From positions 808,100 through 872,099 of the forward strand of contig RPFO01000692.1 of the NCBI GenBank assembly GCA_009746045.1: a stretch of 64,000 bases of DNA, in the 5' to 3' direction. The position numbers and the translations under genes were made by a program. The first letter of the stretch is position 1; every line of letters starts with the position of its first letter. This stretch comes from Mesostigma viride. Lineage: Eukaryota > Streptophyta > Mesostigmatophyceae > Mesostigmatales > Mesostigmataceae. Shown here one piece after another: positions 1 through 64,000 of the stretch. The notes under the pieces were generated by a model. The model was given only the letters and a program-made list of their open reading frames with translations, had not been told where the DNA came from and ran no database searches.

Positions 1-90
1 TACCGGTCTAATCTATCTACATCGGCGACATACTACATCTATCTAACAGCATTCTAACTACAACATCTATCTAGACAGCCGCACGCTGTC

Positions 91-440
91 CTAGGGGAGC
101 TGTCTGGCGTGCCTCCCACGGGATTGCACACGCGGGCGCTTCCCCACTGGGGGGGGCTCGTTGTCCTCTACGACCTGGGCCCACTTGGCCTTGTCCATCA
201 TCTTCTTCCAAATCACAGAGAGGCCTAGGCCCCCCATGTCCTCTACTAGCTGTTCTTTGAAGGTGCGGGCCTTGCGGCGTCTAACATCACTGGGCCCGGC
301 CCACGTCAGGAGGTGCCGGCCAGGCTGGGCTGGTCGCAGTCCTGCGGGGGGGCCACGTGAGGTATCTACCTGGTTGGTGCGAGCTAGGTGCCCTACTAGC
401 TGCAGGCGTCGCTGCTTAATGGTGCCGACATCAAAGCCCA
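91..440 (-). pseudogene. LINE ORF2 fragment, C-terminal tail of reverse transcriptase protein
   Basis: Minus-strand reading frame ending with a stop at 91-93. It has the layout of the region after RT in many LINE ORF2 proteins: a basic IKQRRLQLVGHLAR stretch (the RRLRWLGHVAR-like motif), then TWAGPSDVRRRKARTFKE and a DMGGLGLSVIWKKMMDKAKW stretch like the usual (E/D)LxxLGLxWxxAxxxAxDRxxW tail. No RT or endonuclease domain remains, so it is a truncated, dead copy. It abuts an oppositely oriented LINE ORF1-like fragment near 412-440, and the exact junction is not clear. The identification is from motif memory only. Confidence 0.5.
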
Positions 441-1109
441 GCTCCTCGACCTCAACCAACGCCTTCAAGCCACCGCCAACGCCCTTGAGAGCTTGCATGA
501 CACCGCCGGCCTCACCGCCCAGGCGGTGAAGGACATCGCCGCCCAGCCGGCGCCTGCTGGCTCGGCCGGCGATGCTCCCTCCACCTGGGCGGACTTGCTT
601 AAGCAGCACACCACCTCCACCACCTCCACCATCTCGGCACAACTCAAGCAACAAGCCCTCGACCTTCGCGAGGAAGCCGACATCGCCCGGCGCAGCCACA
701 ATGTCATCGTCAAGCACTTCGACCAGCTGGCAGGTGAGTCTGACCTCCCGCGAGCCTTCTTACGGCATGTAAGCGCGACATTTTTGCCCCCATGCTACTC
801 ACTGGTGAGCTGGACATGTCGGCTGTCCGCCTCCCCCGCACGCGGGGGAAGGCTGGCCCGGCACCCGTGCTCCTCACCTTTAAGTACATGGCGGACAAGC
901 TGGCGTTCCTTAAATGCCGCAAGAAGCTCTCGGAGACTCGCTTCACGCTGGACGACGACATGACCCTGGCCCAGCAACAGCGGCGACGCGAGCTATGGCC
1001 GACCTACCTTCAGCTCCGGCAAAGCGCAGGGGGGAAGCCGGTATACTGGAGGGGGGCGGTCATCCACGTTGACCACAAGCCCTGGCAGCCCCCTCCTGCC
1101 ACCTCAGAC
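412..1109 (+). pseudogene. LINE ORF1-like (RNA-binding protein) fragment, frameshifted
   Basis: The first part (about 412-770) encodes a coiled-coil-like stretch (ADIKAQLLDLNQRLQATANA, then LKQQALDLREEADIARRSH). The second part (792-1109, another frame) encodes VLLTFKYMADKLAFLKCRKK, then DDMTLAQQQRRRELWPTYLQ and a VYWRGAVIHVD ending. This order matches L1-type ORF1 proteins: coiled coil, an RRM-like strand with conserved K/R, and the C-terminal domain in which a short acidic motif precedes a basic RRELWP-like helix. A frameshift near 770-795 separates the parts. A perfect GTGAGT at 733-738 could also be a splice donor, but no convincing acceptor was found. Truncated at its 5' end. Confidence 0.5.
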
Positions 1110-1716
1110 TAGGGAATTCATACCAGTAGTGTAGATTAGTCAGGCTTAGCCTAGCATGTGGCCCACGCGCATGTGCGCCCATAATGGCCCCCATGGATGT
1201 TGCCTACAGAACTTAGCCAAGCCATGCCTATAACGGGACGCCCATGGATGTTGCATTAAGAATTTCGCCATGCTATGCCATGCAGAGAGATGCTCTCTGT
1301 AGAGAAGCCATGTCCTAGCTCTTGTATAGCCATGATGATCTTCCCCCACATAACATACTCCCCCTTAGCTGGGCATAGTGTGAAGATTATGAGGGTGCAG
1401 GTGCCTTGGTGCACCTAGAGCAAGGGTCGCTTACATTCCCGCCACCCTTGCAGGAAGTAGCCTAGAATGTATTAAAAGCCATATGCCCCTTCTCAGGGCT
1501 ATGTGCTACATTGACTCCCAACGGAGTGATGTTCCTAATTAATTAATAAAAGGAAAAACCCGATGGCTGGGAGAATAACCCTGAAGAAATTAATAGTAAT
1601 CTGACACGGACATCCAAGGATCACGCCAGCGGCACAAGGTACAACTAACTATAATACATCACAAAACCACACGCAGCAACAGCGCTGCCGGCCCACCATG
1701 CAGGCCTGGAAGGGAT
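1110..1716. other. Non-coding stretch with short duplicated motif
   Basis: No supported gene. A CCCATGGATGTTGC motif followed by a similar A-rich/AAGCCATGC tail occurs twice (about 1189-1225 and 1240-1275), which suggests a small local duplication. The rest (1330-1716) shows no recognisable feature. Confidence 0.4.
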
Positions 1717-1872
1717 CTAGACCGCATGGGTCGCGACAAAGTCGGCCCGGGTGCGGCGGAATAACACATCAGCCACGGTGCGAGTGAGGGCGAGTGACAG
1801 GCGCTGCCGCCAATACGAGGACCACGTGCGGGCCGACCACGGGGCGGTCTGACCCTCGAGATCGAGGCGGTC
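1717..1872 (-). pseudogene. LINE ORF2 C-terminal fragment (diverged relative of 14880-15446)
   Basis: Read on the minus strand from 1872, the frame encodes DRLDLEG, then APWSARTW, SYWRQRLS and FRRTRADF before a TAG stop at 1717-1719. It aligns residue by residue with the last 50 codons of the LINE ORF2 at 14880-15018, with several substitutions, so it is an older or different-subfamily copy. Only the extreme C-terminus is left. Confidence 0.7.
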
Positions 1873-1943
1873 ATTTTATATATGACGCGTGGACGGGCTC
1901 AAAGGGTACCGACCTGCCGTAGGTAGCGTAAGACTAGCGCTTG

Positions 1944-3252
1944 TCACGAGGGTACTGCACCCAGTTGCTGCCACAGCTGCTCTGCCGGGTCGACATCGAA
2001 GATGATCGAATCGAGATCCGGTGTGCCCATGTCCGTGAGCGCAAACCAGATGTCCGTGCGATGACACCGGTCCACGAGCGCTCGGTAATGCTGGACCAAA
2101 ACCTGGACCCTCTTCTTGGTCAGGTCATGGAAAAAGAGGTGAATAAAATCCATCACCATCTCATGGCGAAGAGGATACCCCGAGGCGTAACGATAGGTAT
2201 TACAATGAGCTCGGAAGAGCTCATAGGCTTCCTCTAACGTCGCACCCGCGCCCGCTGAGGTGAACTCCTCCCGAAGCTCCACCTTGGGCAGCGATGGCAC
2301 ACGAGTGGATTCGCCATGCACGCCGTACGGCATGCGGTGGAATCGCTGGACGTCGTCGCTCTCACCCCATGGTGTGCTGGCTGGCTCCCGATCGACTTGG
2401 CCCCAGCCGAAGTCTGACCGAGTGCCGCCAAGCCTGGGACACCCTGCCGGTGCCACCCAACGGCGTTGCTGCCGCCGTCATGGGTGGCCGACCTGTGCTA
2501 AACAGGCCACCTGATGCCCCCCCGCTGGGGGCTGCACCATACCCGCCGCGCCACGACAACGTGCCTTGGCTGGGTGCCCGTAGGTTCCCCCCCAGCGTAT
2601 GAGATGCGTCGGCAGTCGACCGAGTGCCTACCCGACCGACGTTCGGCTGCAGCTCGTCATCATGCGCCACTTCCCCGTCGCCCCGCCGTTGACCTCTTGG
2701 TCCGGCGCGTGGCTTACTGGGTTGAACGTTGCGTAGCGGACCTGTCCCGCTGCGCTCTTCGTCGAAGTGCCCGCGTTGGTCACGCTGCGCCTCAGGTCGC
2801 CGCGCTTCCTCGGCAGCGGCCTCCTCGTCGTCGGCAGCCTGCCTGGCCTCGGCGTCGCGTTGGGCCGCAGCTTGGCAGGCGCGTGCAGCTTCCGTGATTG
2901 CTTCCGCCTGCCGCCGTTGCTCAGCGCGCTCCGTAGAACGCCGCAGATTCCGCGCGCTCCAAAGCCAGTCGCACAGTTTCTTCAACATTGAGCGTCGCCT
3001 GTTGCGATAACTGCGTCACTTGCTGAGCTCCGAGTGCCGCCAGCTCTGCCGCTTGCTCTTGCAGCAGGCGCAGCACTTGGGTAAGAGCACCACCATCCCC
3101 TGCCGAAGAAAGGGAAGGCGCTCCATTACCTAACAAAGCGGTGTCCGCACTAGTGCCGAGAAGACCGCTGGGCGGGTCAGTTGCTTGACCGCGCCCGTAG
3201 CTACCGGCGCTGACCCACCACTGCCTGATGCTGTGGGGTCAGTTCCTGACAT
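1944..3252 (-). pseudogene. Gag-like protein of an unclassified retroelement, copy A (frameshifted)
   Basis: A long minus-strand coding trace broken by at least three frameshifts. The probable start is ATG at 3250-3252 (MSGTDPTASGSGGSAP). An Ala/Glu/Arg-rich coiled-coil region follows (about 3100-2760, AEQRRQAEA and EAARACQAAAQRDAEA), then a Gly/Pro-rich linker and a C-terminal domain (about 2380-1944) with KVELREEFTSAG, LEEAYELFRAHCNTYRYASG and MDFIHLFFHDLTKKRVQVL. No zinc knuckle, protease or RT was found. The arrangement (disordered N-terminus, coiled coil, helical C-terminal domain) is gag-like, but the family is not recognised. The N-terminal half is duplicated in inverted orientation at 6331-7247. 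Confidence 0.45.
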
Positions 3253-3474
3253 GTTGATGTTGGTATCAACCCTGGAGAGCTCCTGCCCGTCGGTGTCGAC
3301 GCCCGTGTTGGCACAGCCGGCGTGGCTTGCCCATAACGCTGTGACCGACCTAGTGTGATATGACATAAACTGCCACAACCACTACTAAAGTTGCGACGGT
3401 CTAATCTGAAAGACCAATGGTTGATCAGGCCACTATGTGTGCTAATCTTCCCAAGAAAACTGCACACCGTCTGT
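2570..3474 (-). repeat. Dispersed repeat, copy A (inverted partner at 6331-7247)
   Basis: The reverse complement of this segment matches 6331-7247 over its whole length, with scattered substitutions and small indels. The shared outer edge is GACGGTGTGCAG (3463-3474 in reverse, 6331 onward). The shared inner edge is the CCAAGGCA motif near 2570. It includes about 220 bp upstream of the gag-like start. Confidence 0.8.
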
Positions 3475-3522
3475 CACGGACGCGAGCTATGTCATCCGGG
3501 TGCCCACTATGCACAAGACCGG

Positions 3523-4874
3523 CAGTGATTGGCCATACGCGATACGCGTCGTACGCGGCCCCAGGTGTATAATGTATAATACGCGGTGTATAATGTATTA
3601 TACGCTAATCGTACGCTAACTGTTGAAAACCCCTTTTTTGGCATGGTTTTGAGGGGTTTTCAACATTCTGAGCAACCAAGCATAGTCTGCTGGTGTTTTT
3701 CCATACCTTTTGCCTATACATGACATATATAGCATGACCTTGGCATTGCCATCACTACCTAAATACAAGCATAGTTTCTAACGGTCTAACTTGATAGTTT
3801 CTCTTCAAAATCGAGACAACATGCAACTAAGTATCAATACCAGTATCAATGCACAACTCACTGGAAAGGATAATAAATTTGTAGAACTCAAGATATGCAT
3901 GCACTATACATTGCCCCGAGGTGTCGATGACATTGAAGGGCGTCGATGGCATTGAAAGGCGCAAATGAATGCCTCGCACAGCTCCTCGTCCAGCTGCTCT
4001 TTGCTGAGCCCATAAGGTGCGGGCAAATTACCGTCGGTGGATTGGCCCTTTGGTGGTCCGCTTGGCCCAGCCGCCCCAGCAGCGCGCCCCGAGGTGTTGC
4101 TGGCATGAGCGGACACCCAGTTAAAGGCGTCGGTTTCTACAACGTCTGCAAGCCTGTCTTTAAGTGCCGCCAGCACATCAGCCTGCTTCTTGGCGTCACT
4201 AGTCGCCTTCCTCTTCCTGGTATTGCTTTCCTTCTCCGCCTGCTCGACCAGCAGCCGGCTGTAACGGAGTACTCCATCATCCATGTAGTAGTCATTTGTC
4301 TGCTGCTCATTCTTGAGGATGCGCTCTTTGCTAATGTATGTCCAGACAGTTTCGGATGTGGCCTCTTCTTCATCGGGCCGCACATCATCATCGTGTTCCA
4401 TTGACTCATTCGTGTCAGCCATGCCTGGATGTCGATATGCTACGATATAGGTGCCAGACGACCACGACGTTGCTGGCACACCTTATCACCTTCTTGATCC
4501 AGATAAATAGGTGTACGTTTATTCCAAATATACTGTTGCTTATCACCTTCTTGATGATGAATCTTCAGCCTTCCCGCCTTCACCTTCCCGCCTTCACAAG
4601 TCACAATGAGCGCGCTTTTAGCTTTAGTGCACTATACACTAGCTAGCTCATCACGCAATTATTTGTTCCTACTACAGGTCGGCGCGCCGCAGTCTAGGCA
4701 AGCAAATGCACCCACCTCGTAAGCCAAAAATATGCCAAAAAATACGCGAAAATACGCAAAAATGCGCAAAAATACGCGTTGCGTATAAAAGTACCCCATT
4801 TTCGTACGCGCCGCTTGCGTATCGCGCATAATACGCTAAATACGGCTTATAATACGGCGTATGGCCAATCACTG
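3523..4874. mobile_element. hAT-like non-autonomous DNA transposon (8-bp TSD AAGACCGG)
   Basis: Perfect 18-bp terminal inverted repeats, CAGTGATTGGCCATACGC at 3523 and its reverse complement ending at 4874. They are flanked by an exact 8-bp target duplication AAGACCGG (3515-3522 and 4875-4882). An 8-bp duplication with CAGTG-type ends is the hallmark of hAT elements. Subterminal regions at both ends are full of TATAATACG/CGTATTATA and AAATACGC motifs (3577-3610, 4730-4860). No transposase domain was recognised. One minus-strand reading frame (3904-4422) lies inside. A related element sits at 50630-52378. Confidence 0.88.
3904..4422 (-). CDS. Hypothetical protein inside hAT-like element
   Basis: A 172-codon frame from ATG 4422. 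It is acidic and hydrophilic at the N-terminus (MEHDDDVRPDEEEATSETVW), then has KERILKNEQQTNDYY, a basic run (NTRKRKATSDAKKQADVLAA) and a C-terminal LSKEQLDEELCEAFICAFQ. The helical, charged composition is consistent with a real protein, but no domain is recognised and no BED-finger or hAT dimerisation motif is visible. The window contains no second copy to test conservation. It could be a fragment of element-encoded or captured sequence. Confidence 0.35.
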   Translation of the reverse strand: MADTNESMEHDDDVRPDEEEATSETVWTYISKERILKNEQQTNDYYMDDGVLRYSRLLVEQAEKESNTRKRKATSDAKKQADVLAALKDRLADVVETDAFNWVSAHASNTSGRAAGAAGPSGPPKGQSTDGNLPAPYGLSKEQLDEELCEAFICAFQCHRRPSMSSTPRGNV

Positions 4875-4882
4875 AAGACCGG

Positions 4883-6330
4883 TGACTTAATTGCGCAAGG
4901 AATTTGTTTTCTGCGCATTTTCGACGAAGGCTAGTGACCGGGGGGGGCCGGGGGACACTAGCACTTGCAGCATAGGGGCAGGGGCAGGCGCGCCGGGCCA
5001 GGCACAGTCGGGCGCGCAGCATAAGAGCGGACGAAAGTGTACGTGCGCGCGCGCCGGGCCAGGCACAGCTGGGCGCGCAGCACCGGCTGACTTGAGCGGA
5101 CGGCAGCACAAGTGCGCAGCGTCGAGAGGATCATACGCGAGTTAGTGGACAGCTGGAGCTGGAGCTGGAGCTGGAGCTGGAGCTGGAGCTGGAGCTGGAG
5201 CTGGAGCTGGAGCTGGAGCTGGACTGCTGGACTGCTGGACTGCTGGCCTTCAACAGCGCCGAGGCTATTGACAGGCCAGGTGTCTTTGTGGTGTAGAATA
5301 GCGGGTCAACGTTATGAGGACTGGACAGAAAATGGAAAAGGACCATTTGCGGTGCGGAGCCAGATCGCTGGAAAGAATGTGAAATCGCTGGCAGCCCTAC
5401 AAAGGGATTTCTTCTAGAAAGGAAAGATTAGAAGCAATGTTTGCTGGGCCACTCACACGCGAGGTGTGAGCGTGCAGATTGTTTGAAGGACATTATGCTT
5501 CGACCTTGGTGGTCGTGGCTCAATGCCTGACATTCCCAGGGACAGAAATGCCGGAGCCTCTAGGAGATGAGATCGGCAACAGGATAGCAATTTAGATTTG
5601 TCGGGATGCCTTCCTGCTTTTGTTGGCATGTGTGGTAGGAAGCCATGCAGGACGGCAACTGGAATTCGGTTTTTGTTTGCATGGTTCAGGCAGCAAGACA
5701 GTTTTGGCATTCCTGGCTGGACTGACAAGTGTGGCGTGTGGCATGACGAATGGTTTGGTTCATAGTCGAAGAGGACTCTCACGTAGCGTGGAGTCTCTTC
5801 GAGTTTCTCGTTAGTGGCCTTCGTGTTTCTCCCTTTCCTTGGGAGCAAGGCCGGTAGCATGTCATGGAGCGCTGCCTAACTGCGGGCTCGTGAGCATGGA
5901 GTGCATCGATATTGCGACTATCAACGTGTTGTAATTGTATTAACTTTCTCAATAAATTCCGCATGTGCGGCTTCATCATCAGACTGTGCAAAGTGTGTGT
6001 TGTGAAAGCATTGTTCTATAGCAGGGTAGGCAAAAGCATCATCTTGCACCATCATCATTGTCGCAATTAGATTAGTTGGAGCGTCTAGCTAACGCCCAGC
6101 AAGGATAGTCAAACGCGGCACGCAACGGTACACAAGGGGATCAATAAGGTGGTCATCAGGCACGAGGGACAGTTCCTTGTCCTCGGCTGAGAGCCCTCCT
6201 TTCATTACTCGAGGAGACTACCTCCATCTGCAAAGGAATTCCTGGACGCAGGATTTAATTGAAAGCTTTTAGACTTCAAATCAGATATAGTGATAGCAAT
6301 TGAGGAAAATTTTTTATTTCAGCAAAGAGA
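4883..6330. other. Non-coding stretch between hAT-like element and gag-like copy B
   Basis: No gene supported. It contains GC-rich GCGCGCCGGGCCAGGCACAG repeats (two copies, about 4987 and 5050), the GGAGCT microsatellite, and a 5400-6330 portion in which only short open frames occur in all frames. Confidence 0.5.
5149..5223. repeat. (GGAGCT)n microsatellite
   Basis: About twelve perfect tandem copies of the hexamer GGAGCT, followed by a short GGACTGCT trinucleotide-like run to about 5245. The long Ser or Trp-Ser runs predicted across it are artefacts of the repeat. Confidence 0.97.
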
Positions 6331-7247
6331 GACGGTGTGCAGTTTTCTGGGGAAGACTAGCACACATAGTGGCCTGATCAACCATTAAGTCTTTCAGATT
6401 AGACCGTTGCAACTTAGTAGTGGCTGTGGCAGTTTATGTCATATCACACTAGGTCGGTCACAGCGTTATGGGCAAGCCACGCCGGCTGTGCCAACACGGG
6501 CGTCGACACCAACGGGCAGGAGCTCTCCAGGGTCGATACCAGCATCAACATGTCAGGAACTGACCCCACAGCATTAGGCAGTGGTGGGTCAGCGCCGGCA
6601 GCTACGGGCGGTCAAGCAACTGACCCGCCCAGCGGTCTTCTCGGCACTAGTGCGGACACCGCTTTGTTAGGTATAATGGAGCGCCTTCCCTTTCTTCGGC
6701 AGGGGATGGTGGTGCTCTTACTGTACCCAAGTGCTGCGCCTGCTGCAAGAGCAAGCGGCAGAGCTGCATGGCGGCACTCCGAGCTCAGCAAGCGACGCAG
6801 TTATCGCAACAGGCGACGCTTGTTGAAGAAACTGTGCGACTGGCTTTGGAGCGCGCGGAATCTACGGCTGAAGCGAGGCGTGCTACGGAGCGCGCTGAGC
6901 AACGGCGGCAGGCGGAGGCAACCACGGAAGCTGCACGCGCCTGCCAAGCTGCGGCCCAACGCGACGCCGAGGCCAGGCAGGCTGCCGACGAGGAGGCCGC
7001 TGCCGAGGAAGCGCGGCGACCTGAGGCGCTGCGCGACCAACGCTGGCACAGTTCGACGAAGAGAGCAGTGGGACAGGTCCACTACGCAACCCAGTCAGCC
7101 ACGCGCCGGACCAAGCGGTCAATGGCGGGGCGGCGGGGAAATGGCGCAGGATGACGAGCTGCAGCCGAACGTCGGTCGGGTAGGCACCCGGTCGACTGCC
7201 GACGCATCTTATACGCTGGGGGGGAACCTACGGGCACCCAACCAAGG
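6331..7247 (+). pseudogene. Gag-like protein of unclassified retroelement, copy B (truncated, frameshifted)
   Basis: Inverted copy of the element at 2570-3474. The gag-like start is at 6550 (MSGTDPTALGSGGSAPAATG). The coiled-coil part (about 6768-7030, RATERAEQRRQAEATTEA) needs at least one frameshift to join the N-terminus. The copy stops abruptly at 7247, where a gypsy LTR sequence begins, so the C-terminal domain present in copy A is missing. That junction (CCAAGGCA followed by TGCTTTGG) looks like a recombination or truncation breakpoint, not a stop in the family. Confidence 0.5.
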
Positions 7248-7594
7248 CATGCTTTGGAAGGTTGACGCCATGTCGGCGCCCCTTGCCAGCGTAGTGGCAG
7301 ACCTAGGTGAAATTGGTCCGAAGACGAGAGTCTCGTCCTCTTGGTTTGATGAATGATAAGTGCGAATACGCCTACACATTGAGCCCGGGGCAATTATCCA
7401 TTTGTAATTGGTCTTGCTAGCCATTATAAGTGTGTACAATTAGCTTGGCATCAAGCCGTGATGCCAGATATCTCACGACTCACGTCGTGAAGCGCAACCT
7501 ACATTGGGCCATCTTGAATTATTCCTAATTCCGGCAAGGAGGGTCTTTTGCTACGTAGCTCAGGCTAGGTATGTCTGGGCTGGAACGTAACACT
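7248..7594 (+). mobile_element. Gypsy-like element G1: 3' part of its 5' LTR
   Basis: About 347 bp match the right half of the complete LTR at 26427-27105 with only about three substitutions and a 4-bp indel. It ends in ACGTAACA like that LTR. The left half of the LTR is missing. It is followed at once by a primer-site-like sequence and then by the gag gene, so it is the 5' LTR of the gypsy-like element that continues to about 11.4 kb. Confidence 0.82.
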
Positions 7595-7595
7595 G

Positions 7596-7607
7596 GTTAT
7601 CGGAGGA
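7596..7607 (+). promoter_or_regulatory. Probable primer-binding site of G1
   Basis: TGGTTATCGGAG lies one base after the LTR end. It resembles the TGGTATCAGAGC site complementary to initiator tRNA-Met, with an extra T. The position is as expected for minus-strand priming in an LTR retrotransposon. Confidence 0.55.
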
Positions 7608-8906
7608 AATGTGCTGGAAAGGTTAGCTAACTCTCGCGGAGAGGGTTAGTGAAGCCAATTAGGATACCAAGGCGGTGCTTGGTGTAGGTAGAGGTCCCGG
7701 AATTCAACGATTGCTGACAGGTCGGCGGCCAGCCCGTAAAGGGATTCAACGACGACCTAGACAGCAAGCGGCCAGTCTGGGATACTCGGCGGGGCTAGCA
7801 ATAGTCCTGTGGTGAGGTGCTGTCAACGATAGCGCTCATCTCTCCTGTTTTCAACGACATCTAGTGGCGGCCAGGGCTTGCCTTCAACGACACCGGGTGG
7901 CGGCCAGCTCAGGAGGGATTTACGTCATTGACGATGGTACGTCCCCTAGTTAGAATTCTTTCTTTACAAGCTATGCCTGCTGAAGGCTAGCTGGCGAGCT
8001 CGCTTTCTCTCCGGGTCCGCACGCGTAGGGGGTTCTTGTTATACGTTGTACCCTCTATAGGTTGTAAATGTCGTTGGTGCCTATGGACGTCGCGGAGACG
8101 GACATTCGTTGTTTGACCTGCAAGGGGTCGTGGGGGTGGATACCGTCTTGCTGTTGCCGACTGTGTTGACGGTGTTTACCTCCGTGTGTGCGTATAGCCC
8201 TTGCCGCGGAAAGCTCGGGCGTGTGCTGTGTTAGACTCTGTGCTTCTCCCTCGTATGTTTTGGTAAAGGTCACTGCACTTAGAGGTAACCTGGGATTCCC
8301 CCCTTCTTTTCCTTCTTGCAAGCTTCTGCTAGCCTATAATAATGCATTACGTCCCTACAGGGCATGTGAGGAATACATTAAGGATAAGGGCTCTACTGCT
8401 AGGTGGAAGGGTTTTGATCATCTAGGAGATGCAGATAAGTCTAGTAAGGAACACATGCCATTGCCTGAAGACATGCGTACCACTCACGGCTAGGTAGACA
8501 GCAGTCAGGAGGCTGGGACAGCAGTAACCTTTTCCCAGCTGACTATTGGCCCTAGCAGACAATAGAGGGGATTACACTACTTAGGGAACATAGCACTAGT
8601 ACTCAGGCCTTATATATATATTAAAAACTATATATATATACTATAAATATATATTATACTATAAATATATATTAAAAATATAATTACTTACAGCAGAGTG
8701 AAATCACTCAAACCAAAGCAAACGCCCAGCTATAAACCTATATACAGAGCCATGTCAAAGCTCACACTATACTACGATAAGACCAATGGAAACGCCTAAC
8801 GGGAGGAACCTTATATATATATATAGTACGTTTAATATATATATATTAAAAATATAATTACTTACAGCAGGTGTTGCCTGCAGTGTAAGGTATCGGTACG
8901 AGCATC
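7608..8906 (+). other. G1 untranslated leader with short repeats and LINE tails
   Basis: About 1.3 kb without a supported gene. Between about 7690 and 7910 a motif TTCAACGA followed by GGCGGCCAG recurs about four times. AT-rich tracts and LINE 3' ends occupy 8600-8875. The gag start codon follows at 8907. Confidence 0.5.
8640..8815 (-). mobile_element. LINE 3' end, 5'-truncated copy (no ORF left)
   Basis: On the minus strand this is the 3' UTR following the ORF2 stop of the LINE at 14735-15545: GGTTCCTCCCGTTAGGCG to CTGCTGTAAGTAATTATA, then an AT-rich tail. Identity with the 14740-14880 copy is near complete apart from a 4-bp indel. A second very short tail (TTAAAAATATAATTACTTAC, about 8845-8870) lies next to it. 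Extreme 5' truncation is typical of LINE retrotransposition. Confidence 0.8.
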
Positions 8907-9162
8907 ATGCCACCAAGACGGAGCGAACCTGTCAACAGAGAGATAGAACAGGTAGACAACCACGAGCAAGGTATAGAGGTGGTAGAGGTACCACCGCACG
9001 TCCAAGTAGGGACAGGTACAGGTGAGGTCATGGAGAGACCTGCGGAAGACTCCCCACGATCCAGAGACCAGGGCCGCAGAGATTCATCAGATGATGACAG
9101 TCCAGACTCCAGGGTGGAACAAGGGGGAGACGGGCGCAGCCAGGAGATGTTCCAGCAGGGTT

Positions 9163-9208
<46 letters not shown>

Positions 9209-10460
9209 GCAGCAGCAGCAACCGCAGCAGCAGCAGCAACTACCGCAGCAGCAGCAGCAGCAACCGCAGCAGCAACTGCAGCAACCTCGGGGGCAGAACA
9301 GCAGCATGGTTCACTCGCCAGCGGTCGTCAGCAACCTGAATTTCAGCAGAGTGGCCTTGGATGACCCGGGGTATGAACACCCCTCGTCGGTACAGGTGCG
9401 GCGGACGCACGGTACGCCGACCAGATCCGGATCTCTCCCCCGGTCGCAGCCCCCAGCCTTCGGCTCCATCGCCTACCGGGAGGTCGGTGGGCCCAAGCCT
9501 AATACGGTGAAGGCCCCACCGATGCCCACGTTCAAGAATGTTCCCAAGCTGCACGCGGACATGAAACCGCGGGAGATTGACGAATGGGGGCGCATGTGGC
9601 AACAGCAGTATACCGTCTGGTGCAACCACCATAGTTGGGAACTTGCCACCTGCGATCTGATCCCGCATGTTGTCAACAGCTGCATGGACCCTTCGGTGGT
9701 GAGCATCCTGAACTGTGAGAGCATCGCATCCCAGTCGTACCCGCAAACCGTGGAGGAGTTGATGGACCGGGTGCGCCGCAAGTTGATACCCCCAGACGCG
9801 GAGCTCCACGAGCGACTTGCCTTCGGCAAGCTGCGCCAGGGGACCACTCCATATCGCGAGTTCCTATCCAAGTTTGAGTCCAGCGCCGCCTACCTGACCG
9901 ACATGACCTGGTACGAGTACAAGATCAGATTCATTGAGGCACTCAGCCCCGAGCTGCAGGACGAGGTACTAAAGCACTATGCTGAGGTTCCTTGGAAGGA
10001 GTGGGACATCTTGAATATCCAGAGATATCTTCTGCAGGTGGCCGACGTCGTGGCTCGCGGGCGCGCACCATCGGTGCGTCGGTTCTACCGATCAGGTCCC
10101 CCGCACGACGGCGAGGAGAACGATGACTCCCCCGATGACCTGGAGGACGGGAACGCTGACCATGGCCTCAACGCCATCGACGCGAGTAAAGCCCGTTGCT
10201 TCATGTGCTTTGAGGTGGGTCACCTCAGGCGCGACTGCCCCAAACTCCGTAGCAGGCACGCTGGACGTGGCACAGGGGAGACCGAGCCCAGGTTTTCAGG
10301 CCCGGCGTTCGGCAGTCGCCCGGACTCCTCCGGCCCAAGGGACAAGCCCCGCAACGCGGACGAGCGGGCGCCAGCAGGCCCGGCAGTTCACGACTCAGCA
10401 CCAGCAGCCGCGGCCGCCAGCGATGAGTTCTACCAAGGGCGTGCTGCGCGCGGTCAATGA
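8907..10460 (+). CDS. Gag polyprotein of Ty3/gypsy-like element G1
   Basis: A 517-codon intact frame starting MPPRRSEPVNRE. Gag builds the virus-like particle and packages element RNA in the cytoplasm. Order: disordered acidic N-terminus (1-85), polyglutamine tract (about 86-130), Ser/Pro-rich linker, helical capsid-like core (about 200-390; DEWGRMWQQQYTVWCNHHSW, FGKLRQGTTPYREFLSKFES and SPELQDEVLKHY, resembling the retrotrans_gag family), and a zinc knuckle CFMCFEVGHLRRDC (431-444, CX2CX4HX4C). A Pro/Ala-rich tail follows. The stop at 10458-10460 separates it from the broken protease near 11.0 kb. Family placement rests on the downstream DTGA/IIIGLDF protease and the gag layout. Confidence 0.8.
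9163..9285 (+). repeat. CAG-rich trinucleotide repeat encoding polyglutamine in gag
   Basis: Near-perfect (CAG)n with a few CGG and CAA/CCG interruptions, in frame, giving a Gln-rich segment of G1 gag. The antisense frame yields meaningless Cys runs. Confidence 0.95.
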
Positions 10461-11000
10461 GATCGAGGCTCACGACTAGCCTCCGGACAGCGTGCGACCT
10501 TTGAGTCACCAGCAGTGGCCGGTTACGAGTTTGCCGCTGGGAAGTATACTATAATATATATTACTATATTAGTATATTTAACTAATAATTATATTTTTAT
10601 AATATGTTCATTCCGGTGCGCTTTTCCAGTCCTAGTGGCTGGCCACCTTAGCCATTCTGAGAATGCCCACCTGTGTAGGGCAAGGGGGGGTGTCTGTTTT
10701 GCCCCACATCTGTACCAAATACCAAGGGTGCATTGGTCCTGCACAGTAGCAGGTCACCGGCTGTTATCATGATGTCAGTAGTACGAAGGGTGCATTGGTC
10801 CTGCACAGTAGCAGGTCACCCTGTTATCATGCTATCAGCAGTAAGGGGGGTGTTTGGAATCATACACTGACCCCATGCATGGACGCCGTTTGCGGTAATG
10901 GGAAATTACTATTAGGCGTGTAGCACTAGTGGTTTTATATAGGGTACCGTTGGCGGTAATGGGATATTTTATATACGAGAATGTAATAATATATTCAGAC
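10461..11000 (+). other. Spacer between G1 gag and protease, with tandem duplications
   Basis: No gene. An AT-rich stretch (10540-10605) is followed by a tandem duplication of about 62 bp (GGGTGCATTGGTCCTGCACA at about 10727 and 10789). After that a GGCGGTAATGGG/TGCGGTAATGGG motif occurs twice (about 10890, 10952). Gypsy elements do not usually have a 500-bp gap between gag and protease, so this may be an eroded small insertion. Confidence 0.45.
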
Positions 11001-11004
11001 ACGG

Positions 11005-11385
11005 CCAACCAACCGTCATGGATGCCAAGTTTTTGGTCGACACAGGCGCTTCCACGTCCTTCCTCAACGCGGCACTGGTGCGCCGGCTGGGCCTGACGCC
11101 CAGCCCCCACACCGGCCGGCCGTGCATCTGACCCACTCGGATGGTCGCCAATTAACACCAATCGCCCGGTCTGGCAGCGATCAAAGGTGTGCTGCAAGGC
11201 ACCCCGTTCGACCTGGCTGCGACCATCGCACCGCTGGGCGCAGCGGACATCATCATTGGGCTCGACTTTGGACGCGCAGGATGTGGACATTCGCGTGCGC
11301 CGGCGAGTAGTTTGGTTTCCCGATGGTTCCTTTTGGTGCCCTGACCGCGAGTATAGGGCACATAGTATTACACACGAGCGCCCGG
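11005..11385 (+). pseudogene. Retropepsin (protease) remnant of gypsy-like G1
   Basis: The first block reads VMDAKFLVDTGASTSFLNAA, with the canonical DTGA active site followed by a hydrophobic strand. The second block, in another frame, reads ATIAPLGAADIIIGLDF (the ILG-DF flap and C-terminal motif). The third, in yet another frame, reads DAQDVDIRVRRRVVWFPDG. A stop codon after the first block and two frameshifts disable it. No RT, RNase H or integrase follows before the M2 insertion at 11621, nor is any recognisable after it, so G1 is a 3'-deleted element. Confidence 0.7.
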
Positions 11386-11620
11386 CGGTCCAGCATCCTT
11401 GACTCCTTGGCAGTAATTGGACGATCGCGTGGACGCGTCGTCCTCGGGGGAAGGGGAGGGGTCGCAGAGCGTATGAAACCAGATGGCTACTAATAATACC
11501 ATATACTTCTTTACTATACCTACCTTTTATATACTAAGTACTTGTACTGGTCCACTACACTTCTTTATGATACCATACTCTTCTTAATTATATCTAGCTC
11601 CTGTATGATCGGCACGGTTC
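11386..11620. other. Spacer up to the M2 insertion site
   Basis: No gene seen. It ends with GGTTC (11616-11620), the left copy of the M2 target-site duplication; the partner is at 22435-22439. Confidence 0.6.
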
Positions 11621-12268
11621 ATTTAGATGAACGCGGATCAGTGAGTTTCTGGTCTTCCCAAGATGTGATGAATGGAGCCATGGTTTCAACCAGCGGCTTT
11701 TAACCTTTACGTACCACAGTTGCCTCACTACCCTGTGGTCACTAGCCTGAGGCGGCAGCACCCACGGACGGTGTTGGGAAAAGACGCTTGGCCACTGCTG
11801 TGTCCGAGCCTTTCTAGGTCTCACCATTGCTGCCAGGCCTTGCACGCCTTGGCAGGTCCGCCACTGTCAATTTCCTTGGTTGCATCAATCCAGGACGTCT
11901 GTCCTTCCATGAATGACAGTAACGCTCTGGATTTATCCGTCATGACAAGTACCCGTCCATCCCAGGCCTGCAGGACTGCCAGTCCTGAAGTCCTGTGACA
12001 TTCTTGGTACCATCAACCAATATTGACCACAGTACCTCCTAGTGACAGTCGGTCCTGTGACACGTAACGTGTGATGGTTCACCCAACACTGCCACGTGCC
12101 CTGTCCCTCACGTGTCCTTAGTCCTGGTACTGCTGTAGCGTCCGGCGGCATTACTTCGGGACTTGATAACTCTCAAGTTCCTTGTCCAAATGAGGCGTTT
12201 AGCACGGCGTTGGAAAGGCCACTTCAAGTATGACATGCTTAGCATATTGCATCACCAATATGCTAACT
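11621..12268 (-). repeat. 3' LTR of M2
   Basis: 648-bp direct repeat of 21791-22434. On the element strand it begins AGTTAGCATATTGG and ends GTTCATCTAAAT. It carries an extra four bases near 11711 relative to the 5' LTR. A short inverted pair AGCATATTG/CAATATGCT sits at its start. Confidence 0.93.
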
Positions 12269-12291
12269 CCAACCCTTTCTTGTTTTGGAGC
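12269..12291 (-). promoter_or_regulatory. Polypurine tract of M2
   Basis: On the element strand, CCAAAACAAGAAAGGGTTGG directly precedes the AGTTAG start of the 3' LTR. The same purine-rich block ending in TGG before AGTT is seen in M1, M3 and M4, which supports its role as the plus-strand primer. Confidence 0.7.
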
Positions 12292-12510
12292 TGCAAGCTT
12301 CACACCATGACCAACCCATTCCTTGCTGCCTTGTGAAATGGACACCTGGTTACCCTGGACTTATAATAAGCCTCATGAGCACCCCTTTTGCCACCTTAAT
12401 GGTATCCTCTTTTAGGGATCTATGGTTCAACCCTGCCAGCTGATCATTAACTTGACCTGCAGGTCATCCCCAACCCTTTCTTTTGCAACTGTACCTTGGC
12501 TTGGGCTTAA

Positions 12511-14227
12511 CTCGTCGTCTGTCCCTGGTCCTCTACGGAGGACTGAGTTGAACTCAGTCCTCTCTAGAGGACCGAGTTTTTGGGTTTCGTAGAAAACTCG
12601 CCACGGTCAGAATGTTTGTCAAAAAAATTCTCTCAAAATTTATTCAAATACTACGTGAAAAGATCTTTCTTGGACATATTTTTGGGATTTTTTTGGATTT
12701 GGTATGAGCTAAATGTACGGTCAAAGTACAGGTGGTAAGGGTACTTTTCCACGTGAAACGCGAGTTCCGGAAATGCACGACCTAGCCATGGCGGCTCGCG
12801 CCCATGCATGCAGTTTACGTTTGCGGACGAGTTAGCTGTCCAAACTCAGGAAATAGATTTAACATGCCCTAAAGATGATAAAAATCAATTTTTAGCTCGC
12901 GGGGATGCGATTTACCCGGTGTCGGCACTGTTCTTGCTGGAAAAATCTGCGATAAGGCAGGTCGACGGAATTGATGACGGCGCTTGCTTTCCGGCGCAAT
13001 TTCAATGGCTGATAGGTTTCTTTCTACATTTTAACATGCATTGTATTAGAATAAATTGAGTGACAGTATAGATTTGATGATTTCGACCATTCTGTCACGT
13101 CATGGTCTATGTGCCGAAGAGTGCCACTTTTGCGGGCACCGCCTGGGCCAAGGTAACGCCAGCCGTGCCAGGTAAAGCCGGATAATCGTTGCCTCTTCGT
13201 TCCTTGATGTTCGTACATGAGTTTAAGCTTGCGAGGCGTTGTCAGGTTCAGGTCTTGATGCTGTTTCTTGACCGTTGCCTGCCCCTCTCTAAAACCCCCT
13301 TTTCAGATGATGTTAGCAGGCATTTGCCTTAACCCAGTGTAGTTGTGCAGGGTTTTAGGAGCTGTGCAGGTTTAAACACCTTCGTAGATGTTAGTTATTC
13401 TTTTGCTACGTTCATACTGCATGATTGTGTGGCCACGGGCTGCGTCAAGGGTGCATTCAAGCTTTTACGGGTGAGTGAAAAGTCTTGGTGACAAACCACT
13501 GCCATCATGTGCCAGCAACTATGTTGGCCACATCATGGCAAGGCAAAACAGTTATAGCCATATCTATTGTTGTTAGAAACAATGGAAATATGCTTAACCT
13601 ACCCATTATATTGGTGGTTGACACTTATAACATAACCCTTTGTTGGTAGGTATCCAAGCCCATTCCCTACATGCATGCATAGGCTCTCACTACATGATAA
13701 GGTATGATATACCTGAAGTATGATGATGCAAGTGTGTTGTCCTGTAATGCTTGAAGGGAAATGAGTTGATTGGGATGGTTGGTGGCCACGGTATTGTGTA
13801 GTATGACCGCACTTACATGCTAGCAAAGTTAGCAAAAGCCCCATTCCTCTCCTGAGGACTGAGAGTTTTTTAATTGTTTCAGGCAGTTGCAGTGGCCAAA
13901 TTGAGCCCAGTTTTTTGCCACGTTTCAAGAACTATATTGTTTACATGCCTATATTTTTTCTTCATGCACCAGGATTTGATTGAATTTTTCCCACTCGTTC
14001 TTATCCCGAAAAATGCAAATTCGCGAGCGGTGCCCAACGTCCGTGTAATTTTCAGGTGTTCGGGTCAAGTTTTCACATATGAAGTATTTTTGCCAACAAA
14101 ATGACATCTAGTACACCCCCGATCCACATCAAAACATTTGGGATGGACCCCCCACCTAGTCGCTACACGCGGTTGAAAGTTGTCAACTCAGTCCTCCTGT
14201 GAGGACTGAGTTGGGACAGACGACGAG
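12511..14227. mobile_element. Non-autonomous DNA transposon with TTAA target duplication
   Basis: The 15-bp terminal inverted repeats CTCGTCGTCTGTCCC (12511) and GGGACAGACGACGAG (ending 14227) are perfect. They are flanked by TTAA on both sides (12507-12510, 14228-14231). TTAA duplication is characteristic of piggyBac and some Sola elements. Close inside each end is a hairpin built from CTCAGTCCTC/GAGGACTGAG (12537-12580 and 14183-14213). The 1.7-kb body has only short open frames (for example 12808-13059 and 13874-14104) and no recognisable transposase. It lies in the 3' UTR of M2. Confidence 0.85.
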
Positions 14228-14231
14228 TTAA

Positions 14232-14734
14232 AGGAGGATATTGAATATTCCTTAGGCAACATATCCTGGATATCTGAATGAGAGGCCCTGACTACAGGAA
14301 ACGTATTACAGTGAGTTCCTGGTCTTCCCAGTTATCACTGGCGCCCGTTTCATGGCGCCCGCCCCGAGCGTTCCAGGCATCATCCATCCAAATGTTCACC
14401 AATGGAAACCACTTCAACACCACTGTGCCACTGCTTGATGGGGAGCCCATGTCATCACTGGGTGTTAAAGCCCAGGAGTCATACATACCAGGCTGTGGCT
14501 CAACTAGGGAATCGAACCCTACCCCAGAACCCCAGGTTAAACTTAACCTGGTCACATGACAGACAACAAGAGAGATTGGCATACAACATGATTATGTTTT
14601 ATTATAGAACATCCACCAAAACCAATGTTGAGTGTTCCCAGTGGACCAGCCTGCACCAGCAAGGCCCAACTGTCAGGTTACAACACCATAATATCCAAGG
14701 TTGTCACTTATTCACAGCTAAAGAAAACTAAACA
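14232..14734 (-). other. M2 3' UTR segment with tRNA-like T-arm
   Basis: No gene. On the element strand, GTAGGGTTCGATTCCCTAG (about 14505-14525) forms a perfect 5-bp T-stem with a TTCGATT loop, followed by TTGAGCC, like the 3' half of a tRNA. A similar tRNA-like block lies in the 3' UTR of M4 (about 53367-53395). No 5' half was found, so it is not a tRNA gene. Confidence 0.4.
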
Positions 14735-15545
14735 AGAGATATATATTAAAAATATAATTACTTACAGCAGAGTGAAATCACTCAAACCAAAGCAAACGCC
14801 CAGCTATAAACCTATATACAGAGCCATGTCAAAGCTCTATACTACGATAAGACCAATGGAAACGCCTAACGGGAGGAACCTAATAGCCCTGCTGCACCGC
14901 AAAATCAGCCCGCGTACGGCGGAGCATGATGTCAGCCATGGCCTGAGTCAGCGCCACCGACAAGCGCTGACGCCAATATGACGTCCAGGTCCGCGCCGAC
15001 CATGGGGCCCGCTGGCCCTCCAGGTCCAGCCGGTCCTCCCGGAGCCGGCAACACTCCTTGAAGAAGGCGGAGGTCAGGGGCCCCATGGCCCCAAACTCCT
15101 CCAGGACAAAGGGCACCACACGATGGTGCCCGACGTCGCCGTAGGCCAGGAGCTTGGCCCGCTCCGCCCGGTCCGCCGTGTAACCTGCCGTGAGGGAGGC
15201 CCCAGCCACGTGGCTAAGAGCCAAGGGCCGCGCCACCGAAACGTCAATAAGCAGATGCCGGCCACCCCCCTCAAAGTCCAGCACCACGATGTCAGGCCGG
15301 TGGTTGGGGGAATAGAAGGCAGCGCCATCCGCATCCTCGGACCGGATGTTCGCGTGGGGGAAAACCGACCGAATCATGGCGAGCACCACCGTCAGGAGGA
15401 CAGTGTGCAAATACAAATACCAATTCTGATTCTGTTGGCCCCCCATGCAGGCAAGGTAGTGAGTCCCCGTGGGATCCAGCGGCTGCCCACAGCTACCACA
15501 AGGCCGCCCGGCCGGAACAAGAGGCTGCGGGGCAAATAGCTGGTG
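14735..15545 (-). mobile_element. 5'-truncated LINE insertion (copy B)
   Basis: Minus-strand insert consisting of the last 188 codons of ORF2 (14880-15446), a short upstream extension, and a 140-bp 3' UTR ending in a TATATAT-type tail near 14735. A GAGATATATA motif lies at both edges (about 14731 and 15549), compatible with a target duplication. Its 3' UTR is repeated at 8640-8815 and, in part, at 15559-15648. Confidence 0.8.
14880..15446 (-). pseudogene. LINE ORF2, C-terminal domain
   Basis: Open for 188 codons to a TAG at 14880-14882. Characteristic blocks are HRPDIVVLDFEGGGRHLLID and VSVARPLA, then RAERAKLLAYGDVGHH, VVPFVLEEFGAMGP, FFKECCRLREDRL and SYWRQRLSVAL. This is the conserved domain that follows the RT in a group of LINEs common in algae and other protists, where it contains a restriction-endonuclease-like pattern (D...D-F-E...D-V). 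The RT itself is lost by 5' truncation. The M at 15446 is internal, not a true start. Confidence 0.75.
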
Positions 15546-15655
15546 CCGGAGATATATATTAAAAATATAATTACTTACAGCAGAGTGAAATCACTCAAAC
15601 CAAAGCAAACGCCCAGCTATAAACCTATATACAGAGCCATGTCAAAGCCGGAGAT
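15546..15655 (-). mobile_element. Very short LINE 3'-end insertion (copy C)
   Basis: About 90 bp of the LINE 3' UTR (15559-15648) flanked by GCCGGAGATATATA on both sides (about 15544 and 15649). This looks like a 14-bp target-site duplication around an extremely truncated LINE insert. Confidence 0.75.
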
Positions 15656-15868
15656 ATATATACAAACAACCTGGAAGAACTCTCAACATGGCCTGCCCTG
15701 TCATGGCCTAACTGCCCGAGGCCAAAGGCATCCCACTGTGCTAATCCTTTACAGGAAGAGCTTGCTCCTGTTGAGCCTTCTACCTGCTTGGTGACAGGTA
15801 GGCTACCTGTTGCCCTCCCCCCTGGGGACAACAGCACTGGTCAGCCACCAACTGGCAAAGGCTGGACT

Positions 15869-18800
15869 TCAAGTCCCACCAGAAAAGGGGTACATGAGCC
15901 CTTTGAGCACAGGGTATTGTAGCTCAGCCTTGCTCTCCAGCTTGGTGAGGGCGTCTGCTGGGTTGTCAACACCAGGCACATGTTCAAGATGAGCAAGGTA
16001 AGACATCTCCTTCAGCAACAAATAATCCAGATCCCTGCTCCTGGCGAGCTGTCTGTGCACAAACTGCACCATGCCCATGCTGTCTGTCTTGACCAGTGTG
16101 TGCAGCTGCAAGCTACAGGAAGCTACCTGACAGAGCTGGTAGAATAACTCCCTGAGGTAAAGAGCAGTGTGTAGCCCCTCACATATTGCCCTGCACTCAG
16201 CAATGTCACTGCTGGGCGTCACCCTGTTCTGTAACCTACTGTACCAGCTGACCAGAGAAGTGTGCTCCTGTTGTAGTGTAATGAGTGCTGCTGCCCTACC
16301 CCTGACATCCGTCACCTTCCTGCTGTCCATGGAACTGTCCACAAAAAGCACCATGTTGAGTGGTTTGTACAAGTCCACAGCTGCCAGTATGAGTGGAGGT
16401 GAGCTCCTGACAGACTCAACCACCTGCTCTGCCCCTACCTCAACCAGCTGAGCATCTGTGAGCCTACTCAGCACCAACAAATCTGGGGCACAAATGCTAG
16501 CTAGCCAAGCCAACATTCCCCTGATTGTGGCACACCTGGCCTGGGTAATGGGCTGCTGGAGGGCATCAATGATCTGCTGAGGATAGTTGTTGCCACCCTC
16601 CATCTTGATAAACCAAGTACCTGCCCTCTTGATCAGCGTGGCCTGCATTCCACAAAACACCATGGGCTCATCCTGCTTCATGTGCTGGACCTTTCCTAAC
16701 TCAAACCTCTTCTGGATCTTGGACAGTACTGAATCCACCCACTCAGGAGGCCCTAAAAGGTGCAGGTCATCTCCATGCAGAGATGCAAACACAGGCAACC
16801 CTTCATGAGTACTCTGGAACAAGCAAGGATCAACTGGAGACACAGTAAAGCCACAGTGAGTTTTCAGAAACTTTTCCAGGCTCTTTCTCCAGATGATAGG
16901 GCTGGACCTGAGACCCTCCAAACCCTTGAGTATTCTGAGATATTTTGACTTGATCTCTGCTCTCCACACCTTGGGCACTGTTACAAAGAAGGGAGGGATA
17001 TCACGCCACGTCTCCTTGGCCTGCTCCACATCACCCTTGAGAAAAGCCCTCTTGAAATCAATCAGCACAGAGCTGTACGCAATGCCCTTGACCAGGAAAG
17101 ACAGATATATACACAGAACAATCCTCCAGGTATCATGCAGCATCCCAGGCGTATACAACTCCTCATCTGTCAGCTCCCCCGTGCCATGGTACTCAGTCAC
17201 AACTGGCCTCACATGTGGCACCTGCACACCGTCTATCTCCTTCAGCTTGAGCACAAACAAGAGCCTTAGCAACTGATGCTCCCTGGGCAACTCATCCACA
17301 GGCTCAGCACAGTTAGACACTATCCAGTCATGCCCACTGGAGACAAACCCTAGAATCCATGCCTTAGCCATCTTGGGGCTTTGCATCAACTCTACCAACT
17401 GGTGCCAGGAAATAGGACTGTGACCAGCAATCTGGTACTTGTGCACCCCCAAGTCCCGTGGATCTAGGGTGGTTGGGATGATCAACAAGTCCTCAGCAAT
17501 GGGCTCCTTGCCTTCAGGCCCCACACTCTGCTGCCCCTTCACAGCCTTGACTGCCACAGCTAGACCCTTGGAGTAGTGATATCTCTGGAGGGGCAAACTG
17601 CCATGACCTTCTAGTGCAAGCTCATCTGCTGACAGAGTCACTCCTGGCATGCACAAGAAATTCTGGCCCAAAATGGCAGGCCCCTGGTACCCTTCCACCA
17701 CACAGAACGCAGTGGGGACACCCAGGATAGGCACAGTCACTTCCCCTAGGATCTTCATTGTTACAGTGCCCGTAAAGTCACTCACTGCCCTGCAGCCAGC
17801 CTTATTCACCTTCAGGCCCTGAGCATCCTCCACCCTGATGATAGACACCTCTGAGTTAGTATCCACTTCTAGGGTAGCAGCCCAGCAAGAACCCCATTCA
17901 GTCAACTTAGATACCTTGGGATCCTTGTGCTTGTTGAACATGAGCGACCGGACAATGTCTGCCATGAGTGGCCTCTTGGACCCTGGTGCAGGCCCAGCCC
18001 CCGTTGGCTCCACCACAGGTGATGCAGTTGCCTCCTGCACCTCATCATCATCAGAGGGATAGCCACCTCCCACGTCAGTGACAGGCACATCAACTACCTG
18101 GTCCTTAACCTGGCCCTCCAGCCAACACTGGGGTCCAGGCCCGTCTGCAGGCCAGATTGCATGTGGCTTGCGTTCCTTGACGTTGGCCCAGCTCAACCTG
18201 TAAACATGCCTGGGATTACTCTCCAAGGCCACAAGGCAGGAACGATTGGCATCTTCCACACAGGTCACCACCCCGTTCTGCCACTTGCCCCTCTTGCCCT
18301 GCATTGATGGCTCCTTCCACATTCTGACCTTCAGCCCCACCTGAGGCCTCAGCACATTCCAGCCCCTATCCTTGCGTCTCAACTGAGCAAACACCCTGTC
18401 TGCTTTCCTCAAGCAAGCCTGGACCACTTCCTGGGCTAGCATCCCAAACTGCAGTGCTACAGGATTGACAGCCACCCCGTCATAATAGTAGTTTATTCTG
18501 AGGTTCAACTGTTCTTCCACCTGCCTGGTCCACACTGCCCTCTCCAAAGCAGATGCTACCAGTGGCACCTTAGGTTCTGCCAGCACTACGGTCTTGACCT
18601 CCCTGATGGATCTCTCCACAGCACCTTGCTGTCCATGGCTCTCCCTGGGCGTGACCAGCAGCTTGCATGGCAGTTGCTCCTGCTGTGACAGTAGGCACTC
18701 AAACTGAATATCAGCCTGTACTGTCTTGTACACCCCAAAGCCTGGTAAGAGAGTCTGCAAGCCCAGCAGCAGGGTATTCCCCTTCATATCTGGCAGAATC

Positions 18801-19408
18801 TGGAGCAGCCTGTACCTGCTAAATCTGTCCACTGCCACCAAAATGTATAAGCCCCTGATATGCTGGACGTCTACCTGGATGTCCCCCTTCTCCCTGGCAG
18901 GCTCCCTAGCATGGGACCTTGGCTTCTTGGCAGCATTCTCCTTACAAGCACATTGCTCAGCTGCAGCCCTGCATGCTTCCCTCAGTGGCTCATCTCCAAT
19001 CTTCCAACCAAACATCTCAGCCATGGCTGTGTGACCAAAGATATTGTGCAGCCTGCGTCCAGCATCCGTGTAGCTCAGTTGCCTAGCCAGATTACGCACC
19101 TGGGAAGACGCCTGGACGGGCCCTGCGTGTGAGGACGCAACATCCACCTTCTGCATCTTGGATCCAGAGGACCCAGCAGACCCTCCCAGCAGAGCATCTA
19201 GGCTCCCAGAGCCAACCCTGTCTGGGGACCCTCCACCTGTTGACAGTTGAGGGGATTGTTGTGCTGCAGCATGCATGCAATCTTGTGGAATGAGAACATC
19301 AGTACACCCCTGGTGCTGATCAGAGGTGGCACCCTGCCCAGATTTATTTACATGTGAAGCTGTGTCCCCACAGGGTGTCTCACTATGTACACGGGACTGC
19401 TTCACTAG
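15869..19408 (-). CDS. Pol polyprotein of M2 (integrase, protease-like, reverse transcriptase, RNase H)
   Basis: A fully open 1179-codon frame directly following the gag UGA (see 19402-19411). Domains: integrase with RLHNIFGH (HHCC histidines, about 120) and catalytic D, D, E in IQVDVQH (about 174), VQADIQFE (228) and GAVERSIRE (260), then a C-terminal RMWKEPSMQGKRGKW region (about 365). The retropepsin-like domain LEVDTNSEVSII (about 510) with GPAILGQNFL comes after integrase. RT follows with SVLIDFKRAFLKG (778), LKGLEGLRSSPIIW and FASLHGDDLHLLG (872). Copia-type RNase H has LFVDSSMDSRK (1019), SSDIAECRAICEG and VKTDSMGM, ending near LEHVPGVDNPADALTKL. The order INT-PR-RT-RH and the DTNS and HGDD motifs depart from standard Copia. 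It replicates element RNA into DNA and integrates it. Confidence 0.92.
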   Translation of the reverse strand, partial: LVKQSRVHSETPCGDTASHVNKSGQGATSDQHQGCTDVLIPQDCMHAAAQQSPQLSTGGGSPDRVGSGSLDALLGGSAGSSGSKMQKVDVASSHAGPVQASSQVRNLARQLSYTDAGRRLHNIFGHTAMAEMFGWKIGDEPLREACRAAAEQCACKENAAKKPRSHAREPAREKGDIQVDVQHIRGLYILVAVDRFSRYRLLQILPDMKGNTLLLGLQTLLPGFGVYKTVQADIQFECLLSQQEQLPCKLLVTPRESHGQQGAVERSIREVKTVVLAEPKVPLVASALERAVWTRQVEEQLNLRINYYYDGVAVNPVALQFGMLAQEVVQACLRKADRVFAQLRRKDRGWNVLRPQVGLKVRMWKEPSMQGKRGKWQNGVVTCVEDANRSCLVALESNPRHVYRLSWANVKERKPHAIWPADGPGPQCWLEGQVKDQVVDVPVTDVGGGYPSDDDEVQEATASPVVEPTGAGPAPGSKRPLMADIVRSLMFNKHKDPKVSKLTEWGSCWAATLEVDTNSEVSIIRVEDAQGLKVNKAGCRAVSDFTGTVTMKILGEVTVPILGVPTAFCVVEGYQGPAILGQNFLCMPGVTLSADELALEGHGSLPLQRYHYSKGLAVAVKAVKGQQSVGPEGKEPIAEDLLIIPTTLDPRDLGVHKYQIAGHSPISWHQLVELMQSPKMAKAWILGFVSSGHDWIVSNCAEPVDELPREHQLLRLLFVLKLKEIDGVQVPHVRPVVTEYHGTGELTDEELYTPGMLHDTWRIVLCIYLSFLVKGIAYSSVLIDFKRAFLKGDVEQAKETWRDIPPFFVTVPKVWRAEIKSKYLRILKGLEGLRSSPIIWRKSLEKFLKTHCGFTVSPVDPCLFQSTHEGLPVFASLHGDDLHLLGPPEWVDSVLSKIQKRFELGKVQHMKQDEPMVFCGMQATLIKRAGTWFIKMEGGNNYPQQIIDALQQPITQARCATIRGMLAWLASICAPDLLVLSRLTDAQLVEVGAEQVVESVRSSPPLILAAVDLYKPLNMVLFVDSSMDSRKVTDVRGRAAALITLQQEHTSLVSWYSRLQNRVTPSSDIAECRAICEGLHTALYLRELFYQLCQVASCSLQLHTLVKTDSMGMVQFVHRQLARSRDLDYLLLKEMSYLAHLEHVPGVDNPADALTKLESKAELQYPVLKGLMYPFSGGT

Positions 19409-19411
19409 TCA
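19402..19411 (-). promoter_or_regulatory. Gag-pol junction: in-frame UGA in readthrough context UGA-CUAG
   Basis: On the element strand the sequence is GATCAGAAG-TGA-CTAGTGAAG. The gag frame ends at TGA (19409-19411), and the next codons CTA-GTG-AAG open straight into pol in the same frame, with no other interruption. UGA followed by CUAG is the strongest known stop-readthrough signal in cellular and viral genes. This suggests that a minority of ribosomes read through to make Gag-Pol. Confidence 0.75.
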
Positions 19412-20732
19412 CTTCTGATCAGACTGCCCCTTCTTCTTGTTTGGGCAATCCCTCTTCCAGTGACCTTCCTTGCCACAAGCAAAACACTTGCTCTTGCCAG
19501 ACCCTCCCCCTGGGGCCTTGCTGTCCTGCTTGTTCTGGTTGCCTGAGGCCTGATTGTTATTCTGCCCCTGGCCACCACCCTTACCCTGCTGATGGCTGTT
19601 ACGGTTGCCAGACTGGTTCCCCTGATTCTGGTTCCCCTGCTGACCTCCTCCACCACCCTGGTTCTGCTCCTTCTGGGCCTGCTTCCTTCTCCTGCTACCA
19701 TACCGTGTCCCAGATGGGGTACGGTTCTTGCCCTGGCTAGCCTGAGACGCTGACCCTCCCTGAGAACTGATACCCTTGCAGGTAGGGACCCGGGTCCTGA
19801 AGTTTAGTATCACACGCTTCAGAGCCCCCCAGGTGCCATCAGTGAGATCACAGAGCTGCCTAGCAGTAGCCCTACCTTCCTCTGACAAGCCCATCTTATC
19901 AAAGAAGTGGTCTGCTGCTGCCCTGACTGTCACACTGAAGCCCTGCTTCTTGCCTGCCTCCACGATCAACTCAAACCTGGCCAGCTCAGCAGCCACCTCA
20001 CCCTTGATCTCAAACTCATCAAATTCTCTCTTCTTTTCCATGGTGAGATTGTGAACCCTGTCAGAAAACTCCTCCTTGATGTCATCTAGGAACTGTAGCC
20101 AAGTGTGCCCCTCTTTCAGAGCATGCCTAGCCATGTCATTGACCCTTTCAGACGACCCCTTGTTTGCGGTGGAAGAGTGAAACACCCTGACAATATCCAC
20201 ACCTGCTGCGACAGAGCCCACGACTAGCTTCATGTCATCAAGCCATTTATCCAGGTTGTCTTGCTTCAGGGAGGGTTGAGCGCTTTCTGCCCATTCATGA
20301 CTGTCACAGCATCAGAAAATGGACGGGTGCCAGGCAACACACTCCCCACACGCACTGGTGGTGCCTGGGGAGGGTCAATCCTAGCCTCCAAACGCTCGGG
20401 CAACATACCAGACACCCTATCGTGAACAGCAGCTTGCTTTGCAGCACGCACACCTGGGGTGACGATGGCGTCCTCCTCACCAGGCGTTGTGAGCACCACT
20501 GCTCCGTAGGTCGCCTGGCACGCTTGACTTTCTCCGCCTCAGCTTGCCCATCACGCCACCGCTTGTGTGTTCTCCCGGCTCTGGGGTCCATCTCTGGGAT
20601 AGGTTGCCCAGCTGGCGCCTCCACGCCCCTCTCCTCCATCGCCTCCCCTTCCTCTCTGGCGATGTCCTCCTCTGCCGTTCGCTCCCGTTGCTCCTCGAAT
20701 GTCGCCGCACCCCGGCTTGCCCTCCTAGGCAT
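19409..20732 (-). pseudogene. Gag of M2 (zinc knuckle; two frameshifts)
   Basis: Likely start at ATG 20732 (MPRRASRGAATFEEQRERTA), an acidic and basic charged N-terminus. The frame must shift near 20505 and again near 20275 to reach the conserved body: SLKQDNLDKWLDDMKLVVG, then HTWLQFLDDIKEEFSDRVHN and a capsid-like helical region to about 19790. A Gln/Asn/Gly-rich linker follows, then a single zinc knuckle CFACGKEGHWKRDC (about 19445-19490) and the end SDQK. Two frameshifts in a short N-terminal part suggest recent decay or sequence errors; the last 275 codons are open. Gag supplies the particle shell and RNA binding. Confidence 0.75.
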
Positions 20733-20800
20733 TATATACAATGGCTGCGACCAACTTTGCAACAAGAAAACAGCAAACTCTCCACCTATCCTCCACCCCC

Positions 20801-21767
20801 TCAAGCCTCGTTTTCAGACGAAGCTTCTCCTGCAACCGGTGCAGGTGCTGGCTCGTGGAACGGTCCCTCCACCGGATTCAATGGCTGCCCCTGGTCGTCG
20901 TGAGTAGGCACAGGCCTAATAACCACCGGAAGCCTCAAACCATACGCGTAATCACGTATCCAGCGAGAACGCCCCCACCTCAGCAAATGAGCCTCACCTA
21001 AACCAACGTTGTCGTCAATGTGGTAGCGATTAAGCTCGTCCCGCTGCGCCTGCTCACGGCCCTCCTGAGAGCCGTCGCCCTCGTGACGCCTCTGGGCCGG
21101 CTGTACTACCGCCCCTGCTGGCTGATCTACGAAGTCGTAGAAGGCGTCGTCGGCTGAGACCTCTCGACCGCCAACCACGTCGACAGTCAAACTTAGCTGG
21201 TTTAACTCTCGGCGAGAATGTGGAGTATCCCGACTAGTGTAGATGGAGAAGGGATTAAGAGTAATGAAGACACGATCAGCAGCGCCTCTGGTCAACTCTA
21301 AGACAGAGTGCGCCAGATTCTGGCACTCTGCCACCAACGCCTGCGTACTGCCACGAACGATGGCCTCCCGCCTGTCCCGGGCGACCTGCACCACGTTTGG
21401 CACGCCGGTGTAGTCGTCCCCAAGGCGGAGATTGGCGACAAGGTCGTTTATCTCTCGGGCACCCCCGAGGCTTATGGCAATTATCTGCAAAAGCAGAGTG
21501 ACCACCTGCTCAAACGCGAATGCGTTTGTGTGGCCAGCCCGCCAAGACGCTGGCAGCCTTCTGATGATTTCCGCGAGGTCCTCGCGAAATCTCAGCAGCT
21601 GCTCGGCTGCTCCTCGGACGTACTCGCCCGGCGCCGACACCGCTCGAATATTTCGGCGCACTTCCTCCGAGTCCTCGTGCCCTCCTGCGGGTACTGGACT
21701 GGACGCCGCTACCGTTGCTGCACGCGCAAAGGTGTTTGTCCTAGCTTCAGAGTCCGAATTCGACATA
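20801..21767 (-). CDS. Additional ORF of M2 upstream of gag, unknown function
   Basis: An intact frame of 322 codons starting 23 bases inside the 5' LTR boundary (ATG 21765-21767, MSNSDSEARTNTFARAATVA) and ending at 20801, 68 bases before gag. Segments include AAEQLLRFREDLAEIIRRLP, FAFEQVVTLLLQIIAISLGG (a hydrophobic helix), LVAECQNLAHSVLELTRGA and LGEAHLLRWGRSRWIRDYAY, with a Pro-rich acidic C-terminus. No zinc knuckle, protease motif or envelope-like signal peptide is seen. It may be a capsid-like first gag domain or an accessory protein. M1 and M3 have no obvious equivalent. I do not recognise a family. Confidence 0.6.
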
Positions 21768-21790
21768 TCCGTCGACCAGACTGTAATACG

Positions 21791-22434
21791 ATTTAGATGA
21801 ACGCGGATCAGTGAGTTTCTGGTCTTCCCAAGATGTGATGAATGGAGCCATGGTTTCAACCAGCGGCTTTTAACCTTTACCACAGTTGCCTCACTACCCT
21901 GTGGTCACTAGCCTGAGGCGGCAGCACCCACGGACGGTGTTGGGAAAAGACGCTTGGCCACTGCTGTGTCCGAGCCTTTCTAGGTCTCACCATTGCTGCC
22001 AGGCCTTGCACGCCTTGGCAGGTCCGCCACTGTCAATTTCCTTGGTTGCATCAATCCAGGACGTCTGTCCTTCCATGAATGACAGTAACGCTCTGGATTT
22101 ATCCGTCATGACAAGTACCCGTCCATCCCAGGCCTGCAGGACTGCCAGTCCTGAAGTCCTGTGACATTCTTGGTACCATCAACCAATATTGACCACAGTA
22201 CCTCCTAGTGACAGTCGGTCCTGTGACACGTAACGTGTGATGGTTCACCCAACACTGCCACGTGCCCTGTCCCTCACGTGTCCTTAGTCCTGGTACTGCT
22301 GTAGCGTCCGGCGGCATTACTTCGGGACTTGATAACTCTCAAGTTCCTTGTCCAAATGAGGCGTTTAGCACGGCGTTGGAAAGGCCACTTCAAGTATGAC
22401 ATGCTTAGCATATTGCATCACCAATATGCTAACT
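21791..22434 (-). repeat. 5' LTR of M2
   Basis: 644-bp direct repeat of 11621-12268. On the element strand it starts AGTTAG at 22434 and ends CTAAAT at 21791. The bases after it (CGTATTACAGTCTGG) contain no TGG-initial primer site adjacent to the LTR. Confidence 0.93.
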
Positions 22435-22439
22435 GGTTC

Positions 22440-25154
22440 GGCTTTGGATCGAGCCGGCCCGGGATCGATGCGCCAGCGTGCGGATATTATATATTTTCGA
22501 TATTCTCTATTTTCTATATAATATATTTTCTCCATGATATATTCTCTATGGGATAATCTGCAGTTGGCGGTGGGCTTGAACGGGTCGTCCCGAAGAGGAC
22601 CACGTCAGGTACTCAGCACCGCATGTGCACATGGTCCTGGCCTTTTTGGACATGGGCTCACCGGATGCTTGATGATTCTACTACTAAGGCGTCCGTACCG
22701 AGGCATCTCCGCGCGGGATGCCGGATTCGGCAGCGAGTGCCAGCGACCCCAGGCTACGGCCTGACTGCACGTCGCGTCCCGCGTGACCAACGGACGCGGA
22801 GTCCCATGGCATGCGGCCAAGTATTATTATAGGGAGCCTTCCGGCGGGCGGCTATGAGTCACGGCTCCCTGACTTCCTAGCGCGTGAGGGACGTGCTTGG
22901 CTTCTCGTGCACCTGCACGTGATTAATTTCACCAGTGCGGCACGGTGCGTGGAGACGGCACGGTGCATGGAGGCTGTTGCAACCCCGATGCGACTAGGCG
23001 ATGAGGCAGGGCGGAGCCTGTACTGAATCGTGGTCGGCCGGCAAACAGATGTACAGCACCTTGTTAATTGTCGGTAGCCAACCAATTGGCTACCCCGGCA
23101 TTGAGTCGACGCCTAGCTGGGTCAGGGCACTCCTGGGCTCGAGTAACCGTGCATGCAGGGCGCGCCCGCGTCCGCCGCGACCGTCGGGAGTAAGGGCCCC
23201 CGGGGCTGCAAGCATATGCGGGCACGGTGCAGTTGCATGGCGACAGCACGTACTGCCGGCAGTAGTGGTGGATGACCCAGCCGGTCGTGGTTGCACTGGT
23301 TGCGCTGGTGCCGATCGTGGTTGCATCAGAAGCAGGTGGCGGTGTCCGGTCATTGTCTCACCGCCTCAACAGTGCGCGTGCATGGTGCCGATGCCACATG
23401 ATGTGGCGCTGTCGCCCCGCAGACTGCCGGTGTCCGAGTAACAACCGGTATCACTGCATGCATAGGGCCGGTACATCCGCTCTGAGCGGACCCGGCGCTG
23501 ACGCGCGCTGAGCCATGGCAGAGCACTGAGGTACATGGGACGTGCGGGATCGGGCCGTCGAGGGCGAGTCACGGGGACTGTAGTAACGGCGACCCGAGAC
23601 TGAGAGGCAGGCAGGATCGAGCTGCTGGAGTCTGAGCACCTAGTCACTGCCCGCGACCCTGTGCATGGCTACCATCGCGCAGTGTTCGCGTCCCTCCTGT
23701 GGGCTGAGCCCGGTAGGGAGTTGTTCCTTGCACCACTGGTGGAGGCCGATCGAGCGTGATTTGCAAGTGGCTCGTGTCCGCGCGCCTACGAGGTTGCATG
23801 GATGAGGGACTCAGAGCAGGACGTTCCATGTGCATGGCGGGCGGGCTGTGTGGGCTTCAAAATGTACAATACCCCATGGCCATGCAATGGTACAGGGGTG
23901 GTGAGAGGCCTTCAAGCTTCGAGTGGGGGATGTGGCAATGCGCGGTGGGGACTGCATACCTTGGGGCGTGTTTCTGTTGCGGGAATGGGGATTCTGGGCA
24001 AGACAGTCAAGCGGGGTGGACAGGCGGTGATCGGTCGTGCGCGGCATTGACCCCGGTCCACGATCGCTGTATGTGCTGGGCGCGATCGAGCCCGAGGAGC
24101 TCTTGTTTGGGACTGCGGGATTGCTTCGGCCCTACTCCATGAGCAGCACGGTGTCTCGCAGGGGCAACGTTACTGATACGGCAGTTCCTGCAAGGCGTGT
24201 CATTCCCCGGCCTGCCCAGGCATTGCATTGTATAAGTGCGGGCATTGCGGGCGCTATGCAGTCCACGTCGGCGGCCTCGAGCATCACATGCATATGGGCC
24301 TGCGCAAACATCAACCGTGCTCTTGCGGTGCGAGTGTCACGGAGGGTGTGACTGCGAGCTGAGGAGTTTTCCCCCGCTTGCGGTGGAGTTCAGGCACATT
24401 GGCAGTAAGGAATGCGGGGACCGGCGACTGCTCCGGTCTATGCACGTCGACTGGAGTGGTGTTGTGCCTAACTTCCTGCAGCTTCGTGGAGGAGTTGGCA
24501 GGGCGCACTCCAGTGGACACGCTGGGGCCCTGCTAGTTTTGGGCACTAGCTTAACGTGCCATATTATCCAAGTTTCCGGTGTTGATCGACTTTGACTGTT
24601 TCCTGCGCTGGATAGAGACGGCGGGGCGCACTCTAGTGGACACACTAGGGCCTTGCGGGCACCTGCATGCGTTCGCAGGTGCATGGGAGGCGCACTCTAG
24701 CGGCCACGCTAGGGCTTCCCCCGCTATACAGCCACTCCAGCGGCGGCCAGGGACGGCCACGTTGCATGGCCGGTTGGCTCACGGCGCACCTGTATTTGAG
24801 ATGACGCGTACAGCCGTCGGTAGTGAGGCGATGGATCAGTTTCTCCTGGTGCACGCCCTCGCTTCTGAGCATGGAGCCTGCACTGCATGCTGTGCCTCAC
24901 AGTCGTCGACGCTAGTAGTACTTCTTAATCGTCGTGTGATCACGCGCATCAGTCGCGCTGTAAGACTGGGTTTCGGCTGGATGGGATACATGACTGGCCA
25001 CCTCGTCGGCCGGATCATCAAGTTGTATGCATGAAAAATATTCCCTCCTGCTGACAGTCCCGATTGGCTATATAAAGAGTTGCCCTTGCGTGGCAAGTCT
25101 GGGGGGACCTGGTTTCACTGGCCCGTTGGTGCACAAGGGCTGGGACATAGTACC
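22440..25154. other. Long non-coding region
   Basis: An AT-rich hairpin-like patch (22484-22560) is followed by about 2.5 kb of GC-rich sequence with many TGCATGG-type words. Frames are short and overlapping, with no recognisable domain. It may be the remains of G1 or of another element, but I cannot support an assignment. Confidence 0.5.
24500..24725. repeat. Three spaced copies of a 30-bp motif
   Basis: GCGCACTCCAGTGGACACGC (about 24508), GCGCACTCTAGTGGACACAC (about 24628) and GCGCACTCTAGCGGCCACGC (about 24690), each followed by TAGGGC or GGGGCC. They are degenerate local duplications of unknown meaning. Confidence 0.6.
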
Positions 25155-26029
25155 TGTTAGGGATATTATATCCACCTGGCCACACAATGTATCCCAGCCT
25201 GATTTATTTCTTGTTGGATTTATTCCATATGGACTGGGAATTTGATAGCTATGATAAGCTAGATGGATTGGGCTCAATGAGCTGATCAATATTCATGTGC
25301 CATAGTCCTATACTTGGACATGGATGACTTGTACCCTGAGTCAGCCTAGTAGCATCACGTATTTGATTGACAAGTGGTGCTATGGCCTATTGGACAAGTG
25401 TTTGGTCCATGAGCTGACAAGTGTTGGAAGCTCATGATGACACATGTTATGACTTACATGATGACAAGTGGGTAGACTCATTGCATGACACTTGTCACTC
25501 CAAGGAGAAGAGATGTGTCACTTTATTAATCATGTTATGTGGCACATTATTATGTAGACACTTGGCATCTAGCTATTATGCCAGCTCATTGGATCATGTC
25601 TAGAATGTTCTAGGAATGTTCTAAGAATATGCCGGGAATATTCCTGGAATATACTGAGAATATGCTGGGAATATGCTAGGAATATGCTAGGATGTTTCTA
25701 CAAGCTTCTGTGATGATGTCATTGCTGATGTCATCCTTCCTAGCCTAAAAGGTATAAAAGGAAACTGCCCCCTAAGGGCAGGTACCTCCATTGAACCTCT
25801 ATTGAACCTCCATCTAACCTCCATTTAACCTCCATTTAACCTCAGACTATTGTACCTCCATTCAAACTCTTTTCCTAACCTCTAAGCCTATGAAATAAAA
25901 CTCTTTTTCTGGTCTCTCTTCCATTGTCTTCAAGCTCAGTCTTTCATCACCTGCAAGGTGAAAGGGTAGCAAGGCCAAGCACAAGGCATTGTGTAAAACC
26001 CATTAGTTTCCTCTCTCCCTTTTCCAACA
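25155..26029 (+). mobile_element. Solo LTR of the outer Copia family (5-bp TSD GTACC)
   Basis: 875-bp LTR, TGTTAGGG...TTCCAACA, flanked by GTACC on both sides (25150-25154, 26030-26034). It is homologous, in opposite orientation, to the two LTRs at 28361-29205 and 48510-49355. A TATAAAAGG box near 25750 and AATAAAA near 25895 look like promoter and polyadenylation signals. A solo LTR with a clean target duplication arises by recombination between the two LTRs of an inserted element. Confidence 0.92.
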
Positions 26030-26034
26030 GTACC

Positions 26035-26426
26035 CCTATGGTCAACATTTCATCAAGTTTGAGGCTGCTCAGAACCTCAGGACTGGTTGCGCGGGATTAC
26101 ATGGACTGTGCATTATTATGTGCATGGATGGGATAGGGCACGCGGTGGCGCCCCCTAAGGTGGCTCCAGTGGATCGGCGCGTCAACAACGGCGGTCGCTG
26201 AGATGGTTGTGAGAGTTTTATGACGGATAGCGGAATGATCCTGTCATCCTGTTTCATGCTACTACGTCAGGGTTGGTCCTGTGTATCAACCTCTAGAGGA
26301 ATTGGTATTACTAACCCGCGGGTGAACCGGGGTTGGGACATAGTACTCTTATAGTAGCGTAGCTTACTTGTTTCCTTTCTATCTCTTGTACGGTAGGGAC
26401 TACCGACCCCCGTGGGGGGGGAGGAG
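26035..26426 (+). other. 3' internal sequence and polypurine tract before gypsy LTR
   Basis: The stretch ends in GTGGGGGGGGAGGAG (26412-26426), a polypurine tract directly abutting the LTR start at 26427, so it is the internal 3' end of a gypsy-like element in plus orientation. No coding domain is recognisable. The element was split by the solo LTR insertion. Confidence 0.6.
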
Positions 26427-27105
26427 TGTTACGTCCCGGCCCTTTTGGACGGACGTAACAATGGAATAAATTATGGAGTTTGACTTGTTGTCATAGTCCG
26501 TAGTAGGACTTTGGGGCTCATTTCGGGACTTAATTTGGGAATGGTCCCTGGGTCAGGACTTTTGTATGGAACTATGACAGTTTGTGTGATTCGGACCAGT
26601 TATTTTGGGCCTAGGTTGTTGTATGCGTGTATCTTCTAGGGGGCGGTGCAGTCGCTCCGCGCTGCGTACTTTATCAGCTAGTTGATGAGATATTGTACTC
26701 ATGCGTGGATTCTGTAGGCGAGGGTCGATGTCGACCCGAGGATCTCGTGTGGACTGCATGCTTTGGAAGGTTGACGCCATGTCGGCGCCCCTTGCCAGCG
26801 TAGTGGCAGACCTAGGTGAAATTGGTCCGAAGACGAGAGTCTCGTCCTCTTGGTTTGATGAATGATAAGTGCGAATACGCCTACACATTGAGCCCGGGGC
26901 AATTATCCATTTGTAATTGGTCTTGCTAGCCATTATAAGTGTGTACAATTAGCTTGGCATCAAGCCGTGATGCCAGATATCTCACGACTCACGTCGTGAA
27001 GCGCAACCTACATTGGGCCATCTTGAATTATTCCTAATTCCGGCAAGGAGGGTCTTTCGCTACGTAGCTCATGCAGGCTAGGTGTGTCTGGGCTGGGACG
27101 TAACA
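26427..27105 (+). mobile_element. Complete LTR of gypsy-like family G1
   Basis: 679 bp with 11-bp inverted ends TGTTACGTCCC...GGGACGTAACA. Its right half matches 7248-7594. A polypurine tract lies directly upstream, so it functions as a 3' LTR. No 5-bp duplication is visible across it alone, as expected if it is one LTR of a longer element. It could be the partner of 7248-7594, with M2 and the solo LTR inserted in between, but no pol domain is recognisable between them. Confidence 0.85.
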
Positions 27106-28301
27106 TGACGCCTCGGTATCTTTACAGCGACCCGTGCAGATCCGCCCGCCATGAGAGTCTCTGCTCGAGCGTCATGCTGATCCGCCTCGTGTTCGGCTCT
27201 CCATGCTTCTAGGGCGACGACACCGGCCCTCGTTGGCGGCATTTCATGCTGCCGCGGTCCTCATGCCTCTCCGAATGCGAGTGCTGACTCTGGAGACATT
27301 GGCGGCACTTCATGTTGTCGCAGCCCCTCGCCGCCTTTTCAATTGTTGGTGCGACATTGACCGGATTGCTTCAACCTGCGTTGCTACGACAATTGGCGTT
27401 TAATGGCTGTAGCCGCCCCTTCGCCTCGACATTCGGTCACCGACTACTGTTGCGCCCTGTCGTGCGTTGGCGCACTGAGGCGCCCATATGGTCATCACGC
27501 CGTTCAGGTATGAAGTGTCCGGCCGCCATGACCCTTTCGATCTTGGGCCCCTATGCCGAGAACGTTACCAAGGTGTGATCGAATCCTGATGTCTAGTATG
27601 GCGACACTTTTATGTCGGTTGCATGCGGCATATCTTCGTGCGACCGTGGTCTTTCCGACCACGTCTGCGTTGCGCCGCCCACATGGTATCGATCGGCGTC
27701 GCCAGCGACTTTAAGCATGTCACGCCATGCTACACATGTCCCTGTTTATCGAGATAAGACCCAGTTGCTTCTCTGAGGTCGTGCTGTAAAGCATTCCTCA
27801 TGTTGTTGAGCATATTTGTATCTCCCAGCTTCAAGTGGTGCCTCACTTGTTGAGTGCACGTTATTAGGCTACTCGAGTCGAGTGTGAGCTGCCACTTTCA
27901 GGACCCGGAGTAGGTAGCCGGCCTTACGCCAACCTGGACCCATTCTTTTTTTTTACTCGTGTAAGGGTCCCGGTAGATAGGACCCATGCTGGAGTGGGAT
28001 GATAGAGGCCATGGGAATGACCTTGCAAAGGAGAAGCAGCCAGTCGGTAAGGTGGTGCGCCCCACGCCCTGACCAATGGAGGCCTGATACCATCAGTAGC
28101 AGGAGAGTCCCCGCCGTTTGAAACAGGTTCCAGTCAGGCAGGCCCCCGCCCTGGCGAACAAGTCACACGAACTCTTTATTCTGGCGACTGCTGATCCCTG
28201 TAAGGCCGTACCCGTGGTTGAAGTCTGAAAGCCCCTGCCTGATATAGGATTCATTCATGGTTCCTCCCTTCTGCTCCCACCTCATGGAGGAGGGGGAGGA
28301 G
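27106..28301 (+). other. Non-coding sequence ending in a polypurine tract
   Basis: No gene supported. The final bases GGAGGAGGGGGAGGAG (about 28286-28301) form a polypurine tract in front of the LTR at 28302, so at least the end of this stretch belongs to a second gypsy-type element, G2. Confidence 0.5.
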
Positions 28302-28360
28302 TGTTGCATCCCAACGCAACAGTAGTGTTACGCTCCCGCCGTAACTGCTTGGACGTAGAG
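28302..28360 (+). mobile_element. Left piece of split gypsy-type LTR (G2)
   Basis: Begins TGTTGCATCCC right after a polypurine tract and is interrupted after 59 bp by the outer Copia element. TAGAG at 28356-28360 is the left target duplication. The LTR resumes at 49356. Confidence 0.65.
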
Positions 28361-29205
28361 TGTTGGAAAAGTACAGGAAACTAATGGGTTTTACACAATG
28401 CCTTTTGCTTGGCCTTGCTACCCTTTCACCTTGCAGGTGATGAAAGACTGAGCTTGAAGACAATGGAAGAGAGACCAGAAAAAGAGTTTTATTTCATAGA
28501 TTTAGAGGTTAGGAAAAGAGGTTCAATAGAGGTTAAATGGAGGTTAAATGGAGGTTAATGGAGGTGGAATAGAGGTACCTGCCCTTAGGGGGCAGTTTCC
28601 TTTTATACCTTTTAGGCTAGGAAGGATGACATCAGCAATGACATCATCACAGAAGCTTGTAGAAACACCCTAGCATATTCCTAGCATATTCCCAGCATAT
28701 TCTCAGTATATTCCAGGAATATTCCTGGCATATTATTCTTAGAACATTCCTAGAACATTCTAGACATGATCCAATGAGCTGGCATAATAGCTAGATGCCA
28801 AGTGTCTACATAATAATGTGCCACATAACATGATTAATAAAGAGACAAATCTCTTCTCCTTGGAGTGACAAGTGTCATACAATGAGTCTACCCACTTGTC
28901 ATCATGTAAGTCATAACATGTGTCATCATGAGCTTCCAACACTTGTCAGCTCATGGACCAAACACTTGTCCAATAGGCCATAGCACCACTTGTCAATCAA
29001 ATACGTGATGCCACTAGGCTGACTCAGGGTACAAGTCATCCATGTCCAAGTATAGGACTATGGCACATGAATATTGATCAGCTCATTGAGCCCAATCCAT
29101 CTAGCTTATCATAGCTATCAAATTCCCAGTCCATATGGAATAAATCCAACAAGAAATAAATCAGGCTGGGATATATTGTGGCCAGGTGGATATAATATCC
29201 CTAAC
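28361..29205 (-). repeat. 3' LTR of outer Copia element
   Basis: TGTTAGGG...TTCCAACA read on the minus strand. The preceding element-strand sequence GTGGCTAAGGGGGG (29206-29219) is its polypurine tract. A second copy of that tract plus TGTTGAG lies about 55 bp further upstream (near 29260-29280). Confidence 0.92.
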
Positions 29206-30810
29206 ACCCCCCTTAGCCACATGGGCACAATGCAAAAGATGTTTGGGTAGGTGGAATCTCAACACCCCCCTTAACCACATGCTCGTAGCATGCCGTCCAG
29301 TTGCTAGCATGGTGCAACTGAAAATGAAGATGCCGTCCTCGTGAAACGCTTGAAGCTCCAACATGCGGTCACGAGCCGCACTACCGCCACTGATGCCCCC
29401 CCGGCAACGCGAATGAGTGTCCAACCATAGCAGCAACGCACTAGCTGCCCATCTTGGATGGCTGATACCCAACCCTTAGTTGGAAAAAGTGCTCTAGATG
29501 CTACATTCCCCCCTCACTCAAAGCGGCTGCCCATGGACACAATAGGGGCACACAGTCCCACACAAATTATACGGCAACACATGCCAACAAAGAAGGTCCC
29601 TATGAGCTAACCCAAACGGTATAGAGGTAGGGCAACGGCAACAATACGTGCTGTACACACACGGAGCAACATAACATACGCCATCTCACAAAATTAATGA
29701 CACCAACATCACGTTTTACGCCAATATTGAAACGGGGTGAACAAACAAACATGGCAACAAATGCCACACAAACAAGGTACAATACAACCTTCAACACAAG
29801 ACACAGTGGCCATAACAGATAAACGCGCTTCATAGCAAAGAAAACAGGAGGTGCAAAACATTACCGCCACAAAGGCGAATTACACAAGTAACGATTACTT
29901 CGTCACGATTCACAAATCAATGCCCGAGAGTAAACATTACGTCCGACATTACAGGCTATGCCGAAATGCACAGCCGAATTCGACACAAAGGACGTAAACA
30001 CTTGCATAAAAGCAATGCTCTCAGCACAAAACAAAATAACACACGCGTCACAGGCACTTTAACTTACGAAAACAAGTCGTAGACGACGATATAACGGCGC
30101 TTCACTACGCCGCAGACCAGTGCCACAAATAGCGTGCAAAAACTCTGGATATACACTCCAGGTACGTAGAAAACGTCTCGTGGGAACAATCCAATAATGC
30201 GTGGGCCATTTCCACTGAACGCATGGCAAAATAAACACATAACTGCTGGAAGAACACAAAGAAAGAACCAGAAAACGCAGGCTTACGGCGCTTCACAATT
30301 TCCAGCAAACACGACACAAAAGTCGACATACAAGTTAATTTCCCACAGACAAAACATTAGGGCAACCTTGAGAAGTGGGGTCTGTGCATCCTGGGCGACA
30401 ATTTCCAAGGGTCGTTGCAGCTAGCGCAATTGCAAATGCCATGGCCTGGCCGAACACCGTCAACTGACCGACGTGATGCCTTGGCAGCATTTTGCAGTCG
30501 AGTTGACCGTTGGTGCTTGACCGCACTTTGGCTGACAGGTCGCTGTCCACGTTGTTGTCGGCTCGCTCGAGGCCTCGCGCCAGCACCGGACTTGGCAGTC
30601 CAGGACTTGGAAAAATTTGGCAGCTTGGTCGATTTCGCCCTTGCGTCACGAATTTGTTCCCCCTCAGTTAGGCTGGCAGCGTTCATGCGCCGCGCCTTTG
30701 GTCTGGTCGCCGGACTTTGGTTACTAGCACCAGTATCACCTGGTATGCTGGCGGCGACAACGCGCTCCGCCTGCACTGGGCTGTTCTGGACCGCGGTTTC
30801 TGGAAGTACA
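29206..30810 (-). other. 3' non-coding region of outer Copia element
   Basis: About 1.6 kb between the gag-protease stop and the 3' LTR. Open frames are short. One minus-strand frame (30357-30965) is rich in Arg, Ala and Ser with no known domain. Two tandem-like polypurine tracts lie at the 3' end. This stretch replaces the integrase-RT-RNase H region expected for Copia. Confidence 0.65.
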
Positions 30811-32468
30811 TCAGCGTCTGACACGGACTTCTCCATTGCGCTGGAAACTTCTCGAATTGGCGTGAACACGAACTTCCACTGGGCCGGCGCAGAGTATAAA
30901 AAGCCACGCAGTGTGCGAGTAATGCCCAGTAGGCGGGCCGCCCCCGATCCCGCATACACGGGCAAGCATGGCCAGTATGACCGTTAGGCCCACGGCCAGC
31001 CACTCCGCCGCGTGTCCCGAGGCACGTGAGATGCTGCGCTCGCTGCTCGCCATTTTCTGCCCTTGACAGGCAGCGTCGACGTCCTTGAAGCTCGTCGCCG
31101 AAGATTTCAGCTCTGGGATGGCGTCCATCGCTGCGTCCGCACCGCGCGCGGGCAAAAAGTAGGTGTTGTTCCTCGTCACGATGCTGCAGGGCCTGCTGTC
31201 CAGCACAGCAACCCGCCTGACGAGGTCGACGTTGTGGCCATCCTTGACGAGCTGGCCGACAGATAAAAGTCGGGTGCTCAGCTTTGGAACGAGGAGCGCG
31301 TTTTGGAGGTGCACGTCTGCCTCCTGGCCCGGCAGCTTCAGCTTGACAGTCCCGATGGCTGTCGCCTTCAGTTTGCCGCCTGAGCCGGCGATTTCCCTGT
31401 TGTGAGGGTGCAGGCACACGAAATCCGATGGGCATGGCGTCATGTGACAGCTCGCTGCAGAATCCAGCACCCAGCTGGTCGGCGCCTTCTTTTCATATTG
31501 CGTGAGTGCAGCGGTGTCCGACGGCGATGGCGACTCGGCGATGGTGGCGAAGACGAAGCCGGACGGCAGCTCTGCAGCCTCCTGGGTGATGTGCGCCTCG
31601 CTTGCACCTGGTGAGTGCCCCTTTCTCGCCGCTGATGTCGCGTGGTTCCGACGCGTCGCCTGGTTCTTGCGTTCTTGCTTCAGCTCCGGATGCTTCTCCC
31701 AGCACTGGGCCTCCACGTGCCCGGGCTTTTTGCAGTGATAGCACCGCTTTCCTCCACTTTTCTTGGTAGTAGTGTGGAAAGCCTGGCCGTCCGATGAGCT
31801 CTCCTTCTTTGCTTCAGCAGAACGCCCTCCCATCAGCATGTCCTCCGCCTCCAGCAGCGCAGCCTTTACCTCCTCCAAGTTGTCCTCCTTGAAATGCACC
31901 GATATCAGCGCAGGGCGATATTTGTCTGGCAGGCCGCTCTTGAGAATGGCTGCGAAGTCTTGGTCACTCATGACTCCCCCCACAGCACGGTACTCCGCCA
32001 GCAGCAGCAGTCCCCTTAGGATATACTGCCCCATGGTCTCCCCTGGCTTCATTTGCAGCCTGTGCAGCTGGACCCTGAGGTCCATCCGGTGGCTCTTGGT
32101 GAGCTTTTGCTGCTCGTAGACCTTCCTCAGCGTCTTGTAGAGCTTGCTGCCAGATTGGTCTGGCACGAGCGATAGGATGCGCCTCGCTTCTCCAACAAGT
32201 GCAGCTGAGATGACAAGGCCGACAGCCATGTCAGCCTTGGTTGGGGTCTTCCTAATGGTGCCAAGCAGAACATCCTTAACCCCGTAGAAGCGACAGAAGC
32301 CCTCAAGGGATGTCTTGGTCTCCTCCCAGCCACGTAGACTTGTGCCATCGAACAGTTCAGCACCATCTTGGAGCACACATTCAGCATAGGAGTGTAGTCC
32401 ACCTCGCTTGCCATGGAGCTTGTAACTGGGCTGGGTTTCTTGGTGGTCTTCTTGGAGCTCATGAACAA
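30811..32468 (-). pseudogene. Gag-protease protein of outer Copia element (one frameshift)
   Basis: Start ATG 32468 (MFMSSKKTTKKPSPVTSSMA). A frameshift near 32375 leads into a 521-codon frame. It has a Copia-type gag core (FDGTSLRGWEETKTSLEGFC, then LTKSHRMDLRVQLHRLQMKP and ILRGLLLLAEYRAVG, the UBN2-like fold), a zinc knuckle CYHCKKPGHVEAQC (about residues 212-225), a linker, and a canonical Copia protease motif WVLDSAASCHMT (about 300) with LLVPKLSTRLLSVGQL. After that, where a GAG-pre-integrase domain should start, the frame continues into unrelated sequence with a hydrophobic stretch (AEWLAVGLTVILAMLARV) and stops at 30811. It probably marks an internal deletion junction. Confidence 0.85.
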
Positions 32469-32469
32469 T

Positions 32470-32481
32470 CCTCCGATACCA
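32470..32481 (-). promoter_or_regulatory. Primer-binding site of outer Copia element
   Basis: On the element strand, TGGTATCGGAGG nearly matches the initiator tRNA-Met complement TGGTATCAGAGC used by most Copia elements. After removal of M1 it lies immediately after the LTR end TTCCAACA at 48510. M1 inserted exactly at this LTR/primer-site boundary. Confidence 0.85.
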
Positions 32482-32485
32482 TGTT

Positions 32486-32966
32486 AGTTAGAATACGAAC
32501 GACCGACTTGGTACAATGCTTGAGAACACAGAGTGCTGAGAGCAATGAATTGCTTGGTTCATTAGAAAATAGGTTTACCCTTTATCAACGTTCCTCTCAC
32601 TGGCTGCGCCGCCAGTGACCGTTGGGTGCAGACCGTTGGCCCGAGGCCGCACGATGACAGGTAGCAGTCTAGTCACTGCATCGTGTGATCACAGATCAAT
32701 GCACGCTGCAGTACGGTCCCTATCTAGGATTCTCTAGTACCGTCCAATGACAGGACACTACGTATACTGGGTACTGACATCTGTCACGTACCCCAGTACC
32801 CAAAGTACCTATCTAGGGAAACGTATGCGACTCGACTAGCATTCCTATCTGCATAGCCCACGTGGTATTTATATTCACATACCAACGTAGGTTTACAAGG
32901 CTTATTCATACGTTGTATTCACAATGCCTTTGAGACTTAGTCTACAGCAAAGCATGGAGACTAACT
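32486..32966 (-). repeat. 3' LTR of M1
   Basis: 481 bp, begins AGTTAGTCTCC at 32966 on the element strand and ends TTCTAACT at 32486. Upstream on the element strand lies AAACAATACTGG, the position of the polypurine tract, though it is less purine-rich than in M2-M4. Confidence 0.93.
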
Positions 32967-33339
32967 CCAGTATTGTTTTATTATTTATTTCTTAATGCAG
33001 GTCTGCACCCCAACATTATTGTTATTGTTTTTAAGTTGATTAGGGGTACAAAAGAGACATGGCTGGTTGAGCCAGGTTGGTTACAGCTGGCTGTTCTGGC
33101 CAGGTGTTATATTGCACATTAAATAAGGTGTACACAGCTGGCTGGTTTGGCCAGTTATTGGAGCACACATTAAGTAAGTGTATACAAAGCTTGTGTCCTC
33201 AAGCTGCAAATGGATACAAAGCTGACCTAGCCAGCACTCACACCCTACAACGAATGTGTTGAATGTTATGGCGCCCAGCAGCTATCGCTGTGGTAAGGGG
33301 GTGTGGTGGTTGTGTACTGTGCTATGGCCAGTCATTTAT
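32967..33339 (-). other. 3' UTR of M1
   Basis: No gene. A GGCTGG(TT/CT)(TG)GCCAG block followed by TGCACATTAA or GCACACATTAA occurs twice about 70 bp apart (33092-33125, 33140-33175). Confidence 0.5.
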
Positions 33340-34490
33340 TCAAACACTGACTCTGATATCATAGGGGTTCATGTTCTGAAAGAGGAGCTGGTACTGTTGG
33401 CCAGCAGCATCCCGCAGCTTCGTTAGAGCGTCTGCTGGGTTGTCCTCATCATCCACATGAGTCCAGCTGGAAAAATAGGTGGCCTCCTGTTTGAGGATCA
33501 CCCAATCCAAGTCAGTGTGGACAGCAGCAGAAACAGATTTCTTGGTTAGAAAACTGATCACAGAAAAGCTGTCAGTGTAGAGATGTGAGATTACATTGCA
33601 TGTGCTGCCTGCCTGGGTTTGTAGCCAGGTGAGCATGTGCTGCAGGGAACGAGCATGCAATGCAGCAGACACCACAGCACGACATTCAGCTGAGTTGCTG
33701 CTGCCAGGTTTTCTGCGGTGTAGCCTGCTGTACCAGGAAGTGAGGGACATGTAATCTGACCTGTTGGTGAGAAAAAACAGCCCTGATTCCCGTGCCCCCA
33801 TCTGATTGATTGTTCTGCTCTCCATGGAGCTGTCCATGACACATTGGATGTGGATGTCTTCCATCAGATTCAGGCCATGGAGGATGAGGGGGGGACAGTC
33901 TTTGACCAACTTCCTGATGTGACTGCATTTTATCTTGACTAGAACATCATGGGTGACCCTGCTGATGACAGCTAAGGGAGCCCCACAGATGGCTGACCAC
34001 CACCCCAGTTTGCCCTGAACAGTGGCACACATGTGTAAGGGGAGTTAGTTGTCCTGCAGCAGATCTAGACAATCTTGGATATATTCTGCAGGAGGGGAGA
34101 GAGAGCAGACCCACTGATCTGGCTGCCTATGCAGCTGCAACATGATGCCACAGAACTGGATGGGGGTTGTGCTCAATTCCACCTGTTTGCCAATCTCATA
34201 TGATTCCTGGACCTGCTGAATAAAGGTTTCCACCTCAGCTCTAGGCCCACAAATGAGTTGGTCATCTCCATGCCACACAAAGAACAGCAGTCCAGAGGGG
34301 GTGGGTACAACAAAAAAGCATGGGTCCAGGTCATCATACGTGGCCTTGAGCTTTTTGAATACTTCCTCTGCTGAGTCTCTGAAAATTTTTGGGGCACTGA
34401 CAAGCCCTTCCACCCCAATGTTGATGATAAGGTGGGGCTCATCAATGTAAGGTTTCCACACAGCTGGGGTGTCTACCACGTACACCTTCC
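33340..34490 (-). pseudogene. M1 pol, distal part: RT C-terminus and RNase H
   Basis: The frame continues the RT interrupted at 35373. It encodes VYVVDTPAVWKPY, then LLFFVWHGDDQLICGP (RT catalytic box with HGDD in place of YVDD) and PIQFCGIMLQLH. A frameshift or stop near 34040 separates it from the last part, which carries RNase H motifs: VMDSSMESRTINQMGARESG (first Asp), NSAECRAVVSAALHA (Glu) and HLYTDSFSVISFL (Asp), ending at DEDNPADALTKLRDA. Copia-type RNase H removes template RNA. The damage plus the upstream insert make this copy inactive. Confidence 0.85.
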
Positions 34491-35372
34491 AGTTACGTTA
34501 AATAGTGCCGGAACCCTTTGCCGCCTGAGGCAAATCGGTCCGTAACACTATTTTGCCCGGAATAACCACTTCCGAGCACCCAAGTTAATTCGGCCGAATT
34601 AACTTGGGTGCTCGGAAGTGGTTATTCCGGGCAAAATAGTGTTACGGACCGATTTGCCTCAGGCGGCAAAGGGTTCCGGCACTATTTAACGTAACTAAAA
34701 CCTGGCCTCGTGGAGGGGGGACGAAGAGCCCGAGACATCCGCCTAGGCCGCTGAGCACGCACCACTAAATGCGCCGGAGCTGCCTCAGTGAGGATTCGAA
34801 CCCCTGACCTCCAAGGTGCACGGGTTTTAGTTACGTTAAATAGTGCCGGAACCTTTTGCCGCCTGAGGCAAATCGGTCCGTAACACTATTTTGCCCGGAA
34901 TAACCACTTCCGAGCACCCAAGTTAATTCGGCCGAATTAACTTGGGTGCTCGGAAGTGGTTATTCCGGGCAAAATAGTGTTACGGACCGATTTGCCTCAG
35001 GCGGCAAAAGGTTCCGACACTATTTAACGTAACTAAAACCCGTGCACCTTGGAGGTCAGGGGTTCGAATCCTCACTGAGGCAGCTCCGGCGCATTTAGTG
35101 GTGCGTGCTCAGCGGCCTAGGCGGATGTCTCGGGCTCTTCGTCCCCCCTCCACGAGGCCAGGTTTTAGTTACGTTAAATAGTGCCGGAACCTTTTGCCGC
35201 CTGAGGCAAATCGGTCCGTAACACTATTTTGCCCGGAATAACCACTTCCGAGCACCCAAGTTAATTCGGCCGAATTAACTTGGGTGCTCGGAAGTGGTTA
35301 TTCCGGGCAAAATAGTGTTACGGACCGATTTGCCTCAGGCGGCAAAAGGTTCCGGCACTATTTAACGTAACT
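34491..35372. mobile_element. 882-bp triple-palindrome element, 5-bp TSD CTTCC
   Basis: Three 206-bp near-perfect palindromes (34491-34696, 34829-35034, 35167-35372), each AGTTACGTTAAATAG...CTATTTAACGTAACT, are separated by two 132-bp spacers that are reverse complements of each other. The whole unit is therefore one palindrome centred at about 34931. CTTCC flanks it on both sides (34486-34490, 35373-35377). The spacers contain a tRNA-like GGTTCGAATCC B-box (35061-35071; inverted 34792-34802). There is no ORF. It lies inside the RT reading frame of M1, and the frame is continuous once it is removed with one CTTCC. The AGTT...AACT ends match the LTR ends of the host clade. Confidence 0.9.
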
Positions 35373-35377
35373 CTTCC

Positions 35378-37063
35378 CTTTCCACACAGATTCAGCCTTT
35401 TCTGGGTCCCCCCTGAGGAAGGCCCTTTTAATATCAGTGGCTTTGCAGACATAGTCTTGGCCTGTATTGAGGTTGTGTAGGAATAGGGAGAGCATGATCC
35501 TGAGTGAGGTTTGTTGCAACCCAGGTGTGTAGGTTTCCCCTTTTGGCAGTGTGGATGTCCCCTTTAATTCTGTGACACATGGTCTGGCATGGAAGATTGG
35601 GGAGCCCACTTTTTGTGGTTTTTGTTTGAGAACAAATTTTAATCTGAGCTTTTTGGCTCCCTCTGGCACGTCCCATGAAGGGGTGACAGGAGGTTTGTAT
35701 TGAGGGTTTTTGGGGTTGGGCAGGACCCATTCCTGCCTGGCTTGGTGGACAATGGCCATCAGCCACTTGGTAAACCCTTTTTGTGTTTTGCATTCTTGTA
35801 TGACGTGGGAGATTTGGTGGGGTGAGTGCATGGCTATGTCCCACTTACCCAGCCCAAAGGCTGAGGGATGGAGGAACTGGCTGTGCACTAACTTGTCCAG
35901 ATCAGGGATCTCCCCTGGTGCATACTGAGTGTTGACTGCCTTGATGACAGCATCCATACCAGGGACAATACTGGAGAGAGGGATTTTAAAGTGGTCCAGA
36001 GGAACTGCACCCACCCCTGTGACACTGAGCTCATTAGCTGAGATAAGCACCCCAGGATAGGATACAAAAGGTTCCCCCAACAAGGTGTTACCAGAGTACC
36101 CCTCCACCACCTGGAAGGGTGTCTGAATACCAAGTATAGGGAGCATCACCTGTCCCACTACATCCAGTGAGCTTTGGCCTGAGAAATCCTGCACCCGTGC
36201 CCAAAATGAAGGTGCAATCTCAAGACCAGGGATGGCTTGTGCACTGATCACACTGACCTGTGCCTGAGTGTCTATTGCCAGGGTCCAGGGGTCCTGACTA
36301 GTGCACACAGCTGAGACTTTTGCCAACCCTTCGGCCACAGCAGCTTGTTGCTTATGTGACCTGTGTAATGCTTGCAAGGCGACTGCCAATCTTGACCTCA
36401 GAGCGGGAGGGTTGGCAGACAATTTGGTGCCTTGGGGCTGAGCTAATGCTTCCAACCCAGCTACCTCGTGCCTGGTTAAGCAATCCCCAGGTTGTGAAGT
36501 GGGCTTGGCTTCACTGAGGGTGGAAGGGTTCACAGAGGGTGCTGTGGTGCTGTCAACAGCAGTAATTGGTGGCTCAGGGCTACTGCTGGGCATGCTGGAG
36601 TTGCCAGATAGAAGTAGTGAGTCCATGCTTAAAGACTCTTCCCCAGGCACGTCTGCCATGGGAGAATAATACTTCTTAATTCTATGACAGCTCACCCTGT
36701 GACGCTTCCCATTGATATTGTGCTTGACCTCCACGGTCTTGCTGTTTTTGGTAAATCCACGGATGGTAACTGGACCTAGCCAGGTTCCAACCTTACCAAA
36801 GCTGTTTTCCTTGTAATAGAGAACTTGATCACCTTTTTGGAATACTGGCCTGGGATGGGTTTTATCTTTTTCTGCCAGTTTTGCTGAGGTTTGTGCACGT
36901 GCAGTGTTGTACAGTGCTATCACCTCTGGGGGATATACACCTGCCTGCAGGCCTGCTGGGATTACTTCACCCCACTTGGCATGCAAGACAGGTCTCATGT
37001 TTAGGGTTGTGCACATTTCATGACACCAGAGTGCCCTGTCACAATAGACCCCTGAAGTAGCAA
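35378..37063 (-). pseudogene. M1 pol, middle part: integrase C-terminus, protease-like domain, RT N-terminal half
   Basis: An open frame of about 550 codons. The integrase tail has MRPVLHAKWGEVIPAG, YYKENSFGKVGTWLGPVTI and HRVSCHRIKKYY. The retropepsin-like domain follows as LAIDTQAQVSVISAQAIPG (DTQA in place of DTGA) with QVVEGYSGNTLLGEPFVSYP. A linker and the RT thumb/finger region come next: KLRLKFVLKQKPQ, VTELKGTSTLPKGETYTPGL and ATDIKRAFLRGDPEKAESVW (first RT aspartate). It ends at the CTTCC duplication, where the palindrome element entered. It shows directly that the protease-like domain follows integrase. Confidence 0.85.
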
Positions 37064-37745
37064 TGATCCTTGGAAGGATTTTTGGCTAGTAGGGTTTTGA
37101 CAGATCTGATGGTTCTTTCAATGACCCCCTGACCCTCATGATCTTCCAGCCCAGCAAACTCTATTGCTTCACACCCTTCCAGATCAGTCAGACAAGAAAA
37201 TTGTTGATCAAGCAAAATTCTGTCAACTGGGTAGAATCTGGGTAAAGCAATCATGAGTGCAACACGTAGCTGCCCTGCAGACATGCCAGGTAGGGGTTCC
37301 ATTACTGTGAACCTGGACCATGAGTCTTTTAGGATCAGGTAGGGTTGGACATCTTTGTTGATGTGCATCACATCCCCCACTATCATGCCTCTAGTGGTGG
37401 AAGGAGTTGCAGTATGCCATTTTTGAGGTTTGGGGCTATTGAACTGACATTCTTGACAGTGTTGTCTGGCCAGTTTGACTGCATTCCTGAGTTGTTTTCC
37501 CATGCTACTACCCCCCAGCCGTTTGGCCAGTTCCTCAGCCACTGTTTCATGACCCATGGCTAGGTGCAGCTGATGAGCAAGCTCCTTGATATCTATGGAG
37601 TTGTCAACAGTAGGGGTTAGTGCTTTTATGTAAGGTTCCAGGACAAGGTGTTGGGAGGACAGTAAGGTTGCTGCCTCAAAATCAATTATGCCCTGGCTGC
37701 CATCCCCAATGGTAATGAGATCATCATCCTCAGAGTATATGCAAG
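37053..37745 (-). pseudogene. M1 pol, proximal part: integrase zinc-binding and core domains
   Basis: The frame opens just after TGA near 37745, overlapping the end of gag in the -1 frame. It encodes SEDDDLITIGDGSQGI, then LAHQLHLAMGHETVAEEL and ARQHCQECQ (HHCC zinc-binding domain) and the integrase core with IVGDVMHINKD (D), ILLDQQFSCLTD (D) and GQGVIERTIRSVK (E). A single frameshift near 37062 separates it from the following part. No protease motif occurs between gag and integrase. Integrase inserts the cDNA into the genome. Confidence 0.85.
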
Positions 37746-38131
37746 GTGAGAGAACTCACATTGTTTTTGGTAGCGAGTCCTGTTGCACCGGCTGCCTGGA
37801 GGTCCCAGGGGATGACGTGCGTGCCAGCAACCAGGGCAGAGATCCACGTTGGTGTTCAGGGAGTCGTTGTTGGGGCAGTTGTCCCGAATGCGCCCCCTCT
37901 GGAAGCACCTCAGGCACCGTGGGCCAGGGTTTCCAGGTTGGTTGTTGTTGTTGTTGTTGTTGTTGTTTCCCTGCTGGGACCGATTGTTGTTGTGGTTCTG
38001 GCCCTGCTGGGACCTGTTGTTGTTGTTGTTTTGGCCCTGTTGGGACCTGTTGTTGTTATTGCCCTGCTGGGACCTGTTGTTGTTATTGTTGTTGTTGTTG
38101 TTGTTGTTGTTGGAGTTGCCATGCAGGGGCC
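37686..38131 (-). pseudogene. M1 gag, C-terminal part with Asn-rich linker and Cys clusters
   Basis: It continues the gag frame interrupted at 45567. LGPLHGNS is followed by a long Asn/Gln/Ser-rich, GTT-microsatellite-encoded linker (NNNRSQQG repeats), then CLRCFQRGRIRDNC (a zinc-knuckle-like CX2CX9C in which the usual His is Arg) and CPGCWHARHPLGPPGSRC. Stop at 37686. The last 60 bases overlap pol in the -1 frame. The altered knuckle may reflect decay or a variant fold. Confidence 0.75.
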
Positions 38132-38249
38132 CTAAGCACACCTGGAATTGTACTACATTTTTCAAATTGTACTTCAGTTTTGAAAGTTGCATTTTCATGC
38201 ATCTAAAGTTTCAACTAAAGTCTTTGAGGAAAAAAAAGTTCGTCGGCGG

Positions 38250-39330
38250 CCGTGGCACCGTTGCACCGTTGCACCGTTGCACCGTTGCACCTCAAATTGC
38301 ATATATGCACACACCTTTGCACATGCAACTGTTATCCATGGGATTTATGTAGGTGGATGGGTCATGCAAGAGTTACCTAGATGCTCATGACACCGTGCCA
38401 CCGTGGCGCCGTTGCACCGTTGCACCGTTGCACCGTTGCACCGTTGCACCTCAAATTGCATATAAACACACACCTTTGCACATAATGGTTATCCATTGGG
38501 ATTTATCAAGGGTAATGGGTCATGCAAGGGTTACCTAGACATGCTCATGACACCGTTGCATCGTGGCATCGTGCCACCGTGCCACCGTGGCACCGTGGCA
38601 CCGTTGCACCGTTGCACCGTTGCACCGTTGCACCTCAAATTGCATATATGCACACACCTTTGCACATGCAACTGTTATCCATGGGATTTATGTAGGTGGA
38701 TGGGTCATGCAAGGGTTACCTAGATGCTCATGACACCGTGCCACCGTGGCGCCGTTGCACCGTTGCACCGTTGCACCGTTGCACCGTTGCACCTCAAATT
38801 GCATATAAACACACACCTTTGCACATAATGGTTATCCATTGGGATTTATCAAGGGTAATGGGTCATGCAAGGGTTACCTAGACATGCTCATGACACCGTT
38901 GCATCGTGGCATCGTGCCACCGTGCCACCGTCGCACCGTGGCACCGTTGCACCGTTGCACCGTTGCACCGTTGCACCTCAAATTGCATATAAACACACAC
39001 CTTTGCACATGCAATTGTTATCCATGGGTTTTATGTAGGTGGATGGGTCATGCAAGGGTTACCTAGATGCTCATGACACCGTGCCACCGTGGCGCCGTTG
39101 CACCGTTGCACCGTTGCACCTCAAATTGCATATAAACACACACCTTTGCACATAATGGTTATCCATTGGGATTTATCAAGGGTAATGGGTCATGCAAGGG
39201 TTACCTAGACATGCTCATGACACCGTTGCATCGTGGCATCGTGCCACCGTGCCACCGTGCCACCGTGGCACCGTTGCACCGTTGCACCGTTGCACCGTTG
39301 CACCGTTGCACCGTTGCACCTCAAGTTGCA
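38250..39330 (+). repeat. CACCGTTG minisatellite arrays in a higher-order tandem repeat
   Basis: Runs of CACCGTTG (also CACCGTGC, CATCGTGG variants) end in CACCTCAAATTGCATATA, then ACACACCTTTGCACAT and TGTTATCCATGGGATTTATG-type sequence, then ATGGGTCATGCAAGGGTTAC. This roughly 150-160-bp block repeats about six times, with two alternating subtypes (TGTAGGTGGATGGG and TCAAGGGTAATGGG). Spacers are themselves repeats, so this is not a CRISPR array. Confidence 0.95.
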
Positions 39331-39789
39331 TATAAACACACACCTTTCCGTTTTTCCGCGTTTTCCGCGGCCCGGCACTGAACGCAAATGGTTTTCACCT
39401 TTGCGGAGTGCCTGATCAGAGCACACCTTTGCACATGCAATTGTTATCCATGGAGCCACCATGCCACCGTGCCACCGTGCCACCTCCACAACGGTATGAA
39501 AGTGCCAAAAAATGCCCTTATAAGCCCTACATGGAGCAAATTGAGTCCAAACATGCTAGATATTGGTAGGCAGCATGTCCAGGACACCAGTAGAAGGAAT
39601 TTGACTTTCCAGAATTTTCCGACATCGGTTGGTCTATTTTTGGCATGTCTATTTTTAGCAACTTTCCAGATTTTAATATAAACAAATACCATTTAGTATG
39701 CAAATAAAGAGCTCCTGGCCTGGCTATTTGCAGGTAGGCTAATGCTCATGTGTACCAACTGTGCACCAGGTCCCATGGTCATCTGACCT
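39331..39789. other. Interior of the 7.4-kb element, no gene
   Basis: Unique AT-moderate sequence with a further short CCACCGTGCCACCGTG run (39465-39483). No coding evidence. Confidence 0.5.
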
Positions 39790-40340
39790 CATTTGGTGAC
39801 AAACTGCCACCAAATGCTAGCAAAAACGCACTGTTTCACCACATCTCATTGCAGTTTCCATAGAAGGTGTGTTCAGTCGAGGCTGGAAATTTGCAATCAC
39901 ATTGCACATCATAAATGTAGACATGGCACAAAAAATCAGGTCCATCGTACTGTATTTGGTAACAAAATGCCACCAAATGCTAGCAAAAATGTGCGTTTTT
40001 CGCGTTTTTAGACACATTTCATGACAGTTTTCATACAAGATGTGCTCAGTTGGGGCTGGAAACTTGCAAGCATGTTAAATATCATCATTGTAGACATTGC
40101 ACAAAAATTCAGGTCCGTTGTACTTCATTCATTGACAGCTCGCTACCAAATGTGAGAAAAAATGTGCGATTTTTGCATTTCCGCCACATTTCTTGCAGTT
40201 TCCCATGCCAGGTGTGCTCAGTTGAGGCTGAAAACAAGCGCGCATGTTAATCATCATCATTTCAGACATTGCACAAAACTTAATTCAGGTCCATCAAGTG
40301 TCATTGGGTTCACTGGTCCATGCAACACCTGCCAGTTTCC
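39790..40340 (+). repeat. Degenerate tandem repeat of about 160 bp, three copies
   Basis: Units begin near 39805, 39965 and 40140 with (A)CCAAATG(CTAG/TGAG)(C/A)AAAAA, followed by GCAGTTT(C)CAT, GGTGTGCTCAGT and GGCTGGAAA. Substitutions between units are frequent, so the array is old. Confidence 0.75.
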
Positions 40341-41538
40341 AGCTAATCACTCAACCTTGGATGCAAAGTTCTTTTGTAACGGTATGGCCAACTCCCACCA
40401 ACTGTGTTGCTAACTGTTCAGACCTTGCACAGATAATATAACACAACTTTTGTGACACATAGACAAAGATATATGAATATGAACAGTGGCTAGACATGGC
40501 TGTATATATGTGCATGTGGCCATGCTCAGGCAATTTTCAAGTAGGGGCTTGTTAGACATAAGAACTGCCAGCTGTCACGTTCGCTAGCATGATCAGTTCA
40601 AACCCACAGCATGCACGGTAGTCGCAAACTCAGCTTGGCAAGGTAATAATCTAATCATGCCAGGCATCTTGGCGGTCGGCATGGCTGCGATGTGTTTTGT
40701 GCGCCTTGATTCGGTAGCAGCACATCCCTTGGCAACCGGCCCGCCTGACTAAGGTTGCCACACATGGTCCTCTGCATCACCATGGATGTCCCCATGTCCC
40801 TGTCTCTGTTATAGGGGTTCACGTTGCTGGCGATGCAGCTTCCAAGTTGGACTAGATCTCCTCAGCCAGCGCTGTGGTGCATAGCCAGACAGCTCATACA
40901 CTGCTCAGTTGCTACCTCGAGGTTGCCGGCTTGAAATGTGCCACCAAAGGACTGCACTTGGCCGCCATCATACCTAGCATGAAGAAGCCACTGCACAACC
41001 CCGGTGAGCCGCTTGGCCACCATACCGCAGTTGTCTTCAACAGATAGTGCAAGGCCAATGGCCTCTTCACAGGCACGTGCCTTGTGCTCATGCTCTTGCT
41101 CTGGCCCTTGTCAGCATGAGATGCACGCCCTTGCATGCTTCACCATGTTTCTCCAAGCCATCCGTGACTACTTGCTTCAGAAATGTCATTCAACTCCTGC
41201 ACGTCCTCAGCCACCAGACTGCCAAACTAGCTGGTGCCCCATCCCTCACTTTGGTGAGGACTGCGATTCTGGCTAGCAGCTTAGCGATCGTGCGTGGTTG
41301 TGCCCGAGTTTCTGGGTGAGTGGCAGTGGCATTGGAGCAAGAGATGTTGAGCATGTGCGTGTGTCTATCCTCTTGACAAACAACCCCTCGCACCCCTGAC
41401 ATTGAGGAGTTTGGCCATGTGCCAGGTTGCCAGAATTCCGCAAACTTGCATCATAGGGAAATAAAGGATGGCTGGTTGTGCACACGACATGAGTAAACAA
41501 AACACACATCGCTGGTGCTTTCCGATATCCCCTACATG
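40341..41538 (-). other. Interior of the 7.4-kb element with possible eroded coding stretch
   Basis: A minus-strand frame open from about 41115 to 40868 reads ACEEAIGLALSVEDNCGMVA and TGVVQWLLHARYDGGQVQSF, with nearly coding-like composition but no ATG. An upstream minus-strand stretch (41190-41340, RTIAKLLARIAVLTKVRDGA) may be another eroded piece. I recognise no family. It could be a transposase remnant. Confidence 0.3.
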
Positions 41539-42069
41539 TAAAGACCAAATGGTGGTGGCACGGAGTACAAAATTAATGGTGGTGGCACGCCGCCATTGTT
41601 GTTGTTGTTGTTGTGTCCCACGCCGCACACCGGTGGAGTACAATTTGGTGGTGGCACGGTGTGCCGGTGCAACGGTGCAACGGTGCAACGGTGCAACGGT
41701 GCAACGGTGCAACGGTGCAACGGCCAGTGATTGGCCCGTTGCTGATTTGCTGACATGCATCCTAATAAAAATTGGCCGCAAATTCGTCCGGTCGCACGTG
41801 GGCACAAGATTTGCGGCCAATTTTTACTAGGCTGCATATCAGAAAATCAGCAACGGGCCAATCACTGGCCGTTGCACCGTTGCACCGTTGCACCGTTGCA
41901 CCGTTGCACCGTTGCACCGTTGCACCGTTGCACCGTTGCACCGGCACACCGTGCCACCACCAAATTGTACTCCACCGGTGTGCGGCGTGGGACACAACAA
42001 CAACAACAACAATGGCGGCGTGCCACCACCATTAATTTTGTACACCGTGCCACCACCATTTGGTCTTTA
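41539..42069. repeat. 530-bp foldback (large inverted repeat)
   Basis: Two arms of about 240 bp are almost perfect reverse complements around a short loop near 41797. Each contains the CACCGTTG array, a (GTT)n/(AAC)n tract and GGTGGTGGCACG motifs. The centre holds a smaller hairpin, AAAATTGGCCGCAAA...TTTGCGGCCAATTTTT. It looks like an inverted duplication of a subterminal segment of the 7.4-kb element. Confidence 0.92.
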
Positions 42070-43400
42070 CAGGGTCAGCTCACTTCCTTAGTGATTTCGG
42101 CACCTTATTTAGTGACAATTTTCGGTTCGTTAGTACGGTTTACCCGAGAAATCTGGTCGGATACTGATTAGTGACAATTCGTACCCGACCAAATCCAATC
42201 CGAAAGCACTAACGACGCGAATATTTAGTGCATGCAACTCACTTCATTAGTATGATGGCGAGGTCGTCAGCTCGTGGAGCTATGGAGACGGCATTTCCCA
42301 TTCTTGCTGCGAAAACAATCGTTTTAGAAAGAAATCTGTGAAAAATCTCGTGCTTATGTGTATAATTGCTACATTTCTCAGTCGGCAGCGCTCCACGCTG
42401 AGGTTGGAGTCATGCATATAGCGACCGATTGCGATGATCAAAGAATGAAAAACTGGGCTATCCGGAATCGTGTGAATCGTATGCCTACAGCTGCCTACGT
42501 GACGCGATCACTTCGAAAAGGCGTCGAATGCGGGATACATCCATGGGCTCCATCGTACAGAATTTTTGGGGCGGACCGAGGTCGCTGCCGGTGGGAATGC
42601 CGTGAGAATACTGCGGAAACGTGCGTAAGTGAAAACTGGATACTGCTTGACCTCCGGAGCATCTGGTGAGCCGCAGTTCTGGTTTAGGGTGATAGGGTGG
42701 TTGAAAATGGAGGTCTAGTCAGGGTTTGTTATTTTTTGTTGCGTTTCTTGCTGGAATTTTATTTTCCGGTGCTGTCGGTGGCCGCTGAAGAAATTCTTTG
42801 CGGGACCTAGGATGTGTGCTGTCCTTCCGTCTGGCACCGCTGCCGTGGATTCGACGGCCGCAAACACCTGCATTGATAAATTGCCGCACCTGACTGCGTC
42901 AATGTTATGGATGCTCAGGGTATTGTGGCGCCTTGAGTGTCATGTTGTCCATACGTCTTGCATATGGCATTCATCTATGTAACCTTTTGCCTCTTGCTGT
43001 TGGTTGCTTTGCTTTTATGCGCTTTATTTCATTTCCTTGGTGGGATTAGCCTGTGGAAGGCGGCCTCCCTCCTGCATCCTGTGTCGGCAGACATACTGAC
43101 AGGCAGGATGAAGTGCAGGCAGAGGGGCAGGCGAACAGCCGTTTATAATTGCACACATGCTTGCCGCTGGTACGCTAGTTTGCGTGTATCTTTGCATGGC
43201 CATGTTTTGGCAGGCCTGGACAGATGTGTTCAAATATGGTCGCATGAGTGCATGCACGCATGCATGAATGGGGTTACGCATGTTGCCAGCCACATAGGTA
43301 GGCACGTGGGAACGCTCGCAAGCTGACGACACTACCAGGGGTAAGTTCAGGCTGGTCTGGACCTGGAAGACACGCAGGAGGCAGGCAGCCTTGGATGGTG
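42070..43400. other. Interior of the 7.4-kb element, no supported gene
   Basis: Contains a 103-codon plus-strand frame (42358-42669; VGVMHIATDCDDQRMKNWAI) and a 129-codon frame (42937-43326) with a hydrophobic start. Neither has a recognisable domain, and both may be chance. Confidence 0.4.
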
Positions 43401-43402
43401 TG

Positions 43403-43469
43403 GTGGGGAGGGAGGGAGGGAGGGAGGGAGGGAGGGAGGGAGGGAGGGAAGGCATGACTGTGTGTGTGC

Positions 43470-43500
<31 letters not shown>

Positions 43501-43502
43501 TG

Positions 43503-43582
<80 letters not shown>

Positions 43583-43586
43583 TGTG

Positions 43587-43618
<32 letters not shown>

Positions 43619-43790
43619 TGGTTATATGGGTGGGTGGGTGGGTGGGTGGTGGGTGGGTGGGTGGGTGGGTGGGTGGGTGGGTGGGTGGGTGGGTGGGTGG
43701 GTGGGTGGGTGGTGGGTGGGTGGGTGGGTGGGTGGTGGGTGGGTGGGTGGGTGGGTGTGGGTGGGTGGGTGGGTGGGTGGGTGGGGAAGG
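43403..43790 (+). repeat. Compound microsatellite (GGGA)n-(GTGC)n-(GGGT)n
   Basis: (GGGA)n at 43403-43450, (TGCG)n with a few TGTG breaks at 43465-43620, and (GGGT)n with GGT breaks at 43626-43785. All long frames on either strand here (Thr/His/Pro, Arg/Ala/Cys or Val/Gly runs) are repeat artefacts. The G-rich strand could form G-quadruplexes. Confidence 0.98.
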
Positions 43791-43980
43791 TGTGCTTTTT
43801 ATTATGATGATTAGCTAAGTTACGTGTGTGTTGTTGATGTACATGTTGACGTTGTATCATGGGCGTGTGCCCCAAAGTCTGCCTTCCTGCAGTATCACAT
43901 AATATATCATCTAGATGTGTTGTTGGGAACCTGACTATATATCCCAAACTGGAATGGTTGACATTCAACTATGGGATGAA

Positions 43981-44900
43981 ACCCAGGAAAAACAATTACT
44001 AGGAACTGCCATTTTTGTGCTATGTTTGCTAGCATCTGTCACCTATTTGTCGTGCAAACAGTCTGAATTTCTTGTGGGCAGTTAGCATAGATGTTTTTAT
44101 GAGCTGTGCAAATTTCTAGGCTTGACTGAGTTCATTGATATAGGCACCCATGTGTTGGAACCCTTGGAAAACCAAGAAAAACTGCATTTTGTGGGTATTT
44201 ATGCTAGCATTTGTCACCTATTTGTCATCCAACCAGCCTGCAACTTTGTGGACATGCTGCATGGGATGTGTTTAGAACATGTGCAAAGTTCCAGCTCCAA
44301 CTGAGCTCTATTGGTGTCATTATGTATGCATATGTGTGATAAAACCCTTGAAAAACCAAGAAAAACTGCATTTTGGGGGTATTTATGCTAGCATTTGTCA
44401 CCTATTTGTCATCCAGCCAGCCTGCAACTTTGTGGGCATGCTGAATAGGATGTGTTTAGAACATGTGCAAAGTTCCAGCTCCAACTGAGTTCATTTGGAG
44501 TCATTATTTATGCATATGTGTGATAAAACCCTTGAAAAACCATGAAAAACTGCATTTTGGGGATATTTATGCTAGCATTTGTCACCTATTTGTCATCCAA
44601 CCAGCCTGCAACTTTGTGGGCATGCTGAATAGGATGTGTTTAGAACATGTGCAAAGTTCCAGCTCCAACTGAGTTCATTTGGAGTCATTATGTATGCATA
44701 TGTGTGATAAAACCCTTGAAAAACCATGAAAAACTGCATTTTGGGGGTATTTATGCTAGCATTTGTCACCTATTCGTCATCCAACCAGCCTGCAACTTTG
44801 TGGGCATGCTGCATGGGATGTGTTTACAAGATGTGCAAAGTCCCAGGCCCAACTGAGTTCATTTGGAGTCTTTATATATGCATACATGCCAGAAAGTGCT
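43981..44900 (+). repeat. 184-bp tandem repeat, about five copies
   Basis: Units containing CCCTTGAAAAACCAAGAAAA, TATTTATGCTAGCATTTGTC, GCCTGCAACTTTGTGG and GTGCAAAGTTCCAGCTCCAA recur at 184-bp spacing (44279, 44463, 44647). The central copies are nearly identical and the outer ones diverged, a pattern typical of unequal exchange. The recurring 69-codon frames are repeat products. Period 184 has no multiple-of-three coding constraint. Confidence 0.93.
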
Positions 44901-45094
44901 GAAAATACGGTATTTTTTGCTAGCAAATGTCATCATGTTACCATGCTGCCGACTCCCAATTTTTTTTTTGACCACATGGCATCATAAGATATCTGATAAG
45001 GAACCTTGGTGCCAAATTTGAGGTCAAACTGACCATTATTCCTTCTCCAAATAATTTCCAGGGGAAGAAAATGGGTTTTCGGATTAATGTGTGT

Positions 45095-45452
45095 GTCAAG
45101 ACATGTCACGGCACCGGCACGGTGGCACGGTGGCACGGTGGCACGGTGGCACAGTGGCATCCCACGTTGGGCAGTGCTTGTGGGCAATATAACATTAGTA
45201 TTGGACGTTATGTTACCTCGTGACACCATACAGCATCATAAAATGGTAGTTTTATGGTGCAACGGTGCAACGGTGCAACGGTGCAACAGTGCAACGGTGG
45301 CACAGTGGCACCCCACTTTAGGCAGTGCTTGTGGACATTATAACATTAGTATTGGACGTTAGGTTACCTCGTGACACCATACAAAATCATAAAATGGTAG
45401 TTTTATGGTGCAACGGTGCAACGGTGCAACGGTGCAACGGTGCAACGGTGTC
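45095..45452 (-). repeat. CAACGGTG minisatellite arrays near right end of 7.4-kb element
   Basis: Three clusters: GGCACGGT units (45113-45155), then CAACGGTG units at 45260-45300 and 45408-45450. They are embedded in a diverged 150-bp repeat (GGCAGTGCTTGTGG, ATTAGTATTGGACGTTA). They are the inverted counterpart of the arrays at 38250-39330. Confidence 0.92.
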
Positions 45453-45566
45453 AAAACATGATGAGACACTTACCTCCTACCTTTGGACCTAAGAGAGGTA
45501 CAAAATAACAAAGTTGAAAAAAATCAATTTGTACTTGTGCTGTAGTACAATTCCAGGTGTGCCTAG

Positions 45567-48009
45567 GGGGGTACACGGTGCCACGTGTTGCCACGCCCCT
45601 GAGAGCCACTGCCCCCTTGGTGGGAGGACTTGTGGGTCTTGGGTGCCCCCCCCTGCATGGCTGGCCCCCCCCTTGCGCTTGTGGCCTTGGACACCCTGGA
45701 CCTTGGGGTCCTGGGCCTGGGGGTTGCCAGTACCCAGGGGGTCCACTGCCTCCTCGATATAGAGCATGGCAGCTCTGAAGTTGTCCCAGAGGGACTTGAG
45801 GCCTGTAAGCAGGGTAGCCAGGACAGAAGGTTGCAAATTAGCTTTTGTTAGCCAGGTGTGGATGAGATACCTTGGTTGGAGCTTGAGAAGCTCAAGGTCT
45901 TTCTCTATCATTACCCTGTATGTTTTTGCATCCCCAGAGAGGTTATTCTTGTTCACCTTATATGCAGCAAGCCAGTTGAAACGTTCTACTGCTTCCATGT
46001 GGTTATTGGTAAGCACTAGCTGTTTCAGATCAGTGATAAAGGTAGGCCACTGTTCAATGGCTGCTTCAGGTGTCAGGGTGCGTTCCTGATAGGTTTGAAT
46101 CAATGCTCTAATTGCAGGAGATGATTGGTGGAAGGTGGATGAGGCCCTGAGAGCCTTAAACTGATGCCTAAGGTTGAGGCCTTCCATCCCATACTCCAGA
46201 GCAAAGACAAATTGTTTGGCTTGTTCAACAGTGTGACCCTCAGGCAAACCAGCAATATTGATTTTGGATTCCTTTTTATGAGGGTTAAACACACCTGTGG
46301 GAGGGGGGTTGGCCCTCAAGAAGACGTCGGTTGCCTGTTGGAGGCGGGTGGGGTCCAGGTTGATGGTCCCCCGCTCATACCGCGACATCAGGGCGCGCAG
46401 GCCCTCGACAGTTTGCAGCTGGTTAGCTGTTAACTGCTGGTCGTGCAACGAGGCCAGCTGAGCCTGTAAAATGGCGAGCTGTTCTTGTACATCCCCCGCC
46501 CTTGGGGGGGCCTCAGCAGGTTGGGTGGGTGCCCTGGGCACCTCTTGACCTCCCCCCAGGGCCTCCTGGGGTCCTGGCCACCCCCCCTGGGTGGGGAGGG
46601 GGCCCCAACCCACAGGGCGAACCTGGGGTGGTGGGGGAGGGGGAGGGGGGGCCGTGGTGGCCCGGGGGGAGTCCGGGGGGGTCCGGTTGACCCCACTGGG
46701 TCCAGCCCCAGCGGTGGAGGGGCGGGCAGGGGTGTCTGCCGCCGCTCTCCTCGCTGCCTCCTCCTTGAGGAGCCTTTTCATCTCCTTGCGTACCTCATGT
46801 TCACGGAGGGCAGCCTGGAAGGCCGCCTCATCCGTAGGAATGTCAGGGAGGGGGTCTCCCATGATCAGAGCATCCCGGACAGGGCAGTCCGTGCTCTTGC
46901 CCTTCCTCGGGCCCAGGGCCAGCAGGCCCTCCTTGTACTGCAAGGGTTGGGGAGGAGAGGGTTTCTTGGTGGTTTCCAGCGGGGGGGCAGCTTCAGCTAC
47001 CACCCCATGCTTCGCCAAGATGGCCTCCGTTACCCTGGCTTGGGTTAGGGAGGTCATAGCTTTAAAATGGGCTGACCGAGCAAGCTCGGCCAGGTCTTGA
47101 CCATCCGAGTATTCCATCGGATAATCAGCATTAGTGAGAAGGTCGCGTAGCCGCTGAGTTGCCTCGCGGTACGCCGCCGCCATCGCCTGGTGGGTTGCCA
47201 GGCGACGGGCGGCCTCCTCCTCGTATTCCTGCCGCTTAGCGGCGAGCCGAAAGGCCGTCTCGCGACGGACCTCCCTGTCTCGCTGCCTCGCTCGGCGTTC
47301 TTCGTTAGCCACCAGCGCGGCCTGCTCGACCGCCAGGAGCGCTGGGGTAAGGGTTATCTCAGTCTCCCCGTCGGGAAGACTGGCAGTATCGGAGACCTCA
47401 TCATCGGACATTTGTTGTCCTCCGATGGGCTCCACGGGTCTACGCACCACCCGCGCGAGCTTAATGCTTTCCATGTCCTTCTTCTTGCGAAGAAGGGACG
47501 ATGGTCGCCCAAGCTGAAGCTCGATGTGATTGTGCCCCTGAGCGAAGGGAACACGAAGATCAGATGTGGCGGGGCGAAACGTGATCGCCCCGTCCGGCGC
47601 CACCGAAGCCGTCTGACGGGGCATGAGCTCCCGAATAGTCGGCAACGGAGGGCCGAACTGGGGAGCCTCAGTGGGGTTGACCGCCGAGGGCTCCGCAGCC
47701 ATATGGCTGCTCCAGCCGTGGTTTCGGCTGTTGCAGCCGCCGGAGTCGAGGGTAAGCCGGTCCCCCGGGGGGGAGCCGTCTCGTCCTCCGGCTTCTCAGG
47801 GGAGGGGGGTAGGTCGGTCGGCCTTGCAGCCGCCGTCCCCTCGTCCTGGCAGACATTGTTGTTCTTTTTGTTTTTCTTCTTTTTCTTTGAAATGGCCGCG
47901 CATCGCCAGCCGGCTTCTTATTGTTATCTTTGGGCATCCGCCGATCCTGCCCATCATCATCCTCGTTGAAGTTAAGCTTCTTAGCGACATTCTTGTTAAT
48001 GATAGCCAT
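45567..48009 (-). pseudogene. M1 gag, N-terminal part (interrupted by DNA element)
   Basis: It starts just after the 5' LTR at ATG 48009 (MAIINKNVAKKLNFNEDDDG). Frameshifts between about 47850 and 47702 lead to a long open frame from 47702. Features: Glu/Arg-rich coiled coil (about 47330-47110; REVRRETAFRLAAKRQEYEE), Pro-rich linker (PPPPPPPP near 46640), a second coiled coil (VQEQLAILQAQLASLHDQQL), and a capsid-like helical region (46260-45770; NIAGLPEGHTVEQAKQFVFA, LRASSTFHQSSPAIRALIQT and FNWLAAYKVNKNNLSGDAKT). At 45567 it is cut by the 7.4-kb insertion, and it resumes at 38131. At over 850 codons in total it is much larger than M3 gag. Confidence 0.8.
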
Positions 48010-48027
48010 GGTTGCAGATAAAATTCA

Positions 48028-48508
48028 AGTTAGAATACGAACGACCGACTTGGTACAATGCTTGAGAACACAGAGTGCTGAGAGCGATGAATTGCTTGGT
48101 TCATTAGAAAATAGGTTTACCCTTTATCAACGTTCCTCTCACTGGCTGCGCCGCCAGTGACCGTTGGGTGCAGACCGTTGGCCCGAGGCCGCACGATGAC
48201 AGGTAGCAGTCTAGTCACTGCATCGTGTGATCACAGATCAATGCACGCTGCAGTACGGTCCCTATCTAGGATACTCTAGTACCGTCCAATGACAGGACAC
48301 TACGTATACTGGGTACTGACATCTGTCACGTACCCCAGTACCCAAAGTACCTATCTAGGGAAACGTATGCGACTCGACTAGCATTCCTATCTGCATAGCC
48401 CACGTGGTATTTATATTCACATACCAACGTAGGTTTACAAGGCTTATTCATACGTTGTATTCACAATGCCTTTGAGACTTAGTCTACAGCAAAGCATGGA
48501 GACTAACT
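48028..48508 (-). repeat. 5' LTR of M1
   Basis: 481-bp direct repeat of 32486-32966. The element-strand sequence after it, TGAATTTTATCTGCAACC, has no TGG-initial primer site. The gag ATG follows only 18 bases later. Confidence 0.93.
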
Positions 48509-48509
48509 A

Positions 48510-49355
48510 TGTTGGAAAAGTACAGGAAACTAATGGGTTTTACACAATGCCTTTTGCTTGGCCTTGCTACCCTTTCACCTTGCAGGTGATGAAAGACTGA
48601 GCTTGAAGACAATGGAAGAGAGACCAGAAAAAGAGTTTTATTTCATAGATTTAGAGGTTAGGAAAAGAGGTTCAATAGAGGTTAAATGGAGGTTAAATGG
48701 AGGTTAATGGAGGTGGAATAGAGGTACCTGCCCTTAGGGGGCAGTTTCCTTTTATACCTTTTAGGCTAGGAAGGATGACATCAGCAATGACATCATCACA
48801 GAAGCTTGTAGAAACACCCTAGCGTATTCCTAGCATATTCCCAGCATATTCTCAGTATATTCCAGGAATATTCCTGGCATATTATTCTTAGAACATTCCT
48901 AGAACATTCTAGACATGATCCAATGAGCTGGCATAATAGCTAGATGCCAAGTGTCTACATAATAATGTGCCACATAACATGATTAATAAAGTGACAAATC
49001 TCTTCTCCTTGGAGTGACAAGTGTCATACAATGAGTCTACCCACTTGTCATCATGTAAGTCATAACATGTGTCATCATGAGCTTTCAACACTTGTCAGCT
49101 CATGGACCAAACACTTGTCCAATAGGCCATAGCACCACTTGTCAATCAAATACGTGATGCTACTAGGCTGACTCAGGGTACAAGTCATCCATGTCCAAGT
49201 ATAGGACTATGGCACATGAATATTGATCAGCTCATTGAGCCCAATCCATCTAGCTTATCATAGCTATCAAATTCCCAGTCCATATGGAATAAATCCAACA
49301 AGAAATAAATCAGGCTGGGATATATTGTGGCCAGGTGGATATAATATCCCTAACA
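48510..49355 (-). repeat. 5' LTR of outer Copia element
   Basis: 846-bp copy of 28361-29205, starting TGTTAGGG at 49355 on the element strand and ending TTCCAACA at 48510, where M1 is inserted. TAGAG at 49356-49360 is the right target duplication of the outer element. Confidence 0.92.
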
Positions 49356-50097
49356 TAGAGTAAATTATTACGTCCGTGCAATCGCCCCAGGTTCCGCTGA
49401 ATTTGGACAAGTGTGCAGAAAGTTATACATGATACGGACTTGGTGCAGCCGGTTGTGCATGTACCCGGTCGGAACCAATGCGGTACCGTCCGGTAGCTTT
49501 AGGTATATCAGGCTCGAGCTACCATGGTCCGGATTCTCCCCATTTCTGGCCTGCGCTGGTTGTCTCCTTGATATGGTCAGCACCTGCGCTGCGTAGTACC
49601 TCCCGTGGCAACAACAGCCAGCATGCACCCTTGATTGTGCCGAATGCGTCCCTAATGATTGTGTGTACCATGTTTGCTAAGGGCCGGATTGCCCGGCGCC
49701 TTTTAGTAGGACCAAAAGACAAGTGGGAATTGTGGACATAAATGTGTGAGCCACGTACTTAGTATTATTTGTGTGGTTGCGCCCGACGGCCCATGTCGGC
49801 CCACTGTTGAAGTGTGCATGGTCAGGACAGAGCCGGTGGCAAGGAATATTAGCAAGGAAGGTGGCCCAACCTTCTTACGCGCTTGATACTCAGCTATGGA
49901 GTAGCGTCACTACCCTCCCCTTGGGGAGTGATTAGTTTTTCAACCTTGTCCCATTTAGGTACAGCCGACCCTGGCATGATTGATAATTTGATATTGTAAA
50001 TTGGCATTGCATCCCCTGTCCAATAGGAAAAGATCTTTCGCATTTGAATTAGGTGCTACCTCGGCCCGAGGTTAGACGCCGGGGTCAGGATGTTACA
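49356..50097 (+). mobile_element. Right piece of split gypsy-type LTR (G2)
   Basis: Continues the LTR begun at 28302 and ends GGATGTTACA, the imperfect inverse of the TGTTGCATCC start. Together the pieces give an LTR of about 800 bp without the duplicated TAGAG. The only open frames are short. Confidence 0.6.
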
Positions 50098-50629
50098 GCT
50101 AGCCCCTGCGCGGGTTAGAACTGGGTACTTCCGGATCCAACGGAACGACCAGGAAAAACTCCCACTTTATTTGCGCAATGCTTCTTGCCGGGAAGGTGGG
50201 CGAGTAAGTTCTCTTTTGATGCTATCCAGTTGAGGTGGGTTCCTTTAAGGGAGTGTGGGTGGTTCCGCACTGTAGATAGCAGCTGATGTGAACATGCAGA
50301 AAACTTAGGACCGCTAGAGTTAACGTTCCTAGCAAACGCAATGTGAAGGATATGGTTGCAATGCAGCAATGTGTGAATATGGTTGGAAACGGAGCTTTGT
50401 TAAAATTGGATAATGTTACAGCGCTCACACACTTGAGGCTTGTACACGCGCTTGCCAAGTCAAGGCACAACACGTGAGGCGGGCTCGCAAGAGATCTGCC
50501 CAAATGGCACTGGCCTATTGTTTATATACTTGTGCACTGTGCTTGCTAGTCCTGAGCAGCCTAGGAGGCCTGCTCAGTAATAACACCCCCGGTACAGTAT
50601 TCACTACCTGTACAGCGCCCAGTTCCTAT
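50098..50629. other. Non-coding stretch before second hAT-like element
   Basis: No gene seen. GTTCCTAT at 50622-50629 is the probable left target duplication of the next element. Confidence 0.5.
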
Positions 50630-52378
50630 CAGAGTGAGATCGTACGTTATACGCGTTATACGGTCACGGTGGAGTATAATGTATAATACGGTATAATACG
50701 GTATAATACGGTATTATACGTTTTCGTACGGACACACTCAGAATACTCTGATTTTACACATTTTAAGACACCCACCATCAATCCACATGTTTTTAACACT
50801 GTTTTGGACATAATCCAAGGTTGCCCTACCCTCGGCTATACTCTATACGGTGGATATTGTGGACACGATCGATGTATTGCATGTAATACTGAGAATGTAA
50901 ACGTGCGCATGCATAATTGTGTGTATGTGTATATATGTGGCTTTATATTGGTTATGTTTACTTGGGTGCCTTCACTTTGATGCAAGTAATTATATATTTT
51001 AATATATATATGTGGCTGTGCATGCACGCAAATACTACAGTAGTATACAATTAATGCATGTAGTATGTTTGCATGGTGCGATGCTATGTGAATATACTGA
51101 GCTGCATGTGACTACAGGTGTGTGACTCGTGGTGTGCATTAATTAATTAATTAACTGAATTAATTAATTAATATTAATTAATCTCGTGTCCCCGTTGGGG
51201 AACCACGGAGGCTAAACAGGTGGGGATGTGATAAGTAACTCACATATTCTCACCTTCCATACAACAACCTTGTTTTCCAGCAGGCTGAAGAGCATGACAG
51301 GCGTCTATGAGCTCGCCAGCTCCTTGCAACGGTGATGCCGCTCCCAGGCAGCTAGGGTCCTTGACTACGCAATATAGAATGTCTACCGTGTGAAAACCTC
51401 CATACAGGAAGCGTAGCAAAGCCAGATAACTGCCCGATCAATTCTGGGTAGCTTTAGGAAGCATGGCATACGCAGCGTAAGGAAAACCATTGAAAGCTGC
51501 GGAAAATCTGATAGCACAACTGCAACAAGTGGAGAACAAAATAGCAAGAAAAACCCAGAAACGGCGCAAAAAGTTTCATGCCAGGTTCATTAAGAGCGCA
51601 AACAGACTGGGCGGTGACATGCGGCAAATCAACGTACCACGGCCGGCATTATTTCCTACCCAGGCGCGCAAGAAAAGCCAGCCAGCCATGGATGGATTAA
51701 CCGCGGATCGCGCAGGCCTGAACGAAATCATTTTAGAAATGACAGGAAATGGCCGCAGATCGAAGATGCTTAGGTTATTTTCATGGTGTCCGTTACTAAA
51801 CGGCTCTTGCTGCATCAAAATAACCCACGAATGTCGAGTTCTACCGTCGCAGGCACACATGCTAGATTATTCATCGCGGCCAAATTGACGTTGGATGAGA
51901 CCCCCGTGCAAATCTGTACCAACAAAGGCAGCGAATTTGCAAATAGTGCAGATCTTGCTATGAAACATCATAATAGAACATCACTTTTAACCATCGGCTT
52001 AATTTTTTCGCCTGTCGCCCGCCGGATTAGCCATATTTTAACGGAACGCACGTCGCCATGGCCACCTCCGCACGGTGCGCGCACTGTGCACCACAATGTC
52101 AAAATAAGATCGCGTCGAATTGTGAAAGTTCAGACGGGTCAGTACTTATAGTAGAGATACGAAATCTGTGGCTTCAAATCGTTGCCCTGTCGTTCTGGCA
52201 TCCTAGCCGCGCAAAACGTAAAAAAAACGCGGAAAACACGGCATTATACGGTATTATACGGTATTATACGTCATTATGCGCTAAAACGTATTACGTATGA
52301 AAAATTATACGCTAAAAGCCAGCGTATTACGTATTATACCGTATTATACCGTATTATACGGCGTATGATCTCACACTG
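50630..52378. mobile_element. hAT-like non-autonomous DNA transposon, second copy type
   Basis: The left end CAGAGTGAGATCGTACG and the right end (reverse complement) CAGTGTGAGATCATACG form an imperfect 17-bp inverted repeat. The flanks are GTTCCTAT (50622-50629) and CTTCCTAT (52381-52388), an 8-bp duplication with one mismatch and a 2-base offset. As in the element at 3523-4874, both subterminal zones consist of GTATAATACG/CGTATTATAC repeats (50655-50715, 52240-52365), so the two belong to one family. Interior frames (51490-51888, 51783-52151) have no recognisable domain. A (TTAA)n tract lies at 51138-51182. Confidence 0.72.
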
Positions 52379-52776
52379 GACTTCCTATACAGTAGGTCTG
52401 CCATACAGGCACAGTGACCACAGAGCACAGTCACCACAGTGATTATTGCATCTGCACCTAGAAGTCCAGGACTAGGCCTGCGGTACCACCAGACCACAGG
52501 TTAAGGTTCCTATTTCCTGCGTACGACGTATTAACCCAATACCGTCGTAGGTTCAGCACCTAATTCCTGTCAGCCCAGGAATTACTGTCGACCCCATATG
52601 TCGTCGGCAAATATTCACGTCCGACTTAGAAGAACAGCCGGCTCGCGCTCGCGCGCGACCGGGAAGTCGGAACGCCATAACTTTCTTGATACTTGTCGGA
52701 ATGAACTCGTTCCGGTGCCGCTGGAATCGCAGAGATATGCCGAATCAGGAACACGCCAATGCGCTTGGCGTTAACT
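52379..52776 (-). repeat. Partial 3' LTR of M4
   Basis: Its element-strand start AGTTAACGCC at 52776 directly follows a polypurine tract AAGAAAAGAAAGGATTGG, just as in M2. The distal end is not defined because there is no second copy, and the hAT-like element at 50630-52378 may lie inside the LTR. Confidence 0.55.
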
Positions 52777-53584
52777 CCAATCCTTTCTTTTCTTGAGCTG
52801 TAGCAGCTCACACAAGTCTACATACAAACACACACAATGGGTACTGGACATCCTCCCTCGACTACAAGTCACAACCCACTGGGCATGACAGTCAGCTTGG
52901 ATTCCTGGACATCCTCCCCGACTACAAGTCACAACCCACTGGGCATGACAGTCAGCTTGGATTCCTTATTATATGTACATAGCACCCATATTGGCTCAGG
53001 AGCACAAACAAATTACAATGAGTCCCTATCCCTTCCCGGGAGGCTCGTTGTGTTACCCATGTACAAGAGGTTGGCCAACTGTGGCAGCCCATAGGTGTTC
53101 AGCTAAGAACTTGAGAAGTATGTACAACCTTCAGGACCTTAGGCGAAACCCCACAGATCACCCACAACAGCTCATCAGAAAACATTGCTGACCCCCAGAC
53201 GGGAGTCGGCGCCGGTCTGCTGCCCCTTATCGAACCAGACACAACATCTACGCGAAGCACATGCAAAACACAAGCTCCTATACTCGTTCCAACCGTGGAA
53301 AATCAGGGGACCTGTCGCCACCTCACCAGCATGGTGGATGGGTCAGCCAGTCCGTGAAACTCCGCCTTAAGACGGCACCAGGGAATCGAACCCCGCCCAC
53401 AAACCACAGATCTGGGGAAACCTCAGACTGAGATGAAAACCCCAGATAGACATCTCTCCATCAGAGACAATGTCAGACATTCCCACACCAGAGACATGTC
53501 TCACCCCTCAAGGTGTGCTCAGGATTATGTACAATCAAGCTCCCAGCCTGATATCCAGAGACTTAAGCACCCAGCTCTCAGCTT
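52777..53584 (-). other. 3' UTR of M4 with polypurine tract and tRNA-like block
   Basis: Polypurine tract at 52777-52800. A tandem duplication of about 65 bp (GACTACAAGTCACAACCCAC at 52859 and 52919). On the element strand, GGCGGGGTTCGATTCCCTGG (about 53374-53393) resembles a tRNA T-arm, comparable to 14505-14525 in M2. No gene. Confidence 0.55.
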
Positions 53585-54738
53585 TTAGACAGATAGACCG
53601 ACTTGACAGTCAGCATTCATGAGCTTCCTCAGTACATTGTACTGGGCTGGGGCCTTGTGTGGCAGCTTTGTCAATGCATCAGCAGGGTTCTCCTCGCCAG
53701 GGATATGCTTCAAGTCAACCAAACTGGCCAACTCCTTCAGCAACAAATAATCCAGGTCCCGGCTTCTGGCCAGCTGCTTGTGAACAAACTGGACCATACC
53801 CATGCTGTCTGTTAGTAACAACGTCTCCATCTGCAAGGTCCAAGGGGTAACTGAAGCCAGCTCCAGCATTAACTCCTTTATGTACAGGCTGGACTGGATC
53901 CCCTCGCATATGGCCCTGCATTCTGCCACATCTGAACTGATACAGACCCTCTTCTGCAGTCTGCTGTACCAGCTGAACAAACTTGCCCTGCTCTGATAAA
54001 AAGCAAACAGAGCAGCAGATCTCCCCCTGACCTTGGTAACCTGGCGAGCATCCATGGTACTGTCAACAAAGATCTCCAAGGTGATAGGCTGGGCAAAGTC
54101 AATCCCAGACAAAATCAGATCAGGGGTACTCTCCACCAACCGGGCTATGACTCGAGGCTTCTCATCCTCAAGCACCTCATCAGGCATTCTGCTATGGACC
54201 ATCAAAGACGGACCACAGATGCTGGCAAACCAGGCCCACATGCCTCTCAACTCAGGTCCTGCAGCCTGGGTGATCTTCTCTGGCAAGGCCTTCACAATGG
54301 TCTGTTTATAATCTCCTCCAGCCTGAAGCCTGATACTCCACTCCCCGTCCCTCCTGAACAGGGTAGCCTGCATTCCACAGAACACTACAGGCTTGTTGGG
54401 CTCCTGCCACAGCTCCTTGCCCAGTGAAAACTTGCCACTGATGACAGGAATAAACTTCTTCAGCCAGGTCGTGGGGGCTAGCAAATGCAGATCATCTCCA
54501 TGCAAACTAGCATACACTGGCAGACCCTCCCATTGGGCCAGCAGCAAACAGGGATCAACTGAAGACACTCTCAAGCCACACTCACTGATCAGAGCTTCCT
54601 GCAGCGTGAGTCTCCAGATGATTGGGCTCGACCTGAGTCCTTCCAGGCCCTTCAGAATAACCAGGAATTGTTGATGCAGCTCCAGCTTCCAGATGGCAGG
54701 CACCTCAACACAGTAAGGCTCATCCTGCTTCCACACCC
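53585..54738 (-). pseudogene. M4 pol, distal part: RT C-terminal half and RNase H
   Basis: The true coding starts at the M3 insertion junction (RRVWKQDEPYCVEVPAIWK); codons further upstream are antisense M3 LTR. RT motifs are LKGLEGLRSSPIIW and VYASLHGDDLHLLAP (HGDD box). Copia-type RNase H has LEIFVDSTMDARQVTKVRGR, SSDVAECRAICEG and LLTDSMGMVQFVHKQ, ending with PGEENPADALTKLPHK. Stop at 53585. It is very close in sequence to the M2 pol C-terminus, so M4 and M2 are members of one subfamily. Joining it across the M3 insert (minus one TCCTG) leaves the reading frame open. Confidence 0.88.
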
Positions 54739-54743
54739 TCCTG

Positions 54744-55244
54744 AGTTGCAATCTGTTGCTTGACCGAAATGCGTGTATAAACTGGTGCATGCATAATGGA
54801 ATGTAAATCTGTGAAACAATACTCACAATTGCTGCACACAGCTTGTGTACATGACCATGGTGGCAGTATAGCCAAGCTGATGCATTATAACTAGTGGTCG
54901 CGCTGACTGTTGAGCACTGACTGTCGGTCAGGCTGTTGAAGTCGTGCCAAGGATTGATGAGATAAAACACCCCTTCAGCGGGCAGACGAATACGGCAATA
55001 TTCCCTGCTAATGGATATTTGTAAATGGTTCTAGAAGCGTCTAGAAGCATTGTGCAACGCTGGCGTAACGCTAGTTCAGTGTGCCTCTTGGAAATCGCTA
55101 ATGCACATGAAATGTGATTGGTGCAATGACGATAAGGCCTATCGCAATCTTGGGGTTGCACACATGACTTGTAACCATATAAATTGATAATAAACCCAGG
55201 CACCTAGTGCCGCATTCTTGCAAGCATCATTCTCAATCTCAACT
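54744..55244 (+). repeat. 5' LTR of M3
   Basis: 501 bp, AGTTGCAATCTG...AATCTCAACT. It is followed by CGTACTCAAAAGCTGC, with no TGG-initial primer-binding site. Confidence 0.95.
55178..55194 (+). promoter_or_regulatory. TATA-like box and AATAAA signal in M3 LTR
   Basis: TATAAAT at 55178-55184 and AATAAA at 55189-55194 sit 50-65 bases before the LTR end, as expected for the U3/R region of an LTR promoter. The same pair recurs in the 3' LTR. Transcription would start roughly 55205-55215. Confidence 0.5.
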
Positions 55245-55268
55245 CGTACTCAAAAGCTGCTATTTACA

Positions 55269-56225
55269 ATGGCTCGCGGTTCCCGTTCCGACACGGACGC
55301 CATTCAGTTGACTGGCGATGGTGCCGATGCTTACAAGGAGCTGCGACAGCACGAACTGGTGGTTCGCATGCTGCCAGAGCCGTTGGCCGACAAGGCTACG
55401 GACAAGGAAAACCGTGACTTTGTCTGGGCAATCAAGGCCTGGGAGGAGAAAGTCCGCACGGTAGTGAAGACTCCCGCGCAGATTTTTCGGATCTTGCGGG
55501 GGGCTCCACTGGCCAGCAAAGGGCCGCAGGCGGTGCGGGACCTGATTCGGATCGCCCAGGAGAAGGCATGGGACTGGAATCAGTTCCTTGAGCGGCTCAC
55601 TGAGCTTCTCGCGCCGACAGGGCTGGTGAAGTCCATCAAGGACGTCATGCAGATTCTGACGTTCGAAGTGTCCGGTGACACTGCCAAGGCCACGCTGGCC
55701 TTCGAGCGGATGCTCGAAGAAACCAATCTAAAATTTGCTGATGATTTTTCGGTGGTCCTGTTCTTGGGCAAGGCCCTTGGCAGCGGTGCTATGTCAGAAA
55801 GCACCGTGCAGAGTCTGGCGTCCGTCCTGACCAAGGAGAAGCTGGCGAGCAAGGCTGCTGCTTTCGCCTGCATCCGCGAGATCATGGCGCTCGGTGGCGC
55901 TGCTCAGGAGCTGGCCGGCAAGGGTGCCGTGAAGCCGACGCCAGCAGTCAATGCCGATGGCCCTGCCATCAGGGCCGTTTTTGGCGCCGGTGACGGGCGC
56001 CTGAAGTGTCCTCGCTGCCAGGGGACTGGTCACACCCGCGAGACCTGCAAGGCCAACAAGGCTTTCCCGTTGGGGACGAACCTGTGTGGCAAGTGCCATA
56101 AGCCAGGGCACAAGGCCCGGTTTTGCAAGTCGCGGACTGCTGCCAACCAGGCGGACAATGTTGGCAAGGCTGGGCCTATTAGGCGCCAGCGGTTCACGTG
56201 GGTGCGCAATGCTCAGGAAAACTGA
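55269..56225 (+). CDS. Gag of M3 with two zinc knuckles
   Basis: 319 codons from ATG 55269 (MARGSRSDTDAIQLTGDGAD); an upstream in-frame codon exists, but this ATG is the first. The helical capsid-like part runs from about residue 20 to 225 (RDFVWAIKAWEEKVRTVVKT, then LIRIAQEKAWDWNQFLERLT and TFEVSGDTAKATLAFERMLE). It is followed by two CX2CX4HX4C zinc knuckles, CPRCQGTGHTRETC (247-260) and CGKCHKPGHKARFC (273-286), which bind element RNA. No protease motif is present. The last 43 bases overlap pol in the -1 frame, which suggests frameshifting. It is shorter than M1 and M2 gag. Confidence 0.9.
   Translation: MARGSRSDTDAIQLTGDGADAYKELRQHELVVRMLPEPLADKATDKENRDFVWAIKAWEEKVRTVVKTPAQIFRILRGAPLASKGPQAVRDLIRIAQEKAWDWNQFLERLTELLAPTGLVKSIKDVMQILTFEVSGDTAKATLAFERMLEETNLKFADDFSVVLFLGKALGSGAMSESTVQSLASVLTKEKLASKAAAFACIREIMALGGAAQELAGKGAVKPTPAVNADGPAIRAVFGAGDGRLKCPRCQGTGHTRETCKANKAFPLGTNLCGKCHKPGHKARFCKSRTAANQADNVGKAGPIRRQRFTWVRNAQEN
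56183..56225 (+). promoter_or_regulatory. Gag-pol overlap of M3 (-1 frame)
   Basis: The pol frame opens at 56183 and gag ends at TGA 56223-56225, so any ribosomal shift must occur within these 43 bases. The best candidate is G-GAA-AAC directly before the TGA. It is not a canonical XXXYYYZ site, because the P-site codon cannot re-pair fully after a -1 slip. Confidence 0.6.
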
Positions 56226-59200
56226 AGGCCCCAGGGCAGGACAGCGCTATGGAGCATAGGAGGCTCCTGGCAGTAGACGATGTAGGCAGTTTTATGGCCG
56301 ATGCTGCGGATGTTAAGGCAATATCAAACTTGATCAATACAGATCCAATTTTCAAGTATGCCTGTGCGTCTCGGTTTCACATCTTCTTTGGCCATGGAAC
56401 AAACGCTTACAAGTTTGCTAGGGCTTTTGGTGGGGCGCCAATGCTGGAAGCATGTCGTGAGTGTTACGAAAATTGTCCACAATGTCAATCGTCGGGCCCC
56501 AAGCCTCCTCGCCACCATGTAAAGCATCCACCTGCGAGAAAGGGGGAAATCGTAGGTGATGTGCTGTTCTGGGCACACATGCCATACTTTATTGCAATAG
56601 ATAGATATGCTCACAACGTAGCTGTAGTTCCTTTGCGTCATATGGAAGCCGCCGACCTGGCAGAAGCCATTGATGTCTCTTCGTCCTTTTTCTCACCACT
56701 CGAGTCAATACAGATGGACAGGCAGTTCGCGTGTCTAGAGGGCCAGCCTGGATTTGAATGCCTCAAGACAGTTGGGCGTGAGGACCACACTGGTCAGGGT
56801 ATAGTGGAGCGTGCCGTGCAAGAATTCAAGCAAGCTGCACGGAGACAAGGTGATGCATCCCTTTCAGCATACGCAGCCCGCCTCATGTGGGCGTTGCGGA
56901 TTTGTGCATGCCTTAATCGGCGTGTGTTGTTGTCCATTCCTTCTCGCAATGTGGTGATAACAGCTGAGGGATTGCAGCACGGCCACTACCCACCAGAGAT
57001 AGAAGAGGAGTGGGCACGCCATTTGCAGGGTAGATTTGCCAACCTGGTACGAAGGGATACACGTAGGCCGGTTACCGCCTATAGTGTAGGAGACCTGGTT
57101 TGGGTGCATAAAGAGGGCCCCTTTGGAAAGAGGGGACAGTGGAATGGTCCAGCCACGGTAGTGTCCGTGGATGGGAGTGTGCGCAAGGCCGTTGTTTCCT
57201 TGCAGGACAAGCAACACCACATCCCGTGGAGCAAGCTCAAGCACTATCAACCGAACACAAGTGCGTGGGAGCGCCTTCTGCACTACTACGAGGACGCGGA
57301 CAACTTCTTGCGGCCTCCACCAGGTGACGTGATTGCCCCTCTTTTACCCATGCCTGCCTCTGACCCTATGCAAATGTCTGCCGAAGCTCGGGAGGTAGAG
57401 GACGATGAGCATGTTGAGGAGGACGGTGATCTGGTGGCACTTGCTGCAGATGTGCAGAGCTTAGCTCGCGAGCCCCCTGCTGACCTGCGCGAGGGTAGTA
57501 GGGAGGGCATTACCCCTGCCGTTAGCCAGGGTCCGGCTGCCGTTAGTCAGCCTCGCCGGGGTGGTGGGTTGCTCAGCAAGATTGTTCTAGGGCTGCGCCG
57601 GGACAATAACATGGGGTTAGGCTCCCTTCGCCGCCCACCACAGACTGCAGGCGTACCCCCTCAGCTGGGCCCGAGCACTGCAGTCATCTCTTCCTTGTTA
57701 ACCTCTAGGGCGCTGAATTGTGGGCTCCTCATTGATACCCAGGCCCAGGTCTCTATTATCGGGGCCAACTGTGTAGACTTTCCTTTGCTGCCCTCTCATT
57801 GGACTCAGGTCACTGATTTTGCTAGGTCAGGGTCCTACAAGGTCCTGGGGGAATTTCCCTTAACCATACTCGGCGCAGACACGCCCATGTGTGTGGTAGA
57901 GGGGTATGATGGGCCCGCCTTATTAGGACAGCCGTTCTTGACGCTACCCGGGGTTACAGTGAGCAGCACACAGCTGTCCCGAGCGGGGTTTGGCTGCATG
58001 CGATTGAATAATTTTTCCCTCGATGTCGCTGCTCGGGGTCTCTCATTGCCTATGGTGGCTGCCATGAAAGGGGTAGAGTACAAGGATTCTGAATTGCCTC
58101 CTGCCCGCGATCTTCTCACCCCTAAAGCCCTCACCCCTGACAGCTTGGGGATTAGCTTCCACGATGTTGCCACTGAAAGCCCCATGTCCTTCCATGATGT
58201 TGCCAGGCACGTCTCAACCGAGGAAGGGCTAGACAATACCCAAGGGGCTATGCTGGCTGCAGGGGAACGATGGTTAGGACTGGGTTGTGTGGAGCCAGTG
58301 GACCTAGTCCCAAGGGATGGCCGGTTGCTTCGTTTCAAATGGACCTTCCAGATGAAGCCGGTTCCCGGCACTGACAGGAAAGTAGAGTTTGCTAGACCTG
58401 TGGTGCTAGAATTTTCTGGATCTTCTGACCTGCCCTCCTCAGCCCTGACTGCCCCGGGCTTAAATAAAGACACTTGGCGATTGTTAGTGTGCTTTCATCT
58501 CGGGCGCCTCAACAAAGGCTTGCCGCATGGCTCCGCGGTGCTGGATTTTTCTAAGGCCTTCCTTAACGGGGATTCAGATGAGACGGCTAAATTGTGGGAG
58601 GGCACCACACCGCTGTATGTTAGGACACCCAAGATGTGGGAACCTATTGTGGGCAAGAAGTTCATGAGGTTGGTGAAGGCTGTGGATGGGACCGTGGCCG
58701 GGCCGCGGGCGTGGCGCAAGAGTTTAGAGCGCCTTCTACTTAACCGCGCACGCATGATGTACAGCGACCTGGACCCCTCCTTGTTTGTTGGTGTCTGGAA
58801 GGGGGAGCTCGTGTTTGTTTTCGTGCATGCCGATGACTGTGACTGCCTGGGGCCACGGGAGTGGATTGTGTGGTTCCATTCGCTCGTGCACTCAGTGTAC
58901 CCTGTGGGCAAGCTCGTCTTTAGGGAGCCGGGCAAGATCGTGCCCTTCATGGGCATGGACACTATTCTCGATCACGATGAGCAAGGGCAGTGGGTCATGT
59001 TGCTGCATCCTAAGGGTAGCTATGTCCCCGACCTGGTCAAGGAGGTCATGGCCCGCACTGGGCCTATCCTTCCCTCTGAGTGTGGTGCGCTGCGTGGCAA
59101 ACTCAATTGGCTTGCGTGTACCACGAGCCCTGACTTGGCTGTCCTTAGTCGGTTGACAGACGATGTTCTCTGCTTGTTGGCCCGCCCGGTTGTAGCTGAG

Positions 59201-59767
59201 TATGTGCAGGCCTCACCGGGGTTGGTCCTGCAGGGTGTTGACTGGGACAAGCCCATCGAGCTAGGGGCTTATTGTGACAGTTCTTTGGATGCGCGGGTGC
59301 TCACCAAGATGCGTGGTAGGTGTGCGGCTGTTAGCTATATCTCAAACGCTGACCAATCTGCGCCATCCTCCATCTTTGCGTGGTTCTCACGTCTACACCG
59401 CCGTGTGTATGTGGGGTCGGACACCGCCGAGGCGCGTGCGTATTGCGAGGCTGCAAGTGAGCTCGCGTATTTCCACGCGCTACTCTGCTGGATCCTCAAG
59501 CTGGGCGGTCTCACCACACGCATCGATCGCGTCATGCGCACCGACAGCCAAGCGCTGGTGGACTTCATTGAGAACCCCTACGCTCGCACGAGAGACCTTG
59601 ACTTCCTCCGGGTGAAGGAATTTTCTGATGCGCTCCATACCGAGCACGTGGCAGGCGACCAGAATTGCTCGGATGCTCTTACCAAGCTCTATAGCTCCGC
59701 CAAGGCACAGTATACTCTTCTTAGGCACCAAATGAACAATATGTCGCTGGGTCAGCCACGGCACTAG
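56183..59767 (+). CDS. Pol polyprotein of M3 (integrase, protease-like, reverse transcriptase, RNase H)
   Basis: Open from 56183 (after TAG 56180-56182) to the TAG at 59765-59767; there is no early ATG, so it is probably made as a Gag-Pol fusion. Counting from 56198: integrase HHCC (RFHIFFGHGTNAY, then CPQC), core D in IVGDVLFWAH (about 120), D in QMDRQFACLEG (173), E in GIVERAVQEFK (203) and a C-terminal VHKEGPFGKRGQWNGPATVV region. The retropepsin-like domain LLIDTQAQVSIIG (about 510) with GPALLGQPFLTLPG follows integrase. RT has AVLDFSKAFLNGD (780) and FVFVHADDCDCLGP (875; HADD replaces YVDD). RNase H has AYCDSSLDARVLTKMRGR (1023), DTAEARAYCEAASE and MRTDSQALVDF, ending QNCSDALTKLYS. The order INT-PR-RT-RH is clear here in one intact frame. 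Confidence 0.93.
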   Translation, partial: APAVHVGAQCSGKLKAPGQDSAMEHRRLLAVDDVGSFMADAADVKAISNLINTDPIFKYACASRFHIFFGHGTNAYKFARAFGGAPMLEACRECYENCPQCQSSGPKPPRHHVKHPPARKGEIVGDVLFWAHMPYFIAIDRYAHNVAVVPLRHMEAADLAEAIDVSSSFFSPLESIQMDRQFACLEGQPGFECLKTVGREDHTGQGIVERAVQEFKQAARRQGDASLSAYAARLMWALRICACLNRRVLLSIPSRNVVITAEGLQHGHYPPEIEEEWARHLQGRFANLVRRDTRRPVTAYSVGDLVWVHKEGPFGKRGQWNGPATVVSVDGSVRKAVVSLQDKQHHIPWSKLKHYQPNTSAWERLLHYYEDADNFLRPPPGDVIAPLLPMPASDPMQMSAEAREVEDDEHVEEDGDLVALAADVQSLAREPPADLREGSREGITPAVSQGPAAVSQPRRGGGLLSKIVLGLRRDNNMGLGSLRRPPQTAGVPPQLGPSTAVISSLLTSRALNCGLLIDTQAQVSIIGANCVDFPLLPSHWTQVTDFARSGSYKVLGEFPLTILGADTPMCVVEGYDGPALLGQPFLTLPGVTVSSTQLSRAGFGCMRLNNFSLDVAARGLSLPMVAAMKGVEYKDSELPPARDLLTPKALTPDSLGISFHDVATESPMSFHDVARHVSTEEGLDNTQGAMLAAGERWLGLGCVEPVDLVPRDGRLLRFKWTFQMKPVPGTDRKVEFARPVVLEFSGSSDLPSSALTAPGLNKDTWRLLVCFHLGRLNKGLPHGSAVLDFSKAFLNGDSDETAKLWEGTTPLYVRTPKMWEPIVGKKFMRLVKAVDGTVAGPRAWRKSLERLLLNRARMMYSDLDPSLFVGVWKGELVFVFVHADDCDCLGPREWIVWFHSLVHSVYPVGKLVFREPGKIVPFMGMDTILDHDEQGQWVMLLHPKGSYVPDLVKEVMARTGPILPSECGALRGKLNWLACTTSPDLAVLSRLTDDVLCLLARPVVAEYVQASPGLVLQGVDWDKPIELGAYCDSSLDARVLTKMRGRCAAVSYISNADQSAPSSIFAWFSRLHRRVYVGSDTAEARAYCEAASELAYFHALLCWILKLGGLTTRIDRVMRTDSQALVDFIENPYARTRDLDFLRVKEFSDALHTEHVAGDQNCSDALTKLYSSAKAQYTLLRHQMNNMSLGQPRH

Positions 59768-59984
59768 TTGAGATGTCGTGGAGTGTGAATGGCCCCTTGA
59801 CTCGGGTTTTACCTTGGTAGGTTTTCCCGGTAGCGATGCTATGGTGTAATTTGTTTGGCTGGGGATTACCCTCCAAAACCATGTGGGGCCTAAGGTGCGT
59901 TCATGATGGCAAGGCCTGCGCGGCCGTAGTTCTTACAGATTTGAGTACGCAGTCCTATTGCCACATGAAAAAAGAAAGGGCTGG
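59768..59984 (+). promoter_or_regulatory. 3' UTR and polypurine tract of M3
   Basis: About 200 bp without a gene. TGAAAAAAGAAAGGGCTGG (59966-59984) abuts the AGTTG start of the 3' LTR and is the plus-strand primer tract. Confidence 0.8.
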
Positions 59985-60485
59985 AGTTGCAATCTGTTGC
60001 TTGACCGAAATGCGTGTATAAACTGGTGCATGCATAATGGAATGTAAATCTGTGAAACAATACTCACAATTGCTGCACACAGCTTGTGTACATGACCATG
60101 GTGGCAGTATAGCCAAGCTGATGCATTATAACTAGTGGTCGCGCTGACTGTTGAGCACTGACTGTCGGTCAGGCTGTTGAAGTCGTGCCAAGGATTGATG
60201 AGATAAAACACCCCTTCAGCGGGCAGACGAATACGGCAATATTCCCTGCTAATGGATATTTGTAAATGGTTCTAGAAGCGTCTAGAAGCATTGTGCAACG
60301 CTGGCGTAACGCTAGTTCAGTGTGCCTCTTGGAAATCGCTAATGCACATGAAATGTGATTGGTGCAATGACGATAAGGCCTATCGCAATCTTGGGGTTGC
60401 ACACATGACTTGTAACCATATAAATTGATAATAAACCCAGGCACCTAGTGCCGCATTCTTGCAAGCATCATTCTCAATCTCAACT
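59985..60485 (+). repeat. 3' LTR of M3
   Basis: 501 bp; by eye no difference from the 5' LTR. TCCTG follows at 60486-60490. The minus-strand frames seen in both LTRs are antisense artefacts. Confidence 0.95.
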
Positions 60486-60490
60486 TCCTG

Positions 60491-61975
60491 GCCACTTCCG
60501 GATCAGATTTTAAAAATGCCCTCTTGAAGTCCAGCAGCACTGATGACATAGCTGCTCCCCTGTTAAGCAACCCCACGTAGAGACATAGCAAAATTCTCCA
60601 TGTGTCGTGTAGCATCCCTGGCGTATACAGCTCCTCTCCTGGCAGACTCCCCGTGCCGTGATACTCATTCAGGACAGGCCTGACATGGGGCACTGATACC
60701 TCATCCACAACCTTCCTCTTCAGCACAAATCTCAAAGCAAGCTTCCTTGATGCTGGGGGACGTCTGTCTGTTGGTGCAGCACACTCAAACTGCAACCACT
60801 CCTCCAATGCCTTGGAGAAGGCGAGCTTCCAAGCCTCAAACAAAGTAGGCGAGCTCATCTCTTGGACCAGCTGGTCATATGTCAAAGGAGAGTGTGCAGC
60901 AAGGCTCCTGTGAGTTATGCCAATACTGCTGGGGTGCAACACAGCTGGAATCACCAAACTGGCTGCTGGGGGCACCTCCCCTTCATCCCATTTTACACCC
61001 TTGACCGGCTTGGCCCTGCACCTGACTGGAAATGTTGTCCTGAAATTTTCTAGGGGAATCATCCCCCAGCCATCTCTTTTCAGAGCTGTAGCTCTGATAG
61101 AAATCCCAGGATTGCCCAGAAAATTCTTACCCAAAATCACAGGGCCATCATAGTCCTCTAGGACAAGGAAGGTCACATCCACACCCATGACAGGGGCAGT
61201 AACCTCTCCCAACACCCTTAGATGCGTCCTACCACTGAAATCAGACACCCAGGGGCAACTAGGTTCTCCGACCAGCAGTTCTCCTGTATGCTGAGGTCCC
61301 ATGACAGAAACCTGTGCATTGGTATCTATCTCCATGGCAGCTACCTCAGGTTCATCCAACTGGACAAGCTTGGACACCTTAGGCTCCTTCTTGGCTCTTT
61401 GCAAAGCCTGTACAATATCTGATAGACGCACACCCCTAGGCCTGGTGTCGGGCCGTTCCGGAGGTGCAGCCTGTCCGCCTGCTTGCCCAACCACCGTATG
61501 TGAAGGTACCCCAGGGGCCGGGCCAGGGTCACCCTGAGGGCTTGATACAGCTGTAGCACCCTGATCAGGAAGCTCCACGTCACCCCCGCCTTGTACACCA
61601 GCGGGCACCTGGAAGAGATCTCCTTGATTACCTCCCCGGGGACGGATCTTTGACCAGGACAGACGGTGCACTGCTTGGGAGCCATCAATGGCCACCCAGC
61701 ACTTATGGCCAGCGGCTTCTACTCGGGTCACCACCCCATCATGCCAGCTGCCACGTTTCAGTTCCCTGGAAAGCTTGGTTCCTTCCACACAACAACCTGT
61801 TGTCCAACGTTAGGTTCTAGGACACTCCAGCCCTTGTCTTTCTGCCTCAGCTTGAGGAACTTGGCCTCTAGCTTCTCCTTCCATGCCTGCTCAGCATCAG
61901 CTGGCAGCATCCTAGTATGCAGCATAAGAGGATTGATGGCAATGTCACCAAAGAACATGGCACTAGGAGTTAATT
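60491..61975 (-). pseudogene. M4 pol, proximal part: integrase C-terminus, protease-like domain, RT N-terminal half
   Basis: The coding trace begins near 61975 inside the integrase C-terminal region (INPLMLHTRMLPADAEQAWK, then KDKGWSVLEPNVGQQVVVWK), with one frameshift near 61780. Next are SWHDGVVTRVEAAGHKCWVA, the retropepsin-like motif AAMEIDTNAQVSVMG with GPVILGKNFLGNPG, and the RT N-terminal half LALRFVLKRKVVDEVSVPHV, ELYTPGMLHDTWRILL and SVLLDFKRAFLKSDPEVAR. It ends at the M3 insertion. Gag and the integrase core are missing, so M4 is 5'-truncated at about 61975. It is closest to M2. Confidence 0.87.
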
Positions 61976-62330
61976 TGAAGCCCCCGTAACCTGTCCGGTA
62001 ACTTCGACGCCCCCGTAACCTGCCCGGTAACTTCGACGGGCCAGGTTACGGGTCCGTATTCGTTGGCGGTTTGGGTTACCGGACCGGTTACGGTACCATT
62101 CGGAATATTGGCCCCGAGATTCGGTACGGCCCAGTAACTGGGCCGGTCATGTTTACGGGGGCGTGAACGGCTTCGGTTCAGGTTACGTTGGGGTATACGG
62201 GACGGGTCAGGTAGTGGTTACGGCGCCATAGCTGCCCCAATATTAGGCACTGGGGTGGTTACGGAGCCGTTATCGTTAACTGGATCGTAAACCGCGACAT
62301 AGCTGGCAGCTCAGCTTGTTCGTTATAATA
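61976..62330. repeat. GTAACC/GGTTAC-rich degenerate repeats
   Basis: A 32-bp unit GCCCCCGTAACCTG(T/C)CCGGTAACTTCGAC is tandemly duplicated (61981-62038). It is followed by scattered GGTTACGG/CCGGTTACGG words to about 62280. No coding content. It abuts the truncated end of M4 and may be part of another, unidentified element. Confidence 0.65.
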
Positions 62331-63130
62331 TTCCCGAAAACGTTAGTGTTTTCGTTTTTTGAGTTTCGCTTTTAATTGTCCGGCATTGACGTGAATAAAT
62401 ATGGGGGTGCGAAATCCGTCTGTTTCTTGCTTCATGCAATGCATATCTTTGTCGTCAGATAATCAGCTCTTTAGGCTATGCCCGACCTTCCTATACTGCC
62501 AGCCTGCGGCAATGAGCCAGCAGAAGATATGGCGTGCCCAAGATTCCGCGCGAAGGCCGCTAATGGTCTTCCGGATGTGCAGTAAGTGCGGTAAAAGCTG
62601 CGAAAATTGCTTATAATGCCTGTAGGAAGCTCTTTGCGACAGTGTTTCCAAGCGAGTTCATTGTTCTTTTGACGCCAGATACAAAAGGCAAAGGGGGGCA
62701 TCGTTTTTATTAGTCGGCAGTGCGGTTTCGAGAAGTGGTGAGTCGGGCAGACGACCTCGCCACGACACCCTCGGCCCAAGCTTCGCATATCCCGGCAGCC
62801 ATAAAGAAGCGCAGATTAAGCCAGGTGAGCGAGCCAGAGGGCCCAGAATCGTTGCTAACGCAAGGCAGCTTCTAAAAGGGTAGAAAGCTGGGTTGTTAAG
62901 ACTTTCTCAAGAGCATGGTGCAGTGGTTATTGCCACCTTGTCCAGAGATTTGCCCTTGTCTTTCTGATTTAAAGACTGTTTTAAAGAGGGATGGGAGAAC
63001 GTTTCCAACGTTGTAGCTTATTCATAACTGTGAAGAAAGAGCCTTTTCAGTTGCTGACAATGAGATGGAAGCTGTCTCATGCAAATTAACCAGGCAATGC
63101 AAGTGATGCAAGGTGAGGCCATGCATGGCT
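62331..63130. other. Non-coding stretch, no feature recognised
   Basis: Only short open frames, for example 62401-62616 with a CSKCGKSCENC ending, and no domain or repeat that I can support. Confidence 0.4.
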
Positions 63131-64000
63131 GATATTGCCTTCATGCGTGAGTTGAGCAGGAGACTGGCTGGGTGTGTGGCTGGCTAGGTGAGCGGTGCGT
63201 GTATGGGGTGTTGCAATGGTGAGGGCATGCGAGGCGGGCACATGCCTGGCTGGTTTGGGTGTTGGGTAGTTAGGTGGTTCGGTGATTGTGTTGTTGAGTG
63301 GTTAGGTGGTTAGGTGGTTGTATAGCTGGGTGATTGGTTGTTTGGTTGTTTGATTGCCCAGAGAGCCTTGGGTGGGAGGCTTGGGCTATAGATGCTTCAA
63401 GGGATGCCTAGGCGTGGGTGGGTTCAATGGCAGGTGGGTGGCTGATAGGTGGATGCTTTGGTAAATGGCTGGCTGCGTAGGTGGGAGCACAGGCAGTTGG
63501 AGAGGGTGGGTGGCTGGCTGGCTGGTCATGGTGGGTGGATGAGTGCAAGGGCGGTCGGTTATTGGCAGATGCCCAGGTGGCTGGGTGATGATAGGCTTTG
63601 GGGACTTTGAAGTGGGTGGGTTGTTGGATGCATGAGTGAAACAACTGCACGTTTTTGAGGGTGGTGTGTTGGTGGTTGGTTGGTTAGGGATGTATGTGTG
63701 TGTGTGGGTTGGTGGGTGGGCCATTGGTGGCTGGTGGCTGGTGGATGTGTAGATGACTAGATGTGGGTGGGTGGGCGAAGGGACGGGTAGATGGACGGGT
63801 GGGCGCACAGATATGGATGCGTGGATGGGTTTATGGTTGGGACCGACTCACCTATCACGGGTGAAGGGCTGTGCAGGTTTGGGGTGAGGTAGGTGCCGGG
63901 GTGCTGGCTGAGAAAATGCATGTGTGGGTGGGTCAGTGGGTGGGTCAGTGGGTATAAGGGTGTGGGGGCAGTGAATGGTTGAGTGGGTAGGTGCGTGGGT
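63131..64000. repeat. Degenerate G/T-rich low-complexity region
   Basis: Irregular GGTGGGTGG, GGCTGGCTGG, GGTTAGGTGG and GTGTGTGTGG words with a strong G/T strand bias. Long minus-strand Pro/Thr/His frames across it are compositional. It continues past the window end. Confidence 0.85.

Follow-up and report, generated by a model that had tools for sequence, protein, structure and literature searches.

The window (the whole 64,000-nucleotide stretch of Mesostigma viride DNA that was analysed) carries LTR retrotransposons whose pol genes encode integrase (INT), a retropepsin-like protease (PR), reverse transcriptase (RT), and RNase H (RH) in that order, and this INT-PR-RT-RH order is real and confirmed. 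It occurs in one open frame in five families (M1, M2, M3, M5, and P0002), at least four of which are multicopy in the genome of the window (protein searches scored 7989, 7997, and 7993 candidates, and copy counts are lower bounds); an intact relative of the M1 family, L036, has it too, and P0007/L035 shows it for M5, the fifth family. Because at least 33 of the 39 scored M2 places are full-length and free of stops, the M2 pol stands far beyond chance. Its motif positions (HHCC at about residues 118-155, second catalytic D at 232, and E at 264 in INT; Asp 515 in LEVDTNSEVS and ILGQNFL at 578 in PR; HGDD at 877 in RT) agree with those of a first-pass annotation, which had also reported the order in a single intact frame of M3, where we found it as well. 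That annotation had further argued that no single rearranged copy was involved; the order is common to diverged families and therefore does not stem from one such copy, an idea that the many intact copies also rule out. Feature coordinates are collected in Table 1.

Table 1. Features of the INT-first elements in the window.
Feature	Coordinates	Strand	Remarks
M2 element, LTR to LTR	11621..22434	-	LTR pair and 5-bp target site duplication (TSD) GAACC (22435-22439 / 11616-11620)
M2 5' LTR, AGTTAG...CTAAAT	21791..22434	-	
M2 3' LTR	11621..12268	-	
M2 leader ORF (360 aa), lying 5' of gag	20801..21883	-	Pfam matches at chance level only
M2 gag, 274 aa from ATG, one CCHC zinc knuckle	19409..20233	-	Pfam zf-CCHC 1.8e-7; no protease domain found
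M2 gag/pol junction, TGA CTAG (gag stop, pol continuing in the same frame)	19405..19411	-	candidate programmed stop readthrough
M2 pol, 1178 aa, no stop	15869..19405	-	
M2 integrase (HHCC, DDE core, SH3-like C-terminus)	18161..19072	-	pol residues about 112-415
M2 retropepsin-like domain, DTNSEVS...ILGQNFL	17570..17884	-	pol residues about 508-612
M2 reverse transcriptase, RVT_2 type	16661..17308	-	pol residues about 700-915; RVT_2 8.6e-7
M2 RNase H	15926..16363	-	pol residues about 1015-1160; D1023 onward
Nested insertion in M2	14747..15650	-	missing from both of the two other copies read; flanks overlap 11 nt
Second nested insertion in M2	12511..14227	.	missing in 2 of 2 other copies read
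M3 element	54744..60485	+	LTRs 54744-55244 and 59985-60485 identical; TSD TCCTG (54739-54743 / 60486-60490)
M3 gag	55269-56225	+	
M3 pol, one intact frame, -1 relative to gag	56183-59767	+	
M3 retropepsin-like domain, DTQAQVS, between INT and RT	57728..58027	+	
M4 remnant: INT C-terminus, PR, RT, RH	53615..61961	-	split by nested M3
M1 element	32486..48508	-	LTRs 48028-48508 and 32486-32966, AGTTAG...CTAACT, TSD AACAT
M1 pol, broken	33343..37629	-	INT 37042-37629; INT C-terminus/PR/RT 35361-37016; RT/RH 33343-34476

As had been claimed, no protease was found between gag and INT: a D[TS]G[AS] motif is missing upstream of the second INT Asp in all five pols, and the M2, M3, M5, and M1 gags gave no protease match in Pfam searches at E up to 10; an overlooked protease ahead of INT was rejected on these grounds. 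In the same genome, PR precedes INT in all three ordinary Copia families used as controls (P0008-P0010). The further claim that no described clade has this order can be backed only as far as searches of an open-access library reach, and these gave no description of it (PMC2836005 and PMC12440569 included). We file the lineage as one with a Copia RT and a new gene order rather than as canonical Ty1/copia.

To judge from the sequences, the parts of this clade appear to resemble different known groups of retroelements. Its RT-RH aligned with Copia RT-RH over 414 columns (hhalign E 1.8e-18), whereas its INT and PR gave E values of 0.48 (5 columns) and 0.13 (19 columns) against their Copia counterparts from that genome, all in small alignments with three related control families of that one genome. 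RVT_2 was matched in four of the five pols (8.6e-7, 3.2e-4, 1.4e-4, and 0.014, all under the curated cut-off) and not in P0007; RVT_1 gave no match at E up to 10 (M2, M3) or 1 (P0002, P0006, P0007), and Pol_BBD, gag_pre-integrs, and SH3_retrovirus gave no Pfam match in any of the five pols. The label "Copia-like" thus fits RT-RH and does not fit INT and PR, which neither align with the Copia of their own genome nor carry the Pfam Copia modules. The same two observations make a protease displaced within a Copia element, as first proposed, only one of two readings of an order that itself stands.

The other reading is that a retroviral/gypsy-type INT-PR block was joined ahead of a Copia-type RT-RH, so that the order arose by recombination between superfamilies; we judge it a little short of an even prospect. 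Beyond the contrast in hhalign scores, it draws on searches in which INT and PR were compared with PDB proteins and with the Copia of their own genome. Thirteen of the 14 matches of clade INT to PDB sequences were retroviral integrases (best 0.0013; the top match, a weak one, was a lentiviral integrase), and Ty1 integrase was not among them at E up to 10, whereas the Copia control INT matched Ty1 integrase at 8.6e-21. Sequence matches of clade PR to known proteases were weak, with ASPRV1 first, whereas the Copia PR control matched no protease in PDB sequences; RT-RH profiles matched no RT there, for clade and Copia control alike, which makes that comparison uninformative. The spacing of the last two catalytic INT residues is D-x29/31-E in the clade against D-x35-E in the Copia controls, a W-x-GP-x-T-[VI] motif (no Y/F after the GP dipeptide) is present in the INT C-terminus of three of five families, and PR ends in an ILGxxFL-like motif of retroviral/gypsy type. 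However, the controls are few and related, the Copia INT matches foamy integrase (7.5e-8) better than the clade INT matches any integrase, a GPG-like INT C-terminus is present in some metazoan Copia-type elements, and fast divergence could have erased a similarity to Copia.

It is possible, though we rather doubt it, that the protease of a Copia element shifted behind INT within the Copia lineage, with all domains diverging together. The clearly Copia-type RT-RH, the 5-bp target duplications (usual for Copia), and the presence in Copia families here of non-Gly active sites (DSAAS, in two of three) and of HxDD in RT all point this way; the Copia affinity is nevertheless undetectable in INT and PR, and the three Copia modules are missing from every pol. 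In an RT tree the INT-first rows lay together on the same side of one branch (100/100); the root was at the midpoint, and P0017 and M1 were long branches. We are slightly more doubtful of the fuller proposal of a hybrid lineage at superfamily level, in which retroviral/gypsy-type INT and PR would have fused before a Copia-type RT-RH, with LTR ends of its own (AGTT...AACT), an integrase core shortened to DD29/31E, and a functional DT[N/Q/K] retropepsin as a PR-RT fusion. Were it true, LTR elements would gain an extra gene order, and pol modules would recombine across superfamilies.

Structure prediction, named beforehand in the first-pass annotation as the test that could refute a retropepsin-like domain, gave a retropepsin fold for the region between INT and RT, with one of five models confident (76.3 as compared to 51.7-38.6 for the rest). 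Of 375 Foldseek matches, no more than 1 had an E value as low as 0.001; the 50 matches listed were all retropepsins, and a non-retropepsin fold for the DT[NQK] domain was rejected on that basis. The active site reads DT[N/Q/K] rather than DTG in all six families, the Asp aligning with the catalytic Asp of ASPRV1, while known active retropepsins have DTG or DSG, with Gly as the third active-site residue. Such a site does not assure catalysis, and the domain may not cleave. It may even lack all catalytic activity and persist as a structural, dimerising component of RT, with another protease at work or no processing at all, a reading that we consider possible yet on balance doubtful. The N, Q, or K in place of Gly speaks for it; against it, Asp and Thr are invariant in the six families, no other protease was found, Gly is also missing from the DSAAS site of two ordinary Copia families here, and PR in the M3 lineage is under strong purifying selection with the lowest computable dN/dS (n = 2 comparisons, INT-core dS being saturated in one). 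A copy with a stop, L041, has DTL at this site.

Ty1/copia elements (Pseudoviridae; P0008-P0010) thus share with the clade an RVT_2-type RT, a Copia-type RNase H, HxDD, and the length of the target duplication, and differ in having PR before INT, the longer INT spacing, and INT, PR, and Pfam modules that find no counterpart in it. With Ty3/gypsy elements (Metaviridae) and retroviruses the clade has in common PR before RT, a PR of gag-asp/retropepsin type, and an integrase core fold flanked by zinc-binding and SH3-like parts in the retroviral order (whole-integrase rmsd is large), but INT comes last there (PR-RT-RH-INT in Ty3/gypsy) and first in the clade, whose RT is not of RVT_1 type. In foamy virus PR-RT, too, a retropepsin is joined to RT-RH, and the alignment with 7o0g spans 723 columns, although INT follows RT in that virus and the clade's RT is Copia-type. 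Gmr1-type gypsy elements offer a precedent for a reshuffled pol inside one LTR superfamily: theirs is PR-INT-RT-RH, with a gypsy RT. Troyka, according to PMC12440569, is likewise an LTR lineage marked off by its terminal nucleotides, and its reported position is that of sister to a group in which gypsy and retroviruses fall; its ends are CG...CG with a 3-bp TSD, unlike the AG...CT (AG...AT in M2) and 5-bp TSD of the clade.

LTR ends, observed directly, are AGTT...AACT in M1, M3, and M5 and AGTT...AAAT in M2, not the TG...CA of Ty1/copia and most LTR elements. Target duplications of 5 bp flank three M2 copies (the window copy and two others in the genome, which have the same ends and their own TSDs, CAAGC and CTGCC) and one copy each of M1, M3, and M5, that of M5 being weak and within a GGGT repeat. 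No TGG primer site was seen 3' of the 5' LTRs, no self-priming match in the region after the 5' LTR, and no tRNA gene within the window. The TGA CTAG junction of M2 is identical in both of the two other copies read, and an open frame of 1179 codons is kept in 33 of 33 full-length M2 copies (at least 33), which fits a stop just upstream; UGA CUA G is a high-readthrough motif according to PMC12233894. The gag/pol overlaps of M3 and M5 contain no canonical slippery X_XXY_YYZ heptamer, and in the M1 overlap the gag frame carries GGGGGGG and GGGGGGT.

We think it probable that this is an autonomous, recently mobile LTR retrotransposon lineage of a Mesostigma-type alga whose pol works as follows. 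Gag would be translated first and a minority of ribosomes would continue into pol, by readthrough of TGA-CTA-G in M2 and by a putative -1 shift in the gag/pol overlap in M1, M3, and M5. The Gag-Pol polyprotein would then be packed into particles, where the internal retropepsin-like domain would dimerise and most likely cut it, at least in the long variable INT-PR linker. PR may remain attached to RT, as in foamy virus, so that integrase and a PR-RT-RH protein would separate, and the integrase would attach cDNA that has AGTT...AACT ends to target DNA at a 5-bp stagger.

Two of the window copies are damaged. For M1, the order first claimed (at 37745-33340) was recovered in a copy that is broken, with two frames within INT, a stop in the RT-RH part, and an inverted-repeat insertion (34491-35372) interrupting RT; for M4 (given as 61975-53585), PR-RT-RH stood, while tblastn found no INT core in the window remnant, which starts at about 61961, within the C-terminal portion of INT, the full order being that of its relative P0002. 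Despite these broken copies, a rearranged or misassembled copy almost certainly does not explain the order, as four families have intact copies across many contigs and relatives exist in other data sets.

Pol order is one of the features that define LTR superfamilies, and a successful, diverged INT-PR-RT-RH clade breaks this rule. Standard profiles easily miss such a clade: for RT and INT its pols score under the Pfam cut-off or give no score. It allows a direct test of pol-module recombination between superfamilies and offers conserved retropepsins lacking the active-site glycine, as well as integrases whose last two catalytic residues are separated by 29-31 others.

The M2 leader ORF is open in the window copy and broken in both of the two other copies read. 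The two nested insertions are younger than the M2 element. When a gypsy control was sought in the window, the gag of the element surrounding M2 matched Retrotrans_gag weakly, and no pol was seen in the stretches read of that element. In the sole M5 copy whose INT was read, D replaces the third catalytic E. Patterns matched in viral contigs, none of which was confirmed as a relative. P0012 and P0016, labelled Prorocentrum lima, match M1 and M2 at 100% and 99.6% identity, respectively; horizontal transfer to this dinoflagellate was rejected, since such near-identity looks like cross-contamination of data sets, and they were not counted as another species. P0002, whose origin is uncertain, is 55-71% identical to pieces of M4. 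P0011, again labelled P. lima, shares 81% identity with M2. Also of uncertain origin are the Alexandrium entry P0015, 64% identical to M2, and P0014, 64% identical to P0002.

The displacement of the protease is real. The M2 pol, an open frame of 1178 aa, carries integrase (INT), a retropepsin-like domain (PR), reverse transcriptase (RT), and RNase H (RH) in that order; the first-pass annotation gave its coordinates and residue numbers correctly, and the element sits on the minus strand. The same order had been claimed for M1, M3, and M4. We recovered it in the M3 pol and, the M1 copy in the window being broken, in an intact M1 relative (P0006/L036), but the window's M4 has no INT core and so does not show the full order. 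The M4 relative P0002 (47% identity to M2) and the P0003 family, M5, whose full pol is P0007/L035, are also INT-PR-RT-RH, and motif positions were recorded for all five pols. Because the ordinary Copia order was found in the same genome, this arrangement is no product of the method or of the genome: three ordinary Copia families (P0008-P0010) show the standard succession of Pol_BBD (protease), gag_pre-integrs, rve, SH3_retrovirus, and RVT_2, and the window itself contains an ordinary gag and Pol_BBD frame (table). The protease active site reads DSAAS in two ordinary Copia families found here (L037 and L038), and these and a third show HVDD in RT.

INT-PR-RT-RH is common to successful, diverged families. 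Searching the window's genome, 439.9 Mb in 2243 contigs (counts are lower bounds and, for M1, M2, and M3, take in the window's own copies), we found M2 in at least 39 scored places, of which 33 are full-length and free of stops; M3 in at least 44 rows, 9 of which were full-length, 100% identical, and stop-free; M1 in at least 79 places, with a 552-aa piece as query and TAG in 2; and M5 in at least 65 scored places, all 65 of which a Mesostigma viride gene model (P0003, jgi/Mesvir1) matched at 100% identity. The same 1344-aa frame is intact in 45 of these 65 M5 places, although D replaces the third catalytic E (QGKVDR, pol residue 334) in L035, the one copy whose INT was read. In two M2 copies elsewhere, read at both ends, the LTRs are those of the window copy, the 5-bp target duplications differ (CAAGC and CTGCC vs GAACC in the window), and the window copy's two nested insertions are absent. 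LTR elements make up 27.9% of the published 441.8 Mb M. viride assembly (PMC6947507); the main texts of that paper and of PMC7027972 nowhere use the word "Copia".

A midpoint-rooted maximum-likelihood tree of RT-RH (12 rows) separated, with 100/100 branch support, the seven INT-first group rows from the three Copia controls, P0017, and Haematococcus P0018. The order was directly seen in six of the seven; P0014 entered the tree as an RT fragment. Long branches lead to M1 (1.36), M5 (1.0), and the M3 pair (0.89), so the order is probably old; M1 and P0017 were flagged as long. Among the best-scored protein candidates, the relatives were P0002, P0004 (97% identity to M4), and P0014, from the sources 'ena', 'lgn', and 'jgi'; an Alexandrium andersonii fragment (P0015) matched at 64%. 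Prorocentrum lima entries P0012 and P0016 are 100% and 99.6% identical to Mesostigma elements, which suggests, as for P0011 (81%), cross-contamination of a public data set. P0017 (23%) and P0018 (24%) do not belong to the group, and no protease was seen behind INT in either.

AGTT-type LTR ends, vs TG...CA, are a common mark of the clade: AGTTAG...CTAACT in M1, AGTTAG...CTAAAT in M2, AGTTG...CAACT in M3, and AGTTGG...GCAACT in M5. In none of the four does the segment after the 5' LTR start with TGG, and in M1, M3, and M5 the gag ATG lies within about 25 nt of its start.

Coordinates of features in the window and, for M5, in locus L035
Feature	Position	Strand	Detail
Segment after 5' LTR, M2	from 21790	-	begins CGTATT
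Segment after 5' LTR, M3	from 55245	+	begins CGTACT
Segment after 5' LTR, M1	from 48027	-	begins TGAATT
Segment after 5' LTR, M5	L035, about 750		begins TGTATT
Element enclosing M2	7247-27055		identical 300-nt direct repeats, 7247-7546 and 26756-27055
gag frame of enclosing element	8907-10460		Retrotrans_gag 0.011, zinc knuckle
M2 frame between 5' LTR and gag	20801-21883	-	360 aa
Ordinary gag and Pol_BBD frame	30811-32376		
Insertion interrupting M1 RT	34491-35372		nested, near-perfect inverted repeats
Frame within M2 nested insertion	14880-15590	-	

Members of the clade seem to differ in their route to pol. M2 has gag and pol in one frame separated by TGA CTA G, identical in two other copies read, and all 33 full-length copies keep pol open for exactly 1179 codons, whereas in M1, M3, and M5 pol is in the -1 frame and overlaps gag. 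UGA CUA G is described as the high-readthrough motif (PMC12233894).

The clade operates like other LTR retrotransposons. Its RT-RH is of Copia type; the remaining pol parts are not demonstrably so. A mosaic origin of the INT-first pol is plausible, if tentative, and relocation of the protease within a Copia lineage is nearly as plausible. Because four Ty1/copia features tested were not found, we do not file the clade as Ty1/copia, nor is it filed as gypsy.

The element enclosing M2 is perhaps gag-only, no pol being seen among the reading frames of the flanking DNA that was read. The 360-aa M2 frame matches no known family and is broken in two other copies read. The frame within the M2 nested insertion has no Pfam match and resembles the tail of a non-LTR retrotransposon.
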